DNA of 64,000 bases from Syntrophaceae bacterium. Lineage in GTDB: Bacteria; Desulfobacterota; Syntrophia; Syntrophales; PHBD01. The stretch covers positions 227,990-291,989 of the forward strand of contig JABLXX010000004.1 in assembly GCA_013177825.1 (NCBI GenBank). The letters are read 5' to 3'. Of this stretch, positions 1 through 64,000 are shown piece after piece. The number at the start of each line of letters is the position of its first letter. Within the stretch, counting starts at the first letter, position 1. The translations under genes and the position numbers were made by a program. A model generated the notes under the pieces. It had not been told where the DNA came from. It saw only the letters and a list, made by a program, of their open reading frames with translations, and ran no database searches.

Positions 1-567
1 TCATGCAGCCGCATCGTGGCACGCTTCGGCATGGACGCGGGGGTGGACCTTGTGAGCGACGGTGCTCCCGCACGCTCCGGATCGCCACCCTGCTTGGAAT
101 TGGTCGTTTATCTCGGCCGCGGCGATTCTTCCGGGAGTGGGCATGGCGGGGATCGCGGAGAGACTCCCCGGTTCGACGAGGCGCTGGAGGTGCTCCGGTC
201 GGACCTGGAGGCCGTTGCGGGTGTTGCCGTCGTCGACGGCATCGACCTGGAGCGGGTGGATCGAAGCATCCGGGAAAGGGACTATGAGTGCGACTCCGCC
301 CAGCGCTTCGCCGCCTACCGATCCGTGGGGCGCCTGCTCGTGCCCGGTGCCGTGTCCGCGGTGGACCGGCGGCTCGATTCGGACCCGGTGTTCCGCGGAG
401 AGATCGAAGGAACCGGCGGAACGTACATGGAAATTTTTCTCAATGTCGCCGAAGGGGTCCGGACCATGAAGGATTTCGACGCCCGCCTCCGGGATCTGGG
501 AATCATCGCGCCCGAGTCCTATCGGAAAAAAATCCAAGGAGTGCTCCATGGCCATCGCAAAGGATAA
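1..567 (+). CDS. Unknown protein, C-terminal part (5' end outside window)
   Basis: Frame 1 is open from the first base to a TAA at 565-567, so the true start probably lies upstream; a GTG at 16 is the first start codon inside the window. The roughly 188 visible residues show strongly GC-biased third codon positions, which supports coding in this frame over the antisense open frame. The product looks soluble, with no membrane segment or cofactor motif that I recognise. Its end overlaps the start of the GGDEF gene by 20 bp, so the two are probably co-transcribed and translationally coupled. A link to signalling is suggested only by this position. No function is assigned. Confidence 0.6.
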   Translation, partial: SCSRIVARFGMDAGVDLVSDGAPARSGSPPCLELVVYLGRGDSSGSGHGGDRGETPRFDEALEVLRSDLEAVAGVAVVDGIDLERVDRSIRERDYECDSAQRFAAYRSVGRLLVPGAVSAVDRRLDSDPVFRGEIEGTGGTYMEIFLNVAEGVRTMKDFDARLRDLGIIAPESYRKKIQGVLHGHRKG

Positions 568-1540
568 GGTAAAACGGCTGATCAAGATGGCGGATCTGCT
601 CTGTGCCTCCTTCACCATGGAGGAAGCTTATGGAGTTCTGGGACGGGAAATGTCCCGCCTGTTTCCGGCGGGTGTCTTTTACCGGCATCACGCCGTTCGG
701 GACCTGCTGGAGGCGGAGGCCTGGTGGGGCGAAGCGCCGAAGGAGGCCGTCTTCGCCCCGGTCGACTGCCATGCAGTCCGACGGAACCGTCCGCACCTGG
801 TGGCCGGCGCGGCCAGGGGAATTCCCTGTCCTCACGCGGAACGGGAGAGCGACGGCCGCGTCTCCCTCTGCGTGCCCATGACGGTCCACGGGGAGTTCCT
901 GGGGCTACTCCATCTCCGGCTCGATCTGCCCGCGGGGGCGCCGCGGCGGGCCGTCGAGGCGGGAGAGCAGCTGGCCCTGATGGCGGCCCAGCAGATCCGG
1001 CTGGCCCTGAAAAACATCCAGCTGCGGGAGGAGTTGAGCAGCCTGTCCACCCGGGATCCACTGACGGGGCTCGTCAACCGCCGCTACCTGGAAGCGACGC
1101 TGGAGCGGGAGCTGAAAAAGGCGGGAAGGCAGGGACAGTCCGTGGGGGTCGTCTTTATGGACATCGACCATCTCGGCCACATCAACCAGACCCACGGCAT
1201 CGAGGAAGGGGAGCGGATCATCCGCGACCTGGGGACATTTCTCGGCGGGAACATTCGTGACGAGGACATCGCCTGCCGCTGGGGGGCCGACGAATTCGTC
1301 CTGATCCTTCCAGGAAGCGGCCTCGATGCGGCGCGGCGCCGGGCCGAAAATCTCCGGGAGATGCTGGGGGACGAGTCCCGGAAGGAGGGCCTTCAGCACC
1401 TGCGGCGGGTCACTCTTTCCATCGGCGTGGCCGCTTCGCCCGAGCACGGCGAGACGGCGGGGGATATCCTCCAGTCTGTCCGGGGGGCGGTGAAGCGGGC
1501 CAAGCAGGAAGGGCGGGACCGGGTCTGCACGGCCGGCTGA
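548..1540 (+). CDS. GAF-GGDEF protein, possibly catalytically impaired diguanylate cyclase
   Basis: 330 residues. Residues 15-155 look like a GAF sensory domain, with cysteines in CHAVRR, CPH and SLCVPM. A short helix leads into a GGDEF domain that starts at DPLTGLVNRR (170-179). GGDEF domains make c-di-GMP from two GTP. Here the signature reads GADEF (246-250), the DxDxFKxxND block reads DIDHLGHINQ (205-214), and the following GD pair is GE. The Lys, the ND Asp and the second signature Gly are therefore changed. The metal-binding Asp/Glu residues and the inhibitory I-site RDED (237-240, five residues before the signature) remain. It may be a weak cyclase or a c-di-GMP/GTP-responsive module; the domain call is firm, the activity is not. 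The ATG overlaps the upstream gene by 20 bp. Confidence 0.88.
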   Translation: MAIAKDKVKRLIKMADLLCASFTMEEAYGVLGREMSRLFPAGVFYRHHAVRDLLEAEAWWGEAPKEAVFAPVDCHAVRRNRPHLVAGAARGIPCPHAERESDGRVSLCVPMTVHGEFLGLLHLRLDLPAGAPRRAVEAGEQLALMAAQQIRLALKNIQLREELSSLSTRDPLTGLVNRRYLEATLERELKKAGRQGQSVGVVFMDIDHLGHINQTHGIEEGERIIRDLGTFLGGNIRDEDIACRWGADEFVLILPGSGLDAARRRAENLREMLGDESRKEGLQHLRRVTLSIGVAASPEHGETAGDILQSVRGAVKRAKQEGRDRVCTAG

Positions 1541-1631
1541 AGCAGGGCGCTTCCTCGTCATACGTCGTTCGGGGAGCGGAAAGAGAATGCGGCTGTTCCT
1601 CCTCTCACCCGGGATGACCGATTCCCCTGTA

Positions 1632-2015
1632 TTACGGCTTTCCGCCTTTCCGCGCGTCGATGTCGCCGGGGTACATCATTGCATCCTGGCCGCGTTCTCT
1701 TGTCCGGACGCGGACCACCTCCTCCACGGGAGTGACGAAAATAATCCCGTCGCCGGGCTCGCCGGTGTAGGCGGCGGCGAGAATGGCCTCCAGTGCCGTC
1801 TCCAGGTTGCGGTCCGACAGGACGATATTGATCTGGATCTTGGGCAGTACGTTGACCTGGTAAGTCCCGGCGCGGCCGACCAGTTGGACACCGCCCTGGC
1901 GCCCGTGACCCCGGACCTCGAACATGTTCATCCCCACGATGCCGATCCCCGCCAGGGCCTCCTTCACGTCGCAGACCTTGTCTTCGCGAATGATCGCCTC
2001 GATCTTCTTCAGCAT
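1632..2015 (-). CDS. glnK: PII nitrogen-regulatory protein (GlnK type), T-loop without Tyr51
   Basis: 127 residues, slightly longer than the usual 112. PII proteins are trimeric sensors of 2-oxoglutarate and ATP/ADP that plug ammonium channels. The N-terminal MLKKIEAIIR, the T-loop flanks GRQ and LPK, and the C-terminal GEPGDGIIFVTPVEEVVRVR are all diagnostic. The T-loop reads GRQGGVQLVGRAGTY where the canonical form is GRQKGHTELYRGAEY, so the uridylylated Tyr51 is replaced by Gly. Control by GlnD at that residue is therefore not expected. The gene lies 60 bp downstream of the ammonium transporter on the same strand, the classic amtB-glnK pairing, and the sigma-54 promoter upstream of the transporter probably drives both. 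Confidence 0.95.
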   Translation of the reverse strand: MLKKIEAIIREDKVCDVKEALAGIGIVGMNMFEVRGHGRQGGVQLVGRAGTYQVNVLPKIQINIVLSDRNLETALEAILAAAYTGEPGDGIIFVTPVEEVVRVRTRERGQDAMMYPGDIDARKGGKP

Positions 2016-2075
2016 GGTTGTCTCTCCAAGATGTCTTTGAAATCTATTTAAAATTCGGGTTTCGATTCCGGGACG

Positions 2076-3302
2076 CTACGAGTAGGACCTCTCCCCATGG
2101 GAGCTGATGTCCAGCCCCACTTCCTCTTCCATGGGGGAGACGCGGAGCCCCATGCTCCAGTGGAGGAGCTTGGCCAGCACGTATGTCATCCCGAAGGAGA
2201 AGGCGATGGTGACGAGGATCGCAACGATCTGGACGCCGACCTGACCGGGGTTGCCGAAGAAAAGGCCGTTTGCGCCGTCGCCGTTGACGGCCGTCGTAGC
2301 GAACAGGCCCGCGGCGATCATGCCCCAGGTGCTGGCGATGCCGTGACATGCCCAGACGTCGAGCGACTCGTCGAGCTTGCGGCGGTCCCGGAAGCGCATG
2401 GCGTAGTAGGACAGGGGGGCCGCCACGGCGCCGACCACCATGGAAGCCAGGGGGGTGATGAACCCCGAGGCCGGCGTTACGGCCGCCAGGCCCACGACCA
2501 TGCCCGTGGCGATTCCGAGGGTGCTGGGTCGCCCGTCCAGCCACGAGAGGAACATCCACACCAGACCGGCTGTTGCTGCCGAGGTGTTGGTCGTCAGGAG
2601 GGCGTTCACCGCCGTGCCATTGGCGGCCAGGGCGCTGCCGGCGTTGAAGCCGAACCAGCCGACCCAAAGAAGGCCCGCTCCCAGGACGGTGAGGGGGATG
2701 TTATTCGGTTCCATCGGTGATTTGCCAAAGCCTCGCCGGGGGCCGATCACCATTGCAAAGGCGAGGGCCGAGAACCCGGCGGCGATGTGCACCACCGTAC
2801 CGCCGGCGAAATCCAGAACGCCCATCTCTTTCAGCCATCCCCCCTGGCCCCAGACCCAGTGGCAAAGGGGATCGTAGACCAGGGTCGCCCAGAGGAAGCT
2901 GAAAAGAAGAAAGCCTTTGAACTTGACCCGCTCGACGAAGGCGCCGGTGATGAGGGCCGGCGTGATGACCGCGAACATCATTTGAAAGGCGGCGAAGAGG
3001 CTATGGGGGATGGTTTTGCTGTAGTCCGCATTGGGGGCCGCGCCGACGCCCTCGAAGCCCAGGAAGTTGAGCCCTCCGATCAACCCGTTGATGGATTGGC
3101 CGAAGGCAAGCGAGTAGCCGAAGAGGACCCACTGGACACCGATCAGGGCCATGAAGACGTAGCTCAAGGTCAGGGTGGAGAGGACGTTTTTCCTCCGGAC
3201 CATCCCTCCGTAAAAGAATGCCAGGGCCGGGGTCATCAGGAGGACCAGGGAACAGCACACGAGGATCCAGGCGGTGTCGCCCGCATTGATGGGGGTATTC
3301 AT
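2076..3302 (-). CDS. amtB: Ammonium transporter Amt
   Basis: 408 residues from the ATG at 3302, chosen because GGAG lies upstream of it and the next ATG upstream adds 13 residues unlike the family. It is an inner-membrane trimeric channel for NH3/NH4+ with about 11 membrane spans. The twin pore histidines are visible: H172 in FAGGTVVHI and H320 in WACHGIAS, with the conserved Asp at 164. The N-terminal FFYGGMVRRKN motif is also typical. There is no C-terminal fusion domain; the tail is short and ends in HGERSYS. It is followed by the PII gene, consistent with ammonium-limitation control through PII binding. A sigma-54 type promoter sits 35-50 bp upstream of the start. Confidence 0.97.
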   Translation of the reverse strand: MNTPINAGDTAWILVCCSLVLLMTPALAFFYGGMVRRKNVLSTLTLSYVFMALIGVQWVLFGYSLAFGQSINGLIGGLNFLGFEGVGAAPNADYSKTIPHSLFAAFQMMFAVITPALITGAFVERVKFKGFLLFSFLWATLVYDPLCHWVWGQGGWLKEMGVLDFAGGTVVHIAAGFSALAFAMVIGPRRGFGKSPMEPNNIPLTVLGAGLLWVGWFGFNAGSALAANGTAVNALLTTNTSAATAGLVWMFLSWLDGRPSTLGIATGMVVGLAAVTPASGFITPLASMVVGAVAAPLSYYAMRFRDRRKLDESLDVWACHGIASTWGMIAAGLFATTAVNGDGANGLFFGNPGQVGVQIVAILVTIAFSFGMTYVLAKLLHWSMGLRVSPMEEEVGLDISSHGERSYS

Positions 3303-3336
3303 AATCTCCGCTCCTTCATGAAATGGATCTACAAAT

Positions 3337-3352
3337 TGCAAATTGCCGGCCA
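3337..3352 (-). promoter_or_regulatory. Sigma-54 (RpoN) promoter for amtB-glnK
   Basis: Read on the minus strand the sequence is TGGCCGGCAATTTGCA, against the consensus TGGCACGNNNNTTGCA. The invariant GG (-24) and GC (-12) are present with the required 10-bp spacing, and only two of the conserved positions differ. Initiation would fall near 3326, giving a leader of about 24 nt before the amtB ATG. Sigma-54 control by NtrC is the usual arrangement for amtB-glnK operons. Confidence 0.75.
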
Positions 3353-3374
3353 GAATTTGAAATGAGTAATGTCA

Positions 3375-3397
3375 ACGGGTTGTGCGAATCAACCCGT
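3375..3397. repeat. 8-bp inverted repeat upstream of the amtB sigma-54 promoter
   Basis: ACGGGTTG, 7-nt spacer, CAACCCGT: perfect 8-bp arms. It lies about 50-70 bp upstream of the predicted amtB start point, in the range used by enhancer-binding activators such as NtrC, but it does not match the usual NtrC consensus. It could equally be an operator or a hairpin in the leader of the divergent gene. Confidence 0.45.
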
Positions 3398-3623
3398 CCG
3401 AATACGGAACGGAATTGTCCCGATTGAAAGCGATTGCACGGATTTGTTGCAAACGCGCCACATGGACCGGAAACCGGAAATTGTGCGGGAATGCCGGATG
3501 AGCCCGGGAAGCATGTTTGACAAGCAAAAGGCTTTCCACTACATATCCGGGCGGGAAGAACTTCGGGAAACGTCATCCGTGCCGGGGTCGCCTTCCGATT
3601 TTCGCCACGCCAAGGAGGACATC

Positions 3624-4883
3624 ATGGAACCCTATTTCAATGACCGGGAGACGTTGTCCCGGGAGGAGAGACTCAGGAAGCAGATTGAGGCGCTTTCCCG
3701 GATGATGGAGAATGCCGGCCGCCGGTCGCCGGTCCTTCGGAAACAGTTCGAAGACCGGAAGATCAGCCCTTCCGACATCAGAACGACGGCGGATTTCGAG
3801 CGGCTGCCGGTCGTCTCCCGGGAAAGGCTCGTGGAAATGGAACTGCAAAACCCGCCTTACGCGGGCCTGGCGAACCCCGACGCACCCATCGACCGGATCT
3901 TCATTTCCCCCGGTCCCGTATACGAGCCCCATCTGGGCGAGGAGGATGTCCTCTGGGCCCGGGCCTACAAGGCCGCCGGCCTCGGGAAGGGAGACGTGGT
4001 CCTGAACGCCTTCTCCTACCACATGGTCGCGGCGGGGCTGACGTTCCACGGGGGGCTGCGCAAGGTCGGCGCAACGGTCATCCCGTCGGGGGCCTCGAGC
4101 GCCCAGGCCCAGGTGCAACTGATCCGCGACCTCGGCGCCACGGCCTACACGGGGACGCCGAGTTTCCTGATGGCGATCATCGAGAAGTCAAAGGAGATGG
4201 GGTACGACTTTCGGAAGGACTTCCGGGTCCGGAAGGCCTGCTTCGCCGCGGAGCCCCTGTTTCCTGCCATGCGCGCGCGCTTCGAGACGGAGTTCGGCAT
4301 TGACACCTACCAGATGTACGGAGCGACGGAGGTGGGGGACGTCGCCTACGAGTGCCGGGAAAAGAAGGGCTGGCACCTCTGCGAGGAGGTTTACGTCGAG
4401 ATCGTCGATCCCGCGACGGGGAAGGCCGTTCCGCCGGGGACCCCGGGAGAGATCGTCGTGACGCGGTTCAACGACGTCTTCTATCTCTTCCGCTTCGGCA
4501 CGGGTGACCTCTCCCGGATCGTCGAGGAGCCCTGCCCATGCGGCAGGACCTCGTACCGCCTGGCCGGGATCCTGGGCCGGGTGGGAGACGCCGTGAAGGT
4601 CCGGGGCCTCTTCGTCGCCCCGAGCCAGCTGCAGCAGGTGGCCGCGAAGTTCCCGGAGATCCGGAAGTTCCAGGTCGTCGTCGGCCGCAGCGGCGACAAG
4701 GACCTGCTGGAGGTACGAATCGATCCGCAGGAAGTCCCGGGCGACCCCTCCTCCCTGGAGCAGGCTTTCGAAAAGGTTTTCCGCGAGATCTGCACCGTCC
4801 GGATCGACCGGATCGAGTTCCTGAAGCCGGGGACCCTCGCGGACGACGACAAGCGGATCATAGACGAACGGGAGTGGAAGTAG
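3624..4883 (+). CDS. Phenylacetate-CoA-ligase-family protein with altered ATP-binding loop
   Basis: 419 residues from the ATG at 3624, which is preceded by AAGGAGGACATC; family members are about 430 residues. PaaK-type enzymes adenylate a carboxylic acid and transfer it to CoA. The central MYGATE motif, the FGTGDL motif, the zinc-like CPCGR and the C-terminal DDDKRIIDE all match the family. The usual Ser/Thr/Gly-rich phosphate loop (SSSGTTG) is missing: the equivalent stretch reads FISPGPVYEPHLGEED. The true PaaK at 60075 keeps that loop. The protein may therefore be a divergent ligase subgroup with a different substrate or chemistry. It stands alone between the amtB leader and uvrB, so context does not identify the substrate. 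Confidence 0.85.
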   Translation: MEPYFNDRETLSREERLRKQIEALSRMMENAGRRSPVLRKQFEDRKISPSDIRTTADFERLPVVSRERLVEMELQNPPYAGLANPDAPIDRIFISPGPVYEPHLGEEDVLWARAYKAAGLGKGDVVLNAFSYHMVAAGLTFHGGLRKVGATVIPSGASSAQAQVQLIRDLGATAYTGTPSFLMAIIEKSKEMGYDFRKDFRVRKACFAAEPLFPAMRARFETEFGIDTYQMYGATEVGDVAYECREKKGWHLCEEVYVEIVDPATGKAVPPGTPGEIVVTRFNDVFYLFRFGTGDLSRIVEEPCPCGRTSYRLAGILGRVGDAVKVRGLFVAPSQLQQVAAKFPEIRKFQVVVGRSGDKDLLEVRIDPQEVPGDPSSLEQAFEKVFREICTVRIDRIEFLKPGTLADDDKRIIDEREWK

Positions 4884-4915
4884 GAATCACCGGCGGGAGC
4901 GGTTCTTTTTCCGCC

Positions 4916-4976
4916 CGGGCGGTTGGGCGGGTTTCTGCCGAGCCGCCGGAACTCCGGCGGCAAGGCCCGCCGCCCG
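4916..4976. terminator. Candidate bidirectional terminator between convergent genes
   Basis: An 8-bp GC hairpin (GCCGCCGG, loop AACT, CCGGCGGC; 4942-4961) is nested inside outer arms CGGGCGG (4916-4922) and CCGCCCG (4970-4976). It sits in the 96-bp gap between the convergent ligase-like gene and uvrB. No long T-tract follows on either strand, so intrinsic termination would be weak. Confidence 0.4.
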
Positions 4977-4979
4977 TTC

Positions 4980-6989
4980 TCAGCCCATTTCCCCCATGGC
5001 CAGCATCAGGTCGGTCAGCTCCCGGATGCGGTCCCGCAGCTCCGCGGCCTTTTCGAATTCGAGGTCTTTCGCCGCGGCCTTCATCTCCTTCTTCAGTCGC
5101 TCGATGACGGCGGTGATCTCCTCCTCCGTGCCGTAGGCTGCTCCAGGCTCCTTCACGACGGGGACGGTGACGTAGTCCGCCTCGTAAACCGAGGAGAGGA
5201 CGTCGGAGATGGACTTCCGGATGCTCTCGGGCGTGATGCCGTGCTCCTCGTTATAGCGATGCTGGATCTCCCGGCGGCGTTTCGTCTCCGAAAGGCAGGA
5301 CCGGATGGCCTGGGTCTCCCGGTCGGCATAGAGGATGACCCGGCCGGCGACGTTCCGGGCGGCCCGGCCGCTGGTCTGGATGAGGGATCGCTCGGAGCGG
5401 AGGAATCCCTCCTTGTCGGCGTCCAGGATCGCCACCAGGGACACCTCCGGGATGTCCAGCCCCTCCCGGAGAAGGTTCACCCCAACCAGGACGTCGAACT
5501 CGCCGAGACGGAGGTCCCGGATGATGGCCACCCGCTCGAGGGTCTGGATGTCCGAGTGGAGATAGCGGACCCGGACGCCCAGTTCCTGGTAGTAGCGGGT
5601 CAGGTGCTCCGCCATCCGCTTCGTCAGGGTCGTCACGAGGACCCGCTCCCCCCGGTCCGTCCGTTCCCGGATCTCCGCCAGGAGGTCGTCCACCTGGCCC
5701 GCCACGGGCTTGACGGCCAGCTCCGGGTCCATGAGTCCCGTGGGGCGGATGATCTGTTCGACGACGCGCCCCCGGGCCTTTTTGATTTCATATTCGGCGG
5801 GCGTCGCGGAGATGTAGAGGCGCTGCTGAGGGAATTTTTCGTACTCGTCGAAGCGGAGCGGCCGGTTGTCCAACGCCGAGGGCAGGCGGAACCCGTGGTT
5901 CACCAGGGTCTCCTTCCGGGACCGGTCCCCCCGGTACATGCCGTTCAGCTGGGGGATGGTGGCGTGGCTCTCGTCGATGATGATCAATGCGTCCTTCGGA
6001 AAGTATTCCACGAGGGTGGGCGGCGGCTCCCCGGGCCCCCGGCCCGTCAGGTGGCGCGAGTAGTTCTCGATCCCCTGGCAGTATCCCATCTCCTCCATCA
6101 TCTCCAGGTCGAAGGAGGTCCGCTGCTCCAGCCGCTGTGCCTCGAGAAGCTTCCCCTGATCCTTGAGCCAGGCCAGGCGCTCCTTCAACTCGACCCGGAT
6201 GTCCTTCACGGCCCGCTCCAGGTTGTCCCGGGTCGTGACGTAATGGCTCCCGGGATAGACGGCCATCTTGTCCACCTTCATGAGCTTCTTCCCCCGCAGG
6301 GGGTCCACCCAGGAAATGGCCTCGACGACGTCGCCGAAGAACTCGATCCGGACGGCCCGGTCTTCCTCGTAGGCCGGGAAGATCTCCACCGTGTCCCCCC
6401 GGACCCGGAAGGTTCCCCGGTGGAAGTCGATGTCGTTCCGCTCGTACTGGATCTCCACCAGGTGGCGGAGCAGGTCGTCCCGGGGCATCTCCAGGCCCTC
6501 CGCCAGGTTCACCTGCATCCCCGAGTAGGATTCGGGGGACCCCAGGCCGTAGATGCAGGAGACGCTGGCGACGATGATGACGTCGCTCCTCTCGAAGAGG
6601 GCGTGGGTGGCGGCGTGGCGCAGCTTGTCGATCTCCTCGTTGATGGACGAGTCCTTCTCGATGTAGGTGTCTGTGCTGGGGAGGTAGGCCTCGGGCTGGT
6701 AGTAGTCGTAGTAGCTGACGAAATAGTGGACGGCGTTCTCGGGGAAGAGGGACTTGAACTCGCCGTAGAGCTGGGCCGCCAGGGTCTTGTTGTGGGCCAT
6801 GATCAGGGCGGGCCGCTGGACCGCCTCGATGACCCGGGCGACGGTGAAGGTCTTCCCCGAGCCGGTGACCCCCAGGAGGACCTGGTGGGGATCGCCGCGG
6901 AGGACGCCCTCCGTCAGCGCCTCGATGGCCTGCGGCTGGTCTCCGGCGGGCTGGAATTCCGAAGTGATCTGGAAGCGGTTCATAGACAT
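4980..6989 (-). CDS. uvrB: Excinuclease ABC subunit B
   Basis: 669 residues from the ATG at 6989 (a second ATG lies at 6983), matching the usual UvrB length of about 670. UvrB is the damage-verifying helicase-like subunit of nucleotide excision repair. Walker A GVTGSGKT is at 40-47. The beta-hairpin region is rich in YDYYQPEAY. The DESH box sits in [16 protein letters not shown], and the helicase motifs TSGRAARN and [15 protein letters not shown] are intact. The C-terminal UvrC-interacting UVR domain is present ([13 protein letters not shown]). It is monocistronic and convergent with the preceding gene. A GGAGG lies about 16 nt upstream of the ATG, further away than usual. Confidence 0.98.
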
Positions 6990-7218
6990 TATGCCGGGTG
7001 CGAGTCCTCCGGGAGGAGCCTCTGTTGTTCCTCCAGGTCGCGACAGCGCTTTGCTTTTCGGCGGGTTTACAGGTATAAGCGCGGGACCGGATGCGGCTTC
7101 CCTTGAGTCGCGAACTATAGCGGCGCCGCCGGTTCGTGTCAAATGCAAGATCCCCTCGCAGAAGCAGGGATCGATCCTGCACGGGCGGCATCATCCGGCA
7201 TTTCAGAGGAGGAACCCG

Positions 7219-8709
7219 GTGAACCCTTCTTCCATTGCGCGTCTTACTGTGCCGGCGGACATGCGCTTCCTGGAGACGATCCGGGGCTTTGTGCGGGAAC
7301 TGGCCTCGGCCGCCGGACTCTCCCAGAGGGAGATTCTGGGCCTGGAGCTGGCCGCCGAAGAGGCCTCCGTCAACACCATCGAGCATGCCTATCCGGACGG
7401 CCGGCCGGGAGACATTTTCCTGAAGGCGGAGATCGGGCGGACGGAGCTGGTCCTGTCCATCCGGGACGAGGGGCTGCCCTTCGACCCGGATCTGGAAGGC
7501 GCCGGCGTTTCCGGGACGGTCGCCGACGAGTTTTCGGCCCGGGGCCTGGGGCTGCGGATCATCCGTCATGAAGTCGACGAGGCCCGCTTCGAGAACCTCG
7601 GCCGCCGGGGGAAGGCCCTGCGCCTCGTCAAGCGGCTGACTACAACCGCGGAACCGGAGCCGGAGCACCTGCCGCCGAGGATCGAGCCGGCCTCCCCGCA
7701 GCCGTATGAGATCCGGACCATGAAACCCGGGGAGGCCATCCAGGTGGCCAGGATCTTCTGGCTGGCTTACGGCTATTCGTACAAAAACGAGAATTTTTAC
7801 CGCCCGGAGGGCCTTCTGTACCTGGTGGGAAGCGGTCGCCTGACCAGCACCGTCGCCGTGACCGAAAACGGCGAGGTCGTGGGGCACGCCGGCATCCTGC
7901 GGCCGACTCCGGCGCCCATGGCCGAGGCGGCCCTCCTGGTGATCAACCCGGCCCACCGGGGCCGCGGGCTGATGGGCGCGCTTTCCAGGGCCAACGAGGC
8001 CAGGGCCCTGGAGATGGGGCTGCTCGGGATGTCCGTCGATCCCGTCACCAGCCATGCCATCAGCCAGCGAGACGTGATGCGGCTGGGGGGAAGGCCCTGC
8101 GGCCTGGACCTGGCCGCCAGTCCCCCCCGGCTGTTCAAGGCCCTCGGTTCCGAAACGGCCCCGCCCCAGCGGGAGTCCTGCCTCCACTGCTTCCGCTACT
8201 TCGACTCCCCTCCGCCGGTGAAGGTCCATGTCCCGCCCCGCCACCGGGAGATCGTCACCCGCATCTACGAAGGCCTTGCCCAGGCCTGCACCTTCGGCGA
8301 TCCGGCCCCGGCCTCCGCGTCGGGTGAGTACCGGATCGACTTCGACAAAACCGTGCTCAAGGGGATCATCCGGGTGGTGCGGGCCGACGAGCGCCAATGG
8401 CCGGAGCTTCTCCGGGCTGCGGACGACCTCGCGGAGTACGCGGGCGCGGAGGTGGTGAACCTCGATCTTCCCCTCGAGCAACCGGCGGCGGCCCTGCTCT
8501 GCGAGCGGGCGGAGGAGGCGGGCTTCTTTTTTTCGGGGCTCCGGCCCCGGGAGGCCCCGGACGGCGACAGCCTGAGGCTCCAGCGGCTCCACTGCCCCTT
8601 CGATCCGGACCGCCTGCAGTTCTTCGACGAATTCGGCAGGCTGCTCTTCGATTACGTGAAGGCGGGGATGGGAGAATCAGGGAAGAAAGCAACGGGGTCG
8701 GGCGGGTAG
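7219..8709 (+). CDS. RsbW-type ATPase fused to a GNAT acetyltransferase
   Basis: 496 residues from GTG 7219, preceded by GAGGAGG at 7206-7212; the start puts the typical LTVPADMRFLETIRGF opening at the N-terminus. Residues 8-140 form an anti-sigma-factor-like HATPase domain with N-box EEASVNTIEH (47-56), G1 box DEGLPFDP (83-90) and G2 box ARGLGL (107-112). A Pro/Glu-rich linker (141-165) leads to a GNAT fold whose acetyl-CoA loop is NPAHRGRGLMGA (243-254). The last 190 residues hold a Cys pair (CLHC) and a second alpha/beta region that I cannot name. RsbW kinases phosphorylate STAS-domain antagonists, and GNATs acetylate amines or lysines. No sigma factor or STAS gene is nearby, so the partner is unknown. 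Confidence 0.88.
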   Translation: MNPSSIARLTVPADMRFLETIRGFVRELASAAGLSQREILGLELAAEEASVNTIEHAYPDGRPGDIFLKAEIGRTELVLSIRDEGLPFDPDLEGAGVSGTVADEFSARGLGLRIIRHEVDEARFENLGRRGKALRLVKRLTTTAEPEPEHLPPRIEPASPQPYEIRTMKPGEAIQVARIFWLAYGYSYKNENFYRPEGLLYLVGSGRLTSTVAVTENGEVVGHAGILRPTPAPMAEAALLVINPAHRGRGLMGALSRANEARALEMGLLGMSVDPVTSHAISQRDVMRLGGRPCGLDLAASPPRLFKALGSETAPPQRESCLHCFRYFDSPPPVKVHVPPRHREIVTRIYEGLAQACTFGDPAPASASGEYRIDFDKTVLKGIIRVVRADERQWPELLRAADDLAEYAGAEVVNLDLPLEQPAAALLCERAEEAGFFFSGLRPREAPDGDSLRLQRLHCPFDPDRLQFFDEFGRLLFDYVKAGMGESGKKATGSGG

Positions 8710-8742
8710 GGACTTCTTTGCCGACTGCTCGGGAACGTCCTG

Positions 8743-9183
8743 TTACGGCCTTGCCAGGAATGCCCGCTTGATCCGGCCGTCGAACCCGGCGGATTCGTAG
8801 AACGTTCCGATCTCCTCGTTTTTTCTTCCCGTGCACAGCATGACTTTGTAACAGCGGCTCTCCCGGGCCAGCGCCAGCGCATTCTTCAGAACGGCCGTTC
8901 CGTAGCCCCTGCGGCGATGTGCTGCATCCGTGACCACGTTTTCGATGACGCCGTACGGCCGGCAGCCCCGGCTGAGATTCGGAATGATGCTCAGGGTGCA
9001 GGAGGAGACAAGCCTGCCGCCCACGAAGACGCCCAGGTACCGGAAGGACCGGCTGTCCCGGATCTGCCTCCAGACGGCCTCCACCTCCCGCCTTTCCGGC
9101 AACGGATCATCGGACGCGTGCATGTGCGCATAGAGGGCGAGCAGGTCGTCCAGTTCCCCTTCAAGAAGCTCTCTCGTTTCCAT
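8743..9183 (-). CDS. GNAT-family N-acetyltransferase
   Basis: 146 residues from the ATG at 9183, which has GGGAGG six bases upstream; a TTG at 9198 is a poorer choice. The acetyl-CoA loop is visible as VVTDAAHRRRGYGTAVL, preceded by the substrate-side strand GVIENV, and the C-terminal FYESAGF motif is typical. The fold transfers acetyl from acetyl-CoA to a small-molecule amine or peptide; the acceptor cannot be told. It is convergent with the ATPase-GNAT fusion gene, 33 bp away, and begins the long minus-strand run up to 16734. Confidence 0.9.
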   Translation of the reverse strand: METRELLEGELDDLLALYAHMHASDDPLPERREVEAVWRQIRDSRSFRYLGVFVGGRLVSSCTLSIIPNLSRGCRPYGVIENVVTDAAHRRRGYGTAVLKNALALARESRCYKVMLCTGRKNEEIGTFYESAGFDGRIKRAFLARP

Positions 9184-9263
9184 TCGATCCTCCCGCAACC
9201 CGCCGGCCGCCGTCGGTGTGACCCCGCCGCTCTTCCCGCGGGCGGCCGCTCCGGCTGCCCCAA

Positions 9264-10133
9264 TTACCCCCGGCCTTTTCGAGCGACAATTGCCAGGTTG
9301 GCGGATTGGCTTTCCTCTTCGACCTCGACGCCCACCAGCGATGGATAAAACCGGACTTCTTCGAATCCCGCCCGGGTGAGCACATCCCGGAACTGCTCGT
9401 CCGTATAGGCTTCAGTGGTCATCGCGTGGCGGGACACCGCTCCCGTTTCGGCGTCCACGACGAAAAAGCGCTGCGTTGTCGCCAGCTCGTCGGCGTCCCA
9501 GAAGCTTTCGGTCAGGCAGAGATGCGGGCGGTCCGAGAAGAGGCCGCCGCCGTCGCCGCAGGTATGCCAGGAGCTTCCCGACTGACCCTGTTTCATGACC
9601 GTGTCGAACTTCTGCGGTTCAAGCAGCAAGAGGCCATCCGGGGTAAGGGCCGAGAGGGCCTTTTCGAGGACCCGGCGCGCGTCGCTTCTCCGGAAGACGT
9701 TGAACTGGCCGAAGATCATAATGACCAGTCCGTACCCTTCGCCGTAATCCGCTGTCCGCACGTCCTCCAGCCGGTAGCGGCAATTCAGGCCTTCGTGCGC
9801 AGCATTGGCCTGTGCGTAACGGACCGGCTCGGGAGCGTAGTCGATGCCGACGCACGCATGCCCCAGCCTGGCCAGGCGGCTCGTGTACAGCCCGGGCCCG
9901 CAGGCCAACTCCAGGATTCGCGTCGGCCTGCCGCCCAGTATCGCTCCGTGGATCCAGCCGACCTGCCGGTCGATGATGTCGAAACGGCGGCTGGCCAGGT
10001 TGTGCTCCTGGGAGAGATGCTCCGCCAGCATTCGCCGGCTGAAGTTGGGGTCGTTCCAGGGGATGTTCTCCCCCTCGGCCCAGGAAACGGGGGGTATCCT
10101 GCGTCCGATGATGTCCTGCAGGTTCATGGTCAT
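9264..10133 (-). CDS. Class I SAM-dependent methyltransferase
   Basis: 289 residues. Motif I ILELACGPGLYTSRLA (73-88) binds S-adenosylmethionine, and acidic motif II follows in CVGIDYAPE. The post-I strands read EDVRTADYGEGYGLVIM and ALSALTPDGLLLLEP. The N-terminal 60 residues are rich in Trp and His. The C-terminal half contains a LCLTESFWD segment and an FEEVRFYPSLVG strand, as in small-molecule methyltransferases. The substrate is not deducible. An ATG two codons downstream is an alternative start. It lies 73 bp downstream of an alpha/beta hydrolase gene on the same strand. Confidence 0.9.
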   Translation of the reverse strand: MTMNLQDIIGRRIPPVSWAEGENIPWNDPNFSRRMLAEHLSQEHNLASRRFDIIDRQVGWIHGAILGGRPTRILELACGPGLYTSRLARLGHACVGIDYAPEPVRYAQANAAHEGLNCRYRLEDVRTADYGEGYGLVIMIFGQFNVFRRSDARRVLEKALSALTPDGLLLLEPQKFDTVMKQGQSGSSWHTCGDGGGLFSDRPHLCLTESFWDADELATTQRFFVVDAETGAVSRHAMTTEAYTDEQFRDVLTRAGFEEVRFYPSLVGVEVEEESQSANLAIVARKGRG

Positions 10134-10206
10134 TCCGCCATCCAGAGATGTGGAGATAAAAGTTTTTCCCGTTCCGGGATCCTGCCTGTCATGATCGCCT
10201 TTTCTG

Positions 10207-11178
10207 TCAGTCCTTTCCGGCCTGTGTTTCCACGCAGAAGAGATCCTTCACCTTTTTTAGCATCCGGTATCCGTGGACGATGTGATGGAAGTGCCCTTCG
10301 CCTTCGATCCGGTTGATCCGGACGTCCTTTGCGTGTTCCGCCAGGTATTCGCTGAACCGGGGAGGGATGAACAGGTCGGCCGTTCCCTGGAAAACCTCGA
10401 TATGGATGTCGATGTCGGAGAGACGGAATCCCCAGTCCTTGTAGACCGTCTGTGCATCGTAGGCCGGCCCCGCGGAGCCGTTCCGGAAGAGCTCCTGGAA
10501 ATCCCGCATCAGCAGGTATTGGAACTCGGACATCCTGAAAATCTCCTTGTCGGCGGGACAGAGGCTGGAGTCAAACATCCGCGCGAACGTCCCGGGTCTT
10601 TTCACGACTTTTTGCGTCATGCCCAGAACGGAGAAAGGAATCCGGAACAGGGCCAGGGGCAGCCGGGTGCCCAGCCTGGCATAAAGGCGATCCATGTTGC
10701 CGAGGTTTCGTACCATTTCGGGGTCGGCGTAGACCGGCATGGCGCAGGCAAGGTCCACGACATAACGGAGGCGGTCCGGAATGGCAAAGGCGCTGGCCAT
10801 CAGGGTGGGGCCTCCGCCGGAAATGCCGATGGCCCCGAAAGAGCCGATTCCGAGACGGTCCGCCAGATCGGCCATGTCCCGGGCGTAGTCCAGAACGGTC
10901 CACCCCGGACGGAAGTCCGATCGGGCGACGCCCGGCCGGTCCGGCGCGATGATCCGGAAGCCGTACTCGATGCCGGGCTTGTGAAGAAGCATGCCGTGAA
11001 CATGGGACCCGGTTCCGTGGTAGAAAATGATGGGGTCTCCGCCGGGATCCCCGTACTCGTGAAAGGCGAGGCGCGTTCCACGGCTGGTTTCCAGGAACCG
11101 GACGTTTTTCTCCAGCTCCTCGATTTCACTCCCGGAAAGGATGCTCAGTCGCTTCTCCCGATCGGCCGGTTCGCTCAT
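10207..11178 (-). CDS. Alpha/beta-fold hydrolase
   Basis: 323 residues from the ATG at 11178 with GAGG upstream; the open frame extends 62 more codons upstream, but that part does not look coding. The oxyanion motif YHGTGSH (53-59), the nucleophile elbow GISGGG (Ser120), the acidic residue in GTADLFIP and the C-terminal His in EGHFHHI form a complete catalytic set. Such enzymes hydrolyse esters, amides or related bonds. There is no signal peptide, so it should act in the cytoplasm. A long lid region (residues 140-250) rich in Leu and Phe suggests a hydrophobic substrate. No neighbour points to a pathway. Confidence 0.88.
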   Translation of the reverse strand: MSEPADREKRLSILSGSEIEELEKNVRFLETSRGTRLAFHEYGDPGGDPIIFYHGTGSHVHGMLLHKPGIEYGFRIIAPDRPGVARSDFRPGWTVLDYARDMADLADRLGIGSFGAIGISGGGPTLMASAFAIPDRLRYVVDLACAMPVYADPEMVRNLGNMDRLYARLGTRLPLALFRIPFSVLGMTQKVVKRPGTFARMFDSSLCPADKEIFRMSEFQYLLMRDFQELFRNGSAGPAYDAQTVYKDWGFRLSDIDIHIEVFQGTADLFIPPRFSEYLAEHAKDVRINRIEGEGHFHHIVHGYRMLKKVKDLFCVETQAGKD

Positions 11179-11267
11179 CGATGGACCTCGTTTCTTTTCC
11201 CTTGTTCTGGTTATTGGATGGCCGCCCCGGTTTTCCAATCCGGGACACGCCCCCTTTCCTTTCGGGT

Positions 11268-11978
11268 TCAGGGTGACATATCTCCGCTCAGGTACCGCTG
11301 TCTCAGCTCTTCGGGAAACTTCTCGAGGGCGTACCGGAGCATCGTCCTCGGCATGATCCGGCAATGAAGCTTCAGAAATGCTTCTTCCGCCGCCCGGTCG
11401 CGCTTGCCGATTTCCCGGAGCATCCAGCCCGAGGCTTTGTGGATCAGGTCCTCACGGTCCCGGAGGAGCCGTTCGGCGATGTGGAGCGTCTCGGCGAACT
11501 CCCCCCGCTTGATGAAGTGGAAGGTCGCCATGACGGAGATCCTTCGGTCCCAGAGCAACCCGGATGCCGCCAGGGCATGGAGCGGCGCGCGGCTGCGGTC
11601 CAGAAGATGACGGCCCACGATGTGCTCGGCCGAGGCGTCGACCAGGTCCCAGTTGTTGATGAACCGCGTATGCTCCAGGTACAGGCGGTAGATCCGCTCC
11701 TGCATCGCGGCGTCTCCCCGTGCATAGGCACCGACCAGGATGAGAAGCGCCAGGAGCCTCGCCTCGTGGATGGGGGAATGGAGCAGATCGGCGACGTCCG
11801 GCAGGGGGAGATCCCCGTGCTCCCGGGCAAGTTTGCGGATCTCCGGGACGTAGAGGCCGATGAAAACGTCGCCTTCGCCGTACTCCCCCGGGGCCGTCTT
11901 GAAAAACCGCTGCAGGATCCGGACCCTTTCCGGGTTGCCCAGTGTCTGCAGCCGGCGCTGGATGTCGGCAGCCTTCAA
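11268..11978 (-). CDS. AlkD-like DNA alkylation repair protein
   Basis: 236 residues of HEAT-like helical repeats, the size of AlkD DNA glycosylases, which excise bulky or cationic alkylated purines. The signature helix FINNWDLVDASAEHI (107-121) contains W110, D111 and D114, corresponding to the DNA-contacting and catalytic Trp/Asp residues of the family. KASGWMLREIGKRD further on is also characteristic. The gene lies upstream of the hydrolase gene on the same strand (90-bp gap). With uvrB and mutS it is the third repair gene in the window, though they are not clustered. Confidence 0.93.
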   Translation of the reverse strand: MKAADIQRRLQTLGNPERVRILQRFFKTAPGEYGEGDVFIGLYVPEIRKLAREHGDLPLPDVADLLHSPIHEARLLALLILVGAYARGDAAMQERIYRLYLEHTRFINNWDLVDASAEHIVGRHLLDRSRAPLHALAASGLLWDRRISVMATFHFIKRGEFAETLHIAERLLRDREDLIHKASGWMLREIGKRDRAAEEAFLKLHCRIMPRTMLRYALEKFPEELRQRYLSGDMSP

Positions 11979-12039
11979 ATGACAATCCTTTCCCGATGCT
12001 TCTTGACCGGAACAGTGTGCTGTGGCCGAGGCGGCATAT

Positions 12040-12651
12040 TTACTTTTTGGCGGCGATCAGGGCGGCCCCGAAAAACATGAACGTGGCCCCGCCCAGCCGG
12101 TTGATCGCCCGTCCGCCCCGCTCGGAGGTGAGCCAGCGCCGGGCGGTGCCGGCAAACAGCCCGTACAGGCAGTGGATGACGACGACCAGGGAGCTGTACG
12201 TCAGGACCTGGACGGCGAACTGGGTCCAGTAGTTCTTCGAGAGGTCGATGAACTGGGGAAAGATGGAAAGGAAAAAGAAGATCACCTTGGGATTCGTGAG
12301 CTGCAGGGACAGCCCCTCCAGGAAACGCCTGCCGAACCCGGCCTCGCAGGACGCTGGTTCCTGGAAGCGCATCGCCGGAGCGCGCCAGAGCCGGATGCCC
12401 AGGTAGAAAAGGTAGGCGGCCCCGATGAACTTGAGGATCGTGAAGGCCAGGGCCGAGGCGGCCAGCAGAATCCCCAGGCTCGTCGCCGAGATGGCGGCGA
12501 CCGCGAGGGCGCCGAAGGCAATGCCGAGAATTCCGCCGAAGGTTCCCTTCATGCCGTAGCGAAGGGAGTTGGTGAGGGTCATGACGACGCCCGGCCCCGG
12601 GCTGAGCACGGTCAGGGCGGCCACGAGCAGGAAGAGCGGATAGAGCGTCAA
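12040..12651 (-). CDS. LysE/RhtB-family amino-acid exporter
   Basis: 203 residues starting at TTG 12651, chosen because GGAGG lies six bases upstream and the resulting N-terminus MTLYPLFLLVAALTVLSPGPGVV carries the hallmark SPGPG motif. Six hydrophobic segments are expected, and the QLTNPKVIFFFLSIFPQFI stretch is typical of the family. Members export homoserine, threonine, lysine or related amino acids. It is transcribed from the minus strand downstream of a GNAT gene, with a 159-bp gap. A second LysE-type gene lies at 34880. Substrate unknown. Confidence 0.92.
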   Translation of the reverse strand: MTLYPLFLLVAALTVLSPGPGVVMTLTNSLRYGMKGTFGGILGIAFGALAVAAISATSLGILLAASALAFTILKFIGAAYLFYLGIRLWRAPAMRFQEPASCEAGFGRRFLEGLSLQLTNPKVIFFFLSIFPQFIDLSKNYWTQFAVQVLTYSSLVVVIHCLYGLFAGTARRWLTSERGGRAINRLGGATFMFFGAALIAAKK

Positions 12652-12810
12652 GGGGGTCCTCCGTAATGAAATTTCCGTATGGCTACACGATCTTCATCAC
12701 AAAAGGCAATCCCTTCCATCGCCGGCAGGGCTCGATTGATGTTTCGACCGACCCGGAAAACCCTTGGCGACACCGGAGTGGTTTCCCCGGCGGGCGGGGG
12801 CTCGCAACTC

Positions 12811-13440
12811 TTATCGCAGCCGTTTCACCATCCGGAAGTGGCTTCTTACGCCCCGCTCCTCAAGGGGAAGAACGCGGCTCTCGGAGAGGATCTCCATCCC
12901 CAGCCGCCGGTAAAACCGGACCGCCGGGTTGTCGCCGGCCACGTCGAGATGGCAGGCGTCATAACCCCTTTCGCGGGCGCGGTCGAACGCGCCGGTCAGC
13001 AGCCTCTTCCCCAGGCCTTTTCCCTGCTCCCCGGGATCCGCCGCCAGGAAAAGCACGTAGTAGGCATGATTCGGGATCGGCGGCGTGAGATACCGGATGT
13101 ATCCGACGATTTCCAGGTAATGCCGAAATTCCCCGGGTGTCAGGATCTCCGGGGTCCGCTTCACCATGTTGGGGATCATCCGGTCCTGCCTGTCCCGGTC
13201 GTACCCGACTTCCAGGCCGGCGATCCTGCCGCCGGCGACGGCGACCGTGGCGTTGGAGTGACTGTACAGGCTCTCCTCCCCTTTCCACATGGCGGTGAAG
13301 AAGCGGAGGAAGCGGTCGAAATCGTTTTCGAAGAGGCAGTCCCAGAGGCGGGGATCCGTGCTGTAGATGAGCCGGGACGCGGCCTGGGCGTGCTCGGGGC
13401 CGGCCGGCAGGAACGCGGGGAGATGCGGATTCGTTTCCAT
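12811..13440 (-). CDS. GNAT-family N-acetyltransferase
   Basis: 209 residues. The acetyl-CoA binding segment LAADPGEQGKGLGKRLL and the C-terminal strand LDVAGDNPAVRFYRRLGMEI identify the fold. The N-terminal half has a helical insertion with many aromatic residues (DCLFENDFDRFLRFF), a layout shared with acetyltransferases annotated only generically. It starts 10 bp after the stop of the trans-sulfuration gene, so the two are likely co-transcribed and might share a sulfur-amino-acid substrate; that link is inference only. Confidence 0.9.
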   Translation of the reverse strand: METNPHLPAFLPAGPEHAQAASRLIYSTDPRLWDCLFENDFDRFLRFFTAMWKGEESLYSHSNATVAVAGGRIAGLEVGYDRDRQDRMIPNMVKRTPEILTPGEFRHYLEIVGYIRYLTPPIPNHAYYVLFLAADPGEQGKGLGKRLLTGAFDRARERGYDACHLDVAGDNPAVRFYRRLGMEILSESRVLPLEERGVRSHFRMVKRLR

Positions 13441-13450
13441 GGCCGGTTTT

Positions 13451-14584
13451 TTACACTTCTTTCATCGCCTGGTCCATGTCCGCGATCAGGTCGTCCGCAT
13501 CTTCGATCCCGACGGAGAGCCGCAAGAGCGAGTCGGAGATGCCGATCCTCCGGCGCTCCTCCGGGGAGATCTTCGCGTGGGAGGTCCCGGCGGGGGCGCA
13601 GATCAGCGTCTCCACGCCGCCCAGGCTGACGGCCGGGCGGATGATCCGGAGGCGGCGCAGGAAGGAGGCGGCGGAGACGATCCGCTCGTCCGGTTCGAAG
13701 GACAGCATGGCCCCGAATCCCGTCATCTGGGACCGGGCGATTTCATGCCCCGGCGAGTCCGGCAGGCCGGGATAGTTCACGCGGAAAACGGATGCATGTG
13801 CGGACAGATAGGCGGCGATGCGGGCGGCGTTCGCCGTCTGGCGTTCGACCCGGAGGGCCAGCGTCTTCATGCTCCGTTCGAGGAGGTAGCACATCATGGC
13901 GTTCAGGCTGCCGCCCAGGTGGCGGGCTGTGGCGCGGATTTTCGAGGCATGGGGTCGCGAGGTCAGGGCGGCGCCGCAGCTCAGGTCGCTGTGGCCGCCC
14001 AGGTACTTGGTTCCGCTGTGGACGACCACGTCGATGTCGAGCTGCAGAGGGCATTGGTTCACCGGCGTGGCGAAGGTATTGTCGAGGATCGTGACGATGC
14101 CCCGTTCCCGGCCGATCTGTGCCACCCGCCGGATGTCAATGATCCCCAGCAGGGGGTTCGTGGGCGATTCAATCACGATGACCTTCGTCTCCGGCGTCAC
14201 CGCATCCGCGACCGCCGCGGCGTCCGTGGCCGCGAAGGTGTGGCGGATCCCCAGCCGGTCGAACATGTCCGTGGCGAAGGCATGGGTTCCGCCGTACAGC
14301 TCGTCCATCATGACGACATGGTCCCCCGCTCCGGCGAAGGCGAGGATCGCCGTGCTGACGGCGGCCATGCCGGAGCTGAACAGGACGCCGTCTTCCGCGC
14401 CTTCCAGTGCGCAGAGCTTGCGGACCACGGCGTCCTGGTTCGGCGTGTTGAAGTAGCGGGGATAGGGGATGTCGTCCCGGTCCAGGTATTCGAACGAGGA
14501 GGACGTGAAAATCGGCGTGTTGACGCCCCGCGTCGCGGCGTCGCGGTACGTGCCGCCGTGAACGCAGATGGTTTCCTTCTTCAT
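13451..14584 (-). CDS. Trans-sulfuration PLP enzyme (cystathionine gamma-synthase / lyase family)
   Basis: 377 residues from the ATG at 14584, which has AAGGAG upstream; the family is typically 380-400 residues. The PLP-lysine is K193 in SGTKYLGGHSD. The FSSGMAAVSTAI loop, MDELYGGT, ESPTNPLLGIID and the terminal LLRLSVGIEDADDLIADM are all characteristic. Members act on homocysteine, cystathionine, O-acyl-homoserine or methionine. The sequence alone does not separate synthase from beta/gamma-lyase, and no met or cys gene is adjacent. A GNAT gene follows after 10 bp. Confidence 0.93.
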   Translation of the reverse strand: MKKETICVHGGTYRDAATRGVNTPIFTSSSFEYLDRDDIPYPRYFNTPNQDAVVRKLCALEGAEDGVLFSSGMAAVSTAILAFAGAGDHVVMMDELYGGTHAFATDMFDRLGIRHTFAATDAAAVADAVTPETKVIVIESPTNPLLGIIDIRRVAQIGRERGIVTILDNTFATPVNQCPLQLDIDVVVHSGTKYLGGHSDLSCGAALTSRPHASKIRATARHLGGSLNAMMCYLLERSMKTLALRVERQTANAARIAAYLSAHASVFRVNYPGLPDSPGHEIARSQMTGFGAMLSFEPDERIVSAASFLRRLRIIRPAVSLGGVETLICAPAGTSHAKISPEERRRIGISDSLLRLSVGIEDADDLIADMDQAMKEV

Positions 14585-14666
14585 GCAGCCTGCTCCTTGC
14601 CAATGTTCTGTCAGCGGCTGGGGCGCCGGCGGCACGGGAGGCCGCCGGCATTCCCCGGCCGGTACT

Positions 14667-15056
14667 TCACTTGTCGGACGATGCCTCGAAAAACGCTTCG
14701 CAGTGGCGATTCCCTTCGGTCCCGGTGACCGACACCCATCCGCCCGCCTTGGCCGGGAAACCCAGACACTCAAAGCTTTGCGGTTTCATGTCGTGGATCA
14801 TGAACTTGACGGTGCTGTCTCTCTTCCCTTCCATGTTGCAGTCCTTGTTCTTCCAGTTGCAGCAGACGTGATCTCCGGGTTGGACGCCCCACCATTCGGC
14901 GCACCTTTCCATTTTGCAGCCGTGGGTTTCCTTGACGTGGATCGGCCGGTCCGTATTGTTATAGACACAAAATGCGCCTGCGTTCCCCGCCATCAGACAA
15001 AAACCGAACACGGACAGCATCAATACCGTCAAAACGAGGCTCTTCATTCTGCACAT
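14667..15056 (-). CDS. Secreted Cys-rich protein A (tandem paralogue)
   Basis: 129 residues from the ATG at 15056, which has AGGAGG ten bases upstream. A signal peptide covers about residues 1-28, with a likely cut after the AGNAGA segment. The mature part shares a pattern with the next gene: AFCVYNNTD, ETHG, PGDHVCCNWKNKDCN, GKRDSTVKF, AGGWVSVTG and CEAFF. It has eight cysteines, including the CCNW pair, suggesting a compact disulfide-bonded periplasmic or extracellular beta protein. I do not recognise a named family. The paralogue lies 99 bp upstream on the same strand, evidence of a local duplication. Confidence 0.85.
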   Translation of the reverse strand: MCRMKSLVLTVLMLSVFGFCLMAGNAGAFCVYNNTDRPIHVKETHGCKMERCAEWWGVQPGDHVCCNWKNKDCNMEGKRDSTVKFMIHDMKPQSFECLGFPAKAGGWVSVTGTEGNRHCEAFFEASSDK

Positions 15057-15155
15057 GGTAAACGTTCCTCCTTGTAATCGATTTTTCCGCGTGAACATTC
15101 AATGCACGAAATCGGTCTGTCGAGCATGTCGTTATTTTCCTCGTTGCCAGGACAC

Positions 15156-15566
15156 TCATTGGTCGTCACCGTCTTTGTCCCAGGATTCATCAAAGTACGC
15201 TTCACACTTATATTGGTGCTTTCTATCACCGGATACCGACAGCCATCCACCCGCCTTGACGGGAAAGTCGACACAGAGGTTAATCGGGAGCACCTGCGTG
15301 AACGCGACAAGGAACTTGACAGTACTGTCTTTCTTCCCTTTCACGTTGCAGTCCTTGTTTTTCCAGTTGCAGCAGGCATGATCTCCCGGGCTGATTACTT
15401 TTATAAACTCCTTGAACTTCCTTCCACCGTGAGTTTCCTGGACCTGAAATTCCAAATCCGAATTGTTATAGACGCAAAAGGCATCTGCGCCCTCTGCCGT
15501 CAGGCATAGAAAAATTACCGAAAAGATCCATACCGCAAACAATACCGCCCCCTTCTTTTTGCACAT
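15156..15566 (-). CDS. Secreted Cys-rich protein B (tandem paralogue)
   Basis: 136 residues from the ATG at 15566, with AGGAG upstream. The signal peptide spans about residues 1-29 (KKKGAVLFAVWIFSVIFLCL core). The mature part repeats the pattern of the neighbouring gene: AFCVYNNSD, ETHGG, PGDHACCNWKNKDCN, GKKDSTVKF, AGGWLSVSG and YKCEAYF. The CCNWKNKDCN block is identical in both copies, whereas the segments between the conserved blocks and the C-termini differ, so the copies have diverged under constraint. The protein ends in the acidic tail DKDGDDQ. Function unknown; the design suggests a secreted binding or inhibitor protein, but that is a guess. Confidence 0.85.
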   Translation of the reverse strand: MCKKKGAVLFAVWIFSVIFLCLTAEGADAFCVYNNSDLEFQVQETHGGRKFKEFIKVISPGDHACCNWKNKDCNVKGKKDSTVKFLVAFTQVLPINLCVDFPVKAGGWLSVSGDRKHQYKCEAYFDESWDKDGDDQ

Positions 15567-15660
15567 GCCGATCCTTCTCCTTTCTTTGATTTGTCCGGTT
15601 GAACATCCGCTGCCTGAGATCGAATTTCCGCTGTCCCGCAAATCCGGGTCCTTATTGTCT

Positions 15661-16734
15661 CTATTGCTGCTTCGTTTCGATTTGGACGCTTTTCAGGAAT
15701 GCGATCAATTTGTCGCGGCTGATGCTGGAGGAGATGTGAAGGTCAATCCAGGTGTCCTCCCGGACACAGCCGGCCCGCAAATTGAACTGGACCCATTCCG
15801 GCTTTGCTTTGGGGAACATGGAGTAGGTCATGACATCCCAGGGGCCGATTTTCCGGGTCATAATATTTTCGACGAGGACAGGACCGAGATTGGAGAGCTT
15901 GTCCCTGATCGTGGCGAAGTATTTTTCTCTGCCTTCGAATGCCCCGGCCGGCTCGAACCACCCGGAAAGGATGATTCCGCTGCCGCCCCCGTCGAAATAG
16001 AAGTACCCGGGATGATCGGTGCCGCCTCCGCTACCGGCCGAATTGCCCGGCATCAGGCCGTTTTGGGGAAAGCTCAGAACGATCCGGCCGGGGGGAGCGG
16101 TCAGCACATACTGGCCGTCTCTCTTGCCGATCTGCACGGCCTGTGGCGATACTCCCGCATCCTTGCGGTCATCGCTTTCCCTGCAGACGGCGCTGCCCAC
16201 CATGGCCAATCCGGCGGAGACAGCGGCCTCCCGGTCCTCATTGGCCAGGATTGTGAAGTGCATGAGCACGTTCCCGGTGCGGGCTATGCCCTGGGTCATG
16301 TATCTGTATCCACCATCCTCCGGAGCCCGGTCCGTTGCGGAAAAGTAGGAACCGGTTGCGGAGGTCCCCTCCAACCTGCGAATGTCGATTCTGTCTTCCA
16401 CGGCCCCGGACTTGATCTCCTCGGCGCGTTTCTGCACCCTCCCGTGCAGGGCGGCATCCCCGGGGGGCGACATGCCTTTGCCGGGGGGCCAATGCGGCGT
16501 CACCAGGACGTTGAAGGGCTTGCCGCTTTTCGGCTTGAAGGAGATCGTCGGCTCCGGGCGATCCCTGGGCTGAGAGACCTCGTCGCTCCAGTCCGCAGGC
16601 ACCTGGAACTGAAGGATTCCAAAATCGGGCAGGGGGTAGCTGCGGAGGGTCGTTTCCGCCGCCCGCGACATGGCCGGGCTTGCAAAAAGCAGCAGGAGGA
16701 TTCCAAGGCATAGCGCATAAAAGAATTTTTTCAT
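15661..16734 (-). CDS. Secreted protein of unknown function
   Basis: 357 residues from the ATG at 16734 with AAAGGA upstream. A clear signal peptide (KKFFYALCLGILLLLFASP) ends at about residue 25. The mature protein seems to hold two similar beta-rich halves. The first begins PLPDFGILQFQVPADWSDEV; the second, about 190 residues later, begins with KRDGQYVLTAPPGRI. A Gly/Ser-rich linker (GNSAGSGGG) lies inside the second half. It is the first gene of the minus-strand run containing the two secreted Cys-rich genes (94-bp gap), so all three may form one exported set. I recognise no named domain. Confidence 0.8.
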   Translation of the reverse strand: MKKFFYALCLGILLLLFASPAMSRAAETTLRSYPLPDFGILQFQVPADWSDEVSQPRDRPEPTISFKPKSGKPFNVLVTPHWPPGKGMSPPGDAALHGRVQKRAEEIKSGAVEDRIDIRRLEGTSATGSYFSATDRAPEDGGYRYMTQGIARTGNVLMHFTILANEDREAAVSAGLAMVGSAVCRESDDRKDAGVSPQAVQIGKRDGQYVLTAPPGRIVLSFPQNGLMPGNSAGSGGGTDHPGYFYFDGGGSGIILSGWFEPAGAFEGREKYFATIRDKLSNLGPVLVENIMTRKIGPWDVMTYSMFPKAKPEWVQFNLRAGCVREDTWIDLHISSSISRDKLIAFLKSVQIETKQQ

Positions 16735-16879
16735 GATTTCCTTTCTCCGGCCATGGCGCCGGCGGGCGTGAAGTATGTTTTTCTGCACGGATTCGGCTGA
16801 CTGCTCACGGCCAGTATTCAAGGAAAATTCACAAGGATCAACAGGAATAATCGCTTATATATCAATAGGTAATATGCGG

Positions 16880-16908
16880 TTGAAAATTAGCGGATCCGCA
16901 GTTATTGT
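16880..16908 (+). promoter_or_regulatory. Sigma-70-type promoter with spacer palindrome, upstream of the MFS gene
   Basis: TTGAAA (16880-16885), exactly 17 nt, then TATTGT (16903-16908). The spacer contains the perfect 10-bp palindrome GCGGATCCGC (16890-16899), the position where a repressor would block polymerase. Start would be near 16915, leaving a leader of about 140 nt. Confidence 0.5.
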
Positions 16909-16971
16909 GCGGACTCCGTCAAATGAGATAAATCGATCCGAAGATTTGTGATCTTGAAAAAAGTGGAAACA

Positions 16972-16995
16972 GGACCCGATATTTCGAGCGGGTCC
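16972..16995. repeat. 7-bp inverted repeat in the MFS leader
   Basis: GGACCCG, 10-nt spacer, CGGGTCC. It lies between the promoter candidate at 16880-16908 and the MFS start at 17055. Could be a second operator or an RNA hairpin; no T-tract follows. Confidence 0.4.
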
Positions 16996-17054
16996 GGAAA
17001 GATGCGAAACACGGCTATGATTCTCCGCTCCCCCGAGCTGCCGCGACACCAATC

Positions 17055-18500
17055 ATGAGGAAGACCCCGGCTTCCCGTAACGCCGACCGGAGCCGTCTGG
17101 TCATCCTCGCGGCGGGCTGCGCGGCCTTCATGAACATCCTCGACGGGACCATCGTCAACGTCTCGCTGCCGTCGGTCGTGCACGACCTGAAGGTCGACAC
17201 GGACGTCGGCGTCTGGATTATCCTGGCCTATTCCGTCACGCTCGCGGGAACGGTCCTGGCGTTCGGCAAGCTGGCCGACCGGCTCGGGATGGGCCGCGTC
17301 ATGACTTGGGGATATCTCCTGTTCACGGGCAGCTCCCTCCTCTGCGGGCTTGCCCCGACTGCGACGGTCCTCGTGGCCGGACGGCTCCTGCAGGGGATCG
17401 GCGGCGGGATGCTTTCCGCCACGTCGCTCGGCGCCGTCGGCAGCTACCTTCCCCCGGAGCGCCGGGGATGGGGGATCGGCATCGTCAGCGCCGCGTCGGC
17501 GCTCGGGGCCATGCTGGGAGCGCCGATTGGGGGATTCCTTTCGGAAATGGCGGGATGGCGGTGGATCTTCCTGGTGAATCTTCCCGTCGGCCTGTTTGCC
17601 TGGTACATCGTATCCTTCCGGTTCCCGCGGGATGCGGGAACCATGGCGAATCTGAACCGGAGGACGATCGGGATCGATCCGGCCGGTGTCCTGCTCAGCG
17701 TGGTCGCCCTCGGAAGCCTGCTTTACGGGATCACCCGGGGGCCTGATGACGGCTGGCTCTCCGCGCCGGTGTTGGGGAGCCTTCTCTCCGCCGCCTTTTT
17801 CTCTGTCGCCTTTCTGTTCCGGGAGCGGCGGAGTCCGGACCCGCTCCTGAACTGGAGCCTCTTTCGCGATCGCCGCTTTCTGGTCGCCAACCTGGCAAAT
17901 TTCTTCACGTCCATGTTCGTTGCAGGGGTGAACTTCCTGTTTCCCTTCTATCTCATTTACGTGCAGGGCCTGGGCCAGGCGGTGACGGGAGCGGTCCTGA
18001 TTCTCTTCAGCGGCGTTTATGTGCTGGTGAGTCCGGTGGCGGGAAGGATGTCGGACCGGATCGGGGTGCGGCTTCTGACGACGGGAGGGATGGCTCTGGC
18101 GTCGGGCGGGCTCTTGGTCTTCACGTTCCTGGCAGGCGCCCCGTCCATGGCGGCCCCCGTCGGGCTCCTGGTTCTCCTGGGGGTGGCCTACGGCTTGTAC
18201 CTCTCACCCAACAACCGGCAGATCCTGAACCTGGCGCCGCCGCAAGGGCAGGGTAGTGCTTCCGGTGTCCTGCGGCTGCTGTTCTATCTTGGGCAGCCCT
18301 TGGGGGTGGCCCTGGCGGAGGCGGCGCTCCGGGACGGCCTCCCGGAGACGGTCTTGTCGGTTTCCCAGTGGCGCTCCCTGCCGGTGGCGGAGCTGGTCAC
18401 GGCCTTTCAAGGCGGATTCATCATCTGCGCCGTCGTGGCGGCCCTTGCCGCTTGCTGCTCCCTCTTTTCCTCCGGGCGAGGGAAAACGCCCCGGCCGTAA
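17055..18500 (+). CDS. MFS drug-efflux transporter, DHA2 (EmrB/QacA-like) family
   Basis: 481 residues, the length of a 14-span DHA2 pump. The N-terminal FMNILDGTIVNVSLPSV segment contains the family's LDxTIVNVALP motif D1, and GKLADRLGMGRV is the loop 2-3 motif A. GRLLQGIGGGML and LGAMLGAPIGGFL are motif C-like antiporter signatures. Such pumps use proton-motive force to expel amphipathic drugs or metabolites across the inner membrane. No HlyD partner is adjacent. The gene is divergent from the secreted-protein gene and has its own promoter candidate with a palindrome, so local repressor control is plausible. Confidence 0.93.
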   Translation: MRKTPASRNADRSRLVILAAGCAAFMNILDGTIVNVSLPSVVHDLKVDTDVGVWIILAYSVTLAGTVLAFGKLADRLGMGRVMTWGYLLFTGSSLLCGLAPTATVLVAGRLLQGIGGGMLSATSLGAVGSYLPPERRGWGIGIVSAASALGAMLGAPIGGFLSEMAGWRWIFLVNLPVGLFAWYIVSFRFPRDAGTMANLNRRTIGIDPAGVLLSVVALGSLLYGITRGPDDGWLSAPVLGSLLSAAFFSVAFLFRERRSPDPLLNWSLFRDRRFLVANLANFFTSMFVAGVNFLFPFYLIYVQGLGQAVTGAVLILFSGVYVLVSPVAGRMSDRIGVRLLTTGGMALASGGLLVFTFLAGAPSMAAPVGLLVLLGVAYGLYLSPNNRQILNLAPPQGQGSASGVLRLLFYLGQPLGVALAEAALRDGLPETVLSVSQWRSLPVAELVTAFQGGFIICAVVAALAACCSLFSSGRGKTPRP

Positions 18501-18505
18501 TCAGG

Positions 18506-18552
18506 AGATCCGCAGGCCCCGGGCATCCCGAATGCCCTTCCCGTCCGGATCT
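18506..18552. terminator. Candidate bidirectional terminator
   Basis: Between convergent genes an inner hairpin GGGCAT-CCCGA-ATGCCC (18521-18537) is enclosed by outer arms AGATCCG (18506-18512) and CGGATCT (18546-18552). No long T-run follows either arm. Confidence 0.35.
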
Positions 18553-18566
18553 TGCCTTCCGCCGCG

Positions 18567-21548
18567 TCAGGCCTTCGCCTGGACCAGCGGCTCCACCTCC
18601 AGGGCTTCCTGCAGGCTCTCATTGGCCTTTTGCAGCTTCTCCTCCGGGGCGAACACCGCGACGGACGACCGGTCCATCGAGTCGGCCAGGAATGCCTCCG
18701 CCGCCGCCTGCATCGTCTCCGGCGTCATGTCCAGGATCCGCCGCCTGAGGGCGCGCCGGTCGTCGTCGGTGACGCCGGCGATGTGGCGGATCATGGCCGT
18801 GTGGGCTTTCCCCGAGGGATCCGACGGGCGGTCCAGGAGGCCGATCGTGCCGATGACGGCCTTCTCCAGTTCCTCCGGGTCGATTCCCCGCCGGATTTCG
18901 TCGGGCACGCCGTCGTAGACGTCCAGGGTTTCGACGAGGTGGGGATCCCGGTAGGACAGGAAGGAGAACAGCCCGTTCATCGAGTCGTAGCCGCACATGC
19001 CTCCGTAAGCCCCGCCCTGGACGCGGATCCGCTTGTAGAGATAGCCGCTTGAAAGATATCGGGCCAGGACCAGGAGGGCCGCCGCCTGCGGATCCCCGTG
19101 GACCGGCGCCGGCAGGACCCGGGCGACGTAGTTCACGTCGGCGGGGATGGCGACGCCCGGCCGCGACGGCTTCGGGGTTGTCTCGACAGGAGGCGACGTC
19201 TTTCCTGCAGGGAGATCCGTGATGAGGGCGCCCAACTCCGCCGAGAGGATCGAGAGCCCTTCCCGGTCGGCGGCAATGTCGACCGTCATGCCGGCCCGGC
19301 GGAACACCGCTGTTTTCAGCCCGGCCAGGGTTTCCTGCAGGCGTTCCGTTTCCTTCTCCAGGGATTCGGCCGTCCGGGCGGCGAAGCGAAGCTGGGAGCG
19401 GCCGTGCCACTGCTCGTCCCGCCAGGCCGGCAGGGCCAGGGAGGCCGCCGCCGCCATTTTCGCAAAGGAGTGTCCCGAGGGGATGACCGCCGCCTGGAGG
19501 CGGTTCTTCTTTTCCAGGACCAGGTCCCGCATGCGGGCCCGGTCGCCCAGGTCCCCCGCCAGGAGGAGGTCCTTCAGGATCGCCAAGGCGTCGGGGAGGT
19601 TCCGGTAGAGGGCCTTCCCCTCGACGAGCAGCTTCTGCCAGGTTCCTTGGCCCCTCCGGCCGAAGCCCGCCGAGAGGGAGAAGCGGAGACCGCCCGTCTT
19701 CAGGGCGAGCCGCTTGGCCATCTCCTCGTAGGATCGGCCCGCGGCGCCCATGTTGAGGGTCAGCTTCCCCAGGAGAGGGAGATACGGCTGGAGGTCTTCC
19801 GGGATGTCCGCTATGTCGAAAGCCAGTGACCAGTATGCAATCCCGTTGGTGTAAAGATCGTGCCGCAGGGTCGGCACGCCCCCCAGCAGGGATTCTTCCG
19901 TCGGGATATATTCCGGCTCGACGGGGATGTCTGCGATCTCGAGCCGGGGCAGGGTCGCCGCCGCCTCGGGCGGGTCCGGCTCCGACTGGTATCGCCGCAG
20001 ATCGTCCGCCTCCCGCCGGATCCGCTCCATGTCACCGTTGGACAGGGTCGAGCGCAGCCCCGCCATCCGGTCGCGGAAGGCCGACTCCCGCTCTTCCTGC
20101 ATCGACTCGCTCGGTTCGAGGACGACCAGGAGGCGGTGCGGGTTCTCGATCAGCCACGTCCGGGCGATCTTCTCGAAGAGACGGGGGTCCGCCTCCCATT
20201 TCCGGCGGATGCCGCTGATGATGGCCGGGAAATTCAGGCCCGCCAGTGGATTGCCCCCGTAGAGCCAGCTATGGAAGGATCGGCCCATCAGGGTGATCCC
20301 GTAGGGATACGTTTTTCTTTTGATTTCCCGTCCGTGAAACTCCACCTGGTGCAGGGTTCCCTCGATCAGCTCCCGGTCGAATCCTTTCTCCGTTTCGGCC
20401 TCCAGCGTGTCCAGGATCAGCTTTTCGATCTCCTCGGCCTTTTCCGGATCGGTTCCCCGGAGGCCCGTGGAGAAGAAGATCTGCTTCAAGTCCCGCTCGA
20501 TGCCCGTCGCGGGTGAAAGGTCCTCGCCAAGGCCCGAGTCGACGAGGGCCTTCCGGAGGGGGCCCGCGGCGCTGCCCACGAGGATCCCCGCCACGATCTC
20601 CAGGAGGACGGCCGTCTCGGAATCCCGGCCGTCGGTGAGCATCCAGGCGGCGTTGACGGTGGACTTCCGCTCCCGGGGCTCGTCCTTGCCGATGGGGTAG
20701 GTGGCCCGGACCGACCGGGGCGCCTCCCAGCGCTCCTGGTTGGGGATCTCCGCTGCGGCGTCGGTCCGTTCCGCGCCTTCGAGGATCGTCTTCAGGAAGG
20801 CCAGGTGCTCCTGCGGCGGGATGTCTCCGTAGAGAAAGAAGAAGGCGTTCGACGGAGCGTAGCGGGCCCGATGGAACGCCCGGAACTGGTCGTAGGTCAG
20901 AGAAGGGATTTCATCCGGGCTGCCGCCGGAGTCGTGAACGTAAGGGGTCGCGGGGTACAGGTTCTCCTGGATGGCCTTGTACAGCAGCGACTCCGGGGAG
21001 GAATAGGCGCCCTTCATCTCATTGAAGACGATGCCCGAGACGGTCAGGCCGCCGGCGGGGTCGTCCGGATCCGCCGGCTCCAGATGGTGCCCCTCCTGCC
21101 GGAAGGTCTCCGGGAGCAGGCGGGGATGGAACACGAGGTCCGCGTAGACCCGGGCGAGGTTGTAGAAATCCGCCGGTGTCTGGCTGGCCACGGGATAGAC
21201 CGTCTTGTCCGGGTAGGTGAAGGCATTGATGAAGGTCTGCAGCGAGCCTTTCATCAGTTCGTTGAAGGCGTCTTTCACGGGATAGGTCCGCGATCCCGCC
21301 AGGACGGAGTGCTCCAGGATGTGTGGGAGGCCCGTCGAGTCCGCCGGAGGCGTGGGGAAGGCCACCGCAAAGAGGTTTTCCCGGTCCCGGCTGTGGAGGT
21401 GGAGGACCCGGGCCCCCGTTATCTCGTGCTCCATCAGATAGGCGGTAACGCGGATATCTTCGACGGGTTCGACGCGGACGACGCGGAATCCTTCGTGAAA
21501 CTCACCTGTTGCAAGGACCGGCGCGGGACTGCTGTTTTGATCGGACAT
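18567..21548 (-). CDS. M16C-family zinc metallopeptidase (PreP/Cym1-like)
   Basis: 993 residues from the ATG at 21548 with GGGAGG upstream, the length of presequence-protease type enzymes. The inverted zinc motif HILEH is at 76-80 in GLPHILEHSVLAGS, and the distal Glu lies in NEMKGAYSSPES. The second half is a catalytically silent M16 repeat closing the chamber, containing GAYGGMCGYDSMNG. These clamshell enzymes degrade unfolded peptides of roughly 10-65 residues. No signal peptide is seen, so a cytoplasmic location is expected. It is divergent from the TetR-exporter operon; the 190-bp gap contains that operon's promoter. The gene looks intact and monocistronic. Confidence 0.96.
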   Translation of the reverse strand: MSDQNSSPAPVLATGEFHEGFRVVRVEPVEDIRVTAYLMEHEITGARVLHLHSRDRENLFAVAFPTPPADSTGLPHILEHSVLAGSRTYPVKDAFNELMKGSLQTFINAFTYPDKTVYPVASQTPADFYNLARVYADLVFHPRLLPETFRQEGHHLEPADPDDPAGGLTVSGIVFNEMKGAYSSPESLLYKAIQENLYPATPYVHDSGGSPDEIPSLTYDQFRAFHRARYAPSNAFFFLYGDIPPQEHLAFLKTILEGAERTDAAAEIPNQERWEAPRSVRATYPIGKDEPRERKSTVNAAWMLTDGRDSETAVLLEIVAGILVGSAAGPLRKALVDSGLGEDLSPATGIERDLKQIFFSTGLRGTDPEKAEEIEKLILDTLEAETEKGFDRELIEGTLHQVEFHGREIKRKTYPYGITLMGRSFHSWLYGGNPLAGLNFPAIISGIRRKWEADPRLFEKIARTWLIENPHRLLVVLEPSESMQEERESAFRDRMAGLRSTLSNGDMERIRREADDLRRYQSEPDPPEAAATLPRLEIADIPVEPEYIPTEESLLGGVPTLRHDLYTNGIAYWSLAFDIADIPEDLQPYLPLLGKLTLNMGAAGRSYEEMAKRLALKTGGLRFSLSAGFGRRGQGTWQKLLVEGKALYRNLPDALAILKDLLLAGDLGDRARMRDLVLEKKNRLQAAVIPSGHSFAKMAAAASLALPAWRDEQWHGRSQLRFAARTAESLEKETERLQETLAGLKTAVFRRAGMTVDIAADREGLSILSAELGALITDLPAGKTSPPVETTPKPSRPGVAIPADVNYVARVLPAPVHGDPQAAALLVLARYLSSGYLYKRIRVQGGAYGGMCGYDSMNGLFSFLSYRDPHLVETLDVYDGVPDEIRRGIDPEELEKAVIGTIGLLDRPSDPSGKAHTAMIRHIAGVTDDDRRALRRRILDMTPETMQAAAEAFLADSMDRSSVAVFAPEEKLQKANESLQEALEVEPLVQAKA

Positions 21549-21631
21549 GGCCTGCCTCCCGAATTGCATGTATTTCGCGAAGGTTCTCTATAGCGTACCT
21601 CCGGATGCGGCGCAACGGCCGGAAAAAAGTC

Positions 21632-21660
21632 TTGACAGGAGAAACGTGGGAAAGTATTCA
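21632..21660 (+). promoter_or_regulatory. Promoter candidate for the TetR-exporter operon
   Basis: Consensus -35 TTGACA (21632-21637), 17-nt spacer, then TATTCA (21655-21660). The weak -10 abuts the large dyad at 21659-21702, so a bound regulator would cover the start site. TetR ATG is at 21739. Confidence 0.5.
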
Positions 21661-21702
21661 ACCAAACAGTTAGACCAACCGGTTAGTTTTAACGTTCGGT
21701 TG
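21659..21702. promoter_or_regulatory. 44-bp imperfect palindrome, probable TetR-family operator
   Basis: Outer arms CAACCAAAC and GTTCGGTTG (one mismatch) and the inner core AACCGGTT share one centre at 21680.5. Overall, 16 of 22 mirrored positions pair. It begins at the -10 region of the operon promoter and ends 36 bp before the TetR start, the place expected for autorepression. Confidence 0.7.
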
Positions 21703-21738
21703 TTTCGGGGGTTCCAGGAAGATTGATGGAGGTGAATC

Positions 21739-22371
21739 ATGGAGGAAGCGACCCACAGCGACAAGTCGGGAGACACGGTGGAAAGGATCCTGCGCGCCGC
21801 CGCCGAGGTCTTCGCTGAATCAGGATTCCCAGGGGCCCGGGTCGACGAGATCGCCCGGCGCGCCGGCGTCAACAAGGCTATGCTGTACTATCATGTAGGC
21901 GACAAGAAAAACCTTTACGAGGAAGTTGTTCGAAGCATCATCGGCAAGACGGCGGAGCGGCTCGAAGAGGAAATCGGACAGGCGGATACCCCGGAGCGTA
22001 AAATGAGGATTTACATGCGTCGCTTCGCCGCCACCCTGGACGAAAACCCCGTCATTCCGCCCATCATGATGCGAGAGCTGGCCTCCGGCGGGCAGACGCT
22101 GCCCCAGGCGGCGGTGGAGGGGGTGGCCCGGGTGGTGTCGCTCGTCTCGACCATTCTGGACGAAGGGGTCAAAAAGGGCGTCTTCAGGTCCGTCAACCCC
22201 TTTCTCATCCATATGCTTGTGGCGGGGGCCTTTATCGTCTTCAAGGTGACGACGCCGGTCCGGGAGAGGGCGGAGTTCATTCCCGATGAGGTCCGCAGGA
22301 TGCCCCGGGAACTTGCAGGTTCCGTTCTCGAGGATGTCGAAGAGATGGTTCTCAGGGCGATCAGGAAATAA
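21739..22371 (+). CDS. TetR-family transcriptional regulator (CecR-like context)
   Basis: 210 residues; ATG preceded by ATGGAGGTGAATC. The N-terminal helix-turn-helix runs from ERILRAAAEVFAESGFPGARV to GVNKAMLYYHVGDKKNLYEEV, with the usual recognition-helix Tyr-Tyr-His. The C-terminal domain is helical and ligand-binding, with the specificity not visible. It is first in a chain of closely spaced exporter genes and follows a 44-bp dyad, so it most likely represses the operon and is relieved by a pump substrate. In E. coli, CecR (YbiH) heads the homologous ybhGFSR operon. The TolC-type gene starts 12 bp after its stop. Confidence 0.93.
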   Translation: MEEATHSDKSGDTVERILRAAAEVFAESGFPGARVDEIARRAGVNKAMLYYHVGDKKNLYEEVVRSIIGKTAERLEEEIGQADTPERKMRIYMRRFAATLDENPVIPPIMMRELASGGQTLPQAAVEGVARVVSLVSTILDEGVKKGVFRSVNPFLIHMLVAGAFIVFKVTTPVRERAEFIPDEVRRMPRELAGSVLEDVEEMVLRAIRK

Positions 22372-22383
22372 GGAGGGCGCACA

Positions 22384-23697
22384 ATGAAAGAAAAGTCAAT
22401 CCATGCATCCATGATCCTGGCCGGGCTGCTCCTGCTCCTGGGAAGCACGTCCTGCCTCGCGGGGGAGAAGATGACGCTTCAGGAAAGCATCGACATCGCC
22501 CTGAAGCAAAGCCTGCTCGTCCATTCGGCCCGGGAGGGCGTCGCGGGCGCCCGGGCCCAGGAGCGGGAGGCCTTAACGGGATTCCTGCCGAAGTTCTCGA
22601 CGTCTTACGGCTACACCCGCCTCAACGAGGACCCCGGCATGACCGTTCCCAGCCTTGGCTCGTTCACGACGGGGACCCGGGACAACTACACCTGGGCCAC
22701 GGAGGTCCGGCAGCCCCTCTTCGCCGGCGGCGGGATCGTGGCCAACTGGCGCGCCGGCAAGCTGGGCGCGGAGATCGCCCGGACGGACGAGCAGGCCGCC
22801 GTCAACGACCTCGTCCTGGACGTCAAGACGGCCTACTTCAACGTTCTGAAGGTGCAGCGTCTCGTGGAGGCGGCCCGGCAGGCGGTGGAACTGCTCCAGG
22901 CCCACCGGAACATGGCGAAGGACTTTTTCGACGTCGGGATGGTGCCCAAGAACGATGTCCTCCGGGCGGAGGTGGAGCTGGCCAACGGGAAGTACAACCT
23001 GACGAAGGCGGAGAACGTCCTCGAGATGGCGAAGGCGAACTTCAACACCATCCTGCGCCGGGACGTCAATGAACGGGTCGATCTGGAAGATATCCCGGAT
23101 CTCCGGCCCTTCGACGGCTCCCTGGCGGACGTTCGGAAGCAGGCCTTGGAAAGCCGTCCCGAAATCAAGTCCTACGCCATGAAGACCGAGCAGGCCGACC
23201 GGTACGTGGACGCCGCGCGGAGCGAGTTCTTCCCCACCATCAGCGCCGTCGGCCACTACGAGCGTTTCGGCGACACCCCTGGCGTTTCCGGCAGTCCCTA
23301 TCAGGACGCCGAGAGCTGGTACGTGGGGGGCATGCTGAACTGGAACTTCTGGGAATGGGGCCGCACGAAGTACCGGGTGGACTCCGTGAAGAGCCGCCGG
23401 AACCAGGTGCAGGACGCCCTGGAGGGCATGAAGGACCGGGTTACCCTGGAGGTCAAGAACGCCTGGCTCCAGCTCGATGAGGCCCGGAAGCAGGTGGGGG
23501 TGACGAAGAAGGCCATCGAGCAGGCGGAGGAGAATTTTCGCATGAGCCAGGAACGCTATCGCGAGCAGGTCGGGACGGCCACGGAGGTCCTGGACGCCCA
23601 GACGCTCCTGACCCGGTCCCGGTCTGATCACGCCGGCGCCCTGGCGGATTATCACATCGGTCTGGCCCGGCTGGAGCGGGCCATGGGGCGCCGATAG
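22384..23697 (+). CDS. TolC-family outer-membrane efflux channel
   Basis: 437 residues with an N-terminal signal peptide ending around residue 27. The mature protein has the TolC layout of two repeats of beta-strands and long coiled-coil helices. Repeat 1 contains MTLQESIDIALKQSLLV and ANLNWR-like helices; repeat 2 contains SRPEIKSYAMKTEQADRYVDAARSEFFPTIS split by the usual loops, and the protein ends LADYHIGLARLERAMG. It forms the trimeric exit duct for the exporter encoded downstream. A Cys near the signal cut (STSC) is a poor lipobox match, so I do not call it a lipoprotein. HlyD-type adaptor follows after 15 bp. Confidence 0.93.
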   Translation: MKEKSIHASMILAGLLLLLGSTSCLAGEKMTLQESIDIALKQSLLVHSAREGVAGARAQEREALTGFLPKFSTSYGYTRLNEDPGMTVPSLGSFTTGTRDNYTWATEVRQPLFAGGGIVANWRAGKLGAEIARTDEQAAVNDLVLDVKTAYFNVLKVQRLVEAARQAVELLQAHRNMAKDFFDVGMVPKNDVLRAEVELANGKYNLTKAENVLEMAKANFNTILRRDVNERVDLEDIPDLRPFDGSLADVRKQALESRPEIKSYAMKTEQADRYVDAARSEFFPTISAVGHYERFGDTPGVSGSPYQDAESWYVGGMLNWNFWEWGRTKYRVDSVKSRRNQVQDALEGMKDRVTLEVKNAWLQLDEARKQVGVTKKAIEQAEENFRMSQERYREQVGTATEVLDAQTLLTRSRSDHAGALADYHIGLARLERAMGRR

Positions 23698-23712
23698 GCG
23701 GGGAGCTGCATC

Positions 23713-24726
23713 ATGAAAAAGAAACGGATTGTCATCGCGGTTTTCCTGGTCCTCCTGGCGGGTGTGGGCGCCCTCGTCTACTGGGGCCAGTGGAGGAACC
23801 AGCGGCAGGAGCTGTACTATTCGGGAACCATCGAGGCCACGAACGCCAACCTGGCCTTCCAGGCCCCGGGACGGGTCGTCCTGGTTGCCGTCAGGGAGGG
23901 AGAGGCCGTGGCGAAGGACCAGTTCCTGGCGGAGCTGGAACCGTCGGAACTGAAGGCCCGGCAAGAGCAGGCGAAGGCAAACCTGGAGCGGGCCCGGCAC
24001 GTCCAGGCACAGGCCGGGACGGTTCACGGCATCTACCGGGAGACCCTGCCTGCCGACGTGCTCAGGGCCGAGGCGAACCTCAAGGCCGTTCGGAGCGCTG
24101 CGGAGGACAGCCGGAAGAATGCCGCCCGATACGAGCAGCTCTTTTCCCGGGGGGTGGTGACGGAGAAGGAGCGGGACGCAGTCCGGCTCAAGGCCGATAC
24201 CGACCGAGATCGGCTGGCCGAGGCCGAGGCGGTCCTCGTCCAGGCAAAATCGAACCTGAAAAAGATCGATGCGGCCCAGCAAGACCTGGCGGGCGCCCGT
24301 TCCGCCGCGGAGGCGGCCCTGGCCTCCCTGGACCAGGCAACGATCCAGTCGGGCTATGCGAAACTGTCGGCTCCCTTTGCGGGCATCGTCACCAGCCGGA
24401 ACGTCGAGCCGGGTGAGGTCGTCACGGCGGGTCGGGAGGTCCTGACCGTCACCGATCTCTCCACGGTGGACCTGAAGATCTTCGTCGACGAGACGGAGAT
24501 CGGCAAGGTCAAGCCCGGACAGAAGGTGGAGGTGAAGGTGGACACCTTCCCGAAGAAAACCTTCGAGGGCCGGGTGACCTTCATTTCTCCCGAGGGCGAG
24601 TTCACGCCCAAGATCATCCAGACGAAGAAGGAGAGGGTGAAGCTCGTCTACCTGGTGAAAGTGAATGTGCCCAACCCGAACCTGGAGCTGAAGTCGGGCA
24701 TGCCGGCGGACGCCTGGCTGAAGTGA
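23713..24726 (+). CDS. HlyD/YbhG-family periplasmic adaptor
   Basis: 337 residues. One N-terminal membrane anchor (residues 5-24) is followed by a split lipoyl domain (NLAFQAPGRVVLVAVREGEAV and LSAPFAGIVTSRNVEPGEVV) around a long alpha-helical hairpin of about 130 residues, then a beta-barrel domain (VDLKIFVDETEIGKVKPGQ). It bridges the inner-membrane ABC transporter and the TolC channel. The order TetR-TolC-HlyD-ATPase-ATPase-permease-permease matches the YbhG exporter class. Its TGA overlaps the region where the next gene starts, indicating translational coupling. Confidence 0.94.
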   Translation: MKKKRIVIAVFLVLLAGVGALVYWGQWRNQRQELYYSGTIEATNANLAFQAPGRVVLVAVREGEAVAKDQFLAELEPSELKARQEQAKANLERARHVQAQAGTVHGIYRETLPADVLRAEANLKAVRSAAEDSRKNAARYEQLFSRGVVTEKERDAVRLKADTDRDRLAEAEAVLVQAKSNLKKIDAAQQDLAGARSAAEAALASLDQATIQSGYAKLSAPFAGIVTSRNVEPGEVVTAGREVLTVTDLSTVDLKIFVDETEIGKVKPGQKVEVKVDTFPKKTFEGRVTFISPEGEFTPKIIQTKKERVKLVYLVKVNVPNPNLELKSGMPADAWLK

Positions 24727-24734
24727 GGTATGCC

Positions 24735-25487
24735 GTGGCGCCCTTTGTTTCCGTGGAGAATGTGTCCATGCGGTTCGGTGTCGTCGAGGCCGTCCGGGAG
24801 GTGTCCCTCGCGGTGGAGGAGGGGACCCTCTTCGGCCTGGTCGGCTCCGACGGGGCGGGGAAATCGACCCTGCTGCGCATGGCGGCCACCATGATCGCAC
24901 CCCTGGCCGGGCGGATCACCATCGATGGCCTCGACGTTGTTAAGGACCGGAAGAAGGTGAAGCCCCTCATCGGCTACATGCCCCAGCGCTTCGGCCTCTA
25001 CGCGGACCTGACGGTGGACGAGAACCTGCGCTTCTTCATGGATGTCTTCAACATTCCCCGGGCGGAGCGGATCCGCCGTCGGGAGAAATACCTCGGGTTC
25101 TCCAACCTCCTTCCCTTTGTCGACCGCCCGGCGGGAAACCTCTCCGGCGGGATGAAGCAGAAGCTGGGACTGGCCTGCGTGCTGGTCCACGAGCCACGGG
25201 TCCTCATCCTGGACGAGCCGACCAACGGCGTCGATCCCGTCTCGCGGCAGGAATTCTGGGACATCCTGAAGCAGATGCGGCAGGAGGGCATGACGATCCT
25301 GGTCTCGACGGCCTACCTGGACGAGGGGGAGAAGTGCGACCGGCTGGCCCTGATGCACAAGGCGAGCCTGATCGAGACGGCTACCCCGGCGGACGTCCGG
25401 GCGGACTTCCCCTCCCTGGAGGAGGCCATGATCGCCCGGATCCGGGACGTGGACGAGGAACTGGCAAATGAAGCCTTCCAGCGGTGA
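24735..25487 (+). CDS. ABC exporter ATPase 1 (YbhF N-half-like), H-loop His replaced
   Basis: 250 residues from GTG 24735, which has GTGAGG six bases upstream; GTG 24723, overlapping the previous stop, is an alternative. Walker A is GSDGAGKST, the signature LSGGMKQK is canonical and Walker B reads VLILDEPTNGVD with the catalytic Glu. The H-loop, normally STHYMDEAE, reads STAYLDEGE, so the switch His is Ala. This fits an asymmetric heterodimer with ATPase 2, whose signature is degenerate instead. In E. coli YbhF the two ATPases are one fused protein; here they are separate genes overlapping by 20 bp. Confidence 0.93.
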   Translation: MAPFVSVENVSMRFGVVEAVREVSLAVEEGTLFGLVGSDGAGKSTLLRMAATMIAPLAGRITIDGLDVVKDRKKVKPLIGYMPQRFGLYADLTVDENLRFFMDVFNIPRAERIRRREKYLGFSNLLPFVDRPAGNLSGGMKQKLGLACVLVHEPRVLILDEPTNGVDPVSRQEFWDILKQMRQEGMTILVSTAYLDEGEKCDRLALMHKASLIETATPADVRADFPSLEEAMIARIRDVDEELANEAFQR

Positions 25488-26223
25488 TGCCATCGCCGTT
25501 CAGGAACTGGAGAAGCGGTTCGGCGACTTCGTTGCGGTGAACCGGATCACCTTTTCGGTGAAGCGGGGCGAGATCTTCGGCTTTCTCGGCTCCAACGGCT
25601 CGGGCAAGTCCACGACGATCCGCATGCTCTGCGGCATCCTGAGCCCCACCTCCGGCCGGGGCGAGGTGGCGGGGATCGACATCTTCCGGGAGCCCGAGCG
25701 GGTCAAGGGCGTGATCGGCTACATGTCCCAGAAGTTTTCCCTCTACGAAGACCTGACGCCCGCGGAGAACCTCCGCTTCTACCTGGGGATCTACGCCGTT
25801 CCGCCGGATCTCTGGGGGGAGCGGACCCGCTGGGTCCTCTCCATGGCGCGGCTGGAGGCGGTGAAGGACCGCCCCACGGGGGACCTGCCGCAGGGCTGGA
25901 AGCAGCGGCTGGCCCTGGGGTGCGCCCTCCTGCACCGGCCGGAGATCCTGTTTCTCGACGAGCCGACATCCGGGGTCGATCCGGTGACGCGCCGCCACTT
26001 CTGGGACTTCATCCGGCAGCTGGCGGACGAAGGCATCACGGTGTTCGTCACGACCCACTACATGGACGAGGCGAGGAACTGCGAGCGCCTGGTCCTCATC
26101 GACCAGGGCGCCATCGTGGCCCAGGGAAGTCCCGGGGAGATCGTCGACATGGCCTGCCCGGACCGGGAAGATGCGGACCTCAACGACGCCTTCATCAGCC
26201 TGATGGCCCGGAAGCCCTGCTGA
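25468..26223 (+). CDS. ABC exporter ATPase 2 (YbhF C-half-like), degenerate signature motif
   Basis: 251 residues, starting inside the end of ATPase 1. Walker A GSNGSGKST is at 41-49, Walker B is ILFLDEPTSGVD and the H-loop TTHYMDEAR keeps its His. The signature motif is LPQGWKQR, not LSGGxxQR. Since each ATP site combines the Walker motifs of one subunit with the signature of the other, the His-less ATPase 1 faces this altered signature, leaving one impaired and one normal site. It should power the two ABC-2 permeases encoded downstream. A protease-inhibitor-like gene intervenes before the permeases. Confidence 0.93.
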   Translation: MKPSSGDAIAVQELEKRFGDFVAVNRITFSVKRGEIFGFLGSNGSGKSTTIRMLCGILSPTSGRGEVAGIDIFREPERVKGVIGYMSQKFSLYEDLTPAENLRFYLGIYAVPPDLWGERTRWVLSMARLEAVKDRPTGDLPQGWKQRLALGCALLHRPEILFLDEPTSGVDPVTRRHFWDFIRQLADEGITVFVTTHYMDEARNCERLVLIDQGAIVAQGSPGEIVDMACPDREDADLNDAFISLMARKPC

Positions 26224-26256
26224 GAAGAGCGGGAAAAAAGAAAGGAGGATCGAGAC

Positions 26257-26685
26257 ATGAAGAAGGGATGGATGCTGTTTCTGGTTTTTATCATAACGAT
26301 GGTCTTGGCTCCGGCGATTCAGGCCGCGCCGGGAGACGGCCGGGCGGGGGCGGGCCGGGTCGGGGGAGTCGGGCCGGTCTTCACCGATCCGAATCAGCCG
26401 GTTGAAGTGGCGGCGGGGGAAACCTTCCGCATCGTCCTCGACTCCAACCGAACGACGGGCTACGGGTGGCAGCTCGCGGAAACGCCCGACGAAGCGGTGG
26501 TGAAGAAGGTCCACAACCGCTATCGGGTACCGAGGGTGAAGCGTCCGGGCGCCGGCGGGCAGGAAGTCTGGCGGTTTCAGGCCGTGAAGCCGGGGACGGC
26601 GGAGATCCGGATGGTTTACGTCCGCTCCTGGGAAAAGAGCGTCGAACCCGCCCGGACGGCTGTTTTCAAGGTCAACGTGAAATGA
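26257..26685 (+). CDS. Chagasin-like (I42 family) protease inhibitor, exported
   Basis: 142 residues; ATG preceded by AAGGAGGATCGAGAC. A signal peptide covers residues 1-24 (cut near IQAAPG). The three inhibitor loops of the chagasin fold are recognisable: NRTTGYGW (64-71; family NPTTGYxW), GAGGQEVWRF (98-107; GxGGxxxWxF) and RSWE (123-126; RPWE). Chagasins inhibit papain-type (C1) cysteine peptidases. A Gly/Arg-rich stretch (residues 27-40) precedes the domain. The gene lies between the ATPase and permease genes of one exporter, all in one direction, so it is co-expressed with the pump. No C1 peptidase is in the window, so the target may be foreign. Confidence 0.88.
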   Translation: MKKGWMLFLVFIITMVLAPAIQAAPGDGRAGAGRVGGVGPVFTDPNQPVEVAAGETFRIVLDSNRTTGYGWQLAETPDEAVVKKVHNRYRVPRVKRPGAGGQEVWRFQAVKPGTAEIRMVYVRSWEKSVEPARTAVFKVNVK

Positions 26686-26822
26686 AGCTGCTGAGCGTTG
26701 CGCCGCGAGGTTGCGCGGACCCGTCGCCCGCCGGTTTTCCGGTGAAAGCTGCCATGAAACGGCAGGGGGAAACGCGCAGTCGTCGCCCTGTTTCAACGTT
26801 CGGAAAAGCAGACGCCTGAGGA

Positions 26823-27962
26823 ATGATCATGAACCCCGTCCGCGTCCAGGCCATCATCCGCAAGGAGTTCTATCACCTGATCCGGGACTACCGGAGCCTC
26901 ATCCTGGCCTTCGCGATTCCGCTTCTCTTGATCCTCCTGTTCGGCTACGCGCTGAGCCTTGACGTGGACAACGTCGAGACGGTGGTCGTGGACCAGGACC
27001 GCACCGACCTGAGCCGGGACTTCATTCGCCGCCTCGATGCGTCACCCTATTTTCACGTGAAGGCCCACCTGGCGGACACACGCATTGTCGCCGACTGGCT
27101 CGACCGGGACCGGGCGACCGTGGCGGTCGTCATTCCCCCCGACTGGACGGAGAACCTCCGGAGCGACCGGGAGGCGCCGCTGCAGATCCTCCTGGACGGC
27201 AGCGACCCGAACTTCGCCAACATCGCCCGGGGTTACGTCAACGCCTTCGTCGAGCAGTACAACGGGAAGCTCCTGGCGGATTTCCTCACCCGCCGGGGGA
27301 TCGAGCCGATCCGGGCTCCCGTGGAGGGGCGCATCCGGGTCTGGTTCAACGAGGACCTGGAGAGCCGGAACTTCATCGTCCCCGGAATCATCGCCCTCAT
27401 CATCATGATCGTCGGGGCCATCCTGACCTCCCTGGTCATCGCCCGGGAGTACGAGAGCGGGACCATGGAGACCCTGAAGTCCCTCCCCGTCACGGGGATG
27501 GAGCTCCTGGTCGGCAAGGCGGTTCCCTACTTCTTCATCGGCCTGATCGATGTCCTGATCGCCGTCTTCATGGGACAGGTCCTCTTCGGCATCGTCATGA
27601 AGGCGAGTTTCTGGGTCATGATCCTGGCCTCGTCTCTCTACCTGTCGGTGGCCCTGGCCCTGGGGCTTCTCATCTCCACGGTCACCAAGAACCAGCTTGT
27701 GGCCAACCAGGGGGCGATCCTCCTCACCTATCTGCCGTCGCTGTTGCTGTCGAACTTCGTCTTCCCCATCGCCAACATGCCGAAGGCCCTCCAACTCCTC
27801 ACGTATATCGTACCGGCGAACTACTACATCGAGATTCTGAGCGGCATCTACCTGAAAAACCTCGGGTTCATCCAGATGTGGACGAACTTCGCGGTCCTGG
27901 GCGTCATGTTCCTGGTCCTGGCGGGGATGACCGGGGCGCTGCTGAAGAAGGAGGGCCTGTAG
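26823..27962 (+). CDS. ABC-2 type permease 1 (YbhS-like)
   Basis: 379 residues (an ATG two codons downstream is an alternative start). The layout is that of YbhS/YbhR: one N-terminal membrane span (about 24-45), a large periplasmic domain of about 150 residues, then five spans. The conserved loop EYESGTMETLKSLPVTGMEL and the late FPIANMPKALQLLTYIVPANYY segment are family hallmarks. It should form the membrane channel as a heterodimer with the next gene product. It follows the I42 inhibitor after 137 bp, the largest gap inside this operon, in which I see no terminator. Confidence 0.95.
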   Translation: MIMNPVRVQAIIRKEFYHLIRDYRSLILAFAIPLLLILLFGYALSLDVDNVETVVVDQDRTDLSRDFIRRLDASPYFHVKAHLADTRIVADWLDRDRATVAVVIPPDWTENLRSDREAPLQILLDGSDPNFANIARGYVNAFVEQYNGKLLADFLTRRGIEPIRAPVEGRIRVWFNEDLESRNFIVPGIIALIIMIVGAILTSLVIAREYESGTMETLKSLPVTGMELLVGKAVPYFFIGLIDVLIAVFMGQVLFGIVMKASFWVMILASSLYLSVALALGLLISTVTKNQLVANQGAILLTYLPSLLLSNFVFPIANMPKALQLLTYIVPANYYIEILSGIYLKNLGFIQMWTNFAVLGVMFLVLAGMTGALLKKEGL

Positions 27963-27963
27963 G

Positions 27964-29085
27964 ATGAACCGGCTGCGTATCCGCGAACTCGTCCGCAAGG
28001 AGTTCCTCAGCCTCTTCCGGGACCCGAAGAACCGGCGCATCCTCGTCATTGCGCCCATCATCCAGATCCTCGTCTTCGGCTACGTGGTGAACTACGACAT
28101 CCGCCACATCCGCGTCGCCTGGCTGGACCAGGCGCAGACCCGGGAGAGCCGCCTGCTGGCGGAGAACTTCCAGGGGAACGGGATCTTCGACATCACCCAC
28201 CCCGTTCGCGATACCCGGGCGCTGGAAGATCTTCTCCTCAAGGGGAAGGTGGACCTGGCGGTCAAGGTGGCCCCCGACATGAGCCGGCAAATCCGCCGGG
28301 GCGAGACGTCGGAGGTCCAGATCCTAGCCGACGGCACCATGAGCAACATGGCATCCGTCCGGATCGCCTACACCATGACCGTCCTGGACCGGTACAACCG
28401 GACCCTGATCCGGGAACTCAACCCGATGCATATGGACTACGCCCGGGTCGACGCGCGGATCCGCACCTGGTACAACGCGAACCTGGACAGCCCCCACTTC
28501 TTCGTTCCGGGGATCGTCGCCTTCATCGTGATGCTGATCTCGCTGCTCCTCACCTCCATCGCCATCATCAAGGAGAAGGAGGCCGGGACGATGGAGCAGC
28601 TCATCGTCACGCCGCTCAAGCCGGTGGAGCTGATCATCGGCAAGACGATCCCCTACATCGTCATCTCTTTCGCCCAGATGATCGTGGTGACGATCCTGGC
28701 GGTCTTCTGGTTCGAGATCCCCCTGGAGGGGTCGATCGGCCTCCTGGCCATTGCCACCTGCCTCTTTCTTCTCTCCACCCTCGGCATGGGCCTCTTCATC
28801 TCCACGGTGTCCTCGACGCAGCAGCAGGCCATGATGGCAACCTTCTTCGTCATCCTGCCCTTCTTCCTGCTCTCGGGGTTCGTCTTCCCCATCGCCAACA
28901 TGCCCGAGCCGGTCCAGTGGCTGACCTTCCTGAACCCGCTCCGCTACTTCCTCGTCATCATCCGGGGAATCTTCCTGAAGGGCGTGGGCCTGGATGTCCT
29001 CTGGCCCCAGTATGTCGCCCTCATCATCCTGGGAACCGCCGTCTTCGCCGGGGCGACGGTGCGGTTCCGGAAGCGGCTGGATTAG
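27964..29085 (+). CDS. ABC-2 type permease 2 (YbhR-like)
   Basis: 373 residues, starting one base after the stop of permease 1. It has the same plan: membrane span near residues 20-40, periplasmic domain, and five C-terminal spans. Family motifs are KEKEAGTMEQLIVTPLKPVEL, seen in two parts around the coupling helix, and FPIANMPEPVQWLTFLNPLRYF. Homologues move amphipathic compounds or cations out of the cell; E. coli YbhFSR has been linked to antibiotic and cation efflux. With permease 1, the two ATPases, the adaptor and the TolC-type channel it completes a trans-envelope exporter. The GNAT gene follows after 3 bp. Confidence 0.95.
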   Translation: MNRLRIRELVRKEFLSLFRDPKNRRILVIAPIIQILVFGYVVNYDIRHIRVAWLDQAQTRESRLLAENFQGNGIFDITHPVRDTRALEDLLLKGKVDLAVKVAPDMSRQIRRGETSEVQILADGTMSNMASVRIAYTMTVLDRYNRTLIRELNPMHMDYARVDARIRTWYNANLDSPHFFVPGIVAFIVMLISLLLTSIAIIKEKEAGTMEQLIVTPLKPVELIIGKTIPYIVISFAQMIVVTILAVFWFEIPLEGSIGLLAIATCLFLLSTLGMGLFISTVSSTQQQAMMATFFVILPFFLLSGFVFPIANMPEPVQWLTFLNPLRYFLVIIRGIFLKGVGLDVLWPQYVALIILGTAVFAGATVRFRKRLD

Positions 29086-29088
29086 GAT

Positions 29089-29586
29089 ATGAAATTTCTG
29101 ATTCGCATCTGCACGATGGAAGACTGCGCCATGCTGGCCGAAACGATCCGGATGTCTTTCCGGACGGTGGCGGAGCGGTTCGGCCTGACGAAGGAGAACG
29201 CGGCCCGGCATCCCTCCAACTGCGAGGAGGACTGGGTCTTGAAGGACATGGAGCGGGGCGTCGTGTATTACGTCCTGGAGATGGGGGACCGGACCGCCGG
29301 GTGCGTCGCCTTTGAGCGGACCGACGACGCCGGGTGCTACCTGGAGCGCCTGTCGGTATTGCCCGGAAATCGACGGCAGGGCTTGGGAAAGGTGCTGGTG
29401 GAGCATGTCTTTGCCGAGGTGCGGCGTCTCGGCCTCCGCCGCGTCGGCATCGCCATGATCGCGGAGCAGGACGAGCTCAAGGCATGGTACAAGGGGTTCG
29501 GTTTCGTCGAGGGCGTCACGAAGGATTATCCCCACCTGCCGTTTCGCGTGACCTTCCTGTCTCGTGATCTTGCAGGCAGCGATTGA
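29089..29586 (+). CDS. GNAT-family N-acetyltransferase, last gene of the exporter operon
   Basis: 165 residues. The acetyl-CoA loop is LSVLPGNRRQGLGKVL, followed by AEVRRLGLRRVGIAMIAEQ and the C-terminal WYKGFGFVEG strand. It starts three bases after the second permease, so it is almost certainly translated from the same message. Acetylation of the exporter's substrate, for instance an amine-bearing drug, is a reasonable idea: modification and efflux would then share one regulator. That is inference; the acceptor site does not reveal a substrate. ORF boundaries are clear. Confidence 0.92.
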   Translation: MKFLIRICTMEDCAMLAETIRMSFRTVAERFGLTKENAARHPSNCEEDWVLKDMERGVVYYVLEMGDRTAGCVAFERTDDAGCYLERLSVLPGNRRQGLGKVLVEHVFAEVRRLGLRRVGIAMIAEQDELKAWYKGFGFVEGVTKDYPHLPFRVTFLSRDLAGSD

Positions 29587-29641
29587 CGTACGTGGCGGGA
29601 ATCGACGAAGCGCGGGTTTCAATTCCCGGCAGGAGGATTCC

Positions 29642-30091
29642 ATGGCACAGAGCGGTCTTCGCATGACGGACCCGGGGGGGCCTCCCGCCCCGGGGGAAGT
29701 CGAGGCTTGGATCGGCGGTGAGGCTTGGGAATGCTGGCTGCGCGTCGAGTCCATGATCGAGCGCAACTACCCGGGTGTCTTCGCGCCGGAGTGGCTGTTT
29801 GGAGGAAAGAAACACGGCTGGTCGCGCCGCTATAAAAAGGGGAAGTCATTCTGCACGCTGATTCCGGAAAGGAACCGCTTCGCCCTGCTGATCGTCTTCG
29901 GCGCGGAGGAGCTGGCGAAGGTGGAGGCGATGCGGCAGGATCTGTCAGAGCGGACCCGGAGGGACTACGACGCGGCCACGACCTACCACGACGGGAAATG
30001 GCTGCTTCTCGCCGTCGACGCGGATGAAATCGCGGCCGACACGGAGCGGCTGCTGGCGGTGAAGCGGAAGCCGCGAAACATAGCGAAATAA
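29642..30091 (+). CDS. DUF3788-like protein
   Basis: 149 residues from the ATG at 29642, with GGCAGGAGGATTCC just upstream; an upstream in-frame extension overlaps the previous gene and is rejected. The pattern of an N-terminal helix, the GWSRRYKKGKSFCTLIPE strand-turn, the FALLIVFGAEEL strand and the terminal DGKWLLLAVD ... KRKP agrees with my memory of the DUF3788 family, whose function is not known. It is soluble, basic at the C-terminus, and has no obvious catalytic residues. It follows the exporter operon after 55 bp and may be read through from it. Confidence 0.8.
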   Translation: MAQSGLRMTDPGGPPAPGEVEAWIGGEAWECWLRVESMIERNYPGVFAPEWLFGGKKHGWSRRYKKGKSFCTLIPERNRFALLIVFGAEELAKVEAMRQDLSERTRRDYDAATTYHDGKWLLLAVDADEIAADTERLLAVKRKPRNIAK

Positions 30092-30239
30092 CCCCGCCTG
30101 TTGTACTTGCATCCGATTGAACGTGTGACTTTCAATTTGACACGATGGATTCCCCGGTGCAGTCTGACGCCTTGACAGGGCCGTATGCCGGCTGCACGAT
30201 CCGCTGCCGGCGGCGAATCAAAAATGGACGGAGTGGACG

Positions 30240-30965
30240 ATGAAGAACGGCAACATTGAACGGGACGCGGCGGCGGCCGAGGGGATGCTCCGCGGGCTTC
30301 GCGCCGAGCTGTACCCCCTGTTCCGGCAGTGGGGGCGGCCGGAATGCCTGTTTTCCCCGAGCGTCGCGAAGGCCGCCTTTGTGGTCATCGACATGCAGAA
30401 CTTCTCCTGCGCCCCCGTGTCCCATGATGCAATGCCGCGGATCGGCCTGGTAATCGAGCGGATCAACCGGCTCGCCGATTTCTGCCGCAAGGCGGGTGTC
30501 CCCGTGATCTGGGTGCGGCAGAACATCACCGAGACCCCGGGCAGGCACGACGGGGGCCTGTATCCGGCCTTCCACGACGAGAGGCACTGGAAGAACGAGG
30601 CCAACATGGGCCCGGGAACGGAGATCTTCCCGGAGATGCATTTCGATCCCGCCCGCGATCACGTCGTGTTCAAGAACCGCTACAGCGCGTTCCTGTCCCG
30701 GCCGCCGGGTCTTCGGGAGAAGCTGGATGCCCTGAGGCGGACGCAGTTGATCGTGGCCGGAATCGCCGCCAACGTCTGCGTCGAATCGACGGTCCGGGAC
30801 GCCATGCAGATGGATTACGAGGTGATCCTGGTGGCGGACGGCACGACCGCCACGTCGGACGCCCTTATGGAGAACGCCCTCAGGAACACGATGCTGTTCT
30901 TCGGAGACGTCCGGACGGCGGAGGAAGTCGAGGCCTTGCTGAGCGCCCGCGGTTCCCTGTCCTGA
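30240..30965 (+). CDS. Isochorismatase-family cysteine hydrolase
   Basis: 241 residues; ATG preceded by GGAGTGGACG. The catalytic triad of the family is present: D51 in VVIDMQNFS, K145 in VVFKNRYSAF and C180 in IAANVCVEST, with the expected cis-peptide neighbourhood. These enzymes hydrolyse amides, ureides or vinyl ethers such as N-carbamoyl amines, nicotinamide or isochorismate. The 40-residue N-terminal extension (RDAAAAEGMLRGLRAEL) is unusual and helical. The gene is followed after 15 bp by an NTF2-like gene, suggesting a two-gene unit. The substrate is not deducible. Confidence 0.92.
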   Translation: MKNGNIERDAAAAEGMLRGLRAELYPLFRQWGRPECLFSPSVAKAAFVVIDMQNFSCAPVSHDAMPRIGLVIERINRLADFCRKAGVPVIWVRQNITETPGRHDGGLYPAFHDERHWKNEANMGPGTEIFPEMHFDPARDHVVFKNRYSAFLSRPPGLREKLDALRRTQLIVAGIAANVCVESTVRDAMQMDYEVILVADGTTATSDALMENALRNTMLFFGDVRTAEEVEALLSARGSLS

Positions 30966-30980
30966 GGAGGCCCGTTGCCC

Positions 30981-31364
30981 ATGACTGCAAAGGAAATTCA
31001 GGCGCTGATCGAACGGTACATTGCGGCCTACAACGCCCTTGACGTGGAAGGCATGCTGGCCCTGATGCATCCGGACGTGCTGTTCAGAAACGTGGCCGGC
31101 GGGACGGTCACCGCCGAGGCGGATGGAATCGGGGCGCTCCGCGCCCTGGCGGTCCAATCGAAAGGTCTGTTTGCCTCCCGCCGCCAGGAGATCGCGAGCC
31201 TGTCGATCGAGGGCGACCGGGCGTCGGCGAGCATCGATTTCAAGGGCGTCTTGGCCGCGGACGTGCCGGGCGGTCCGAAGGCCGGCGAAACGCTTTGCCT
31301 CTGCGGACGGTCCGAGTTCGAGTTCCGGGACGGCCTGTTCTATCGGATCACCGACATCAGTTGA
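30981..31364 (+). CDS. NTF2-like (SnoaL-type) protein
   Basis: 127 residues from ATG 30981; TTG 30975 is an alternative because AGGAGG (30965-30970) would serve either. The opening ALIERYIAAYNALDVEGMLALMHPDV is the typical helix pair of the cone-shaped SnoaL/NTF2 fold, and the final strands FEFRDGLFYRITDIS close the pocket. Members act as isomerases, cyclases, hydrolases or plain binding proteins. The pocket residues cannot be assigned from sequence. Tight linkage to the isochorismatase-type hydrolase suggests a shared substrate, without proof. Confidence 0.88.
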   Translation: MTAKEIQALIERYIAAYNALDVEGMLALMHPDVLFRNVAGGTVTAEADGIGALRALAVQSKGLFASRRQEIASLSIEGDRASASIDFKGVLAADVPGGPKAGETLCLCGRSEFEFRDGLFYRITDIS

Positions 31365-31390
31365 GATTCGGAAAAGGGAAGACCCCTGTC

Positions 31391-32062
31391 ATGAACGCGG
31401 ATGGATCGCCGGCCGGCCAGCCGTTTTTCTGCTCTTGGAGCGGGGGGAAAGACTCGTGCCTGGCCCTTTACCACGCCGTCCGGAGCGGTGGGAAGCCGGA
31501 GGCCCTCTTGACCATGCTGTCGGAGGACGGCATGTCGTCCCGTTCCCACGCCCTCCCCCGGCCGCTCCTGGAGGAGCAGGCAAGGAGCTTGGGGATGCGG
31601 CCCGTTTTCCGCTCCGCCTCGTGGGAGGACTACGAGGAGGAGTTCGTCTCGGCCCTCCGCGAACTTCGGCGGGAGGGGATCGAGGCGGGGGTCTTCGGGG
31701 ATATCGACCTGGACCCGCACCGCGAGTGGGTTCGGCGAGTTTGTGCCCAGGCGGGAATTACGCCGGTTCACCCCCTCTGGAGGCGGGGCCGCCGGAAGCT
31801 CCTGGAAGAGTTCGTCGCTCTGGGATTTGCGGCGGCGATTGTCGTCGTCAATGAGGAGAAACTGGACGGGCGATTCCTGGGCCGGACCATCGACGCCGGG
31901 ACCATTGCCGAGATGGAGGCGGCCGGCATCGATCCATCGGGAGAACGGGGCGAATACCACACCGTCGTCACGAACGGCCCCCTCTTTGCCTCGGAAGTCC
32001 GGATCAGGCAGGACGGCCGCCGCCGCCACGAGGGGTACGCCTTCCTGAACGTGCGGCTGTGA
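31391..32062 (+). CDS. ATP-pyrophosphatase of the diphthine-ammonia-ligase (Dph6/MJ0570) type
   Basis: 223 residues. The PP-loop SGGKDS is at 17-22, binding ATP for adenylation. The GVFGDIDLDPHREWVRRVC block and the C-terminal GERGEYHTVVTNGPLF block are hallmarks of the Dph6-like subgroup. In archaea and eukaryotes this group amidates diphthine on EF-2, but bacteria lack diphthamide, so the bacterial substrate must differ and is unknown. It follows the NTF2-like gene after 26 bp and probably belongs to the same transcript. The ribosome-binding site is weak (GGGAAG). Confidence 0.92.
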   Translation: MNADGSPAGQPFFCSWSGGKDSCLALYHAVRSGGKPEALLTMLSEDGMSSRSHALPRPLLEEQARSLGMRPVFRSASWEDYEEEFVSALRELRREGIEAGVFGDIDLDPHREWVRRVCAQAGITPVHPLWRRGRRKLLEEFVALGFAAAIVVVNEEKLDGRFLGRTIDAGTIAEMEAAGIDPSGERGEYHTVVTNGPLFASEVRIRQDGRRRHEGYAFLNVRL

Positions 32063-32143
32063 TTTTTTAACGGGAAGAGATGCCGGGCAGGTTGGAATCG
32101 GGCCGGCGGGGGGGATGATGATCCTCCGAGGGCGACGAGAGGA

Positions 32144-33418
32144 ATGGCTTCCGAACAATCCGGACCCTTCGGGGTGATCTTTCGGACGCTCAAGTCCCGG
32201 AATTACCGACTGTTCTTCACGGGCCAGGGGATTTCCCTGATCGGCACCTGGATGCAGCAGGTCGCGCTGAGCTGGCTGGTCTACCGCCTGACCGATTCGG
32301 TCTTCCTGCTGGGGGTGGTCGGCTTTGCGGGCCAGTTCCCCACGTTTGTCGTCTCTCCGTTCGCGGGGGTCCTCTCGGACCGCTGGAACCGCCACCGGAC
32401 CCTGGTCCTGACCCAGACGCTGTCGATGGTGCAGGCCCTGACGCTGGCGGTTCTCGTTCTGACGGGAGCCATCGCGGTCTGGCACATCATCCTGCTGAGC
32501 CTTTTCCTGGGCTGCGTCAACGCCCTCGACATCCCGACACGGCAGTCTTTCGTCATCCACATGATCGACGACAAGAAGGACCTAGGCAACGCCATCGCCC
32601 TGAACTCCGCCATGTTCAACGGGGCAAGGTTTCTCGGACCCTCCGTGGCGGGCATCCTCATCGCCCTGGTGGGAGAAGGGGTCTGCTTTCTCCTGAACGG
32701 CCTGAGCTATATCGCCGTCATCGCGGCGCTTCTTGCCATGAGGATGTCCCCGGCGGCCCCGGTGAAAAAGAGCACCAATATGCTTCAGGAACTGGCGGAG
32801 GGGTTCCGGTACGCCTACGAATTCAAACCGATCCGGTTCATCCTCCTGCTTCTGGCCCTGACGAGCTTCATGGGGGTTCCCTATGCGGTTCTGATGCCCG
32901 CTTTTGCCCGGGACATCCTGCACGGAGGTCCCCATACCCTGGGCTTCCTGATGTCGGCAGCGGGCGTGGGGGCATTCGCGGGCGCCCTCTACCTGGCGTC
33001 CAGAACATCGGTTTTCGGGCTGGGCCGGATCATTCCGCTGTCGGCGGGCATCTTCGGCGTGGGCCTGATCGCCTTCGCCTTTTCCCGCACCCTCTGGATT
33101 TCTCTTTTCCTGATGCTCATCGTCGGCATCGGCATCATGATCCATGTGGCATCCTGCAACACGATGCTGCAGACCCTCGTGGAGGACAGCAAGCGCGGGC
33201 GGGTGATGAGCTTCTTCGCCGTCGCGTTCCTGGGGATGGCGCCGTTGGGCAGCCTGATGGCGGGTTCCGTGGCCGAAGCGATCGGCATCACCGCCACCAT
33301 GGCGATCGGAGGGGTCTTCTGCATCGCCGGCGCCGTTTTCTTTGCCGGCAAGCTTCCCCTGCTACGGTCCATCGTCCGACCGATTTACAAAGAGAAGGGC
33401 ATTGCCGAGCCTTCTTGA
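32144..33418 (+). CDS. MFS transporter, EntS/enterobactin-exporter-like family
   Basis: 424 residues with about 12 membrane spans. The N-terminal RNYRLFFTGQGISLIGTWMQ, the loop motif GVLSDRWNRHR, ALDIPTRQSFV and LNSAMFNGARFLGPSVAG are shared by the EntS-type exporters. Typical cargoes are siderophores and macrolide-like compounds, but no siderophore genes are nearby. The ATG at 32144 has GAGAGG upstream. It is followed after 25 bp by the variant lspA, so the two may be co-transcribed. Confidence 0.92.
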   Translation: MASEQSGPFGVIFRTLKSRNYRLFFTGQGISLIGTWMQQVALSWLVYRLTDSVFLLGVVGFAGQFPTFVVSPFAGVLSDRWNRHRTLVLTQTLSMVQALTLAVLVLTGAIAVWHIILLSLFLGCVNALDIPTRQSFVIHMIDDKKDLGNAIALNSAMFNGARFLGPSVAGILIALVGEGVCFLLNGLSYIAVIAALLAMRMSPAAPVKKSTNMLQELAEGFRYAYEFKPIRFILLLLALTSFMGVPYAVLMPAFARDILHGGPHTLGFLMSAAGVGAFAGALYLASRTSVFGLGRIIPLSAGIFGVGLIAFAFSRTLWISLFLMLIVGIGIMIHVASCNTMLQTLVEDSKRGRVMSFFAVAFLGMAPLGSLMAGSVAEAIGITATMAIGGVFCIAGAVFFAGKLPLLRSIVRPIYKEKGIAEPS

Positions 33419-33443
33419 GGCTGCGTCAGTGGGTATCCGAAAA

Positions 33444-33938
33444 ATGAGCATCTGGAATCGATTGATGATGATGTGCCTGGTCTCGCTGCCCTGCATCGGC
33501 TGCGACCAGGCGACGAAGCAGGCCGCCCTCTGGATTCTCCCGGAGACGGGAACGCTGTCCTTTCTCGGCGACATGGTCCGCGTACAGCTCGTTCAGAATC
33601 CGGGCGGGTTTCTGAGCCTGGGGGCCTCCCTCCCGGAGCCCTGGCGGCTGGGCCTTTTTCTGGTCGGGGTCGGAGGGCTACTCCTCGCAATCCTGGTCTT
33701 TGCGCTTTGGTCCAAAGACGTGCGCCCGTTCGAACTGCTGGCCGTTTCGCTGTTTTTTGCCGGCGGCGCCGGCAACCTCCTGGACCGCGTCCTGTACGGC
33801 GGCTCCGTGGTGGACTTCGTTCGTATCGGAGCCGGTTCGCTTCACACGGGCTTCTTCAATTTCGCCGACGTTGCCATCACCGCCGGGGCGCTGGTCTGGA
33901 TTGCCGGGATGATGCTGAATCGGCACCGGGAGGGCTGA
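33444..33938 (+). CDS. lspA: Signal peptidase II homologue (LspA-like, variant)
   Basis: 164 residues, four membrane spans. The two catalytic aspartates of prolipoprotein signal peptidase are present: D114 in GNLLDRVLYGGSVVDF and D142 in FFNFADVAITAG. The first conserved block CDQATKQAA (20-28) also matches. The block usually reading QNxGxAFS is QNPGGFLSLGASLPE here, so the substrate groove differs. It could be a second, specialised LspA rather than the housekeeping copy, which is often next to ileS. Neither ileS nor a lipoprotein gene is adjacent. Confidence 0.88.
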   Translation: MSIWNRLMMMCLVSLPCIGCDQATKQAALWILPETGTLSFLGDMVRVQLVQNPGGFLSLGASLPEPWRLGLFLVGVGGLLLAILVFALWSKDVRPFELLAVSLFFAGGAGNLLDRVLYGGSVVDFVRIGAGSLHTGFFNFADVAITAGALVWIAGMMLNRHREG

Positions 33939-33996
33939 ACCCGCGGCCCGGTCGACGGGCTGGCGGTTTCCCGGCACTTTTGATACAAGTCCTGCG

Positions 33997-34030
33997 GCGG
34001 CGGCCGCAAAGCCTTTGCCGCGGCCGCCGC
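33997..34030. repeat. 11-bp perfect GC hairpin before the methyltransferase gene
   Basis: GCGGCGGCCGC, 12-nt loop AAAGCCTTTGCC, GCGGCCGCCGC. It lies between lspA and the next gene, 24 bp before its ATG. No T-tract follows, so it is not a standard terminator; it would be a very stable structure in the leader of the methyltransferase message. Confidence 0.55.
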
Positions 34031-34053
34031 GATCCCGATATGGCGGAGGACCC

Positions 34054-34860
34054 ATGAGTCACGCGTATGTACACGGTTACGATCCGCTGGAAAACATCCG
34101 GCTTCAGGACCAGGCGTCCACGCTGGTCCATCTGCTCCATTCCGACACCGCCTACCCGGCGGGGAGCCGCGTGCTGGAGGCCGGCTGCGGCGTCGGCGCC
34201 CAGACGATCACCCTCGCCCGAAACAGCCCCGAGGCCCGGATCACCTCGATCGACATCTCCGAGGCGTCCGTCCGGGAGGCCGAGGAGAAGGTGACTTCGG
34301 CGGGGTTGACGAACGTGACCTTCCGCCGGGCCGACATATTCAGCCTGCCTTTTGAGGCGGAATCCTTCGACCATGTCTTTGTATGCTTCGTCCTGGAGCA
34401 TCTGCCGAGGCCCGTCGATGCCCTGCTGGCGCTGAAAAGTCTTCTCCGGACGGGCGGGACGGTCACGGTCATCGAAGGGGACCACGGCTCGACCTTCTTC
34501 CATCCCGACAGCGAGGCGGCGCACCGGGCGATCCAGTGCCAGGTCGAGCTGCAGCGGCGGGCCGGGGGGAATGCCGACGTGGGAAGGGAGCTGTACCCGC
34601 TCCTGTGCCGGGCTGGTTTCGGCTCTGTCCGCGTATCGCCGCGAATGGTCTACGTCGACTCCAGCCGGCCCCAACTGGTCGAGGGATTCACGAAGAAGAC
34701 CTTCACGGCCATGATCGAGGGCGTCAGGGAGTCCGCTCTGAAGGCCGGTCTCGCCGCCCCGCAGGATTTCGACCGGGGTATCGCGGACCTGTACCGGACC
34801 GCGGAATCCGACGGCGTGTTCTGCTACACCTTCTTCAAGGCCTTCGGGGAAAAGACGTGA
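34054..34860 (+). CDS. Class I SAM-dependent methyltransferase
   Basis: 268 residues from the ATG at 34054 (GGCGGAGGACCC upstream). Motif I is VLEAGCGVGAQTITLA, motif II ITSIDISE, and the later strands are FRRADIFSLPFEAESFDHVFV and LLRTGGTVTVIEGDHGS, as in ubiquinone/menaquinone-type and arsenite-type small-molecule methyltransferases. The C-terminal half is helical and may bind the substrate. A LysE-family exporter gene follows after 19 bp, which could export the methylated product; that is only inference. Substrate unknown. Confidence 0.9.
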   Translation: MSHAYVHGYDPLENIRLQDQASTLVHLLHSDTAYPAGSRVLEAGCGVGAQTITLARNSPEARITSIDISEASVREAEEKVTSAGLTNVTFRRADIFSLPFEAESFDHVFVCFVLEHLPRPVDALLALKSLLRTGGTVTVIEGDHGSTFFHPDSEAAHRAIQCQVELQRRAGGNADVGRELYPLLCRAGFGSVRVSPRMVYVDSSRPQLVEGFTKKTFTAMIEGVRESALKAGLAAPQDFDRGIADLYRTAESDGVFCYTFFKAFGEKT

Positions 34861-34879
34861 GCGCCCGCCGGGGGCCGCC

Positions 34880-35497
34880 ATGACGGTGTGGGCCTACCTG
34901 ATCCAGGGGATCGGCCTGGGCTTCGCCGCTGCGGTGCAGCCGGGGCCGTTCCAGACCTATCTTATCTCACGGACCCTCTCCCGGGGGTGGCGCCGCACGC
35001 TTCCGGCGGCCCTGGCGCCGCTGGTCAGCGACGGCCCCATCATCGTCCTGTGCCTCTTCGTCCTGAGCCGGGTGCCCCTCTGGTTCCAGCGTTTCCTGTA
35101 TCTCGCCGGCGGCCTGTTCGTCCTCTATCTCGCATACGGCGCCTTCAGGGCCTGGCGGACATTCGAGGGCGTACCTGCCACGGACGAAAAGGCGGCGAAA
35201 CAGACCGTCCTGCACGCCGCCCTGATGAACGCCGCCAATCCCAGTCCATATCTCTACTGGAGCCTCGTGACGGGACCGATCCTCCTGAACGGATGGCGCA
35301 CCGCCCCGGCCGATGGGATCGTCTTTCTCGCCGGCTTCTATGCCGCCATCATCCTCAGCCTGGCGGGGATCATCCTCCTGTTCGGCACCGCCCGGAGACT
35401 TGGGCCGAAGGTGAACCGCGCCATGATCGGTGTCTCCGCCCTCACCCTGGCCGGCTTCGGCCTGTTCCAGCTCTGGCTCGGCCTGTGGGGGAGATGA
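34880..35497 (+). CDS. LysE-family transporter
   Basis: 205 residues. The N-terminal YLIQGIGLGFAAAVQPGPFQ carries the QPGP variant of the family SPGP motif, and six hydrophobic segments follow, with the conserved NAANPSPYLYWSLVTGP loop before the fourth. Members export small polar metabolites. It is only 19 bp behind the methyltransferase gene, so the two probably form a unit. The other LysE homologue at 12040 differs in motif (SPGP) and is not a recent duplicate. Confidence 0.9.
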   Translation: MTVWAYLIQGIGLGFAAAVQPGPFQTYLISRTLSRGWRRTLPAALAPLVSDGPIIVLCLFVLSRVPLWFQRFLYLAGGLFVLYLAYGAFRAWRTFEGVPATDEKAAKQTVLHAALMNAANPSPYLYWSLVTGPILLNGWRTAPADGIVFLAGFYAAIILSLAGIILLFGTARRLGPKVNRAMIGVSALTLAGFGLFQLWLGLWGR

Positions 35498-35522
35498 ACC
35501 GGCTGGTGATCCGACTGTGGCG

Positions 35523-35969
35523 CTATCGTTCCCCGAGCCCTTCGATATCCGCCAGATCCCTGACTCGTCCCGTTGCCCGCTTGTTGACGACAAACTGTTC
35601 CCGCCCGATGAATGCGACGGGGATGTCCCCGTACCTTCCGGAGACCCGCCCCGCCCATGCCTCGTCCCATGAAACGCCGGTCAGTGAGGTGATCAGATCA
35701 ATGCGGACAGGGGGAATGCCGAGTTGCACGGTCCGTTCGGGGTGCTCGAAATCGCTCTCCGAAAGACCCAGCGATCCGAAGCCGAAGGCCTCAAGGGCGG
35801 CCAGGATCCGCCGGGCATTGGCGGACTCAGCCTTGACGAGAAGATCCAGATCTCCGGTGAAGCGGGGAACACCGTGAAATGCCAGGGCGTAGCCCCCCAC
35901 GATGAGATACTCAACGCAGTGGGCGTTGAACAGTGCGAGCAACTCTTTGAAGTCGGGCTGTGTTTCCAT
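35523..35969 (-). CDS. Nucleotidyltransferase-fold protein (DUF6036/AbiEii-like)
   Basis: 148 residues from ATG 35969 (ATG 35990 is an alternative). The nucleotidyltransferase core is visible: YLIVGGYALAFHG with the Gly-Gly (25-26), then TGDLDLLV with the metal-binding D40 and D42, and a later Asp in VRIDLITSL. Proteins of this type occur as free-standing genes in toxin-antitoxin-like pairs, such as AbiEii and MNT-HEPN. Its start overlaps the end of a 62-residue gene by 59 bp, so the two are translationally coupled. It may be a nucleotide- or RNA-modifying toxin or antitoxin; the direction of toxicity is not clear. Confidence 0.85.
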   Translation of the reverse strand: METQPDFKELLALFNAHCVEYLIVGGYALAFHGVPRFTGDLDLLVKAESANARRILAALEAFGFGSLGLSESDFEHPERTVQLGIPPVRIDLITSLTGVSWDEAWAGRVSGRYGDIPVAFIGREQFVVNKRATGRVRDLADIEGLGER

Positions 35970-36099
35970 GCTGTTGCCTGCGGAGTTCATCGACGGCGGC
36001 GATCCGTTCCTCCGGCGTCCTGCTCAACCAGTAGGACAGGTCGTCCCGGAGGCAGTCGCTCTTCTGAAAGGATCCTTTTTTTACGACTTTTTCAATCAT
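35911..36099 (-). CDS. Small partner protein of the nucleotidyltransferase
   Basis: 62 residues. The core DDLSYWLSRTPEERIAAVDELRRQ and the NTARLQRVARTVQR tail (read in pieces) match a small protein I recall as regularly encoded just upstream of DUF6036-type nucleotidyltransferases. It is basic and predicted to be helical, as antitoxins often are. An extended -10-like sequence TGCTAAAGT ends six bases before the ATG, which would give a nearly leaderless message; no strong ribosome-binding site is seen. The stop lies inside the partner gene. Confidence 0.75.
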   Translation of the reverse strand: MIEKVVKKGSFQKSDCLRDDLSYWLSRTPEERIAAVDELRRQQHGNTARLQRVARTVQRPLR

Positions 36100-36441
36100 G
36101 CACGGACTTTAGCACACATCGGCGGGATTGCGCCAGTTTGATGCATGGCAATGGGCGATTAAGAAGAGGAACGAATCCTGCGGGCATGGCGTCCCGATCC
36201 ATTTCCCCGCTGCCTGCCGTGCCAGGAACGGTCCGTTTTCAAAATTGGTCTGAATGCAGGGTGCAGGTCAGGGAGACGGTTCGGGCAAGCGAAGCCCGTC
36301 CAGATCAACCTTCTCCCGGATCACCTGATGTCCGATACCTACACATTCCTGCCAATCGCTAACAGAACTTCCGGCATTGCGATCTTCCCCGTTGGTGTTA
36401 AAAATCCTCCCCGAACGTTGTCCACCTGCCTGCGGAAACCG

Positions 36442-36593
36442 GTTCGTGAAAGACCTCTTTCCCCCCGGTCATGATGATTCCCGCGGAGTGTCCGCGGTCC
36501 CGGCCGGGAGAAATCCGGATATGGTGATCCCGGGTGCTGCCCCGATGCCTTCATGGCCTGTCCGGTCGGATCCATTCCCGAGCTTTCACGAAC
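36442..36593. repeat. Distant 11-bp inverted repeat in the lactate permease leader
   Basis: GTTCGTGAAAG (36442-36452) and its exact reverse complement CTTTCACGAAC (36583-36593), 130 bp apart. They could be two regulator half-sites in opposite orientation, or the closing stem of a long structured RNA that would enclose the hairpin at 36481-36497. Confidence 0.5.
36481..36497. repeat. Tight hairpin inside the lactate permease leader
   Basis: CCGCGGA, loop GTG, TCCGCGG: a perfect 7-bp stem enclosed by the distant inverted repeat. No T-tract follows. Confidence 0.5.
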
Positions 36594-36619
36594 AAGAATG
36601 TTTGAAAAAATAGTCCGTC

Positions 36620-36639
36620 CGCGGGGCGATGTCCCCGCG
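36620..36639. repeat. Hairpin 38 bp upstream of the lactate permease start
   Basis: CGCGGGG, loop CGATGT, CCCCGCG: a perfect 7-bp stem close to the ribosome-binding site (AAGGAG near 36657). Could be an operator or control translation initiation. Confidence 0.5.
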
Positions 36640-36677
36640 CTCATCGATAATCAAGAAAGGAGTGTCAAGAAGAGATC

Positions 36678-38459
<1,782 letters not shown>

Positions 38460-38578
38460 CTCGGGGCCTGTGCGTTGATTCATCTCCGCGCAACCCTGCA
38501 AAAAGATGAGTCGGGCGCCGGGAACCGGATCGGCAAAAGAAGACAGGACCGAAACATTCATTCATGGAGAAAGAAAAT

Positions 38579-39976
38579 ATGGTCGAGGATTCCGTGATCG
38601 CCCAGTTGAAGGGCACCGTAGGCGAATCGAATGTCCTGAAGGACAGGGCCGACCTCGTTACGTACAGCTACGATGCCACACCCGATCAGCCGAGCCGGAT
38701 GCCCGACGTGATTGTGCTGCCGGCGACCACCGCGGAAGTCCGGAACATTGTCCTGATCGCCAGGAACAGCGGGCTGGCCGTCTATCCCCGCGGGGCGGGC
38801 ACCAATCTCAGCGGGGGAACCATTCCGATCCAGGGCGGCATCGTCCTGTCGTTCCAGAGGATGGACCGGATCCTGGAAGTGGACCCGGAGAACCTGACGG
38901 CCACGGTGCAGGCGGGCGTGGTCATCCAGGCCCTCAACGACGCCGTGGCGCCGTACGGGCTGATGTACCCTCCCGACCCGGGGACGGTGACGACGGCGAC
39001 CATGGGGGGATCCGTCGCGGAATGCGCGGGAGGACTGCGCGGGCTGAAATACGGTGTGACCAAACATTATATCCTGGGGATGGAGGTCGTCCTGGCCTCG
39101 GGAGAAATCTTCAAGTTCGGCGGGAAGACGGTGAAAAACGTCACCGCCTACGATTTCGCCTCCCTCTTTGTAGGCTCCGAAGGCACCCTGGGGATCATCA
39201 CCCAAATCACCGTCAAGCTCGTCCCGCCTCCCAAATGCCGGAAGGCCATGCTGGCGACGTTTCAGCGGCTCGAAGACGCCGGAAACACGGTGACGGGCAT
39301 CATCAAGGCCCACATCATCCCCGCCACGCTGGAAATCATGGACCGGGTGACCATTCAGACCGTCGAGAGCTACGCGAAGGTCGGATTGCCGACGGATGCG
39401 GAAGCGCTTCTCCTGATCGAGGTCGACGGTGGATCCCAGGACCTGGTGGATGCGGAAGCGGAGGCCGTGCTGAAGGTGATCGGTGAGCACGGAGGGAAGG
39501 TCCGGCTCGCCCAGTCGGAGATGGAGAGAGACCGGATCTGGACGGCCCGGAGGGCCGCCCTTCCCGCATTGGCGCAGGTCAGTCCCACGACCATCCTGGA
39601 AGACGCCACGGTGCCCAGGAACTGCATTGCCGACATGCTCATTGCCGTTCAGGACATCGCCCGCCGGTATCGCCTCCGGATCGGGACATTCGGGCATGCA
39701 GGCGACGGGAATCTTCATCCCACCATTCTGACGGACGTGCGAAACGGGGAGGAAATGGAACGGGTCCACCGGGCCGTGGACGAAATTTTCTCCACGGCCC
39801 TCCGGCTCGGCGGAACCCTTTCCGGCGAGCACGGGATCGGGCTGGCCAAGATGAAATACCTCGGGGACGAGCTGAACGGCAGCGGGATCAACCTGATGCG
39901 CCGCCTGAAGGATGCCCTGGATCCCGATTCCATCCTGAATCCGGCCAAAATGGTGCCTTTGAAAAGGAATCCCTGA
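38579..39976 (+). CDS. glcD: FAD-linked lactate/glycolate oxidase subunit (GlcD type)
   Basis: 465 residues from ATG 38579, with GGAG eight bases upstream; ATG 38564 is less well placed. The PCMH-type FAD domain contains VYPRGAGTNLSGGTIPIQGG (read in parts), PPDPGTVTTATMGGSVAECAGG and YDFASLFVGSEGTLGII. The C-terminal FAD-oxidase cap holds RIGTFGHAGDGNLHPTI and the active-site GEHGIGLAKMKYL. It oxidises D-lactate or glycolate to the 2-oxoacid and passes electrons to the Fe-S partner one base downstream. Linkage to lctP favours lactate. Neither stereospecificity nor electron acceptor can be told from sequence. Confidence 0.94.
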   Translation: MVEDSVIAQLKGTVGESNVLKDRADLVTYSYDATPDQPSRMPDVIVLPATTAEVRNIVLIARNSGLAVYPRGAGTNLSGGTIPIQGGIVLSFQRMDRILEVDPENLTATVQAGVVIQALNDAVAPYGLMYPPDPGTVTTATMGGSVAECAGGLRGLKYGVTKHYILGMEVVLASGEIFKFGGKTVKNVTAYDFASLFVGSEGTLGIITQITVKLVPPPKCRKAMLATFQRLEDAGNTVTGIIKAHIIPATLEIMDRVTIQTVESYAKVGLPTDAEALLLIEVDGGSQDLVDAEAEAVLKVIGEHGGKVRLAQSEMERDRIWTARRAALPALAQVSPTTILEDATVPRNCIADMLIAVQDIARRYRLRIGTFGHAGDGNLHPTILTDVRNGEEMERVHRAVDEIFSTALRLGGTLSGEHGIGLAKMKYLGDELNGSGINLMRRLKDALDPDSILNPAKMVPLKRNP

Positions 39977-39977
39977 G

Positions 39978-41261
39978 ATGAAGACGGCCCTCTACGACTC
40001 CCTGGACGGCGTGGCCGACGCCCTCGCAAAGTGCATGAAATGCGGCAACTGCATGGCCGTCTGTCCCGTGTATCCAGCGGAAAAACGGGAATCTTCCTAT
40101 GCCCGGGGGAAACTTGCCATCGCCGAGGCGGTCCTCAGGGGCGATCTCCGTCTCGATGACGGGAGCGTCCAGGAGAAGCTCTTCAACTGCCTTGTCTGCA
40201 CCTCCTGCATGCAGAACTGCCCCTGCGGCGTGGACGTAGGGGGGATTGTGATCGCCCTCCGGGCCGCCCTGGCCAGGGAGAAGGGCCTCCACGCGGTCAA
40301 GCGCGTGATTTTCCGGACCCTGAGAAATCAGACTCTCTTCAACCGGCTGATGAAGACCGGGGCCTCTCTGCAGAGACTGGGCCTGCGCAGGATTCCCGGA
40401 GACGCCGGGTACGAGCTCCGCTTCAACATCGGGCTTCTGACGAAACGGATCTTTCCCGGCCTGGCCGCCACGCCTTTTCGCGAGCAGGCGCCGGAGCGGA
40501 TCTCCTTCCATAAACCAGGAGCGACCGCCGCCTTTTTCACCGGGTGCACCTTCAACTACATTTTTCCCGGTGTTGCCTGGGACGTGGTCAAGGTGCTGAA
40601 CGCCAACGACGTGGAGGTTCTCGTTCCCGGGGGCCAACAGTGCTGCGGCATCGCCCTGCTCGCCCACGGCGACGTGGAAGGGGCAAGGGACCTGGCACGG
40701 AAAAACCTCGACGCCATGGAGACCTGCGGAGCCGCTCAGATCGTTACGGCCTGCGGATCCTGCGGCGAGTCCTGGCAGCACGGCTTCCTGAAGATCCTGG
40801 CGGACGACCCGGTCTACGGCCCCAAGGCGGCCTTCTGGCAGAGCCGCACCTTCGATATTTCCACCTTTTTGACGGCCGTCGTTCCGTTCCGGCAACCGGA
40901 AGGGCGCATGGAGGAGACTGTCACATACCATGATTCGTGCCACATGAAGAAAGTCATGAAGGTCTTCACGGAGCCCCGGATCCTCCTGCAGTCGATTCCC
41001 GGCGTCACGCTGAAAGAAATGACCAGGCCGGACGCCTGCTGCGGAAGCGGCGGCTCCTACACGATCACACATCCGGAGACGTCCGCCGGGATCACCGGCC
41101 GGAAGATAGAGGATATTCTCAACACGGGTGCCGGCAGGGTCGTCACGGGATGTCCCGGCTGCATGATGCAGCTGTCCGAGGGGCTCGCCCGGGCAAGACG
41201 GCCGATGGTCGCCGGTCATTACATATCGCTGCTGGCCCGAGCCTATGGTGAAAATTTCTGA
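39978..41261 (+). CDS. glcF: Iron-sulfur subunit of lactate/glycolate oxidase (GlcF type)
   Basis: 427 residues. Two ferredoxin-type motifs bind [4Fe-4S] clusters: C19, C22, C25, C29 and C71, C74, C77, C81. Two CCG domains follow, with the motifs GGQQCCGIAL and DACCGSGGSY, typical of heterodisulfide-reductase-like electron carriers. The gene begins one base after the flavoprotein stop, and the proteins should form a complex that passes electrons toward menaquinone or an electron-transfer flavoprotein. No signal peptide; cytoplasmic or membrane-associated. It ends the lactate operon, and a hairpin lies 107 bp downstream. Confidence 0.95.
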   Translation: MKTALYDSLDGVADALAKCMKCGNCMAVCPVYPAEKRESSYARGKLAIAEAVLRGDLRLDDGSVQEKLFNCLVCTSCMQNCPCGVDVGGIVIALRAALAREKGLHAVKRVIFRTLRNQTLFNRLMKTGASLQRLGLRRIPGDAGYELRFNIGLLTKRIFPGLAATPFREQAPERISFHKPGATAAFFTGCTFNYIFPGVAWDVVKVLNANDVEVLVPGGQQCCGIALLAHGDVEGARDLARKNLDAMETCGAAQIVTACGSCGESWQHGFLKILADDPVYGPKAAFWQSRTFDISTFLTAVVPFRQPEGRMEETVTYHDSCHMKKVMKVFTEPRILLQSIPGVTLKEMTRPDACCGSGGSYTITHPETSAGITGRKIEDILNTGAGRVVTGCPGCMMQLSEGLARARRPMVAGHYISLLARAYGENF

Positions 41262-41367
41262 GAGCGGACAGTGGAGAGCGAAATCAGTGCAATAGCGATG
41301 CGGAAAAAGGATTCCTGAAGAAGTGCCTCTCCCCCTTCCCGTAATCCATCGGGTCGGGATTTCTTCG

Positions 41368-41398
41368 ATCCGGCGTCGGGCAACCCCTGGCGCCGGAT
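41368..41398 (+). terminator. Candidate terminator after the lactate operon
   Basis: ATCCGGCG, 15-nt loop, CGCCGGAT (41368-41375 and 41391-41398), followed by TGTCTTTGTG. The short, interrupted T-rich tail makes intrinsic termination uncertain. Confidence 0.4.
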
Positions 41399-41522
41399 TG
41401 TCTTTGTGAGGAACCCCGTTGCAATCGCCGGGCTGACAGGCTATGCATCGGCATGCGAATCTGAACCTTCTGCTGCGGATCGGAAAATGGAACGGCATTC
41501 ATCGTTATCGTGCAGGGACATA

Positions 41523-41878
41523 GTGAGAATTCTGATTCTCGCCGCATCTCTGCTGATGGTCTCTGTTTCCCATGCTGGAGAACCGCCTCTCGCAGCCCGG
41601 GCGGAGATCGAGCATCTTTTCTCCTATCTGGAGACTTCCGGCTGCGATTTCTACCGGAACGGCTCCCGGTACGACAGCAGGGAGGCGGCGGCGCAAAGCA
41701 TCAGTATCTCCTCGAAAAAGGCATGGTTTCATCCGCAGAGGAGTTCATTGAGCGGGCCGCTGCGAAAAGCAGTTCCAGCGGGAAGCCTTATCAGGTTCGC
41801 TGCGGCGGGGGGAAGATCACGGAGAGCGGCCCGTGGCTCCGGGCGGAGCTCATGAAATACCGAAAATCGCGAAAGTGA
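41523..41878 (+). pseudogene. DUF5329-like secreted protein, frameshifted
   Basis: From GTG 41523 (AGGGA upstream) one frame encodes a signal peptide (RILILAASLLMVSVSHAGEP), then AEIEHLFSYLETSGCDFYRNGSRYDSREAA in conserved pieces. Near 41691-41697, in the repetitive GGCGGCGGCG stretch, the similarity jumps to another frame that continues KHQYLLEKGMVSSAEEFIERAAAKSS and SGKPYQVRCGGG to a TGA at 41878. The two parts together make one DUF5329-type protein of about 117 residues. A one-base deletion (or two-base insertion) explains the break. The first frame otherwise runs on into a basic nonsense tail to 41855. It may be a real mutation or an assembly error in the GC repeat. Confidence 0.75.
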
Positions 41879-41941
41879 CCCGGAAGATTTCATATCGTTT
41901 GCGATCCCGGTGGCGGCGCCTGTCTATCGGCTGGAGAAAGC

Positions 41942-42709
41942 ATGTTTCTTGACCGGAAAATCGTTGTGGTCATGCCGGCCTACAACGCGGCGAAGACCCT
42001 GAAAAAGACTTACGAAGAGGTGATGGCCCAGGGGATCGTGGATCTCGTGATCCTGGTGGATGACGCCAGCCGTGACGAAACGGCGGAAATCGCATCCGCC
42101 CTGCCGAAAACGAAGGTCTTCGTCCATGGCGAGAACCGCGGTTACGGGGCGAACCAGAAGACCTGCTACCGTCTGGCGCTGGCGGAGGGGGCGGACATTG
42201 TCATCATGGTCCACCCGGATTACCAGTACACGCCGAAGCTCATCCCCGCCATGGCGTCCATGATCGCCGGCGGCCTTTATTCCTGCGTCCTGGGGTCCAG
42301 GATCCTGGGAGGATACGCGCTCACGGGCGGCATGCCCCTGTGGAAGTACGCCGCCAACCGTTTTCTGACGCTGGTGGAGAATTTCCTGATTGGAGCCAAG
42401 CTGTCCGAATACCACACGGGTTATCGGGCGTTTTCCCGGGAGCTCCTGGAGAGGCTCCCCCTGGAGGAGAATTCGGACGATTTCGTCTTCGACAACCAGA
42501 TGCTGGCCCAGGTCGTCTGGTTCGGCTACATCGTCGCCGAGGTGAGCTGCCCCACCCGATATTTTGCCGAGGCGTCGTCCATCAACTTCAGCCGCAGCCT
42601 GCAGTACGGATTCGGATGTCTCCGCACGGCGGTGCAATTCCGCCTCGCCGCATGGGGCTTTTTGTCCTCGAGACTGTTTCCGGAGAAACCCGGCCGAAAC
42701 GGAAGATAG
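41942..42709 (+). CDS. Family 2 glycosyltransferase (dolichol-phosphate-mannose-synthase-like)
   Basis: 255 residues; ATG preceded by GGAGAAAGC. The GT-A nucleotide-binding start is KIVVVMPAYNAAKTL, with VDDASRDET (40-48) and the metal-binding DxD-like HPDYQ (91-95). ENRGYGANQKTCY and SRILGGYALTGGMPLWKY fit the polyprenyl-phosphate hexose synthase subgroup. The C-terminal region has amphipathic aromatic segments but no clear membrane spans. It likely transfers a sugar from a nucleotide sugar to a lipid carrier or glycan at the inner face of the membrane. No glycan cluster is adjacent. Confidence 0.92.
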   Translation: MFLDRKIVVVMPAYNAAKTLKKTYEEVMAQGIVDLVILVDDASRDETAEIASALPKTKVFVHGENRGYGANQKTCYRLALAEGADIVIMVHPDYQYTPKLIPAMASMIAGGLYSCVLGSRILGGYALTGGMPLWKYAANRFLTLVENFLIGAKLSEYHTGYRAFSRELLERLPLEENSDDFVFDNQMLAQVVWFGYIVAEVSCPTRYFAEASSINFSRSLQYGFGCLRTAVQFRLAAWGFLSSRLFPEKPGRNGR

Positions 42710-42812
42710 GCGGCGTCCGCGCTCCTGACGGCCCGCAGGGCGGGGAGGCGATCGAGCGCAGGCCTGCCGACCGTGCCGGAAGCCGTCGATCCTGACAACC
42801 GGAGGTGATTCC

Positions 42813-43724
42813 ATGCCCGTTCCATCTTTGCAGAAATCGTTTTCTTTCAAGAAGATCGACGCCTTTGCCACGGCGACATCGGAGGGGAACCCCGCCGGGG
42901 CGGTCTACCTGAATGCGCCGGCCGAGATGACGGCCGATGAAATGCAAAGAATCGCCCGGGAGCTGAAGGGATTCGTTTCCGAAGTCGGGTACGTCTGGAA
43001 AATCGACGATGGCGTGTACGGATTGAAGTATTATTCGTCGGAGCGCGAAGTCGCGTTCTGCGGTCATGCGACGATCGGCATTGCATACGATCTGATCGGG
43101 AATGACCCAGCTTTGCTTGCTCGGGAAACCATCCGAATCGTCAACAACATGGGGACGCTGACGGTGGAGAACAGGATCGAGGGGGAAAACGCCGTGTTCG
43201 TTGCAGCTCCCGAGCCCGTCTATGCGAACACCCGGATCGATGATGGCGGTTTTGCCGAGGCCGCGGGCATCGATCCGGTCGACCTGGATCGTGAAAAGCC
43301 GATATCCGTTGTCAATGCGGGCCTTGAGACGCTGATCGTTCCGATCCGGCGGCTGGAGACGGTGCTTGGGATGTCTCCCCGTCTGAAAGAGCTGAAATCC
43401 TACTGCGAAGCGCACTCCGTCGACATCGTCACCGTGTACTCCTGTGAGACGGCGGACAAGGCGAATGCCTTCCGGACGAGGGTGTTTGCGCCTACCTTCG
43501 GGTATCTCGAAGACCCCGCGACAGGGTCCGGGAATGCGGCCTTCGGCTGCTATCTCCTGAAGAACGGATATTGGGACGGATCGTCCATCCGCCTGGAGCA
43601 GAACGGCGATTTCGCCAGGCCGAACATCGTCCGGCTGCTGGCCCGGGACGACGGCGGCGGCATGCGCGTCTGGTTCGGCGGTGGAGCCATCGTTCGGATC
43701 CGGGGTGAGTACTTTCTGGAGTAG
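42813..43724 (+). CDS. PhzF-family epimerase/isomerase
   Basis: 303 residues; ATG preceded by CCGGAGGTGATTCC. The two-lobed PhzF fold is shown by KIDAFATATSEGNPAGAVYL at the start, the catalytic Glu in FVSEVGYVW, CGHATIGIAYDLI, and the second-lobe DPATGSGNAAFGCYLL loop that binds a carboxylate. Family members isomerise or epimerise small acids, as PhzF does in phenazine synthesis. No phenazine genes are present, so this is the widespread generic type. It is convergent with the TPR gene, 14 bp away. Confidence 0.93.
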   Translation: MPVPSLQKSFSFKKIDAFATATSEGNPAGAVYLNAPAEMTADEMQRIARELKGFVSEVGYVWKIDDGVYGLKYYSSEREVAFCGHATIGIAYDLIGNDPALLARETIRIVNNMGTLTVENRIEGENAVFVAAPEPVYANTRIDDGGFAEAAGIDPVDLDREKPISVVNAGLETLIVPIRRLETVLGMSPRLKELKSYCEAHSVDIVTVYSCETADKANAFRTRVFAPTFGYLEDPATGSGNAAFGCYLLKNGYWDGSSIRLEQNGDFARPNIVRLLARDDGGGMRVWFGGGAIVRIRGEYFLE

Positions 43725-43738
43725 AGACGAACGGATCG

Positions 43739-45337
43739 TCAACGCCCGGCCTGGATCGCCCCGGCGGCGTCGCAGGCCTCCTTCAGACCCAGCGAGCAGG
43801 CCTTCCGGAAATCCGCGAGGGCCTGGCTTTTCCTTCCCTTCTTTTTGTAGGCGGTTCCCCGGTTCTTGTAGGCATTGGCGTACCCGGGGGTGAGGGCGAT
43901 GGCGCGGTTGTAGTCGTCGATGGCCTGGTCGAGCCGGCCCTGAACGAACCGGGCGTATCCCCGGTTGTTGAAGGCGAGGTCGTACCTGGGGTTGAGGGCG
44001 ATGGCGCGGGTGTAGTCATCGATGGCCCGCTCAACCCGGTTCATCCGCCGGTACACGATGCCCCGGGTGTTGTAGGCATCGGCCAACTTGGGGTCCAGGG
44101 AGATCGCGCGGTTCAGGTCTTTCAGCGCTTCGTTCAGACGGTTCTTCTTGAGCCAGGCGTCTCCCCGGTTGTAGTACGTACCGGCGTCGGACGGCTCCAG
44201 GGCGATGGCCCGGTCGAGGTCCGCAATGGCCTGGTCGAGCCGCCCCGCCATCAGGTGGGCATTCCCGCGGTGATGGAACGCCAGTGACGAGGCCGGGTTC
44301 AGCTCCAGAGACCGGTTGTAGTCCTTGATGGCCCGGTCGTATTCGCGCTTGTCGAACCAGGCGCTGCCCCGGTTGTGGTAGGAACTGGACCCGTCCGGAT
44401 TCAGTGCGATGGACCGATCGAAATCATCGATGGCCCGGTCCAATTTGCCCATCCGCCGGTATACGGTGCCCCGGCCGTCGTAAGCGCTGGCGCCGTCCGG
44501 CTTCAGGGCGATGGCCCGGTTCAGATCCTTCAATGCCTGGTCGTACTTTCCCATTTCCCGGTAGGCAAGCCCGCGGTTGCGGTGGATATAGGCCGCACCC
44601 GGCTCCAGAGCGAGGGCCCGAGTGTAGTCGGCGACGGCCCTGTTAAAGAGCTCTTGCCGCTGGTAGGCGTTTCCCCGGTTCGCGTAGGCGTCCGCGTAGC
44701 CCGGATCCAGTTCGATTGCCGACGTGTAGGCCGCAACGGCCGGCCCGAATTCATTCCGCAGGTAGAACTGGAGGCCCTTCTCCAGCCAGGCGGAGGCCTG
44801 GAGGCGCTTTTCGTCCTGCGTGATTTTCTCCTGCAGGGGTATGGCCTCTTTCTTCCCCTTCGAGCGGGCCAGCTCCGCCTTCAGCCGGTCGATCTCCCGG
44901 CGGCTGTCTTCGTATGATTTCCGGAGGTTGCCGTAATCCTCGGCGGCGTCCCGTTCCCGGACCCGGGCGGCCATTTTTTTGACCTCGTCCGTCTGGATCC
45001 GGGCACGGATGCGGACCCACACAATGAGGCCATCCCCCGCCATGGTCCTCTTCTTTTCCAGGACCGTCACGTCCATGATCCCCGAGGCGAGAACCTGGAC
45101 CTCGTCGCGGGTGAGCTGGAGATTCTCCACCTTCGAGTAGCTCTCCACATAGGTTCCCGCTTCCTCAAGGGCGGCCCGCTTCGCCTTCTGCAGCGCCCGC
45201 TCTTCCGCGGCCAGGGGCGTCTCGCCGTCCCCCATGATGTAGGATCCCTCGGCGGTGATCTCCCGGACATCCGCGACGGCCGATCCGGGAAGAATCAGAA
45301 GAAGCATGATCAGAATGTGGATCAGAAAGGTTTTCAT
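43739..45337 (-). CDS. Secreted TPR protein with ten tandem repeats
   Basis: 532 residues. Signal peptide at 1-22 (FLIHILIMLLLILPGSAVA). Residues 23-125 form a domain resembling the FlgT/LPP20 N-terminal type (VREITAEGSYIMGDGET, AALEEAGTYVESYS). A charged coiled-coil follows (125-182). Ten nearly regular 34-residue TPRs occupy 183-522, each with the pattern Y..RG..Y...G....A..D..RAI.L.P. The TPR array should be a protein-binding scaffold in the periplasm. The repeats differ enough that recent DNA-level expansion is not obvious. It is divergent from the unknown gene at 45576. Confidence 0.92.
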   Translation of the reverse strand: MKTFLIHILIMLLLILPGSAVADVREITAEGSYIMGDGETPLAAEERALQKAKRAALEEAGTYVESYSKVENLQLTRDEVQVLASGIMDVTVLEKKRTMAGDGLIVWVRIRARIQTDEVKKMAARVRERDAAEDYGNLRKSYEDSRREIDRLKAELARSKGKKEAIPLQEKITQDEKRLQASAWLEKGLQFYLRNEFGPAVAAYTSAIELDPGYADAYANRGNAYQRQELFNRAVADYTRALALEPGAAYIHRNRGLAYREMGKYDQALKDLNRAIALKPDGASAYDGRGTVYRRMGKLDRAIDDFDRSIALNPDGSSSYHNRGSAWFDKREYDRAIKDYNRSLELNPASSLAFHHRGNAHLMAGRLDQAIADLDRAIALEPSDAGTYYNRGDAWLKKNRLNEALKDLNRAISLDPKLADAYNTRGIVYRRMNRVERAIDDYTRAIALNPRYDLAFNNRGYARFVQGRLDQAIDDYNRAIALTPGYANAYKNRGTAYKKKGRKSQALADFRKACSLGLKEACDAAGAIQAGR

Positions 45338-45575
45338 GACTGCCTCCCAAACTCACCATAAGGGGAAAACAATCTCCAGTGCAAGCCCCCATGCCGGTGA
45401 ATCGCTGAACGGCAGACTCCCGGAGGTGATAACCGGGTGGACTGCATCCCTTTTCCGCATGATGAACGTTGCCGTAACGGCGGACCCATGGTAGAAAAAC
45501 ACGTCTCGTACGAAAATCATTTCGTTCCGGATACCCGTTCCTTTCTGGAGGGGACCGGTCGGAGAGGAATCGAGC

Positions 45576-46577
45576 ATGCTGAAGGTCATCGAGGACGAGG
45601 CCACCATCCGGCGGTGTCAGCAGCAGTTCAGCCGAAGTTTCCGGGCTGTCGCGGACGCGCGGATTCCCGTCCGGGTTGGGCATCCGGGGGCTAGCTTCCG
45701 GGCCTCCGTATACTGGTCGGACGAACGGGATCTCTGGCTCTACTCCAAGCGGATCCCGGAGAAGAACCACTGGAACGTCCTGGGGATCGGCAAGCCGGCG
45801 CCGGAGGGGCGGGTAGCCATCACCTGCGAGATCAATTTCCCGATCCGGGGAATCGACCGGAAGATCGGCGGCGCCCTGGCGCGGGACCCGGAAGGGGTGA
45901 TCTATGTCGTCCACCGGGGCCGCCTCGGGGGAAGCCGGAAGGGAATCGGCAAATCCCTGTTCGGGAGCCGCTACCGCGGTGTCTGGGCTCTCATGGAGGA
46001 CGGTGAAGAACTGGCGACGGTGGCCGTTGTGGGCGCCCTTCATTCTCCCCGTTTCGTCCGCCAGCTCGGGCAGTTCGTCCGCAAGGTCCAGCGGATGAAA
46101 GACCTGGCCGCGTCTCAGGACCCCCAACTGGCCATCGCCTTCCCGGAAGTGAAGTTCCGCGAAGAACTCAGCGGCAAAGCGGCCCTGCCGGATCCCGTCG
46201 ATCTTTCCCGGTTTTGCGACCGCGGCCTGATCGCCGGCGACCTGGCCGCGGCTCTTCAGTCCATGGGACTCCAGTCGGGCAACGACGAAGGCCGGGACTG
46301 CTTTATCGTGGACAGCCAGGAGCGGATCACCGTCCTGTTCAAAATTCTGACGAGCCTCCGGGACGGCGAGGTTCACGAAGCGGCGGCAAGGCTCCTGGTG
46401 GACGGCGTTTCTCTCCCGGAAAAACCGTGGTTGGTCCTGGCTGCTCCGGCCGCCCTGCCTGCCGTTTTGGCGGAGCCCCTGAAGGCCCTCGGCGCGGAAA
46501 TCCTGCCCTATGACTGGTCCGGGGACCGAGCCGTGTTTCCACAGTTGAAGGCCTTTGTCCGGGAGATCGGGCGTTGA
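45576..46577 (+). CDS. Unrecognised conserved-looking protein with eroded nuclease-like C-terminus
   Basis: 333 residues; ATG preceded by GGAGAGGAATCGAGC. The N-terminal two thirds hold a highly patterned block: YWSDERDLWLYSKRI, HWNVLGIGKP, ITCEINFPIRGIDRKIGGAL and VVHRGRLGGSRKGIGKSLF. The last 120 residues (GLIAGDLAAALQSMGLQSGND, RDCFIVDSQERITVLFKILT, LPYDW) resemble from memory a PD-(D/E)xK-type fold in which the strand reads LFEVKT. Here it reads LFKILT, so the catalytic Glu and Lys are lost. No signal peptide or membrane span. I cannot assign a family or function. It stands alone between the divergent TPR gene and the phosphodiesterase gene. Confidence 0.82.
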   Translation: MLKVIEDEATIRRCQQQFSRSFRAVADARIPVRVGHPGASFRASVYWSDERDLWLYSKRIPEKNHWNVLGIGKPAPEGRVAITCEINFPIRGIDRKIGGALARDPEGVIYVVHRGRLGGSRKGIGKSLFGSRYRGVWALMEDGEELATVAVVGALHSPRFVRQLGQFVRKVQRMKDLAASQDPQLAIAFPEVKFREELSGKAALPDPVDLSRFCDRGLIAGDLAAALQSMGLQSGNDEGRDCFIVDSQERITVLFKILTSLRDGEVHEAAARLLVDGVSLPEKPWLVLAAPAALPAVLAEPLKALGAEILPYDWSGDRAVFPQLKAFVREIGR

Positions 46578-46695
46578 CTCCCGCCCGATTCTCCGGGCCG
46601 CCGGTTGCGGATTCCGGGTTTCATCCTGCTGCGCTCCGGCGGGGTAAGGCGGTCGTCCCGCAGGGCGGCGAGTGTGGATGCCGCGGGAGGATGCC

Positions 46696-47409
46696 GTGAC
46701 GTCCCTGGCCGAACTTCCCCGTGGCCGGCTTTTCCGCTTCGCCCACCGGGGTGCCTCGGCCCGGGCGCCGGAGAACACCCTGGCGGCCGTTGAGCAGGCC
46801 CTTGCCCTCGGGGCCGACGGCGTTGAGATCGACGTGTACGCCGTCGAGAGCGAACTGGTCGTGATCCACGATCCCCGGCTGGAGCGGACGACGAACGGGC
46901 AGGGCCGGGTCATGGCCTCCCCCCTCGCCTATCTGCGCTCCCTCGATGCCGGACAGGGACAGAGGATTCCCTTTCTCCACGAGGTCCTGGACCTGGTGGA
47001 CCGGCGGGCCGTGGTCAACGTGGAATTGAAAGGGCCCGGCACAGCCGGTCCGGCAGCGGCCGTTGTGCGGCGGTATGTGAGAGAACGCGGATGGCGTTAC
47101 GGGGATGTTCTCCTGTCATCCTTTCACCGCCGGGAACTGGCCGTTGCCGGGGAGGAGGCGCCCCGAATTCCCCGGGGCCTTCTGACGCGCTCCCCCATCC
47201 TCCCCACGAAGCGCTTTCAGGTGGAAAGGAATCTTTTTTCCATCCATATCCGCCTGGACCGGGTCAGCCGCCGCCTTACGGACGCGGCGCACCGGAGGGG
47301 CCTGAAGGTATTTGTCTATACCGTCAACCGGGAGGAGGACTTCCGGGCCATGGAAGCCATGGGAGTCGACGGCGTCTTCACCGACTTTCCAGTGTCGGTG
47401 AAGGGATGA
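46696..47409 (+). CDS. Glycerophosphodiester phosphodiesterase family protein
   Basis: 237 residues from GTG 46696, which has GGGAGG five bases upstream; GTG 46672 and ATG 46678 would add unlike residues. The GDPD TIM barrel is clear: FAHRGASARAPENTLAA with the catalytic His, GVEIDVYAVE with the metal-binding Glu and Asp, and VVIHDPRLERTTNGQG with the second His. The terminal VFVYTVNREEDFRAMEAMGVDGVFTDFP is typical. It hydrolyses deacylated phospholipids to glycerol-3-phosphate and an alcohol. No signal peptide, so cytoplasmic. The gene runs in the same direction as the flavodiiron gene but 130 bp away. Confidence 0.94.
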   Translation: MTSLAELPRGRLFRFAHRGASARAPENTLAAVEQALALGADGVEIDVYAVESELVVIHDPRLERTTNGQGRVMASPLAYLRSLDAGQGQRIPFLHEVLDLVDRRAVVNVELKGPGTAGPAAAVVRRYVRERGWRYGDVLLSSFHRRELAVAGEEAPRIPRGLLTRSPILPTKRFQVERNLFSIHIRLDRVSRRLTDAAHRRGLKVFVYTVNREEDFRAMEAMGVDGVFTDFPVSVKG

Positions 47410-47539
47410 AAGAGGCAAATCGATATGCAGAGCGGGCAATCCGGAGCCGTCCCGAAGCTGTCGGGATTGACACCCTCCACGGCGTAATGCTATCCAATGC
47501 CCGGCATTTCCCATTCCGATACGGCTACGAGGTAAGCAC

Positions 47540-48757
47540 ATGAACAACGTCGATTTCTACAAGGCTGTGAAGATCACCGACCGGGTCTGGTGGGTCGGTG
47601 CGATCGACTGGAATATCCGGGATTTCCATGGCTACACGACCCGCCGGGGAAGCACCTACAACGCCTACCTGGTGATGGCCGACAAGATCACCCTGATGGA
47701 TACGGTGAAGGCCCCGTTCCGGGAGGAGATGCTCTCCCGGATCGCCTCCGTCGTGGACCCGAAGGAAATCCGCTACATCGTCTCCAACCACTCGGAGATG
47801 GACCACACGGGCTGCCTGCCGGAGATCATCGACATGATCCGGCCGGAGAAGGTCTTTGCATCCCCCATGGGTGCAAAGACCCTGCAGGAGCTTTTCCACC
47901 GTCCGGCGGAGATCGTTCCCCTGAAGGACGGCAGCCGCCTCAGCCTGGGCAACGCGACCCTGGACTTCATGGAGACGCGGATGCTCCACTGGCCCGACAG
48001 CATGTTCAGCTATCTCCAGGAGGACAGGCTGCTCTTTTCCCAGGACGGCTTCGGCATGCACCTGGCCACTTCGGAGCGGTTCGACGACGAGATCGACCCG
48101 GCTGTCCTCGAGTTCGAGGCAGCCACGTACTATGCCAACATCCTCCTGCCGTACTCTCCGCTCGTCCTGAAACTCCTGGAGCGGGTCGCCGCTTCGGGCC
48201 TGGCCATCGATGTCATCGCCCCGGACCACGGACCCGTCTGGCGGAAGGATTTGCAGGGGATCCTCGCCCGCTACGGCCGCTGGGCCGCCCAGAAGCCGGC
48301 GGCCAAGGCCGTCGTGGTCTACGCCACCATGTGGAAGAGCACCGAGAAGATGGCCAGGGCCATGGCAGAGGGGCTTGCCGAAGGAGGGCTCCGGGTGAAG
48401 CTCATGAACATGGACGAGGTTCACCGGAGCGACGTGGTTTACGAGACCCTGGAGGCGGGGGCTCTTTGCGCCGGCTCCCCCACCCTGAACAACAACCTGC
48501 TTCCCCAGATGGCCGACGTCCTGACGTACCTGAAGGGGCTCCGGCCGGCCAACCTGCTGGGGTGCGCCTTCGGCTCCTATGGCTGGAGCGGTGAGTCGGC
48601 GAAGCAGGTCCAGGAATACCTGGAAGACACGAAGGTGAAGATCGTCGGCGAGGCCATCCGGGCAAAGCACGTCCCCGACCGGGATACGCTGGCCCGCTGT
48701 TTCGAGCAGGGGCGTCAGGTGGCTGCGGCTGTCAAGGACGTCGTTTCCCAGGGATGA
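47540..48757 (+). CDS. fprA: Flavodiiron protein (A-type flavoprotein, FprA/ROO)
   Basis: 405 residues. The N-terminal metallo-beta-lactamase-like domain carries the diiron ligands H84, E86, D88 and H89 in NHSEMDHTG, with further ligands in MLHWPDSM, SQDGFGMH and APDHGPVW. The C-terminal flavodoxin domain binds FMN through VVYATMWKSTEKMA and GSPTLNNN. Such proteins reduce O2 to water or NO to N2O with electrons from rubredoxin. A rubredoxin and a rubrerythrin gene follow directly, forming a compact oxygen and peroxide defence unit of an anaerobe. ATG preceded by CGAGGTAAGCAC. Confidence 0.97.
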   Translation: MNNVDFYKAVKITDRVWWVGAIDWNIRDFHGYTTRRGSTYNAYLVMADKITLMDTVKAPFREEMLSRIASVVDPKEIRYIVSNHSEMDHTGCLPEIIDMIRPEKVFASPMGAKTLQELFHRPAEIVPLKDGSRLSLGNATLDFMETRMLHWPDSMFSYLQEDRLLFSQDGFGMHLATSERFDDEIDPAVLEFEAATYYANILLPYSPLVLKLLERVAASGLAIDVIAPDHGPVWRKDLQGILARYGRWAAQKPAAKAVVVYATMWKSTEKMARAMAEGLAEGGLRVKLMNMDEVHRSDVVYETLEAGALCAGSPTLNNNLLPQMADVLTYLKGLRPANLLGCAFGSYGWSGESAKQVQEYLEDTKVKIVGEAIRAKHVPDRDTLARCFEQGRQVAAAVKDVVSQG

Positions 48758-48784
48758 AAGAATCAGGCAATTGTGGAGGAAATC

Positions 48785-48946
48785 ATGAAGAAATATGTTT
48801 GTGACGTGTGCGGCTATGTGTACGACCCGGCCAAGGGAGATCCCGATGCCGGAATCCCCCCCGGGACGGCTTTTGAGGATCTGCCCGAAGACTGGGTCTG
48901 CCCGATCTGCGGTTCCGGCAAAGACGTCTTCGCCCCGGAGGAGTAG
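48785..48946 (+). CDS. Rubredoxin
   Basis: 53 residues; ATG preceded by TGGAGGAAATC. The FeS4 site is formed by CDVCG (7-10 region) and CPICG, in the classic rubredoxin context [17 protein letters not shown] and [19 protein letters not shown]. It is a one-electron carrier that reduces the flavodiiron protein encoded 27 bp upstream and the rubrerythrin encoded 9 bp downstream. Being short, the gene is easily missed by length-filtered ORF calling. Confidence 0.97.
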
Positions 48947-48955
48947 GAGGAACCG

Positions 48956-49447
48956 ATGAGCAAGATCATGGAGATCCTCCACCAGGCCTACACCGGCGAG
49001 GCCAAGGCGGTCCTGCGGTTGAAGGTCTATGCCGACAAGGCGGAGAAGGAGGGCTATCCCCAGATGGCCAGACTGTTCCGGGCCATTGCCCTGTCGGAGG
49101 AAGTCCACGGAACCCGGGCCCTGCGGCTCCTCAAGGAGATCAGGAGCACTGAGGACAACCTGGCGGCCAGCTTCGAGTCGGAGACGAAGGTGGCCGGCGT
49201 GGCCTACGACGCCTTCATCAAAATCGCCAATGAAGAGGGGAACCGCGGCGCCGCCCTGCACTTCAGCCAGAGCCGGGACGTCGAGGAGGTCCATGCGAAG
49301 CTGTACAAGGAGGCCATGGGCCACTTCATGGAAGAGCGGGAGACGACATACTATGTGTGCACGATCTGCGGCTATGTCTCCGACGGCGTCCTCCCGGACA
49401 AATGTCCCGTCTGCTCCGCCAAGCCGGAGTACTTTACCCAGGTGTGA
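48956..49447 (+). CDS. rbr: Rubrerythrin
   Basis: 163 residues, shorter than the roughly 190 of classical rubrerythrin. The four-helix ferritin-like domain has the iron-binding Glu pattern GEAKAVLRLKVYAD, SEEVHG, FESETKVAG and DVEEVHAKLY. The C-terminal rubredoxin-like domain binds iron with YVCTICGYV and DKCPVCSA. It reduces hydrogen peroxide using electrons from rubredoxin. It is the third gene of the flavodiiron-rubredoxin-rubrerythrin unit, with GTAGGAGGAACCG before the ATG. No transcription terminator is obvious in the 166 bp that follow. Confidence 0.96.
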   Translation: MSKIMEILHQAYTGEAKAVLRLKVYADKAEKEGYPQMARLFRAIALSEEVHGTRALRLLKEIRSTEDNLAASFESETKVAGVAYDAFIKIANEEGNRGAALHFSQSRDVEEVHAKLYKEAMGHFMEERETTYYVCTICGYVSDGVLPDKCPVCSAKPEYFTQV

Positions 49448-49613
49448 CGACGAAGAAACAGGCCGGACGGGGGCGCTGCGGATCCTTCCCCGCCGCGGCA
49501 CACAAAAACCTGCGCCTCGTTTGACGGGGCTCGCGTGCCCTGACGGCGAGTGTCCCTGCGGGCGGGGCCGGATGTTCTCCCGCTGAATCTGCCTGAAATC
49601 GGAAGGCTGATCC

Positions 49614-50045
49614 ATGACAAGTATCTTCATTCGCTGGCTGATCCTGACCGTGGCCGTTCTCGCGGCGGCCTACTTCGTGGAAGGCATCCGCGTGGCCAGC
49701 TTCTGGTCCGCCTTCTTCGCCGCCGCCGTCCTGGGGATTCTCAATACGCTCCTCAAGCCCGTCCTGATCATCGTTACACTGCCCGTGAACATTCTGACCC
49801 TGGGGCTGTTCACCCTGGTCATCAACGCGCTGCTTCTGAAAATGGCCTCGGGGGTGATCCCCGGGTTCGACGTACAGGGATTCTGGCCCGCCGTCCTGGG
49901 CGCGCTCCTGATCAGCATCGTCAGCTGGATCCTCCATTCCTTCTTCTCCGGACCCGGTCCCGGCATCCGCTCCGGTCCGGGACCCCGCCGGTCCCGGGAC
50001 GAGACCATCGACCTCTCGCGCCGTGGAGACGACCGATGGGAGTAG
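49614..50045 (+). CDS. Phage-holin-family-4-like membrane protein (YvlD type)
   Basis: 143 residues with four hydrophobic spans: residues about 5-22, 30-60 (two short ones) and 85-108. The segment [36 protein letters not shown], seen in pieces, is the hallmark of the YvlD / superfamily IV holin-like family. These are usually chromosomal membrane proteins of unknown role, and nothing phage-like is nearby. The tail is Gly/Pro/Arg-rich ([17 protein letters not shown]). The gene overlaps the mutS start by 10 bp. Confidence 0.9.
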
Positions 50046-52660
50046 GGGACCTGACCCCCGCCATGCGCCAGTATGTGGCGCTCAAGGAGAAGTATCCCGA
50101 CTGCATTCTCTTCTTCCGGATGGGCGACTTCTACGAGATGTTCTTTGACGACGCCGTCACGGTGGCGCCCGTCCTGGATATCGCGCTGACGTCTCGGAAC
50201 AAGGGGAAGGAGGATGCCGTCCCCCTCTGTGGCGTTCCCTGGCACTCCGCTTCGGGCTACATCGCCCGTCTCATCGAGAACGGCTTCAAGGTCGCCGTCT
50301 GCGAGCAGATGGAAGACCCCAGGCAGGCGAAGGGCGTCGTGAAGCGCGACGTGGTCCGCGTCGTGACGCCGGGGCTGGTCCTGGAACCGGACAACCTCCG
50401 GGCCAAGGAGAACAACTTCCTCGCCTCCGTCTGTGTTCGGGAGGGAACGTACGGGATGGCCTTCCTGGACATCTCGACGGGCGATTTCCGGATCACCCGG
50501 TTCGTGGATCGGGAGTTCTTCCTTGCCGAAGCGGCGGGCCTTGGTTTCCGGGAGATGATCGCCGAAGAAGAGGCCCGGTCGGAGCCCTGGCTGAAGAGTC
50601 TCCGGCAGCGCTCCAATGCCCTCCTGGTGAATTTCCTGCCGCCGGACTATTTTGACGCCGACGCAGCCCGGGATCGTCTAGGCGCCTATTTCCCCCCGGA
50701 ATCCATCGACCGGCAGGGCATCTCCGGAACGCCTGCCCTCGCAGGTGCGGCGGGAGCGCTGCTCCGCTACGTGGAGGAAACCCAGAAGGAGCGCCTGGGG
50801 CACCTTCGGGAGATCCAGTTCCAGGAAGCCGGCGAGTACCTCGTCCTGGACGAGACGGCCCGGGAGAACCTGGAACTCTTCACGACCATCCGGGAGCAGA
50901 AGAAGGCGGGCTCGCTCTTCCACGCCCTCGACGAGACGGTCACTCCCATGGGGGGGAGGAGGCTCCGCTGGTGGCTCTCGTACCCCCTGGTGAATCCCGC
51001 GCGGATAGGCGAGCGCCTGGACGCAGTCGGTGCGATCCGGGAGCGGAATCTGATGCGGGAGCGGCTCCGGAAGGCCCTGTCCTGCGTGCAGGACCTGGAG
51101 CGCCTGGCGGCCCGTGTATCCATGGGCGTGGCCAATGCCCGGGACCTGGCGGCCCTCCGTTCCTCCCTGGATCAGGTGCCGGCGGTCCTGGCCGCCGCGG
51201 AGGAATGGACGGCGCCGCTGGCCGTTTCCCGGAAGGCGGACGTCGACGAAATGGCGGACCTGCGGGAGCTGATCGGGATGGCCATCGTGGATGACCCGCC
51301 CTTCAGCGTCCGCGAGGGGGGGATCATCCGGGAGGGGTACGACGCCGACCTGGACGGGCTCATCGTCCTGAGCCGTGACGGCAAGCGGGGCATCGCCTCC
51401 CTGGAGGAGACGGAGCGGCGAAAGACGGGCATCTCCACGCTGAAGGTGGGCTACAACAGCGTCTTTGGCTACTACATCGAGGTGACGAAGGCCAACGCCG
51501 ACCGGGTGCCGCCGGAGTACGTCCGCAAACAGACCCTGGTGAACGCGGAGCGCTACATCAACCAGGAGTTGAAGGAGTTCGAGCACGCTGTCCTCCATGC
51601 GGAGGAGCGGCGGCGGGAGAGGGAATACGAGCTCTTCACGGCGGTGCGCGACGAGGCGGCCCGGCAGGTGCGGCGGATCCAGGCCACCGCCTCGGCCCTG
51701 GCCGACCTGGATGCCCTGGCGTCCCTGGCGGAGGTGGCCCAGCGAGACAATTTCTGCCGCCCCGACGTGGACGACGGCGACGCCATCGACATCCGCGACG
51801 GCCGGCACCCCGTCGTCGAAAAAGCGGTCTTCCCCGAGGCGTTCGTTCCCAACGACACCCTCCTGGACGGGAGGGAGAACCGCTTCCTCATCATCACGGG
51901 CCCCAACATGGCCGGCAAGTCCACCTACATCCGGCAGGTGGCGCTGATCGTGATCCTGGCCCAGATGGGGGGATTCGTCCCCGCCGCCTCCGCCCGGATC
52001 GGGGTGGCCGACCGGATCTTCACGCGCATCGGCGCCGCCGACAACCTGGCCCGCGGGCAGAGCACCTTCATGGTGGAGATGAATGAGGTCGCCGGCATCC
52101 TCCGCCACGGCACGCCCCGGAGCCTCGTCATCCTCGACGAGGTGGGGCGAGGGACCAGCACCTTCGACGGCCTGTCCATCGCCTGGGCCGTGGCGGAGCA
52201 TCTCCACGACGCGCCGAGCCTCCGGTGCCGGACCCTCTTCGCCACGCACTACCATCAGCTCACGGAGATGGCCGCCGCGAAGGAGGGCGTAAAGAACTAC
52301 AACATCGCCGTCCGGGAATGGGGAGACCGGATCATCTTCCTCCGGAAGATCATGGAGGGCGGGACGAACCGGAGCTACGGCATCCAGGTGGCCCGCATCG
52401 CCGGCGTCCCCGAGGACGTGATCCAGCGGGCCCGGGAGATCCTGCACAACATCGAGAACGGCGAGTTCGACGAAGGCGGGATGCCCCGCCTCGCCAGGGG
52501 AAAGCGGGCGTCCCGGAAGGAGTCAAGCCAGCTCAGCCTTTTCGCGGGCGTCCGGGACGATCTCCTGGAGGAGATCCGGGTGGCGGATCCCATGAACATG
52601 ACCCCCCTGGAGGCCCTGCAGCGCATCCAGGAATGGAAGGAGCGCCTGGAAAAGGAGTAG
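50036..52660 (+). CDS. mutS: DNA mismatch repair protein MutS
   Basis: 874 residues from ATG 50036, inside the end of the holin-like gene. The mismatch-reading Phe-x-Glu is in [11 protein letters not shown] near residue 37. The connector and lever domains are intact, and the ATPase domain has Walker [10 protein letters not shown] (622-630), Walker [17 protein letters not shown] and THYHQL. The C-terminal tail ends [14 protein letters not shown]. MutS detects base mismatches and recruits MutL; mutL is not in this window. No frameshift is seen. Coupling to a membrane-protein gene by overlap is unusual and probably only positional. Confidence 0.98.
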
Positions 52661-52840
52661 GAGAGCGGAATTTTCGGGAAAGCGGTGAAGGTCCCGAATT
52701 CCCCCCGCCGGGCCGACCGCAGGCCAGTCCGTCGCCACAAGGCACAAGGAGTCCATCGTTCCGCCGGGGCGGGTTTCCCGGTACTGGCCGGGACGCACCC
52801 GGGTAAAGAGAAATGATACGTGAGGAGAACGTGTGAAGCC

Positions 52841-54412
52841 ATGACCCATCCGAAGCTCGTCGAGTCCATGCTGCGCCCCGACTTTTATCCCCACCGGCCG
52901 GAGACGGTCGAACTGGTCCAGACCCACATCTCCTTTGTTTTCATCGCTGGGGACGAAGTCTACAAGATAAAGAAGCCCGTGAATTTCGGATTTCTCGATT
53001 TCACCACGCCGGAGAAGAGAAAATTCTACTGCGGCGAGGAGGTCCGGCTGAACCGGCGGCTGGCGGGCGACACCTACTTGGGCGTGGCGGAGATTCGCGA
53101 GGAGAAGGCCGGCGGCCTGTCTCTTTCCGGAGACGGGCCCGTGGTCGAATACGCCGTCCGGATGCGGCGGCTGCCCCAGGAGCGGATGCTCAAGGGGCTC
53201 CTTCTGGAAGGCGCCGTGGACATCTCCGTCATGGACAACGTGGCGCGGAAGATCGCGGCGTTTCACGCCGGAGCCGAGACGGGCGGCCGCATCGACGAAG
53301 TGGGGGGGATCGAGACGATCCGCCGCAATCATGACGAGAATTTCGAGCAGACGGCCAAGTACCGCGGGATCACCATCCCGGCCCACCAGTGGACCTTCAT
53401 CCGGGATTACATCGCCTTTTTCATGGATCGGAACGGAGAGCTCCTGCACCGCCGGGTGGCGGAGCACCGGATCCGGGACTGCCACGGGGATCTGCACCTG
53501 GAACACATCTGCCTGGCCGGCGAAATCGTTATCTTCGACTGCATCGAGTTCAACGAGCGGTTTCGCTTCGAGGACACGGCGGCGGAGGCGGCCTTCCTCG
53601 CCATGGACCTGGATTACAACGGCTATCCGGAGTGGGCGGAGGCCTTCGTGACGGCCTATATCCGCCACTCGGGGGATGAGGCGGTCAGGATGCTTCTGAA
53701 TTTCTACAAATGCTATTATGCCTTTGTCCGGGGGAAGGTGGTCAGCTTCCGCCTCGACGACCCGGCCATCGGCGAGGAGGGGCGCCGGGAGGCCCGGGAG
53801 ATGGCGGAGAAATACTTCGACTGGGCCTACACGTATGCCGCCCGCCCGGAGCGGCCCGCGCTGATCCTGACGGCAGGGCTCATGGGGACCGGCAAGAGCG
53901 TCGTGGCCCGGCAGATCGCCCCCCGCCTGGGCGCCCGCATCATCCAGATGGACGCCCTGAGGAAGGAACTGGCGGGCCTGGCGCCGGGGGAAAAGCGCTC
54001 AGAGGACTTCGGCGAGGGCCTCTATTCGGAAGAGGTCTCGCGCAAGACCTACGCCGCGGCCCTGGACCGGGCTGCGACGGCGATCCGGTCGGGCCGGTCG
54101 GCCGTCATCGACGGCTCCTACAAGCGGCGCGAGGAGCGCCTGCGGGCGCTGGAAGCGGCCCGGAGCCTGGACGCGGATTTCATCGTTCTTGAATGCCGGT
54201 GTGATGAAGGGAAGGTGCGGCGAAGGCTTGAATCCCGGCAGTCGGAGGCGGGCGAGCCCTCCGACGGCCGCTGGGAGATCTTCCGGCAGCAGCAGGCGGA
54301 CTATGACGCCGTCCATGAATTGCCGAAGGAGTGCCACGGCGTCGTGGAAACGGACGTTTTGCCGGAGGAGGCAGCCGACCGTGCACTGCGCCGCCTTCGT
54401 TTCCCGGCGTGA
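52841..54412 (+). CDS. Aminoglycoside-phosphotransferase-like domain fused to a P-loop kinase
   Basis: 523 residues from ATG 52841 (GTG 52820 is an alternative). Residues 1-330 form an APH/choline-kinase-like domain, with the Brenner motif RDCHGDLHLEH (212-222) and the metal site VIFDCIEFNE. Residues 335-523 form an AAA-type P-loop kinase, with Walker A GLMGTGKS (346-353) and QMDALRKEL, then an R-rich lid (RRRLESRQ). This two-kinase architecture occurs as a free-standing protein in many proteobacteria, with substrate unknown. It stands between mutS (180-bp gap) and the trxA-bamD terminator. Not an antibiotic-resistance gene on present evidence. Confidence 0.9.
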   Translation: MTHPKLVESMLRPDFYPHRPETVELVQTHISFVFIAGDEVYKIKKPVNFGFLDFTTPEKRKFYCGEEVRLNRRLAGDTYLGVAEIREEKAGGLSLSGDGPVVEYAVRMRRLPQERMLKGLLLEGAVDISVMDNVARKIAAFHAGAETGGRIDEVGGIETIRRNHDENFEQTAKYRGITIPAHQWTFIRDYIAFFMDRNGELLHRRVAEHRIRDCHGDLHLEHICLAGEIVIFDCIEFNERFRFEDTAAEAAFLAMDLDYNGYPEWAEAFVTAYIRHSGDEAVRMLLNFYKCYYAFVRGKVVSFRLDDPAIGEEGRREAREMAEKYFDWAYTYAARPERPALILTAGLMGTGKSVVARQIAPRLGARIIQMDALRKELAGLAPGEKRSEDFGEGLYSEEVSRKTYAAALDRAATAIRSGRSAVIDGSYKRREERLRALEAARSLDADFIVLECRCDEGKVRRRLESRQSEAGEPSDGRWEIFRQQQADYDAVHELPKECHGVVETDVLPEEAADRALRRLRFPA

Positions 54413-54490
54413 CAGGCGGCGAGCCGGGGGCGTCCCGCCGGCCGACCGTAGCATCTCCGGCGGACGTGGATTCATGAAAACGCCATAAAA

Positions 54491-54514
54491 AAAGGAGCCT
54501 CTGGGGGCTCCTTT
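54491..54514 (-). terminator. Rho-independent terminator of the trxA-bamD operon
   Basis: Perfect 9-bp stem AAAGGAGCC / GGCTCCTTT with a 6-nt loop. On the minus strand the hairpin runs into a run of seven T residues (complement of the A-run at 54487-54493), the classic form. It lies 36 bp after the bamD stop. Confidence 0.88.
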
Positions 54515-54550
54515 CCATATCCGGTCGGTGTCCGTTGCCGGACCTCCGGT

Positions 54551-55372
54551 TCAACCATTGTTTTTATCGTTTTTCTCGACTTTTTCCTTGTCCTTATCCT
54601 TGTCTTTTGCCTTTTTCTTTTCTTCCTTTTCTTTCTCTTTTGCTTCCTGGAGCCGCTTTTTCTCCTTTTCCTTCTGCTCTTCGATTTCCTGCGCCGCGGC
54701 AAGCTTTTTCGTTTCGGCAAGGTACCAGTTGAGCTTGTAGTCCAGCCCGAGGCCCGAGTAGTCTTTTGCGACGCCCTCGAACCGCTTCAGGGCGGCCTTG
54801 TATTTCTTCGTCCGGAAGTAGAACTCGCCGATGTAAAACTCGTTTTCCGCCAGCTGCTGCCGGGTTTCCCGGAGTCGCTTTTCCGCCTGGAAGGCGAACT
54901 TGCTGTTGGGAAACCGGGCGATGAGCCGCTCGAAATCCTTCCGGGCTCTCACGGCCTCCGACTGGTCCCGGTCGATCGTCGGCATCTGGTTGTAGTGGCA
55001 CATGCCGATCTGATAAAGAACATAGGGAATGTTCTCGTTGGTGGGGTGCAGGTTGTAGAAATCCGTGTAGGCCACTTCGGCCTCACCATAGGACTTGTTG
55101 CTGAAGTGGGCGTCGGCGATGCCCATCTCCGCGAGAATCGCCAAGGGACTCAGTGGATAGACTTCCTTGAGCCGCTGGAACGATTCGACGGCCTTCTCGT
55201 AGCGCCCTTCCTGATAGTCTTCGTAGCCGCGGGCATAAACGGCGTCCGGGGTTGACCGGCTCATGTCCTTCTTGGTGAAGAGATTTTTCACCCAGCCGCA
55301 GCCGGTCGTCATGAAGATCAGGGCGATCAGGATCAGCAGGAGGGCCCGGCGTTTTCTGGCGTCCCTCATCAC
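54551..55372 (-). CDS. bamD: Outer-membrane assembly lipoprotein BamD
   Basis: 273 residues. A lipoprotein signal ends in the lipobox TTGC, with the lipidated Cys at 25. Residues 40-230 form TPR-like repeats (YARGYEDYQEGRYEKAVESF, YGEAEVAYTDFYNLHP, AEKRLRETRQQLAENEFYIGEFYFRTKKY in conserved pieces) as in BamD, which acts with BamA in folding outer-membrane proteins. The last 45 residues are an extreme Lys/Glu/Asp tail absent from typical BamD. The ATG overlaps the trxA stop by four bases (ATGA), so translation is coupled. Terminator directly downstream. Confidence 0.93.
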   Translation of the reverse strand: MMRDARKRRALLLILIALIFMTTGCGWVKNLFTKKDMSRSTPDAVYARGYEDYQEGRYEKAVESFQRLKEVYPLSPLAILAEMGIADAHFSNKSYGEAEVAYTDFYNLHPTNENIPYVLYQIGMCHYNQMPTIDRDQSEAVRARKDFERLIARFPNSKFAFQAEKRLRETRQQLAENEFYIGEFYFRTKKYKAALKRFEGVAKDYSGLGLDYKLNWYLAETKKLAAAQEIEEQKEKEKKRLQEAKEKEKEEKKKAKDKDKDKEKVEKNDKNNG

Positions 55373-55698
55373 AGCCCCTTTTTTACGAACGTTTCCAGCT
55401 TGTCCTTCGGCGCCAATCCGATCAGGGTGTCCAGGACCTTCCCATCCTTGAAAAGGAGCAGCGTGGGGATGCTGCGTATCCCGTACGTGGCCGATGTTCT
55501 TGGATTGTCATCTACGTTGACCTTGGCGAACTTGACCCGGTCTCCGTAAGCCGCTGCTATTTCTTCCACGATCGGTCCGAGGGCCTTGCAGGGGCCGCAC
55601 CAGGGTGCCCAGAAATCAACAAGGACCGGCTTGTCGGCCTTCAGGATTTCCTGGTCGAAGTTACCGTCGCCGGCTTCAAAAAGCTTGCCTTCCGCCAT
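55369..55698 (-). CDS. trxA: Thioredoxin
   Basis: 109 residues; ATG preceded by CTGGAGGAAACCCG. The active site WCGPC is at 33-37 in VDFWAPWCGPCKAL, the buried Asp is in VLVDFW, and the cis-Pro is in RSIPTLLLF. It is a general cytoplasmic protein-disulfide reductant. The stop overlaps the bamD start, an unusual operon partner that would couple thiol redox with outer-membrane assembly only at expression level. A TTGACA (minus-strand reading of 55753-55758) could serve as the -35, but no matching -10 was convincing. Confidence 0.97.
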   Translation of the reverse strand: MAEGKLFEAGDGNFDQEILKADKPVLVDFWAPWCGPCKALGPIVEEIAAAYGDRVKFAKVNVDDNPRTSATYGIRSIPTLLLFKDGKVLDTLIGLAPKDKLETFVKKGL

Positions 55699-55795
55699 CG
55701 GGTTTCCTCCAGGTAATTTTTTCTGTGGCTATGGCATACAAGCGGAGAGGCTGTCAATCCCTTTGCCGACGCATGACCGGTGCGGCCGGCAATCG

Positions 55796-55825
55796 TAAAG
55801 GTTTGTAAAGGCTCTCCGTAAAGGT
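55796..55825. repeat. Three direct GTAAAGG repeats in the trxA / phosphorylase divergent region
   Basis: GTAAAGG begins at 55796, 55806 and 55819. Spacings of 10 and 13 bp place the first two on one face of the helix. They precede the plus-strand promoter candidate (55831-55860). Confidence 0.45.
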
Positions 55826-55830
55826 TTCCT

Positions 55831-55860
55831 TGCGGGAAGGGGCATTTCTGAGGTAATATC
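55831..55860 (+). promoter_or_regulatory. Promoter candidate for the nucleoside phosphorylase gene
   Basis: TTGCGG (55831-55836), 18-nt spacer, TAATAT (55855-55860). Partial matches only. Start would be near 55867, 31 nt before the ATG at 55898. Confidence 0.3.
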
Positions 55861-55897
55861 AACTGGCTCGGTCACTCTTCACATGGAAGGGAACGTC

Positions 55898-56614
55898 ATG
55901 CCGCCCCTGGGAATCATCTCCGGCCCCATGCTCCTGAAAAGCCACGTCCTGGGCAAATTGAAACCGCGCATGGTGGAAACGCCCTTCGGTCCCGCCATGA
56001 TCCTTTTGTCTGACGAGGTCGCATTCATCCCCCGCCATGGCCTGGAAGGGGAGCCTTATATCCTCCCCCATCGGATCAACCATGCGGCCAACATGGCCGC
56101 CCTCAGGAATCTGGGCGTCCGCTGCGTCGTCTCGGCCAATTCAACGGGATCTCTGAAGCCGGACCTGCCCCCGGGAACCCTCGTCGTGCCGGACGATTAC
56201 ATCATGACTACCGCCTATCCGACGGTCTTTCACGACCGGCCCGTTCACGTCACCCCCGGTCTCTCCGGGAAACTCAGACGGGAATGGCTGTCCGCGGCGG
56301 AGGACTGCGGCCGGCCCGCCGTGGACGGCGGCGTGTACTGGCATACGGTGGGGCCCCGGTTTGAAACGAAGGCGGAGGTTCGCATGGCCGCTGCGTTTGC
56401 CGACATCGTCGGGATGACCCTGGGCGGGGAGGCCTCTGTGGCGAAGGAGCTGGACCTCGAATATGCATCTCTTTGTTCCGTCGATAATTTCGCCCACGGC
56501 ATCGGCGGGGAACCTCTGACCATGAATGAAATCGTCCGGTGTGCCCGGGAGAACGCCGAGGCCGTCGTACGAATCGTCAAACGGCTGCTGGAAAAAAGGA
56601 GGGATAACGGATGA
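55898..56614 (+). CDS. MTAP/PNP-family nucleoside phosphorylase (methylthioadenosine/methylthioinosine type)
   Basis: 238 residues from ATG 55898, with AAGGGA seven bases upstream; ATG 55883 is possible. Phosphate-site motifs are FIPRHG, VSANSTGSL and the ribose-site GPRFETKAEVRMA. GMTLGGEASVAKELDLEYASLC closes the base site. It cleaves 5'-methylthio-nucleosides with phosphate, recovering the by-product of polyamine and SAM metabolism; adenosine or inosine preference is not certain. The cobalamin adenosyltransferase gene starts inside its stop codon (ATGA overlap), so expression is coupled. Confidence 0.9.
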   Translation: MPPLGIISGPMLLKSHVLGKLKPRMVETPFGPAMILLSDEVAFIPRHGLEGEPYILPHRINHAANMAALRNLGVRCVVSANSTGSLKPDLPPGTLVVPDDYIMTTAYPTVFHDRPVHVTPGLSGKLRREWLSAAEDCGRPAVDGGVYWHTVGPRFETKAEVRMAAAFADIVGMTLGGEASVAKELDLEYASLCSVDNFAHGIGGEPLTMNEIVRCARENAEAVVRIVKRLLEKRRDNG

Positions 56615-57126
56615 AGTTTTCGAAAAAGGGAGACGGGGGCGAGACGAGTCTTCTGGGGGGACAGCGCGTGCCGAAATATGATCCCCGCCCGGAGACGTAC
56701 GGTGTTCTCGACGAGGCCAGTTCCGTCATGGGGGTCGCCCGGGCAATGACCGGGAACGCGAAGATAGGGGACATCCTGCTGGACGTGCAGAAGGATCTCC
56801 TCGTTCTGGGGGCGGAGCTGTCGGCCCTTCCGGAAGACCTGCCGAAACTGGCCCGCCGTATTGGCCATGAGGACGCGAAGCGCCTGGAGAACCTCATTGA
56901 CGATCTGCAGAAGGATGTTACGCTGGGAAGGGAATTCATCTACCCGGGGAAAACGGTTGTTTCCGCCCAGATCGATGTGGCCCGCACGGTTATCCGGCGG
57001 GCCGAACGGAAGGCCGCCCTGCTCAAGACGGAAGGCCTTGTGAAAAACGACGCCGTCCATGAATACATGAACCGGTTGGCGGACATGCTCTTCACGCTGG
57101 CCCGTTACGAGGAACAGAACGGGTAA
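56611..57126 (+). CDS. PduO-type ATP:cob(I)alamin adenosyltransferase
   Basis: 171 residues; ATG preceded by AAAAGGAGGGATAACGG and overlapping the previous stop by four bases. The ATP-binding N-terminus KFSKKGDGGETSLLGGQRVPK is seen in its usual pieces (KGDGGET, GGQRVPK), followed by DEASSVMGVARA and FIYPGKTVVSAQIDVARTVIRRAER, whose Arg-Arg-Ala-Glu motif is diagnostic. It converts cob(I)alamin and ATP to adenosylcobalamin, needed for example by methylmalonyl-CoA mutase. Clustering with the nucleoside phosphorylase links two adenosyl-metabolism enzymes. Confidence 0.95.
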   Translation: MKFSKKGDGGETSLLGGQRVPKYDPRPETYGVLDEASSVMGVARAMTGNAKIGDILLDVQKDLLVLGAELSALPEDLPKLARRIGHEDAKRLENLIDDLQKDVTLGREFIYPGKTVVSAQIDVARTVIRRAERKAALLKTEGLVKNDAVHEYMNRLADMLFTLARYEEQNG

Positions 57127-57203
57127 GAATCTTTCCGGAGTGGCTGGATGCTGTGCCGGCCGCACGGGTGCAGGAAAGCAGGATATAGGGACGGCGACCG
57201 GTT

Positions 57204-58922
57204 ATGAAGAGAGCAGCGGGACATCTGGTTCTGGCAGGGCTTCTCCTGGCGGTGCTTTTTCTGGCCAAGACCCATAGCGACCTTCTCTTCCATGCCGTCG
57301 CCGAAGGCTTCTCCATCGTCATTGCCTGTACGATTTTCGGCATTGCCTGGAACGCTCGCCGGACCCTGGACAACCATTACTTTCTGCTTGTCGGCATTTC
57401 TCTCCTTTCAGCGGCAGTCCTCGATTTCGGTCACATGCTGGCTCGTCCGGGCATGGGCGTCTTCCCGGGATACGGCGCCAACCTGTCGGCACAACTGTGG
57501 ATGGCCGCCCGGTTCACGGAAAGCGTGTCTTTTCTGGCGGCTCCTTTTTTCGTCGCCCGCACCTTGCCGGCCTGGAGGGCCCTGGCTCTATATGCACTGA
57601 TCACGGCGACCCTCCTTTTTGCCATCTTTACACCGGGACTGTTCCCGGACTGCTTCCTGGAAGGTACGGGGCCGACCGCCTTCAAGATTGCCGGCGAGTA
57701 TGTGATCTGCGGAATCCTTGTCGTCTCGGGGCTTCTCCTGTTTCGGGTCCGGGATTCCTTCGATTCCGTGGTTTTCCGGCTGGCAATGGCCGCCATCCTG
57801 GTCAAGGTCGTCCAGGAGACGGCCTTCACTCCATACATCTACATGTTCGGATACTTCCGTGTCCCGGAGCACTTCCTCAAGATCGTTTCCCTGTGGCTCC
57901 TTTACCTGGCCCTGATCGATATGGGCATGCGGCATCCCTATGATGCTCTGTTCCGCAACTTGATGAAAAGTGAGGAAGCCCTGCGAAGATCGGAAGAGCA
58001 GTTCCGAAGCCTGGCGGAGGAGTCTGTTGTCGGGGTTCTTGTCATGCAGGACAACCGTATCCGCTATGCGAACCATCACTTGATTGAGATGTTTGGATAT
58101 CCACCCGACGAAGTCATCAACCGCATGTCCCCTTCCGACATTATCGTCCCGGAGGACCTTCCCACTCTCGAGGGGAACATCCGGCGGAGGCTTGCAGGGG
58201 ATCGGAGCATAACCCACACTCCTTACCGGGCCATGAGAAAAGACGGTACCGTACTCAGCGTCGAAGTCCACTCCGCCATGATTTCTTACCAGGGGAGACC
58301 GGCCATTATGGGTACGGTTATCGACGTGACGGATCACATACAGGCCCAGGAGGCGGTCCGGCACCTGGCGTATCACGATCCGCTGACGGGGCTTCCCAAC
58401 CGTGCCCTGCTGCAGGACCGCGTTGAAACCGCGCTGGCGGTGGCTGTCCGCGCGAAACGTCAAGCAGCGCTCCTGGTGCTCGACCTGGACCGGTTCAAGG
58501 AGGTGAACGACACCTTCGGCCATGCCCTGGGAGATCAGCTCCTGACGGAAGTGGCCGGCCGGCTCAGGCAGGCGGTACGGGAGAGCGATACGGTGGCCCG
58601 TCTTGGAGGGGACGAGTTTGTCGTTTTTCTTCCCGAAATCGGGGGGGACAAGGCGGCCCTGCGGGTGGCGGAAAAAATCCTGGAATCCTTCACGAAGGAT
58701 TTTGTACTGGAAGGCCATTCCATCCATTCCTCTACCAGCATCGGGATCGCCTACTACCCGGAGGATGGGAAAGACTGCAAGACCCTGCTCAGGAAAGCGG
58801 ACGAGGCGATGTATCGGGCAAAAGAGGAAGGGGGCAATCGATGCATTCAGATCCGGGCCTTTCAGGACCCGGGAATGAGCGATCCTTCGGACGGTCAGGA
58901 TTTTCGCACGAATTCTTTGTGA
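57204..58922 (+). CDS. MASE3-PAS-GGDEF membrane sensor diguanylate cyclase
   Basis: 572 residues. Residues 5-245 are a seven- to eight-span MASE3-type sensory domain with the conserved DFGHMLARPGMGVFPG and FTPYIYMFGYFRVPEHFLK regions (in pieces). A PAS domain follows at 270-385 (FRSLAEESVVGVLVMQDNRIRYAN). The GGDEF domain starts at AYHDPLTGLPNRALLQDR. The active-site ARLGGDEF (near 465-472) and DLDRFKEVNDTFGHALGDQL are fully canonical, and the I-site RESD is intact. It should synthesise c-di-GMP in response to a membrane or ligand signal. No EAL domain. It contrasts with the altered GGDEF protein at 548. Confidence 0.95.
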   Translation: MKRAAGHLVLAGLLLAVLFLAKTHSDLLFHAVAEGFSIVIACTIFGIAWNARRTLDNHYFLLVGISLLSAAVLDFGHMLARPGMGVFPGYGANLSAQLWMAARFTESVSFLAAPFFVARTLPAWRALALYALITATLLFAIFTPGLFPDCFLEGTGPTAFKIAGEYVICGILVVSGLLLFRVRDSFDSVVFRLAMAAILVKVVQETAFTPYIYMFGYFRVPEHFLKIVSLWLLYLALIDMGMRHPYDALFRNLMKSEEALRRSEEQFRSLAEESVVGVLVMQDNRIRYANHHLIEMFGYPPDEVINRMSPSDIIVPEDLPTLEGNIRRRLAGDRSITHTPYRAMRKDGTVLSVEVHSAMISYQGRPAIMGTVIDVTDHIQAQEAVRHLAYHDPLTGLPNRALLQDRVETALAVAVRAKRQAALLVLDLDRFKEVNDTFGHALGDQLLTEVAGRLRQAVRESDTVARLGGDEFVVFLPEIGGDKAALRVAEKILESFTKDFVLEGHSIHSSTSIGIAYYPEDGKDCKTLLRKADEAMYRAKEEGGNRCIQIRAFQDPGMSDPSDGQDFRTNSL

Positions 58923-58972
58923 TGAAAAACAGGGGCGCTTTTGCGGTCCGCCGGGATGCCGGGGCGAATGTT

Positions 58973-59401
58973 TCAGAAAGCCCCGAGCTGGCAGGGTTTG
59001 ACCTTGATCTTCAGGGCTTCACATATGGCGGCCACTTCCATCTTCGGTACTGCGAACCGGTGAGCGATTTCCCAGGAGTCCAGGCAGGGCAGGCGTCCGT
59101 CCTGGAGGGCCACCCGAATGGCCCGTTCGATCTCCGGAGAGACCGCATAGGCGGCATTCACAATTCGTCCCTGGGGGTATCCGAAAAGACCGAGCTGGCA
59201 CCGGGTGAGCTGTATATTTAACAGATCCAGGTGTACGCCGATGACGGCCATGTCCTTCCGGAGAAAATCCGCCAGCCGGGTTGCCGCGGCGCAGGAGATG
59301 GCTCCCTTCTCGGATGCATTGCGCAGAGCCTCGGAGATCTCGGGATCCGCTTTGGCGTCCGGGTGCTTGTCCCTGAAGCTTCCCTTTTTTTCGTGTTTCA
59401 T
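58973..59401 (-). CDS. Unknown CQLG-repeat protein
   Basis: 142 residues from ATG 59401 with GGGGGAAGGC upstream. The N-terminal 25 residues are charged. The core ISCAAATRLADFLRKDMAVIG looks like a small helix-turn-helix, then RCQLGLFGYPQGRIVNAA. The second half echoes it: LPCLDSWEIAHRFAVPKMEVAAICEALKIKV ending KPCQLGAF. The repeated pattern Cys-Ala/Leu ... helix-turn-helix ... CQLG suggests two homologous halves, each with a conserved Cys. I recall such proteins in sulfate- and metal-reducing bacteria but cannot name a function. It shares direction with the ACT and paaK genes. Confidence 0.78.
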   Translation of the reverse strand: MKHEKKGSFRDKHPDAKADPEISEALRNASEKGAISCAAATRLADFLRKDMAVIGVHLDLLNIQLTRCQLGLFGYPQGRIVNAAYAVSPEIERAIRVALQDGRLPCLDSWEIAHRFAVPKMEVAAICEALKIKVKPCQLGAF

Positions 59402-59517
59402 GCCTTCCCCCTGTTCAATCAAAGTCCTTGCGGATCATCCCGGCACTTGCGGTGGCACGGGTGATCCCTCCCCGTGCCCCTGTGCCTCTCTCTGCGTTTG
59501 GATGCGGCGTTCCGCCG

Positions 59518-59973
59518 TCAATACTTCATGTAGTGAAACGGCTCGATGGCCGACAGGGCCTCCGTGTCCAGCGTCCGGAAACCATTTTTCTCGACGAGTT
59601 TTTCTGCCTTTTCCATCTGGTCTACATCCACCACGAATACAGCCTTTTCCCGGCTTTCCAGGACGAAGCCGTAGGCGTTGTTCACGTTGACCCCTTCCTT
59701 GAAAAGAAGCTGGGTGAGCCGGTCGAGACCGCCGGGCTTGTCGTCGATGAGGATCGCGAGGACCGGCCTCAGCTTTACCATCATCCCGGCTTTGGTCAGG
59801 GCGGCCTGGGCTGCCTTGGGATCGTCCACAATCAGGTTGATGACGCCGAAGGTGTCCGTTGTGGCGATCGTGGTCGCCCGGATGCTTACCTTTGCCTTGG
59901 CCAGGACGGAAGTGACGGCGGCGAGCTTGCCGGGTTTGTTCTCCGCGAAAATGGAAAGCTGATGTGCGATCAT
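59518..59973 (-). CDS. Tandem ACT-domain protein
   Basis: 151 residues; ATG preceded by AAGGAGGAATGATTTC. Two ACT domains follow each other: HQLSIFAENKPGKLAAVTSVL (1-70) and LRPVLAILIDDKPGGLDRLTQLLF (68-140). Each has the Gly-containing turn that binds amino acids or similar ligands. There is no enzyme domain. The gene sits 101 bp downstream of paaK on the same strand; ACT genes are frequent partners of PaaK-type ligases in anaerobes, presumably sensing an aromatic amino acid or acid and tuning the ligase. That role is inference from linkage. Confidence 0.92.
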   Translation of the reverse strand: MIAHQLSIFAENKPGKLAAVTSVLAKAKVSIRATTIATTDTFGVINLIVDDPKAAQAALTKAGMMVKLRPVLAILIDDKPGGLDRLTQLLFKEGVNVNNAYGFVLESREKAVFVVDVDQMEKAEKLVEKNGFRTLDTEALSAIEPFHYMKY

Positions 59974-60074
59974 GAAATCATTCCTCCTTGCTGCCCTTCA
60001 AGCTGGAACCAATGGCGCGCCTTTTCTGAAAAGGGATGCAGCGCAACGCATCCTCCGGACAATTTCCCGGGCCG

Positions 60075-61373
60075 TCATTTCTCGCGGTTGTCGATGACCC
60101 TGACCGCTTTTCCCTCCGTTTTGGGGAGGCTGTCGGGTTCCACCAGGTCGACTTTCGGCGTGATGAGGATGTCGCTCTTGAGTTCATCCACGATGCGACG
60201 CCGCAGGGCCTCCAGGTGACGAAGCTCGCCGCTGAAGTATTCCCGTTCCACCTCCACCTTGATGTGCATCAGGTCGTTGAAACCGTCCCTCTCCAGGAGG
60301 ATGACGAAATTCCTGCCGACCCCGGGGATCTCCATGAGCTTTTTCTCGATCTGAATGGGGAAGATGTTGACGCCCTTGAGGATCATCATGTCGTCGGTGC
60401 GGCCGGTGATCCGCTCGATGCGCCGATGGGTGCGGCCGCAGGGGCACTCCCCGGGGAGGATGCGGGTCAGGTCTTTCGTCCGGTATCGCAGGACCGGCAT
60501 GCCTTCCCGGAGCAGAGTCGTCATGACCAGCTCTCCCTCCTGGCCGTCCGGAACGGGCTGGAGGGTGACCGGATCGATGATCTCGACGATGAAGTTGTCC
60601 TCCCAGATGTGCATGCCGTTCTGCTCGGGACACTCGAAGGCTACGCCGGGTCCGTTCATCTCCGAGAGCCCGTAGGAGTTGTAGGCCTTGAAGCCGTAGA
60701 ATTCTTCGATCCGCTTCCTCATCTTTTCCGAATGGGGCTCTGCGCCGATGAAGGCCATCCGGACCTTCGTGTCCTTCTCCGGCTTGAGGCCCAGTTCTTC
60801 GAAGACCGTGTACAGGTGCAGGGCATAGCTGGGGATGATGTGGACGGCCGTCGTGTCGAAGTCCCGCATGAGCTGGATCTGGCGCTTGCTGTTGCCCGCC
60901 CCGGCGGGTATCGTGAGGGCGCCGACGCGCTCCGCCCCGTAATGGAAGCCCAGGCCGCCCGTGAACAGACCGTAGGTCATCATGTTCTGGAAGACGTCGC
61001 TTTTCCTGAGTCCCGTCATGTACATGCAGCGGGCCACCAGGTTGGTCCAGGCGTCAACGTCGCTTTTCGTATGGAAAATGACCGTGGCCCGGCCCGTGGT
61101 CCCCGAGGAGGAATGCATGCGGATCAGCTCGTCCTTCGGGACGGCCAGAAATCCGTAAGGCCAGTTTTCCCGGAGGTCGTCTTTCGTCGTAAAGGGGATT
61201 TTCCTGACGTCATTAAGGGTGCGGATGTCCTCCGGATGGATGCCCGTATCTGTGAAGACCTTCCCGTAATAATAGGATTGGACGGCCCGTTTCAACGTGT
61301 CACGGAGCCTGTCCGATTGCAGAGCAGCCAGTTGTCCGCGGTCCATTGTTTCCAGCTCTTTTTCCCAGTACAT
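60075..61373 (-). CDS. paaK: Phenylacetate-CoA ligase
   Basis: 432 residues; ATG preceded by GCGGGAGGCAGGCA. The phosphate loop MHSSSGTTGRATVIFH (86-101), SYGLSEMNGPG, RTKDLTRILPGECPCGRTHRR and the catalytic Lys in LPKTEGKAVRVIDNRE are complete. It activates phenylacetate or a related aryl acid to its CoA thioester with ATP, giving AMP and PPi. In anaerobes PaaK plus an ACT protein often accompany indolepyruvate:ferredoxin oxidoreductase; no such oxidoreductase is in the window. It contrasts with the loop-less homologue at 3624. Confidence 0.96.
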   Translation of the reverse strand: MYWEKELETMDRGQLAALQSDRLRDTLKRAVQSYYYGKVFTDTGIHPEDIRTLNDVRKIPFTTKDDLRENWPYGFLAVPKDELIRMHSSSGTTGRATVIFHTKSDVDAWTNLVARCMYMTGLRKSDVFQNMMTYGLFTGGLGFHYGAERVGALTIPAGAGNSKRQIQLMRDFDTTAVHIIPSYALHLYTVFEELGLKPEKDTKVRMAFIGAEPHSEKMRKRIEEFYGFKAYNSYGLSEMNGPGVAFECPEQNGMHIWEDNFIVEIIDPVTLQPVPDGQEGELVMTTLLREGMPVLRYRTKDLTRILPGECPCGRTHRRIERITGRTDDMMILKGVNIFPIQIEKKLMEIPGVGRNFVILLERDGFNDLMHIKVEVEREYFSGELRHLEALRRRIVDELKSDILITPKVDLVEPDSLPKTEGKAVRVIDNREK

Positions 61374-61532
61374 TGCCTGCCTCCCGCTGATTATCCGTTG
61401 AAAATTTCTACTTCAGGGGCGGTGTTTTCGCAAGAGAATTCTCCCCGCTGAGGACGACAGAGCCCTGAATCCGAGGGGTTGGGATGCAAACAGGAAAAAT
61501 GACATGCTGCCGTTCCGCAGGGTTGTCCGCTG

Positions 61533-61561
61533 TTGACATTAATTGCGATACAAATTAATGT
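61533..61561 (+). promoter_or_regulatory. Promoter of the ClC channel gene
   Basis: Consensus -35 TTGACA (61533-61538), 17-nt spacer, TAATGT (61556-61561). The perfect inverted repeat at 61535-61562 spans both boxes. The ATG is 30 bp downstream of the -10. Confidence 0.6.
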
Positions 61562-61562
61562 C
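61535..61562. promoter_or_regulatory. Perfect 10-bp inverted repeat, probable operator of the ClC channel gene
   Basis: GACATTAATT, 8-nt spacer GCGATACA, AATTAATGTC. The AT-rich perfect dyad stands out in GC-rich surroundings and covers the promoter from the -35 to the -10, as for a repressor. No regulator gene is adjacent. I do not recognise the half-site. Confidence 0.75.
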
Positions 61563-61591
61563 TCGCAAACCGCAAGTCCGAAAGAGATGGG

Positions 61592-63412
61592 ATGGAAATC
61601 CATTTCGGAAGATACAGACAGTCCTTCTCAACCCTACGGATGAAATCCATCGGGCGCTGGATTGTCCTGGGGATGACGGTCGGCGTGGTATCAGGGCTGG
61701 GGGCCATCCTCTTCAACTATCTGCTGACGAGCGGAACCCGGTTCTTCATGACCGATCTCGTCGCCTGGGCGATTCCGGATGCGTACCGATCCATCCGCCT
61801 GCTCGGCTTTCCCCTCTCCCAATGGCTGATGATTGCGATCCCGGCACTGGGCGGCCTGATCTCGGGTTTCCTGGTTTATCGGTTCGCCCCCGAGGCGGAA
61901 GGGCACGGGACCGATGCCATGATCGACAGCTTTCACCGGAAAGGGGGAGCGGTTCGGCCGCGGGTGCCGGTCATCAAGACTGTCGCCTCGGCGATCACCA
62001 TCGGCTCCGGCGGGTCGGCCGGCAAGGAAGGTCCCATCGCGCAGATCGGTTCCGGTTTCGCCTCCATCCTGGCCACGCTGTTGAAGATGGACGAGCCGAG
62101 CCGCCGGCTGATGCTCCTGGCCGGCGCCGCGGGGGGAATCGGCGCCATTTTCAAGGCACCGCTCGGAGCGGCCCTCTTTGCAACGGAAGTCCTCTACCGG
62201 AGACCGGAATTCGAATTCGAGGGGATCATCCCCTGCATTCTTTCCTCCATTGTCGCCTTCACCGTCTATACCCTCTACACGGGTTACGGGACGATCTTCA
62301 CCATTCCCAATCTGGCCCCCGTGACCGCCCCGGCGGAGCTCCTGCTCTACGGGATCTTCGGCATCCTCTGCGCCGCCGTGGGCTACGTTTACATCCGGTT
62401 TTTTTACGGGATGCGGGACCTCTTTGCCGGCCGGCTCCGGATGAACCGGATATATCGGCCCGCCGTCGGAGGGCTCCTGCTGGGAGTGCTCGCGTTTTTT
62501 CTTCCCGAGGTCCTGGGAGGAGGCTACGGTTGGATTCAGTCCGCCATCGACGGCAAGATGGCGATGCGCCTGATGATTGTGCTGGTTTTTGCCAAAATCC
62601 TCTCAACGTCCCTCACCATCGGCTCGGGAGGAAGCGGCGGTGTCTTCGCGCCCTCGCTCTTCATCGGGGCCATGCTGGGGGGGGCGTACGGTCTCCTGTG
62701 CGGGAACATCTTCGACCAGTGGTCCCTCCATCCCGGGGCCTTTGTCCTGGTGGGGATGGGCGGTTTCTTTGCCGGTGTGGCCAAGGTTCCTATCGCCGCC
62801 CTGATCATGGTGGCGGAAATGACCGGCGGCTACAACCTGATCGTGCCGCTCATGATCGTCTCGACGATATCCTATCTCCTGCTGGGCGATGTCTCGCTCT
62901 ATGAAAAGCAGGTGCCCGCCCGCATCGACTCGCCGGCTCATCTCGGGGATTTTGCCGTCGATATGCTGGAGCATGTCACCGTGTCGGACGCCGTGCCGCC
63001 GGACAGGAAAGTGGAGACCATCCCGGAGAGTTGCAGCTTCGACGCCCTTCTCCAGCGAATCGTCGATTCCACGCAGTCCAACTTTCCGGTCGTGGATGCG
63101 GGAGGCCGCCTCACAGGAATTCTCTCCATCTCGGACGTGCGCCGGGTCATGCTGAACGAGGAACTCCACAACCTTGTCGTGGCCAAGGACATCGCGACGG
63201 ACAGCGTCCTGACCGTCACGCCGGGAGACGATCTGAAGACCGCCCTCCGGATGATGACCAAGGCGGAGGTCCGGGAACTGCCCATCGTGGACCCTGGAGA
63301 CCCACAGAAGCTGATTTCCATGATCAGCCGGAAGGACATCATCCGAACATACTGCGATCAGATCGAAAGGATAAAAACAGGCAGGAACGACTCGGCGTCG
63401 GGGTTGACCTGA
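61592..63412 (+). CDS. ClC-family chloride channel/antiporter with two CBS domains
   Basis: 606 residues. The ClC membrane part (residues 15-440) shows GSGGSAGKEGPIAQIG, which includes the gating Glu in KEGP, and the later anion-site loop GSGGSGGVFAPSLFIGAM. ATEVLYRRPEFEFEG follows the inner-gate region. Residues 455-590 hold two CBS domains (FPVVDAGGRLTGILSISDVRR and LPIVDPGDPQKLISMISRKDI), which usually bind adenine nucleotides and regulate gating. It moves chloride or another anion across the inner membrane, possibly against protons. Divergent from paaK. Confidence 0.96.
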   Translation: MEIHFGRYRQSFSTLRMKSIGRWIVLGMTVGVVSGLGAILFNYLLTSGTRFFMTDLVAWAIPDAYRSIRLLGFPLSQWLMIAIPALGGLISGFLVYRFAPEAEGHGTDAMIDSFHRKGGAVRPRVPVIKTVASAITIGSGGSAGKEGPIAQIGSGFASILATLLKMDEPSRRLMLLAGAAGGIGAIFKAPLGAALFATEVLYRRPEFEFEGIIPCILSSIVAFTVYTLYTGYGTIFTIPNLAPVTAPAELLLYGIFGILCAAVGYVYIRFFYGMRDLFAGRLRMNRIYRPAVGGLLLGVLAFFLPEVLGGGYGWIQSAIDGKMAMRLMIVLVFAKILSTSLTIGSGGSGGVFAPSLFIGAMLGGAYGLLCGNIFDQWSLHPGAFVLVGMGGFFAGVAKVPIAALIMVAEMTGGYNLIVPLMIVSTISYLLLGDVSLYEKQVPARIDSPAHLGDFAVDMLEHVTVSDAVPPDRKVETIPESCSFDALLQRIVDSTQSNFPVVDAGGRLTGILSISDVRRVMLNEELHNLVVAKDIATDSVLTVTPGDDLKTALRMMTKAEVRELPIVDPGDPQKLISMISRKDIIRTYCDQIERIKTGRNDSASGLT

Positions 63413-63668
63413 AAAATACCGGGAAGCGGATCAATAAGGGGCAGAGCAGGGTTGGACGAACGCAGAAAGAATGAGGAGGCTGTTTGTCCCTGACCTGTGA
63501 CACCCTGCTCTGCCGTAGAGGGTTCTACAGACTGTCTCGAATCCTGCCTCCTGCCGCGCATCCCCTCATCATTCCGCTTACCGCCGCGAACCTGCGGTTC
63601 ACGGCTCGGAATTTCGAGAGTCGGGCATCCAGCCGTTCAACAGCCTGCAAAGACTTTTTCAGTAACTG

Positions 63669-64000
63669 CTACGGATTGTCGAGAGCCGCTCTGCGATGGG
63701 ATTTCTCCCTTTTCAGAACGTGGATCGCGACAATCCCGTCCTCCGGTTCGCCGTAAAAAATCAACCGAAGGCGATTTTTGCTTATTATATATCCGACATT
63801 GACATTACGATCGGAGAGAACGATAGTCAGAAAACGGCCCTGGTCATCGAAAACTCCTCGAAACTGCTTCCAGTCCGGTTCCTGGGCGTCGATTGCCAGG
63901 CGTCCGGTGAATTGCCGGTTTGACTGATCCTCAATCTCCATCAGAAATGTCGGGGAGGCCGGCGTGAAGCCGATTTTGTCGGCCTCCAGCGTGGAACAGC
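63669..64000 (-). CDS. Unknown protein, C-terminal part (5' end outside window)
   Basis: The frame is open from the right window edge to a stop at 63669, giving at least 110 residues; an internal ATG at 63941 is probably not the start, because coding-like sequence (CSTLEADKIGFTPASPTFL) continues upstream of it. The visible part looks like a small beta-rich domain: FLMEIEDQSNRQFTG, KQFRGVFDDQGRFLTIVLSD and YIISKNRLRLIFYGE. It might be the C-terminal end of a secreted or lipoprotein-type beta barrel, but nothing specific is recognised. It is convergent with the ClC channel gene. Confidence 0.6.
   Translation of the reverse strand, partial: CSTLEADKIGFTPASPTFLMEIEDQSNRQFTGRLAIDAQEPDWKQFRGVFDDQGRFLTIVLSDRNVNVGYIISKNRLRLIFYGEPEDGIVAIHVLKREKSHRRAALDNP

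Follow-up and report, generated by a model that had tools for sequence, protein, structure and literature searches.

A chagasin-type inhibitor gene lies between the ATPase and permease genes of an ABC exporter in a Syntrophaceae genome, raising the question of what a peptidase inhibitor does there. A sequence-only reading of the window, the whole 64,000-nucleotide stretch of DNA analysed, had offered three answers, namely defence against an external cysteine peptidase, protection of the exporter, and export of a peptide that needs shielding.

By sequence, loops and modelled fold, the encoded protein is a member of the I42 family, as the sequence-only reading had proposed. It covers positions 2-91 of the 91 in the Pfam profile PF09394 (Inhibitor_I42), a full-length match that scores 90.2 bits (cut-off 27.2; E 1e-25), and phmmer against PDB sequences retrieved the Pseudomonas ICP (2wgn, E 1e-11) and chagasin (E 5e-9). 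An AlphaFold2 model built from two sequences gave a mean pLDDT of 74 overall, with block means mostly of 82-95 over the I42 domain. Foldseek returned EhICP2 and chagasin as the best matches of this model, with TM-scores on the target of up to 0.80, and the top 16 matches were all I42 structures or designs on an I42 scaffold; the predicted fold is the immunoglobulin-like beta fold of chagasin. The N-terminus, MKKGWMLFLVFIITMVLAPAIQA, reads by eye like a signal peptide, and the protein is probably exported, as had been suggested.

Chagasin makes its main contacts through loops L2 (NPTTG) and L6 (R91-P92-W93); deletion of T31-T32 abolishes papain inhibition, and P30A raises the Ki only about 3- to 6-fold (PMC2607524). 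All three loop motifs claimed for the window protein are present, with two prolines replaced relative to the family motifs NPTTG, GxGG and RPW (Pro to Arg in L2 and Pro to Ser in L6). Counterparts of chagasin T31/T32 and R91/W93 are retained, and the T-T, GxGG, R and W of the loops are kept in both the window species and its sister species. Cip1 of P. syringae, a bacterial homologue with a signal peptide, inhibits papain with a Ki of 3.98 nM and acts on extracellular host (plant) peptidases (PMC5014320).

Table 1 Features of the exporter operon and of the I42 gene within it (window coordinates).
Feature	Position	Strand	Remarks
TetR-family regulator, first operon gene	21739..22371	+	Pfam TetR_N 1e-13; co-directional
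TolC-type outer-membrane efflux protein	22384..23697	+	Pfam OEP 1e-67; TIGR01844 below its cut-off
HlyD/YbhG-type periplasmic adaptor	23713..24726	+	Pfam HlyD_D23 1e-25; NCBIfam best PRK03598, below cut-off
ABC ATPase 1	24723..25487	+	Pfam ABC_tran 8e-30; matches first ATPase domain of RbbA model, below cut-off
ABC ATPase 2	25468..26223	+	Pfam ABC_tran 8e-28; matches second ATPase domain of RbbA model, below cut-off
Shine-Dalgarno AGGAGG of I42 gene	26243..26248	+	8 nt before ATG; conserved in sister species
I42 (chagasin-type) inhibitor gene	26257..26685	+	142 aa; signal-like N-terminus, residues 1 to about 23; I42 domain 51-139
Loop L2, NRTTGY	26446..26463	+	Residues 64-69; family motif NPTTG (PMC2607524, PMC5014320)
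Loop L4, GAGG	26548..26559	+	Residues 98-101; family motif GxGG (PMC5014320)
Loop L6, RSW	26623..26631	+	Residues 123-125; family motif RPW (PMC2607524)
Spacer, I42 gene to permease 1	26686..26822	+	137 nt; no detectable terminator, promoter or unusual folding
ABC-2 permease 1	26823..27962	+	Pfam ABC2_membrane_3 4e-53
ABC-2 permease 2	27964..29085	+	Pfam ABC2_membrane_3 2e-48
GNAT acetyltransferase, directly after exporter	29089..29586	+	Pfam Acetyltransf_1 5e-12; 86% identical in sister species (L003)

The operon, that of an otherwise ordinary drug exporter and very tightly packed, runs from the TetR regulator through the TolC-type channel, the HlyD adaptor and two ATPases to the I42 gene and two permeases, with the GNAT gene behind them. 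Pfam assignments of the flanking genes as ABC ATPases and ABC-2 permeases bear out the position claimed for the I42 gene, which begins 33 nt downstream of ATPase 2 and ends 137 nt short of permease 1. The two ATPase genes overlap by 20 nt, ATPase 1 being equivalent to the first half of a double ATPase; several orthologous loci likewise have a TetR-like gene ahead of the exporter. A YbhFSR-type layout is present in order, comprising two ATPase domains, two ABC-2 permeases, an HlyD adaptor and a TetR regulator. However, the best NCBIfam models, RbbA for the ATPases and permeases and PRK03598 for the adaptor, all matched below their cut-offs, and with RbbA as the best model strict orthology to E. 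coli YbhFSR is therefore not claimed.

A sigma-70-type scan detected neither a promoter-like nor a terminator-like site in the gaps on either side of the I42 gene, including the independent promoter and terminator that would have spoken against the idea of co-expression; across the whole region such sites were no more frequent than in shuffled sequence. Folding of the 137-nt spacer was likewise no better than that of its shuffles (z-score -0.88). An independent transcription unit was rejected on these grounds. Together with the spacing, the lack of detected signals makes co-transcription of the I42 gene with the exporter likely, in line with the co-expression proposed earlier, and suggests that the TetR regulator probably controls it.

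Within the family, the locus was compared with one other genome, that of the sister species (G001, locus L003), where the gene order and the spacing and flanks of the I42 gene are the same, with 81% identity for the I42 protein and 90-98% for the exporter proteins. Between the two species, the I42 domain shows a dN of 0.065 and a dS of 0.45 (dN/dS 0.14, and 0.27 for the whole protein). The domain is under purifying selection, and the gene is real and maintained. Although the window genome is a 25-contig assembly, the recurrence of order, spacing and flanks in a separately assembled genome at 81% protein identity, together with dN/dS, leaves practically no room for a chance open reading frame or a misassembly that had placed the I42 gene between two exporter genes, and both were rejected. 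A recent foreign origin was also considered, but GC3 is not decisive, since the I42 gene, at 0.80, falls below the exporter genes (0.90-0.94) yet near the GNAT gene (0.84). Along window positions 24415-29571, dS against L003 steps up at the I42 gene, from 0.10-0.18 in the adaptor and ATPases to 0.42 in I42 and 0.33-0.35 in the permeases; the step may mark a recombination boundary.

Outside the genus, 40 exporter loci were taken and the ATPase-permease junction was measured wherever both genes were present (n = 36). None of these orthologous junctions carries an I42 gene; the distance between the two matches is 6-107 nt in 34 of them (median 18 nt), and the gap of about 600 nt with I42 was found only in the window's genus among the genomes examined. 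The ATPase-I42-permease order, for which recurrence in other genomes had been proposed as a check, is thus not unique to the window genome, being present in the sister species, but does not extend to the loci measured beyond the genus. The two long gaps among the 36 (about 650-750 nt) are occupied by unrelated genes, one for a SLOG-cluster-4 protein in L126 (at about 4650-5170) and one for a MarC protein in L132 (reverse strand, between ATPase 2 and permease 1), indicating that the junction accepts passengers, of which I42 is one of at least three. In L118, outside the 36, almost 4 kb of DNA with unrelated genes separates the ATPases from the permease. Locus L051 has an I42 gene and, 5.7 kb from it at the other end of a 6.2-kb contig, the start of a permease 1 with 79% identity, possibly by chance, rearrangement or assembly artefact; with unrelated genes between the two and no ATPase, it was rejected as a remnant of the arrangement and not counted. 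The window protein adds a member to the I42 family, with its gene inserted, at the level of a genus, into an exporter operon of an already known type; the open-licence literature gave no account of I42 within any exporter operon.

I42 genes were found in 42 of the 155 genomes of the order and in 65 of the 394 genomes in a sample of the phylum. At 88 loci, 69 co-directional neighbours within 250 nt fell into 45 unrelated clusters, including genes for cytochrome c assembly, NUDIX proteins, an importer-type ABC ATPase and molybdopterin oxidoreductases. The largest cluster consists of C1 papain-family peptidases, immediately adjacent to I42 at 16 of the 88 loci; within the order they adjoin it at 8 of 44 loci, against about 0.06 expected at random placement. 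A 706-aa protein (L234:142-2259, minus strand) combines an I42 domain (174-253) with a Peptidase_C1 domain that follows directly (293-502), so that the inhibitor occupies the place expected for a propeptide, possibly making the protein a self-inhibited zymogen. On genomic evidence alone, adjacency and fusion link bacterial I42 proteins with targets of the papain type. Counted per genome within the order, I42 and C1 do not co-occur significantly more often than expected (17 genomes versus 14.9 expected, p 0.45), and 25 of the 42 I42-bearing genomes of the order, the window genome among them, have no detectable C1 gene, a count weakened by MAG incompleteness; the frequent presence of I42 in genomes that lack C1 points to foreign peptidases as targets. 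In the I42 tree, the window protein falls in a well-supported, mostly C1-unlinked set, of which only L038 adjoins a C1 gene. In genus g95 (L204, L208 and L212), the gene that starts directly after I42, with a gap of zero, encodes a 196-aa protein, which in L208 is a molybdopterin-binding oxidoreductase domain protein. The I42 matches in L068 and L070 are broken by stop codons and are possibly decaying copies.

ABC exporters recur among these neighbours. A MacA-MacB-type exporter with I42 downstream is present in genus g232 in each of the seven genomes that have I42 (L196, L200, L206, L217, L218, L220 and L222), and the same run occurs, with a more divergent I42, in G114 (L062) of the window's own order. 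The view that protease inhibitors are not a normal part of efflux operons is broadly right, except that MacAB-type exporters have an adjacent I42 in two other lineages. Exporter-adjacent I42 perhaps arose three times, with different exporter families. Because ABC transporters are abundant, I42 neighbours very varied and such cases few, the linkage is only suggestive. That ABC exporters of several families repeatedly recruited periplasmic I42 as an accessory, guarding the channel across the envelope or the exported cargo against foreign peptidases, is a doubtful generalisation; were it true, the window operon and the MacAB-I42 runs would be independent instances of it.

On balance, we consider it probable, from sequence and by analogy, that the protein is a Sec-exported chagasin-type (MEROPS I42) inhibitor of foreign C1A peptidases and a genus-level passenger of the operon instead of a part of the pump. 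Under this explanation, the ancestor of the genus would already have carried a YbhFSR-like exporter operon, and the I42 gene would have entered it at the ATPase-permease junction, thereby coming to share the exporter's transcription, probably under the TetR regulator. The protein would be exported through Sec to the periplasm or beyond, where its loops would wedge into the active-site cleft of papain-family (C1A) cysteine peptidases in tight-binding inhibition, much as the secreted Pseudomonas Cip1 acts against plant peptidases (PMC5014320). The peptidases would come from other microbes. Neither PF00112 (C1A) nor PF03051 (C1B) matched anything in the window genome (G000), which is rated 100% complete, making a foreign target the likeliest; the statement that the window encodes no papain-type peptidase thus extends to the whole genome, and the suggested defence against an external cysteine peptidase fits this absence. 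Against the passenger explanation stand the substitution of both loop prolines (NRTTG, RSW), the lack of a significant genome-level association of I42 with C1 in the order, and the MacAB-I42 cases, which leave a functional tie to export possible.

A partnership in which I42 shields the adaptor, the outer-membrane channel or an exported peptide, its position in the operon being selected, would account for the retention of that position in both species of the genus, and the MacA-MacB-I42 runs in g232 and G114, with linkage arising perhaps three times, could be read in the same direction. Yet the exporter is old, with a permease-1 homologue (E 1e-60 or better) in 130 of the 155 genomes of the order, and all 36 measured junctions outside the genus do without I42. 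Exporter-linked cases are few among the 88 loci with their highly varied neighbours, the exporters involved belong to different families, and the operon showed no gene for a peptide precursor. Such a partnership is therefore quite unlikely; nothing was found that points to protection of the exporter or to a co-exported peptide, and the other genes at the same junction in two genomes also speak against a specific partnership. Only a little less unlikely is the reading that the protein, periplasmic and of chagasin fold, no longer inhibits peptidases and serves another role, such as binding envelope proteins. The two proline replacements, the lack of a C1 peptidase in the window genome and the many I42 genes of the phylum without a C1 neighbour would suit such a loss, but both species retain T-T, GxGG, R and W, the effect of P30A on chagasin is small (PMC2607524), and the I42 domain is under purifying selection. 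Adjacent C1 genes, the I42-C1 fusion and the single C1 gene in the sister species (G001, contig C8) might instead suggest a regulator of the cell's own papain-like peptidase, the role of chagasin in trypanosomes. This is very unlikely for the window protein: the sister-species C1 gene is on another contig from the I42 gene, and an own peptidase was rejected as the target because C1A and C1B are absent from the window genome, in which no C1 gene was found either beside I42 or elsewhere.

The passenger explanation illustrates how a gene for a probably defensive inhibitor can become lodged in a conserved operon for transport and come under that operon's regulation, and for the exporter it advises caution against inferring function from adjacency. 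Across the phylum, the very varied sites of chagasin homologues, their recurrent pairing or fusion with C1 and their frequent occurrence without it give a testable picture.

Among known systems, the operon resembles E. coli ybiH-ybhG-ybhF-ybhS-ybhR (CecR/YbhFSR, PMC7190983) in its order of TetR regulator, adaptor, ATPase and two permeases, and differs in having the two ATPase domains as two genes, a TolC-type gene, and the I42 gene inserted before the first permease. The MacA-MacB-I42 runs likewise have I42 downstream of an ABC exporter, but of the MacB/FtsX type, with I42 placed behind the permease, mostly at a distance of 100-200 nt, and not between ATPase and permease. With Pseudomonas ICP/Cip1 (PDB 2wgn, PMC5014320), the window protein shares the family, the three loop motifs, a stand-alone domain of similar size and, as predicted for the window protein and as in Cip1, a signal peptide; unlike them, it has NRTTG and RSW in place of NPTTG and RPW, its gene lies inside an exporter operon, and its inhibitory activity is predicted. 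Its predicted model shares the fold (TM-score on target 0.80 to 2nnr) and loop order of Trypanosoma cruzi chagasin, which, unlike the window protein, has no signal peptide and controls an endogenous peptidase, whereas the window host has no C1 peptidase.

Follow-up and report, generated by a model that had tools for sequence, protein, structure and literature searches.

Some proteins with a PD-(D/E)xK fold, such as RPB5, ERCC1-type proteins and Sen15, are catalytically inactive; they have kept the architecture of a nuclease but do not cut. Active enzymes with a comparable domain layout are the Type IV and Type IIM restriction enzymes (MspJI, Mrr, and McrA-like proteins of the HNH type), in which a reader is joined to a nuclease. 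The catalytic site itself is not rigid in the superfamily. The lysine is described as shifting to motif IV, often as arginine, in other families (PMC1913061), and a glutamine is allowed in Mrr-type motif III (PMC3874153).

The gene analysed here is found at positions 45576-46577 (+ strand, stop included) of a window of 64,000 nucleotides from a Syntrophaceae bacterium (contig JABLXX010000004.1); it starts with ATG and encodes 333 amino acids. The altered cutting site and the preserved basic N-terminal domain suggest that a defence-type nuclease has been turned to another use. With a probability of roughly 45%, the protein is a former restriction-type nuclease that no longer cuts but binds DNA, probably in the service of an exporter as a regulator or adaptor; we infer both the binding and the role. 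A description of the family was not found in the limited literature covered on inactive restriction-type nucleases, or on such genes in the order.

The block HWNVLGIGKP...GGSRKGIGKSLF and the strand LFKILT, on which a reading of the sequence alone had been based, are both present in the product as given. An antisense open frame of 582 amino acids (45165-46913, - strand) overlaps the whole gene, and probably results from the GC-richness of the coding sequence. The frame on the + strand is settled by its conservation, as the N-terminal domain has a dN/dS of 0.077 in the comparison with the sister species. The sequence-only reading could name no family for the protein, and the searches agree: used as a single sequence, it gave no match at E<=10 in Pfam, NCBIfam, PADLOC and PDB sequences, and none at E<=1 in PHROGs. 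Against PDB sequences, one family profile (A3) gave a single chance match (E 2.2), the other (A4) none.

Relatives are frequent in the window's order of anaerobic bacteria, judged from the named records to be the Syntrophales. A scan of one genome per species over 84,980 species returned 10 loci, titled Deltaproteobacteria, Syntrophaceae or Smithellaceae. In the phylum the gene was found in 12 of 297 genomes by protein search and in 19 of 395 by profile search. A broader profile identified relatives in 70 of the 119 Syntrophales genomes, distributed over 26 of 51 genera, and gave no match in the other 49; among order genomes with at least 90% completeness and at most 5% contamination, 47 of 79 carry a relative. 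Phage records yielded no relative with the window protein (P0001), the N-terminal domains of L021 and L060, or L150 as queries, nor did viral contigs with L020 or L044. A DNA-pattern search of viral contigs found one member, L150, on a prophage contig from IMG/VR; used as query, L150 retrieved no second viral contig.

Counts for the order refer to 70 full-length rows. Of these, 65 come from the matched order genomes, 64 of which yielded full-length rows, one of them (G460) two. The other five (L003, L005, L006, L007, L009) come from the species-wide scan, and were assigned to the order by their position within the f2 group of the tree. G130 and the partial sequences G398, G434, G437 and G477 stand outside the count and were read separately. 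G400, which runs into a contig end, and L008 with its second piece, which has a frame break, were excluded, as were, outside the order, G020 and G386 (N-terminal domain only) and G296 (HNH). Four duplicate rows were removed from the alignment. The main alignment includes seven full-length outside relatives (two from Bosea, two from Hymenobacter, G029, G055 and G370); separate checks covered L150, L164 and a fragment from Photobacterium, L165. In the gene tree of 77 rows, midpoint-rooted for drawing only, the GTDB families f1, f2, f5, f98, f117 and f121 are each recovered as a group, and f3 is split, since its long-branched rows G157 and G291 stand apart. The tree points to mostly vertical inheritance within the Syntrophales. 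Two diverged copies (L072 and L115), neither with the catalytic lysine, coexist in the G460 genome. In L008 (5965-6902) the C-terminal domain lies in a different frame, and the gene is either a broken copy or an assembly error.

The C-terminal domain (residues 207-333; 46194..46574, + strand) is, according to its model, a PD-(D/E)xK fold. The full-length AF2 model, built from 16 family sequences, has pLDDT 88.6 and pTM 0.89. DSSP assigns to residues 210-332 a helix, three strands, a helix, a strand, a helix and a strand, the order typical of PD-(D/E)xK proteins. When residues 193-333 are aligned with VIA, high-ranking structures include Cdn1 (Z 11.7, rmsd 2.9 Å over 115 residues), VC1899 and Can2 (Z 10.4) and, from Pyrococcus, a repair endonuclease (Z 9.6). 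The receiver domains of response regulators reach Z 7-9 in this comparison, and Foldseek found no match for the full-length model in PDB and BFVD at E<=1e-3. The margin for the fold is thus modest, and the motifs seen in relatives are part of the basis for the assignment. The early suggestion that a PD-(D/E)xK-like fold is joined here to an unrecognised domain holds on this basis. Residues 207-325 are acidic (pI 4.6, net charge -6); the median pI of the domain is 5.5 in the order versus 8.9 in seven outside rows.

The relatives read FEVKT, YEVKT, YEIK or FEIK at the motif III strand, in line with the LFEVKT that the sequence-only reading had given for homologues. The signature D..ExK..Q is intact in 9/9 full-length outside relatives, i.e. 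the seven of the main alignment plus L150 and L164, so that a nuclease would be the older state, and the direction of change would be from intact to altered. In the window protein the strand lacks its catalytic residues, as had been noticed from LFKILT: K256-I257-L258 (46341..46349) replaces E-x-K, R272 (46389..46391) replaces the motif IV glutamine, and R216 (46221..46223), in the motif I region, takes the place of a histidine shared by the seven outside relatives in the main alignment, all on the + strand. Only the motif II acid D241 (46296..46298, + strand) is retained of the five site positions (His, D, E, K, Q). The sister species also has K-x-L, with lysine in place of arginine in motif IV. 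The nuclease site is lost in the window protein, and the protein, as others in the genus, is most likely dead as an enzyme.

Changes extend to the whole order. ExK is found in none of the 70 rows, nor does any of them combine another acid with the lysine, and the motif II acid is kept in 69. According to criteria set in this analysis, 19 rows have an acid (E or D) in motif III and a base (K or R) in motif IV, seven have the Mrr-type QxK, 10 have Q with a base elsewhere, and 34, window included, have no plausible set; the 19 and the seven may be active as nucleases. Members outside the count similarly lack ExK: G130 has E..ExV..K, G398 D..HxL..Q and G434 D..ExR..R. G477 stops ahead of the catalytic stretch. 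In G437 (L166, G437:C41:73900-75500, - strand) about 50 residues encompassing all four catalytic columns are missing in frame, while the N-terminal domain and the end of the C-terminal domain are retained; the gap may be caused by an assembly error. By parsimony the lysine state changed at least four times on the full tree and six times on the N-domain tree. The lysine column ranks 5th for variability among 119 C-domain columns, and E, Q and D rank 55th, 58th and 98th, respectively; given the ranks of E and Q, not all catalytic columns are unusually free to vary.

The N-terminal domain (residues 1-180; 45576..46115, + strand) is basic (pI 10.4, net charge +13). Modelled alone (AF2, residues 1-205, 43 sequences), it has pLDDT 85.8 and pTM 0.80. 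The model found no match in PDB with Foldseek at E<=1e-3, and no VIA row reached Z 5, the best being Z 3.7. Type III secretion chaperones (CesT, SigE, ExsC and others) recur in the VIA rows at Z 2.3-3.7, and were discarded as too weak. No CARF protein is present among the best 50 VIA rows, and no known modified-base reader was detected above chance by Pfam in the N-terminal domains of five relatives; such missing Pfam or VIA matches exclude no reader type. The predicted fold is thus unrecognised and no solved relative was found, negatives which do not prove that the fold is new.

The conserved block rich in Gly, Arg and Lys singled out from the sequence does include, with its HWNVLGIGKP stretch, many of the most conserved columns in 80 rows. 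Eight of them (G35, W54, G70, N87, H113, G115, G119, K175) show no variation, and another four (G123, G125, K126, F129) are conserved at 96% or more. Many of these residues form the loop H113-R-G-(x2)-G-G-(x3)-G-x-G-K126-(x2)-F129 (45912..45962, + strand), in which the named residues are found in 76-80 of the 80 rows. The loop is the least confident part of the domain within residues 1-180 (mean pLDDT 65 at residues 111-120 and 62 at 121-130). It is not universal in the family, because the Roseomonas relative L164, which is not among the 80 rows, lacks the GG..G.GK part. The linker that follows (residues 181-206; 46116..46193, + strand) falls below the loop in confidence, with pLDDT under 50 at residues 182-189 in the full-length model, and has conserved Q184, F189, E196 and G200 according to column entropies in the 70 order rows.

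Basicity, the conserved flexible Gly/Arg/Lys loop and the company of nucleases suggest that the N-terminal domain binds nucleic acid, most likely DNA. Strong basicity marks the order more than the family: the median pI is 10.2 in 71 order rows (range 9.6-11.4, net charge +12) and 8.7 in nine outside rows (range 6.3-10.2, net charge -2 in one row), which makes it a weaker sign of DNA binding family-wide. The domain is the part best kept by strong purifying selection. Between window and sister species its dN/dS is 0.077 (11.5 nonsynonymous and 40.5 synonymous differences, 94% identity), versus 0.313 and 74% identity for the C-terminal domain. The latter has the higher dN/dS in 14 of the 16 pairs with both values, out of 17 pairs compared, not all independent because two genomes are each used twice. 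In L042/L043, two outside relatives whose sites are intact, the C-terminal domain is likewise the looser of the two, by a smaller margin (0.220 versus 0.288).

An exporter operon encoding TetR, TolC-like, HlyD, two ABC ATPase and two ABC-2 permease proteins, named by eye, is found in the window at 21739..29085 (+ strand). It is the orthologue of the operon directly preceding the gene in many relatives: its permease is 71% identical to that of a relative in an own-genome search, and Pfam recognises TetR, HlyD, two ATPases and two permeases in the L005 operon. In at least 37 of 72 order loci the gene is preceded by an ABC-2 permease at a distance of under 800 bp, a lower bound because long antisense ORFs conceal some permeases. 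Adjacency varies with the family (f2 13/13, f98 9/17, f3 2/10, f5 0/7, f1 0/2, f117 0/8); in f117 two extra genes intervene in 6/8 loci. A permease is found within 8 kb in 46 of the 72 loci, and all 84 permease ORFs lie on the strand of the gene. Operon and gene, on the same strand, are separated by 16.5 kb in the window and by 18.3 kb in the sister genome; the intervening genes in the window, judged by eye, are metabolic and transport genes. Ten genomes chosen among the 70 with the gene all have the permease, in eight of them on a different contig or across an unbridged gap, the exceptions being G329 (3.8 kb) and the sister genome. Operon and gene are not adjacent in the genus of the window, in 7/7 f5 loci and in 8/10 f3 loci, so their association could be accidental, carried along by descent.

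Outside the order the company is different. Three relatives are found in clear restriction or defence settings. The Hymenobacter monticola locus encodes SIR2, Piwi and a DNA methyltransferase (annotation/Pfam). Prophage L150, likewise clear from annotation or Pfam, encodes the restriction enzyme XamI together with a methylase of Eco57I type, near portal and capsid genes. The L164 Roseomonas plasmid (1-14846) has matches to DrmA, DrmB, MzaA, Vsr, HNH, DUF262 and two cytosine methyltransferases; its family member has an intact site. For 91 proteins encoded next to 10 outside members, the best 25 of 155 PADLOC families matched (E<=1e-6) include pAgo, SIR2-type partners and Type II/IIG restriction-methylation proteins, in a pooled table that gives no locus of origin for its matches; G029, G055 and G370 are covered by pooled neighbour scans only. 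No clear restriction or Argonaute genes are annotated on either Bosea plasmid or on the second plasmid from Hymenobacter, which has a Fic/VbhA pair. In L150, which is lambda-type, the XamI and Eco57I-type genes (6736-9266, + strand) lie between terminase and portal, and the intact family member (13257-14276, - strand) is antisense, beside the cement protein. A Photobacterium plasmid (L165) hosts an unannotated fragment (5001-5240, + strand) with an intact-type FEVK..GQL domain, adjoining a Type II restriction enzyme and a cytosine methyltransferase.

Relatives made of the N-terminal domain only also exist outside the order (L062, L063). In G296 (L064 2712-3404, - strand) the second half of the N-terminal domain is joined to an HNH nuclease of the PADLOC mREase_IV class. 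No frame with this domain is found upstream of the HRG motif, where the contig ends; as the first half is unseen, this is one weak case of domain exchange. The HNH query retrieved 8 phage and 96 plasmid records; among the matches listed, the alignment covers the linker and the HNH end, and four of the matched proteins carry different N-terminal domains. When the proteins of eight outside relatives were themselves compared with PADLOC, six had no match at E<=1, L061 matched only BrxB (E 0.045), and the match of L064 fell in the linker and HNH part.

The proteins of the order, perhaps that of the window among them, could still cut a special substrate, if motif IV now supplies the catalytic base in place of motif III or if QxK is in use. 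Lysine migration and the Mrr-type glutamine have the precedents mentioned above (PMC1913061, PMC3874153), the motif II acid is kept almost throughout the order, and in the 77 rows lysine in motif III pairs with Q in motif IV in 14/16 cases. K and R are both absent from motif III in 52 rows, 33 of which have K or R in motif IV. The covariation is however not significant, with four supported independent pairs, too few events for the test. The window protein has lysine for the motif III acid and leucine for the lysine, nearly half of the order rows lack a plausible set, the lysine column is among the most variable, the catalytic stretch is lost in G437, and the C-terminal domain has turned acidic. 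Retained cutting is considered unlikely. A C-terminal domain merely decaying, with function residing in the N-terminal domain alone, would fit the higher dN/dS of the former, the broken frame of L008, the G437 gap and the existence of L062 and L063. Yet its dN/dS is below 1 in all 16 pairs, the window pair included; L223, L273 and F321 are invariant in the 70 order rows, in a region modelled with confidence; and the G437 deletion is in frame and spares the domain end. Simple decay is less probable still.

Just as improbable as decay is a defence role, which the sequence-only reading had proposed in the form of a sensor or adaptor: the dead fold and the N-terminal domain would detect the DNA of invaders and alert a separate effector. 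An inactivated nuclease can act as a binder, and the three outside relatives beside restriction, Argonaute, DISARM-like or Mza-like genes, with the pooled PADLOC scan in agreement, speak in favour. For the window protein a defence role is not supported. Inspection by eye of the window shows no defence gene in the vicinity of the gene, the recurrent neighbours at order loci are the ABC-2 exporter operon and metabolism or transport genes, and descent within the order is mostly vertical. MutS is found near the gene both in the window and in G055; orientation and spacing differ, and the coincidence was attributed to chance.

The favoured reading, a disarmed nuclease retained for DNA binding, may be outlined as follows. 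The ancestor would have been a nuclease of the restriction type, in which an N-terminal domain that recognises nucleic acid was coupled to a PD-(D/E)xK domain that cuts it. In the Syntrophales the gene would have become chromosomal and vertically inherited, and would have settled behind the ABC-2 exporter operon. The cutting site would have been remodelled in the order and disabled in the genus of the window. The basic N-terminal domain, with its flexible HRG..GG..G.GK loop, would keep binding nucleic acid, most likely DNA, and the dead fold would serve as a scaffold or dimerisation part. The product would bind DNA without cutting it, and probably serve the exporter as regulator or adaptor. 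A more specific proposal, doubtful as it stands, is that the N-terminal domain is an undescribed DNA reader of plasmid and prophage nucleases, captured by the ancestor of the order and stripped of cutting to yield the exporter-tied regulator.

If this proposal is true, a defence nuclease became a housekeeping protein by descent, through steps still visible among living relatives. The unannotated family includes intact mobile members, some near defence genes, and a catalytically altered, mostly vertical branch. The former are candidates for a new reader domain of restriction. The latter offers a graded natural series (ExK in the intact relatives, QxK, ExL with K or R in motif IV, KxL, deletion), in which one could study the loss or displacement of a nuclease's catalytic lysine, and the use for which the rest of the protein is retained.

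The order of helices and strands and the motif positions of the intact relatives are alike in this family and in the PD-(D/E)xK proteins Cdn1, VC1899, Can2 and the Pyrococcus repair endonuclease; unlike active members of the superfamily, the window protein lacks the motif III acid and lysine. For the CRISPR ancillary nucleases Can2/Card1 the VIA rows span residues 163-333 of the model, and no CARF-type sensor is recognised in the N-terminal domain. With Type IV and Type IIM enzymes the family shares the layout, the reader being here a predicted one; the HNH part of G296/L064 matches mREase_IV, and three intact relatives lie beside restriction or defence genes. The N-terminal domain differs in matching no known reader in the searches made here, and the window protein has no active site. 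As in RPB5, ERCC1-type proteins and Sen15, the fold is kept and the site is lost. Unlike these, the window protein has intact homologues, and the change spans one bacterial order.
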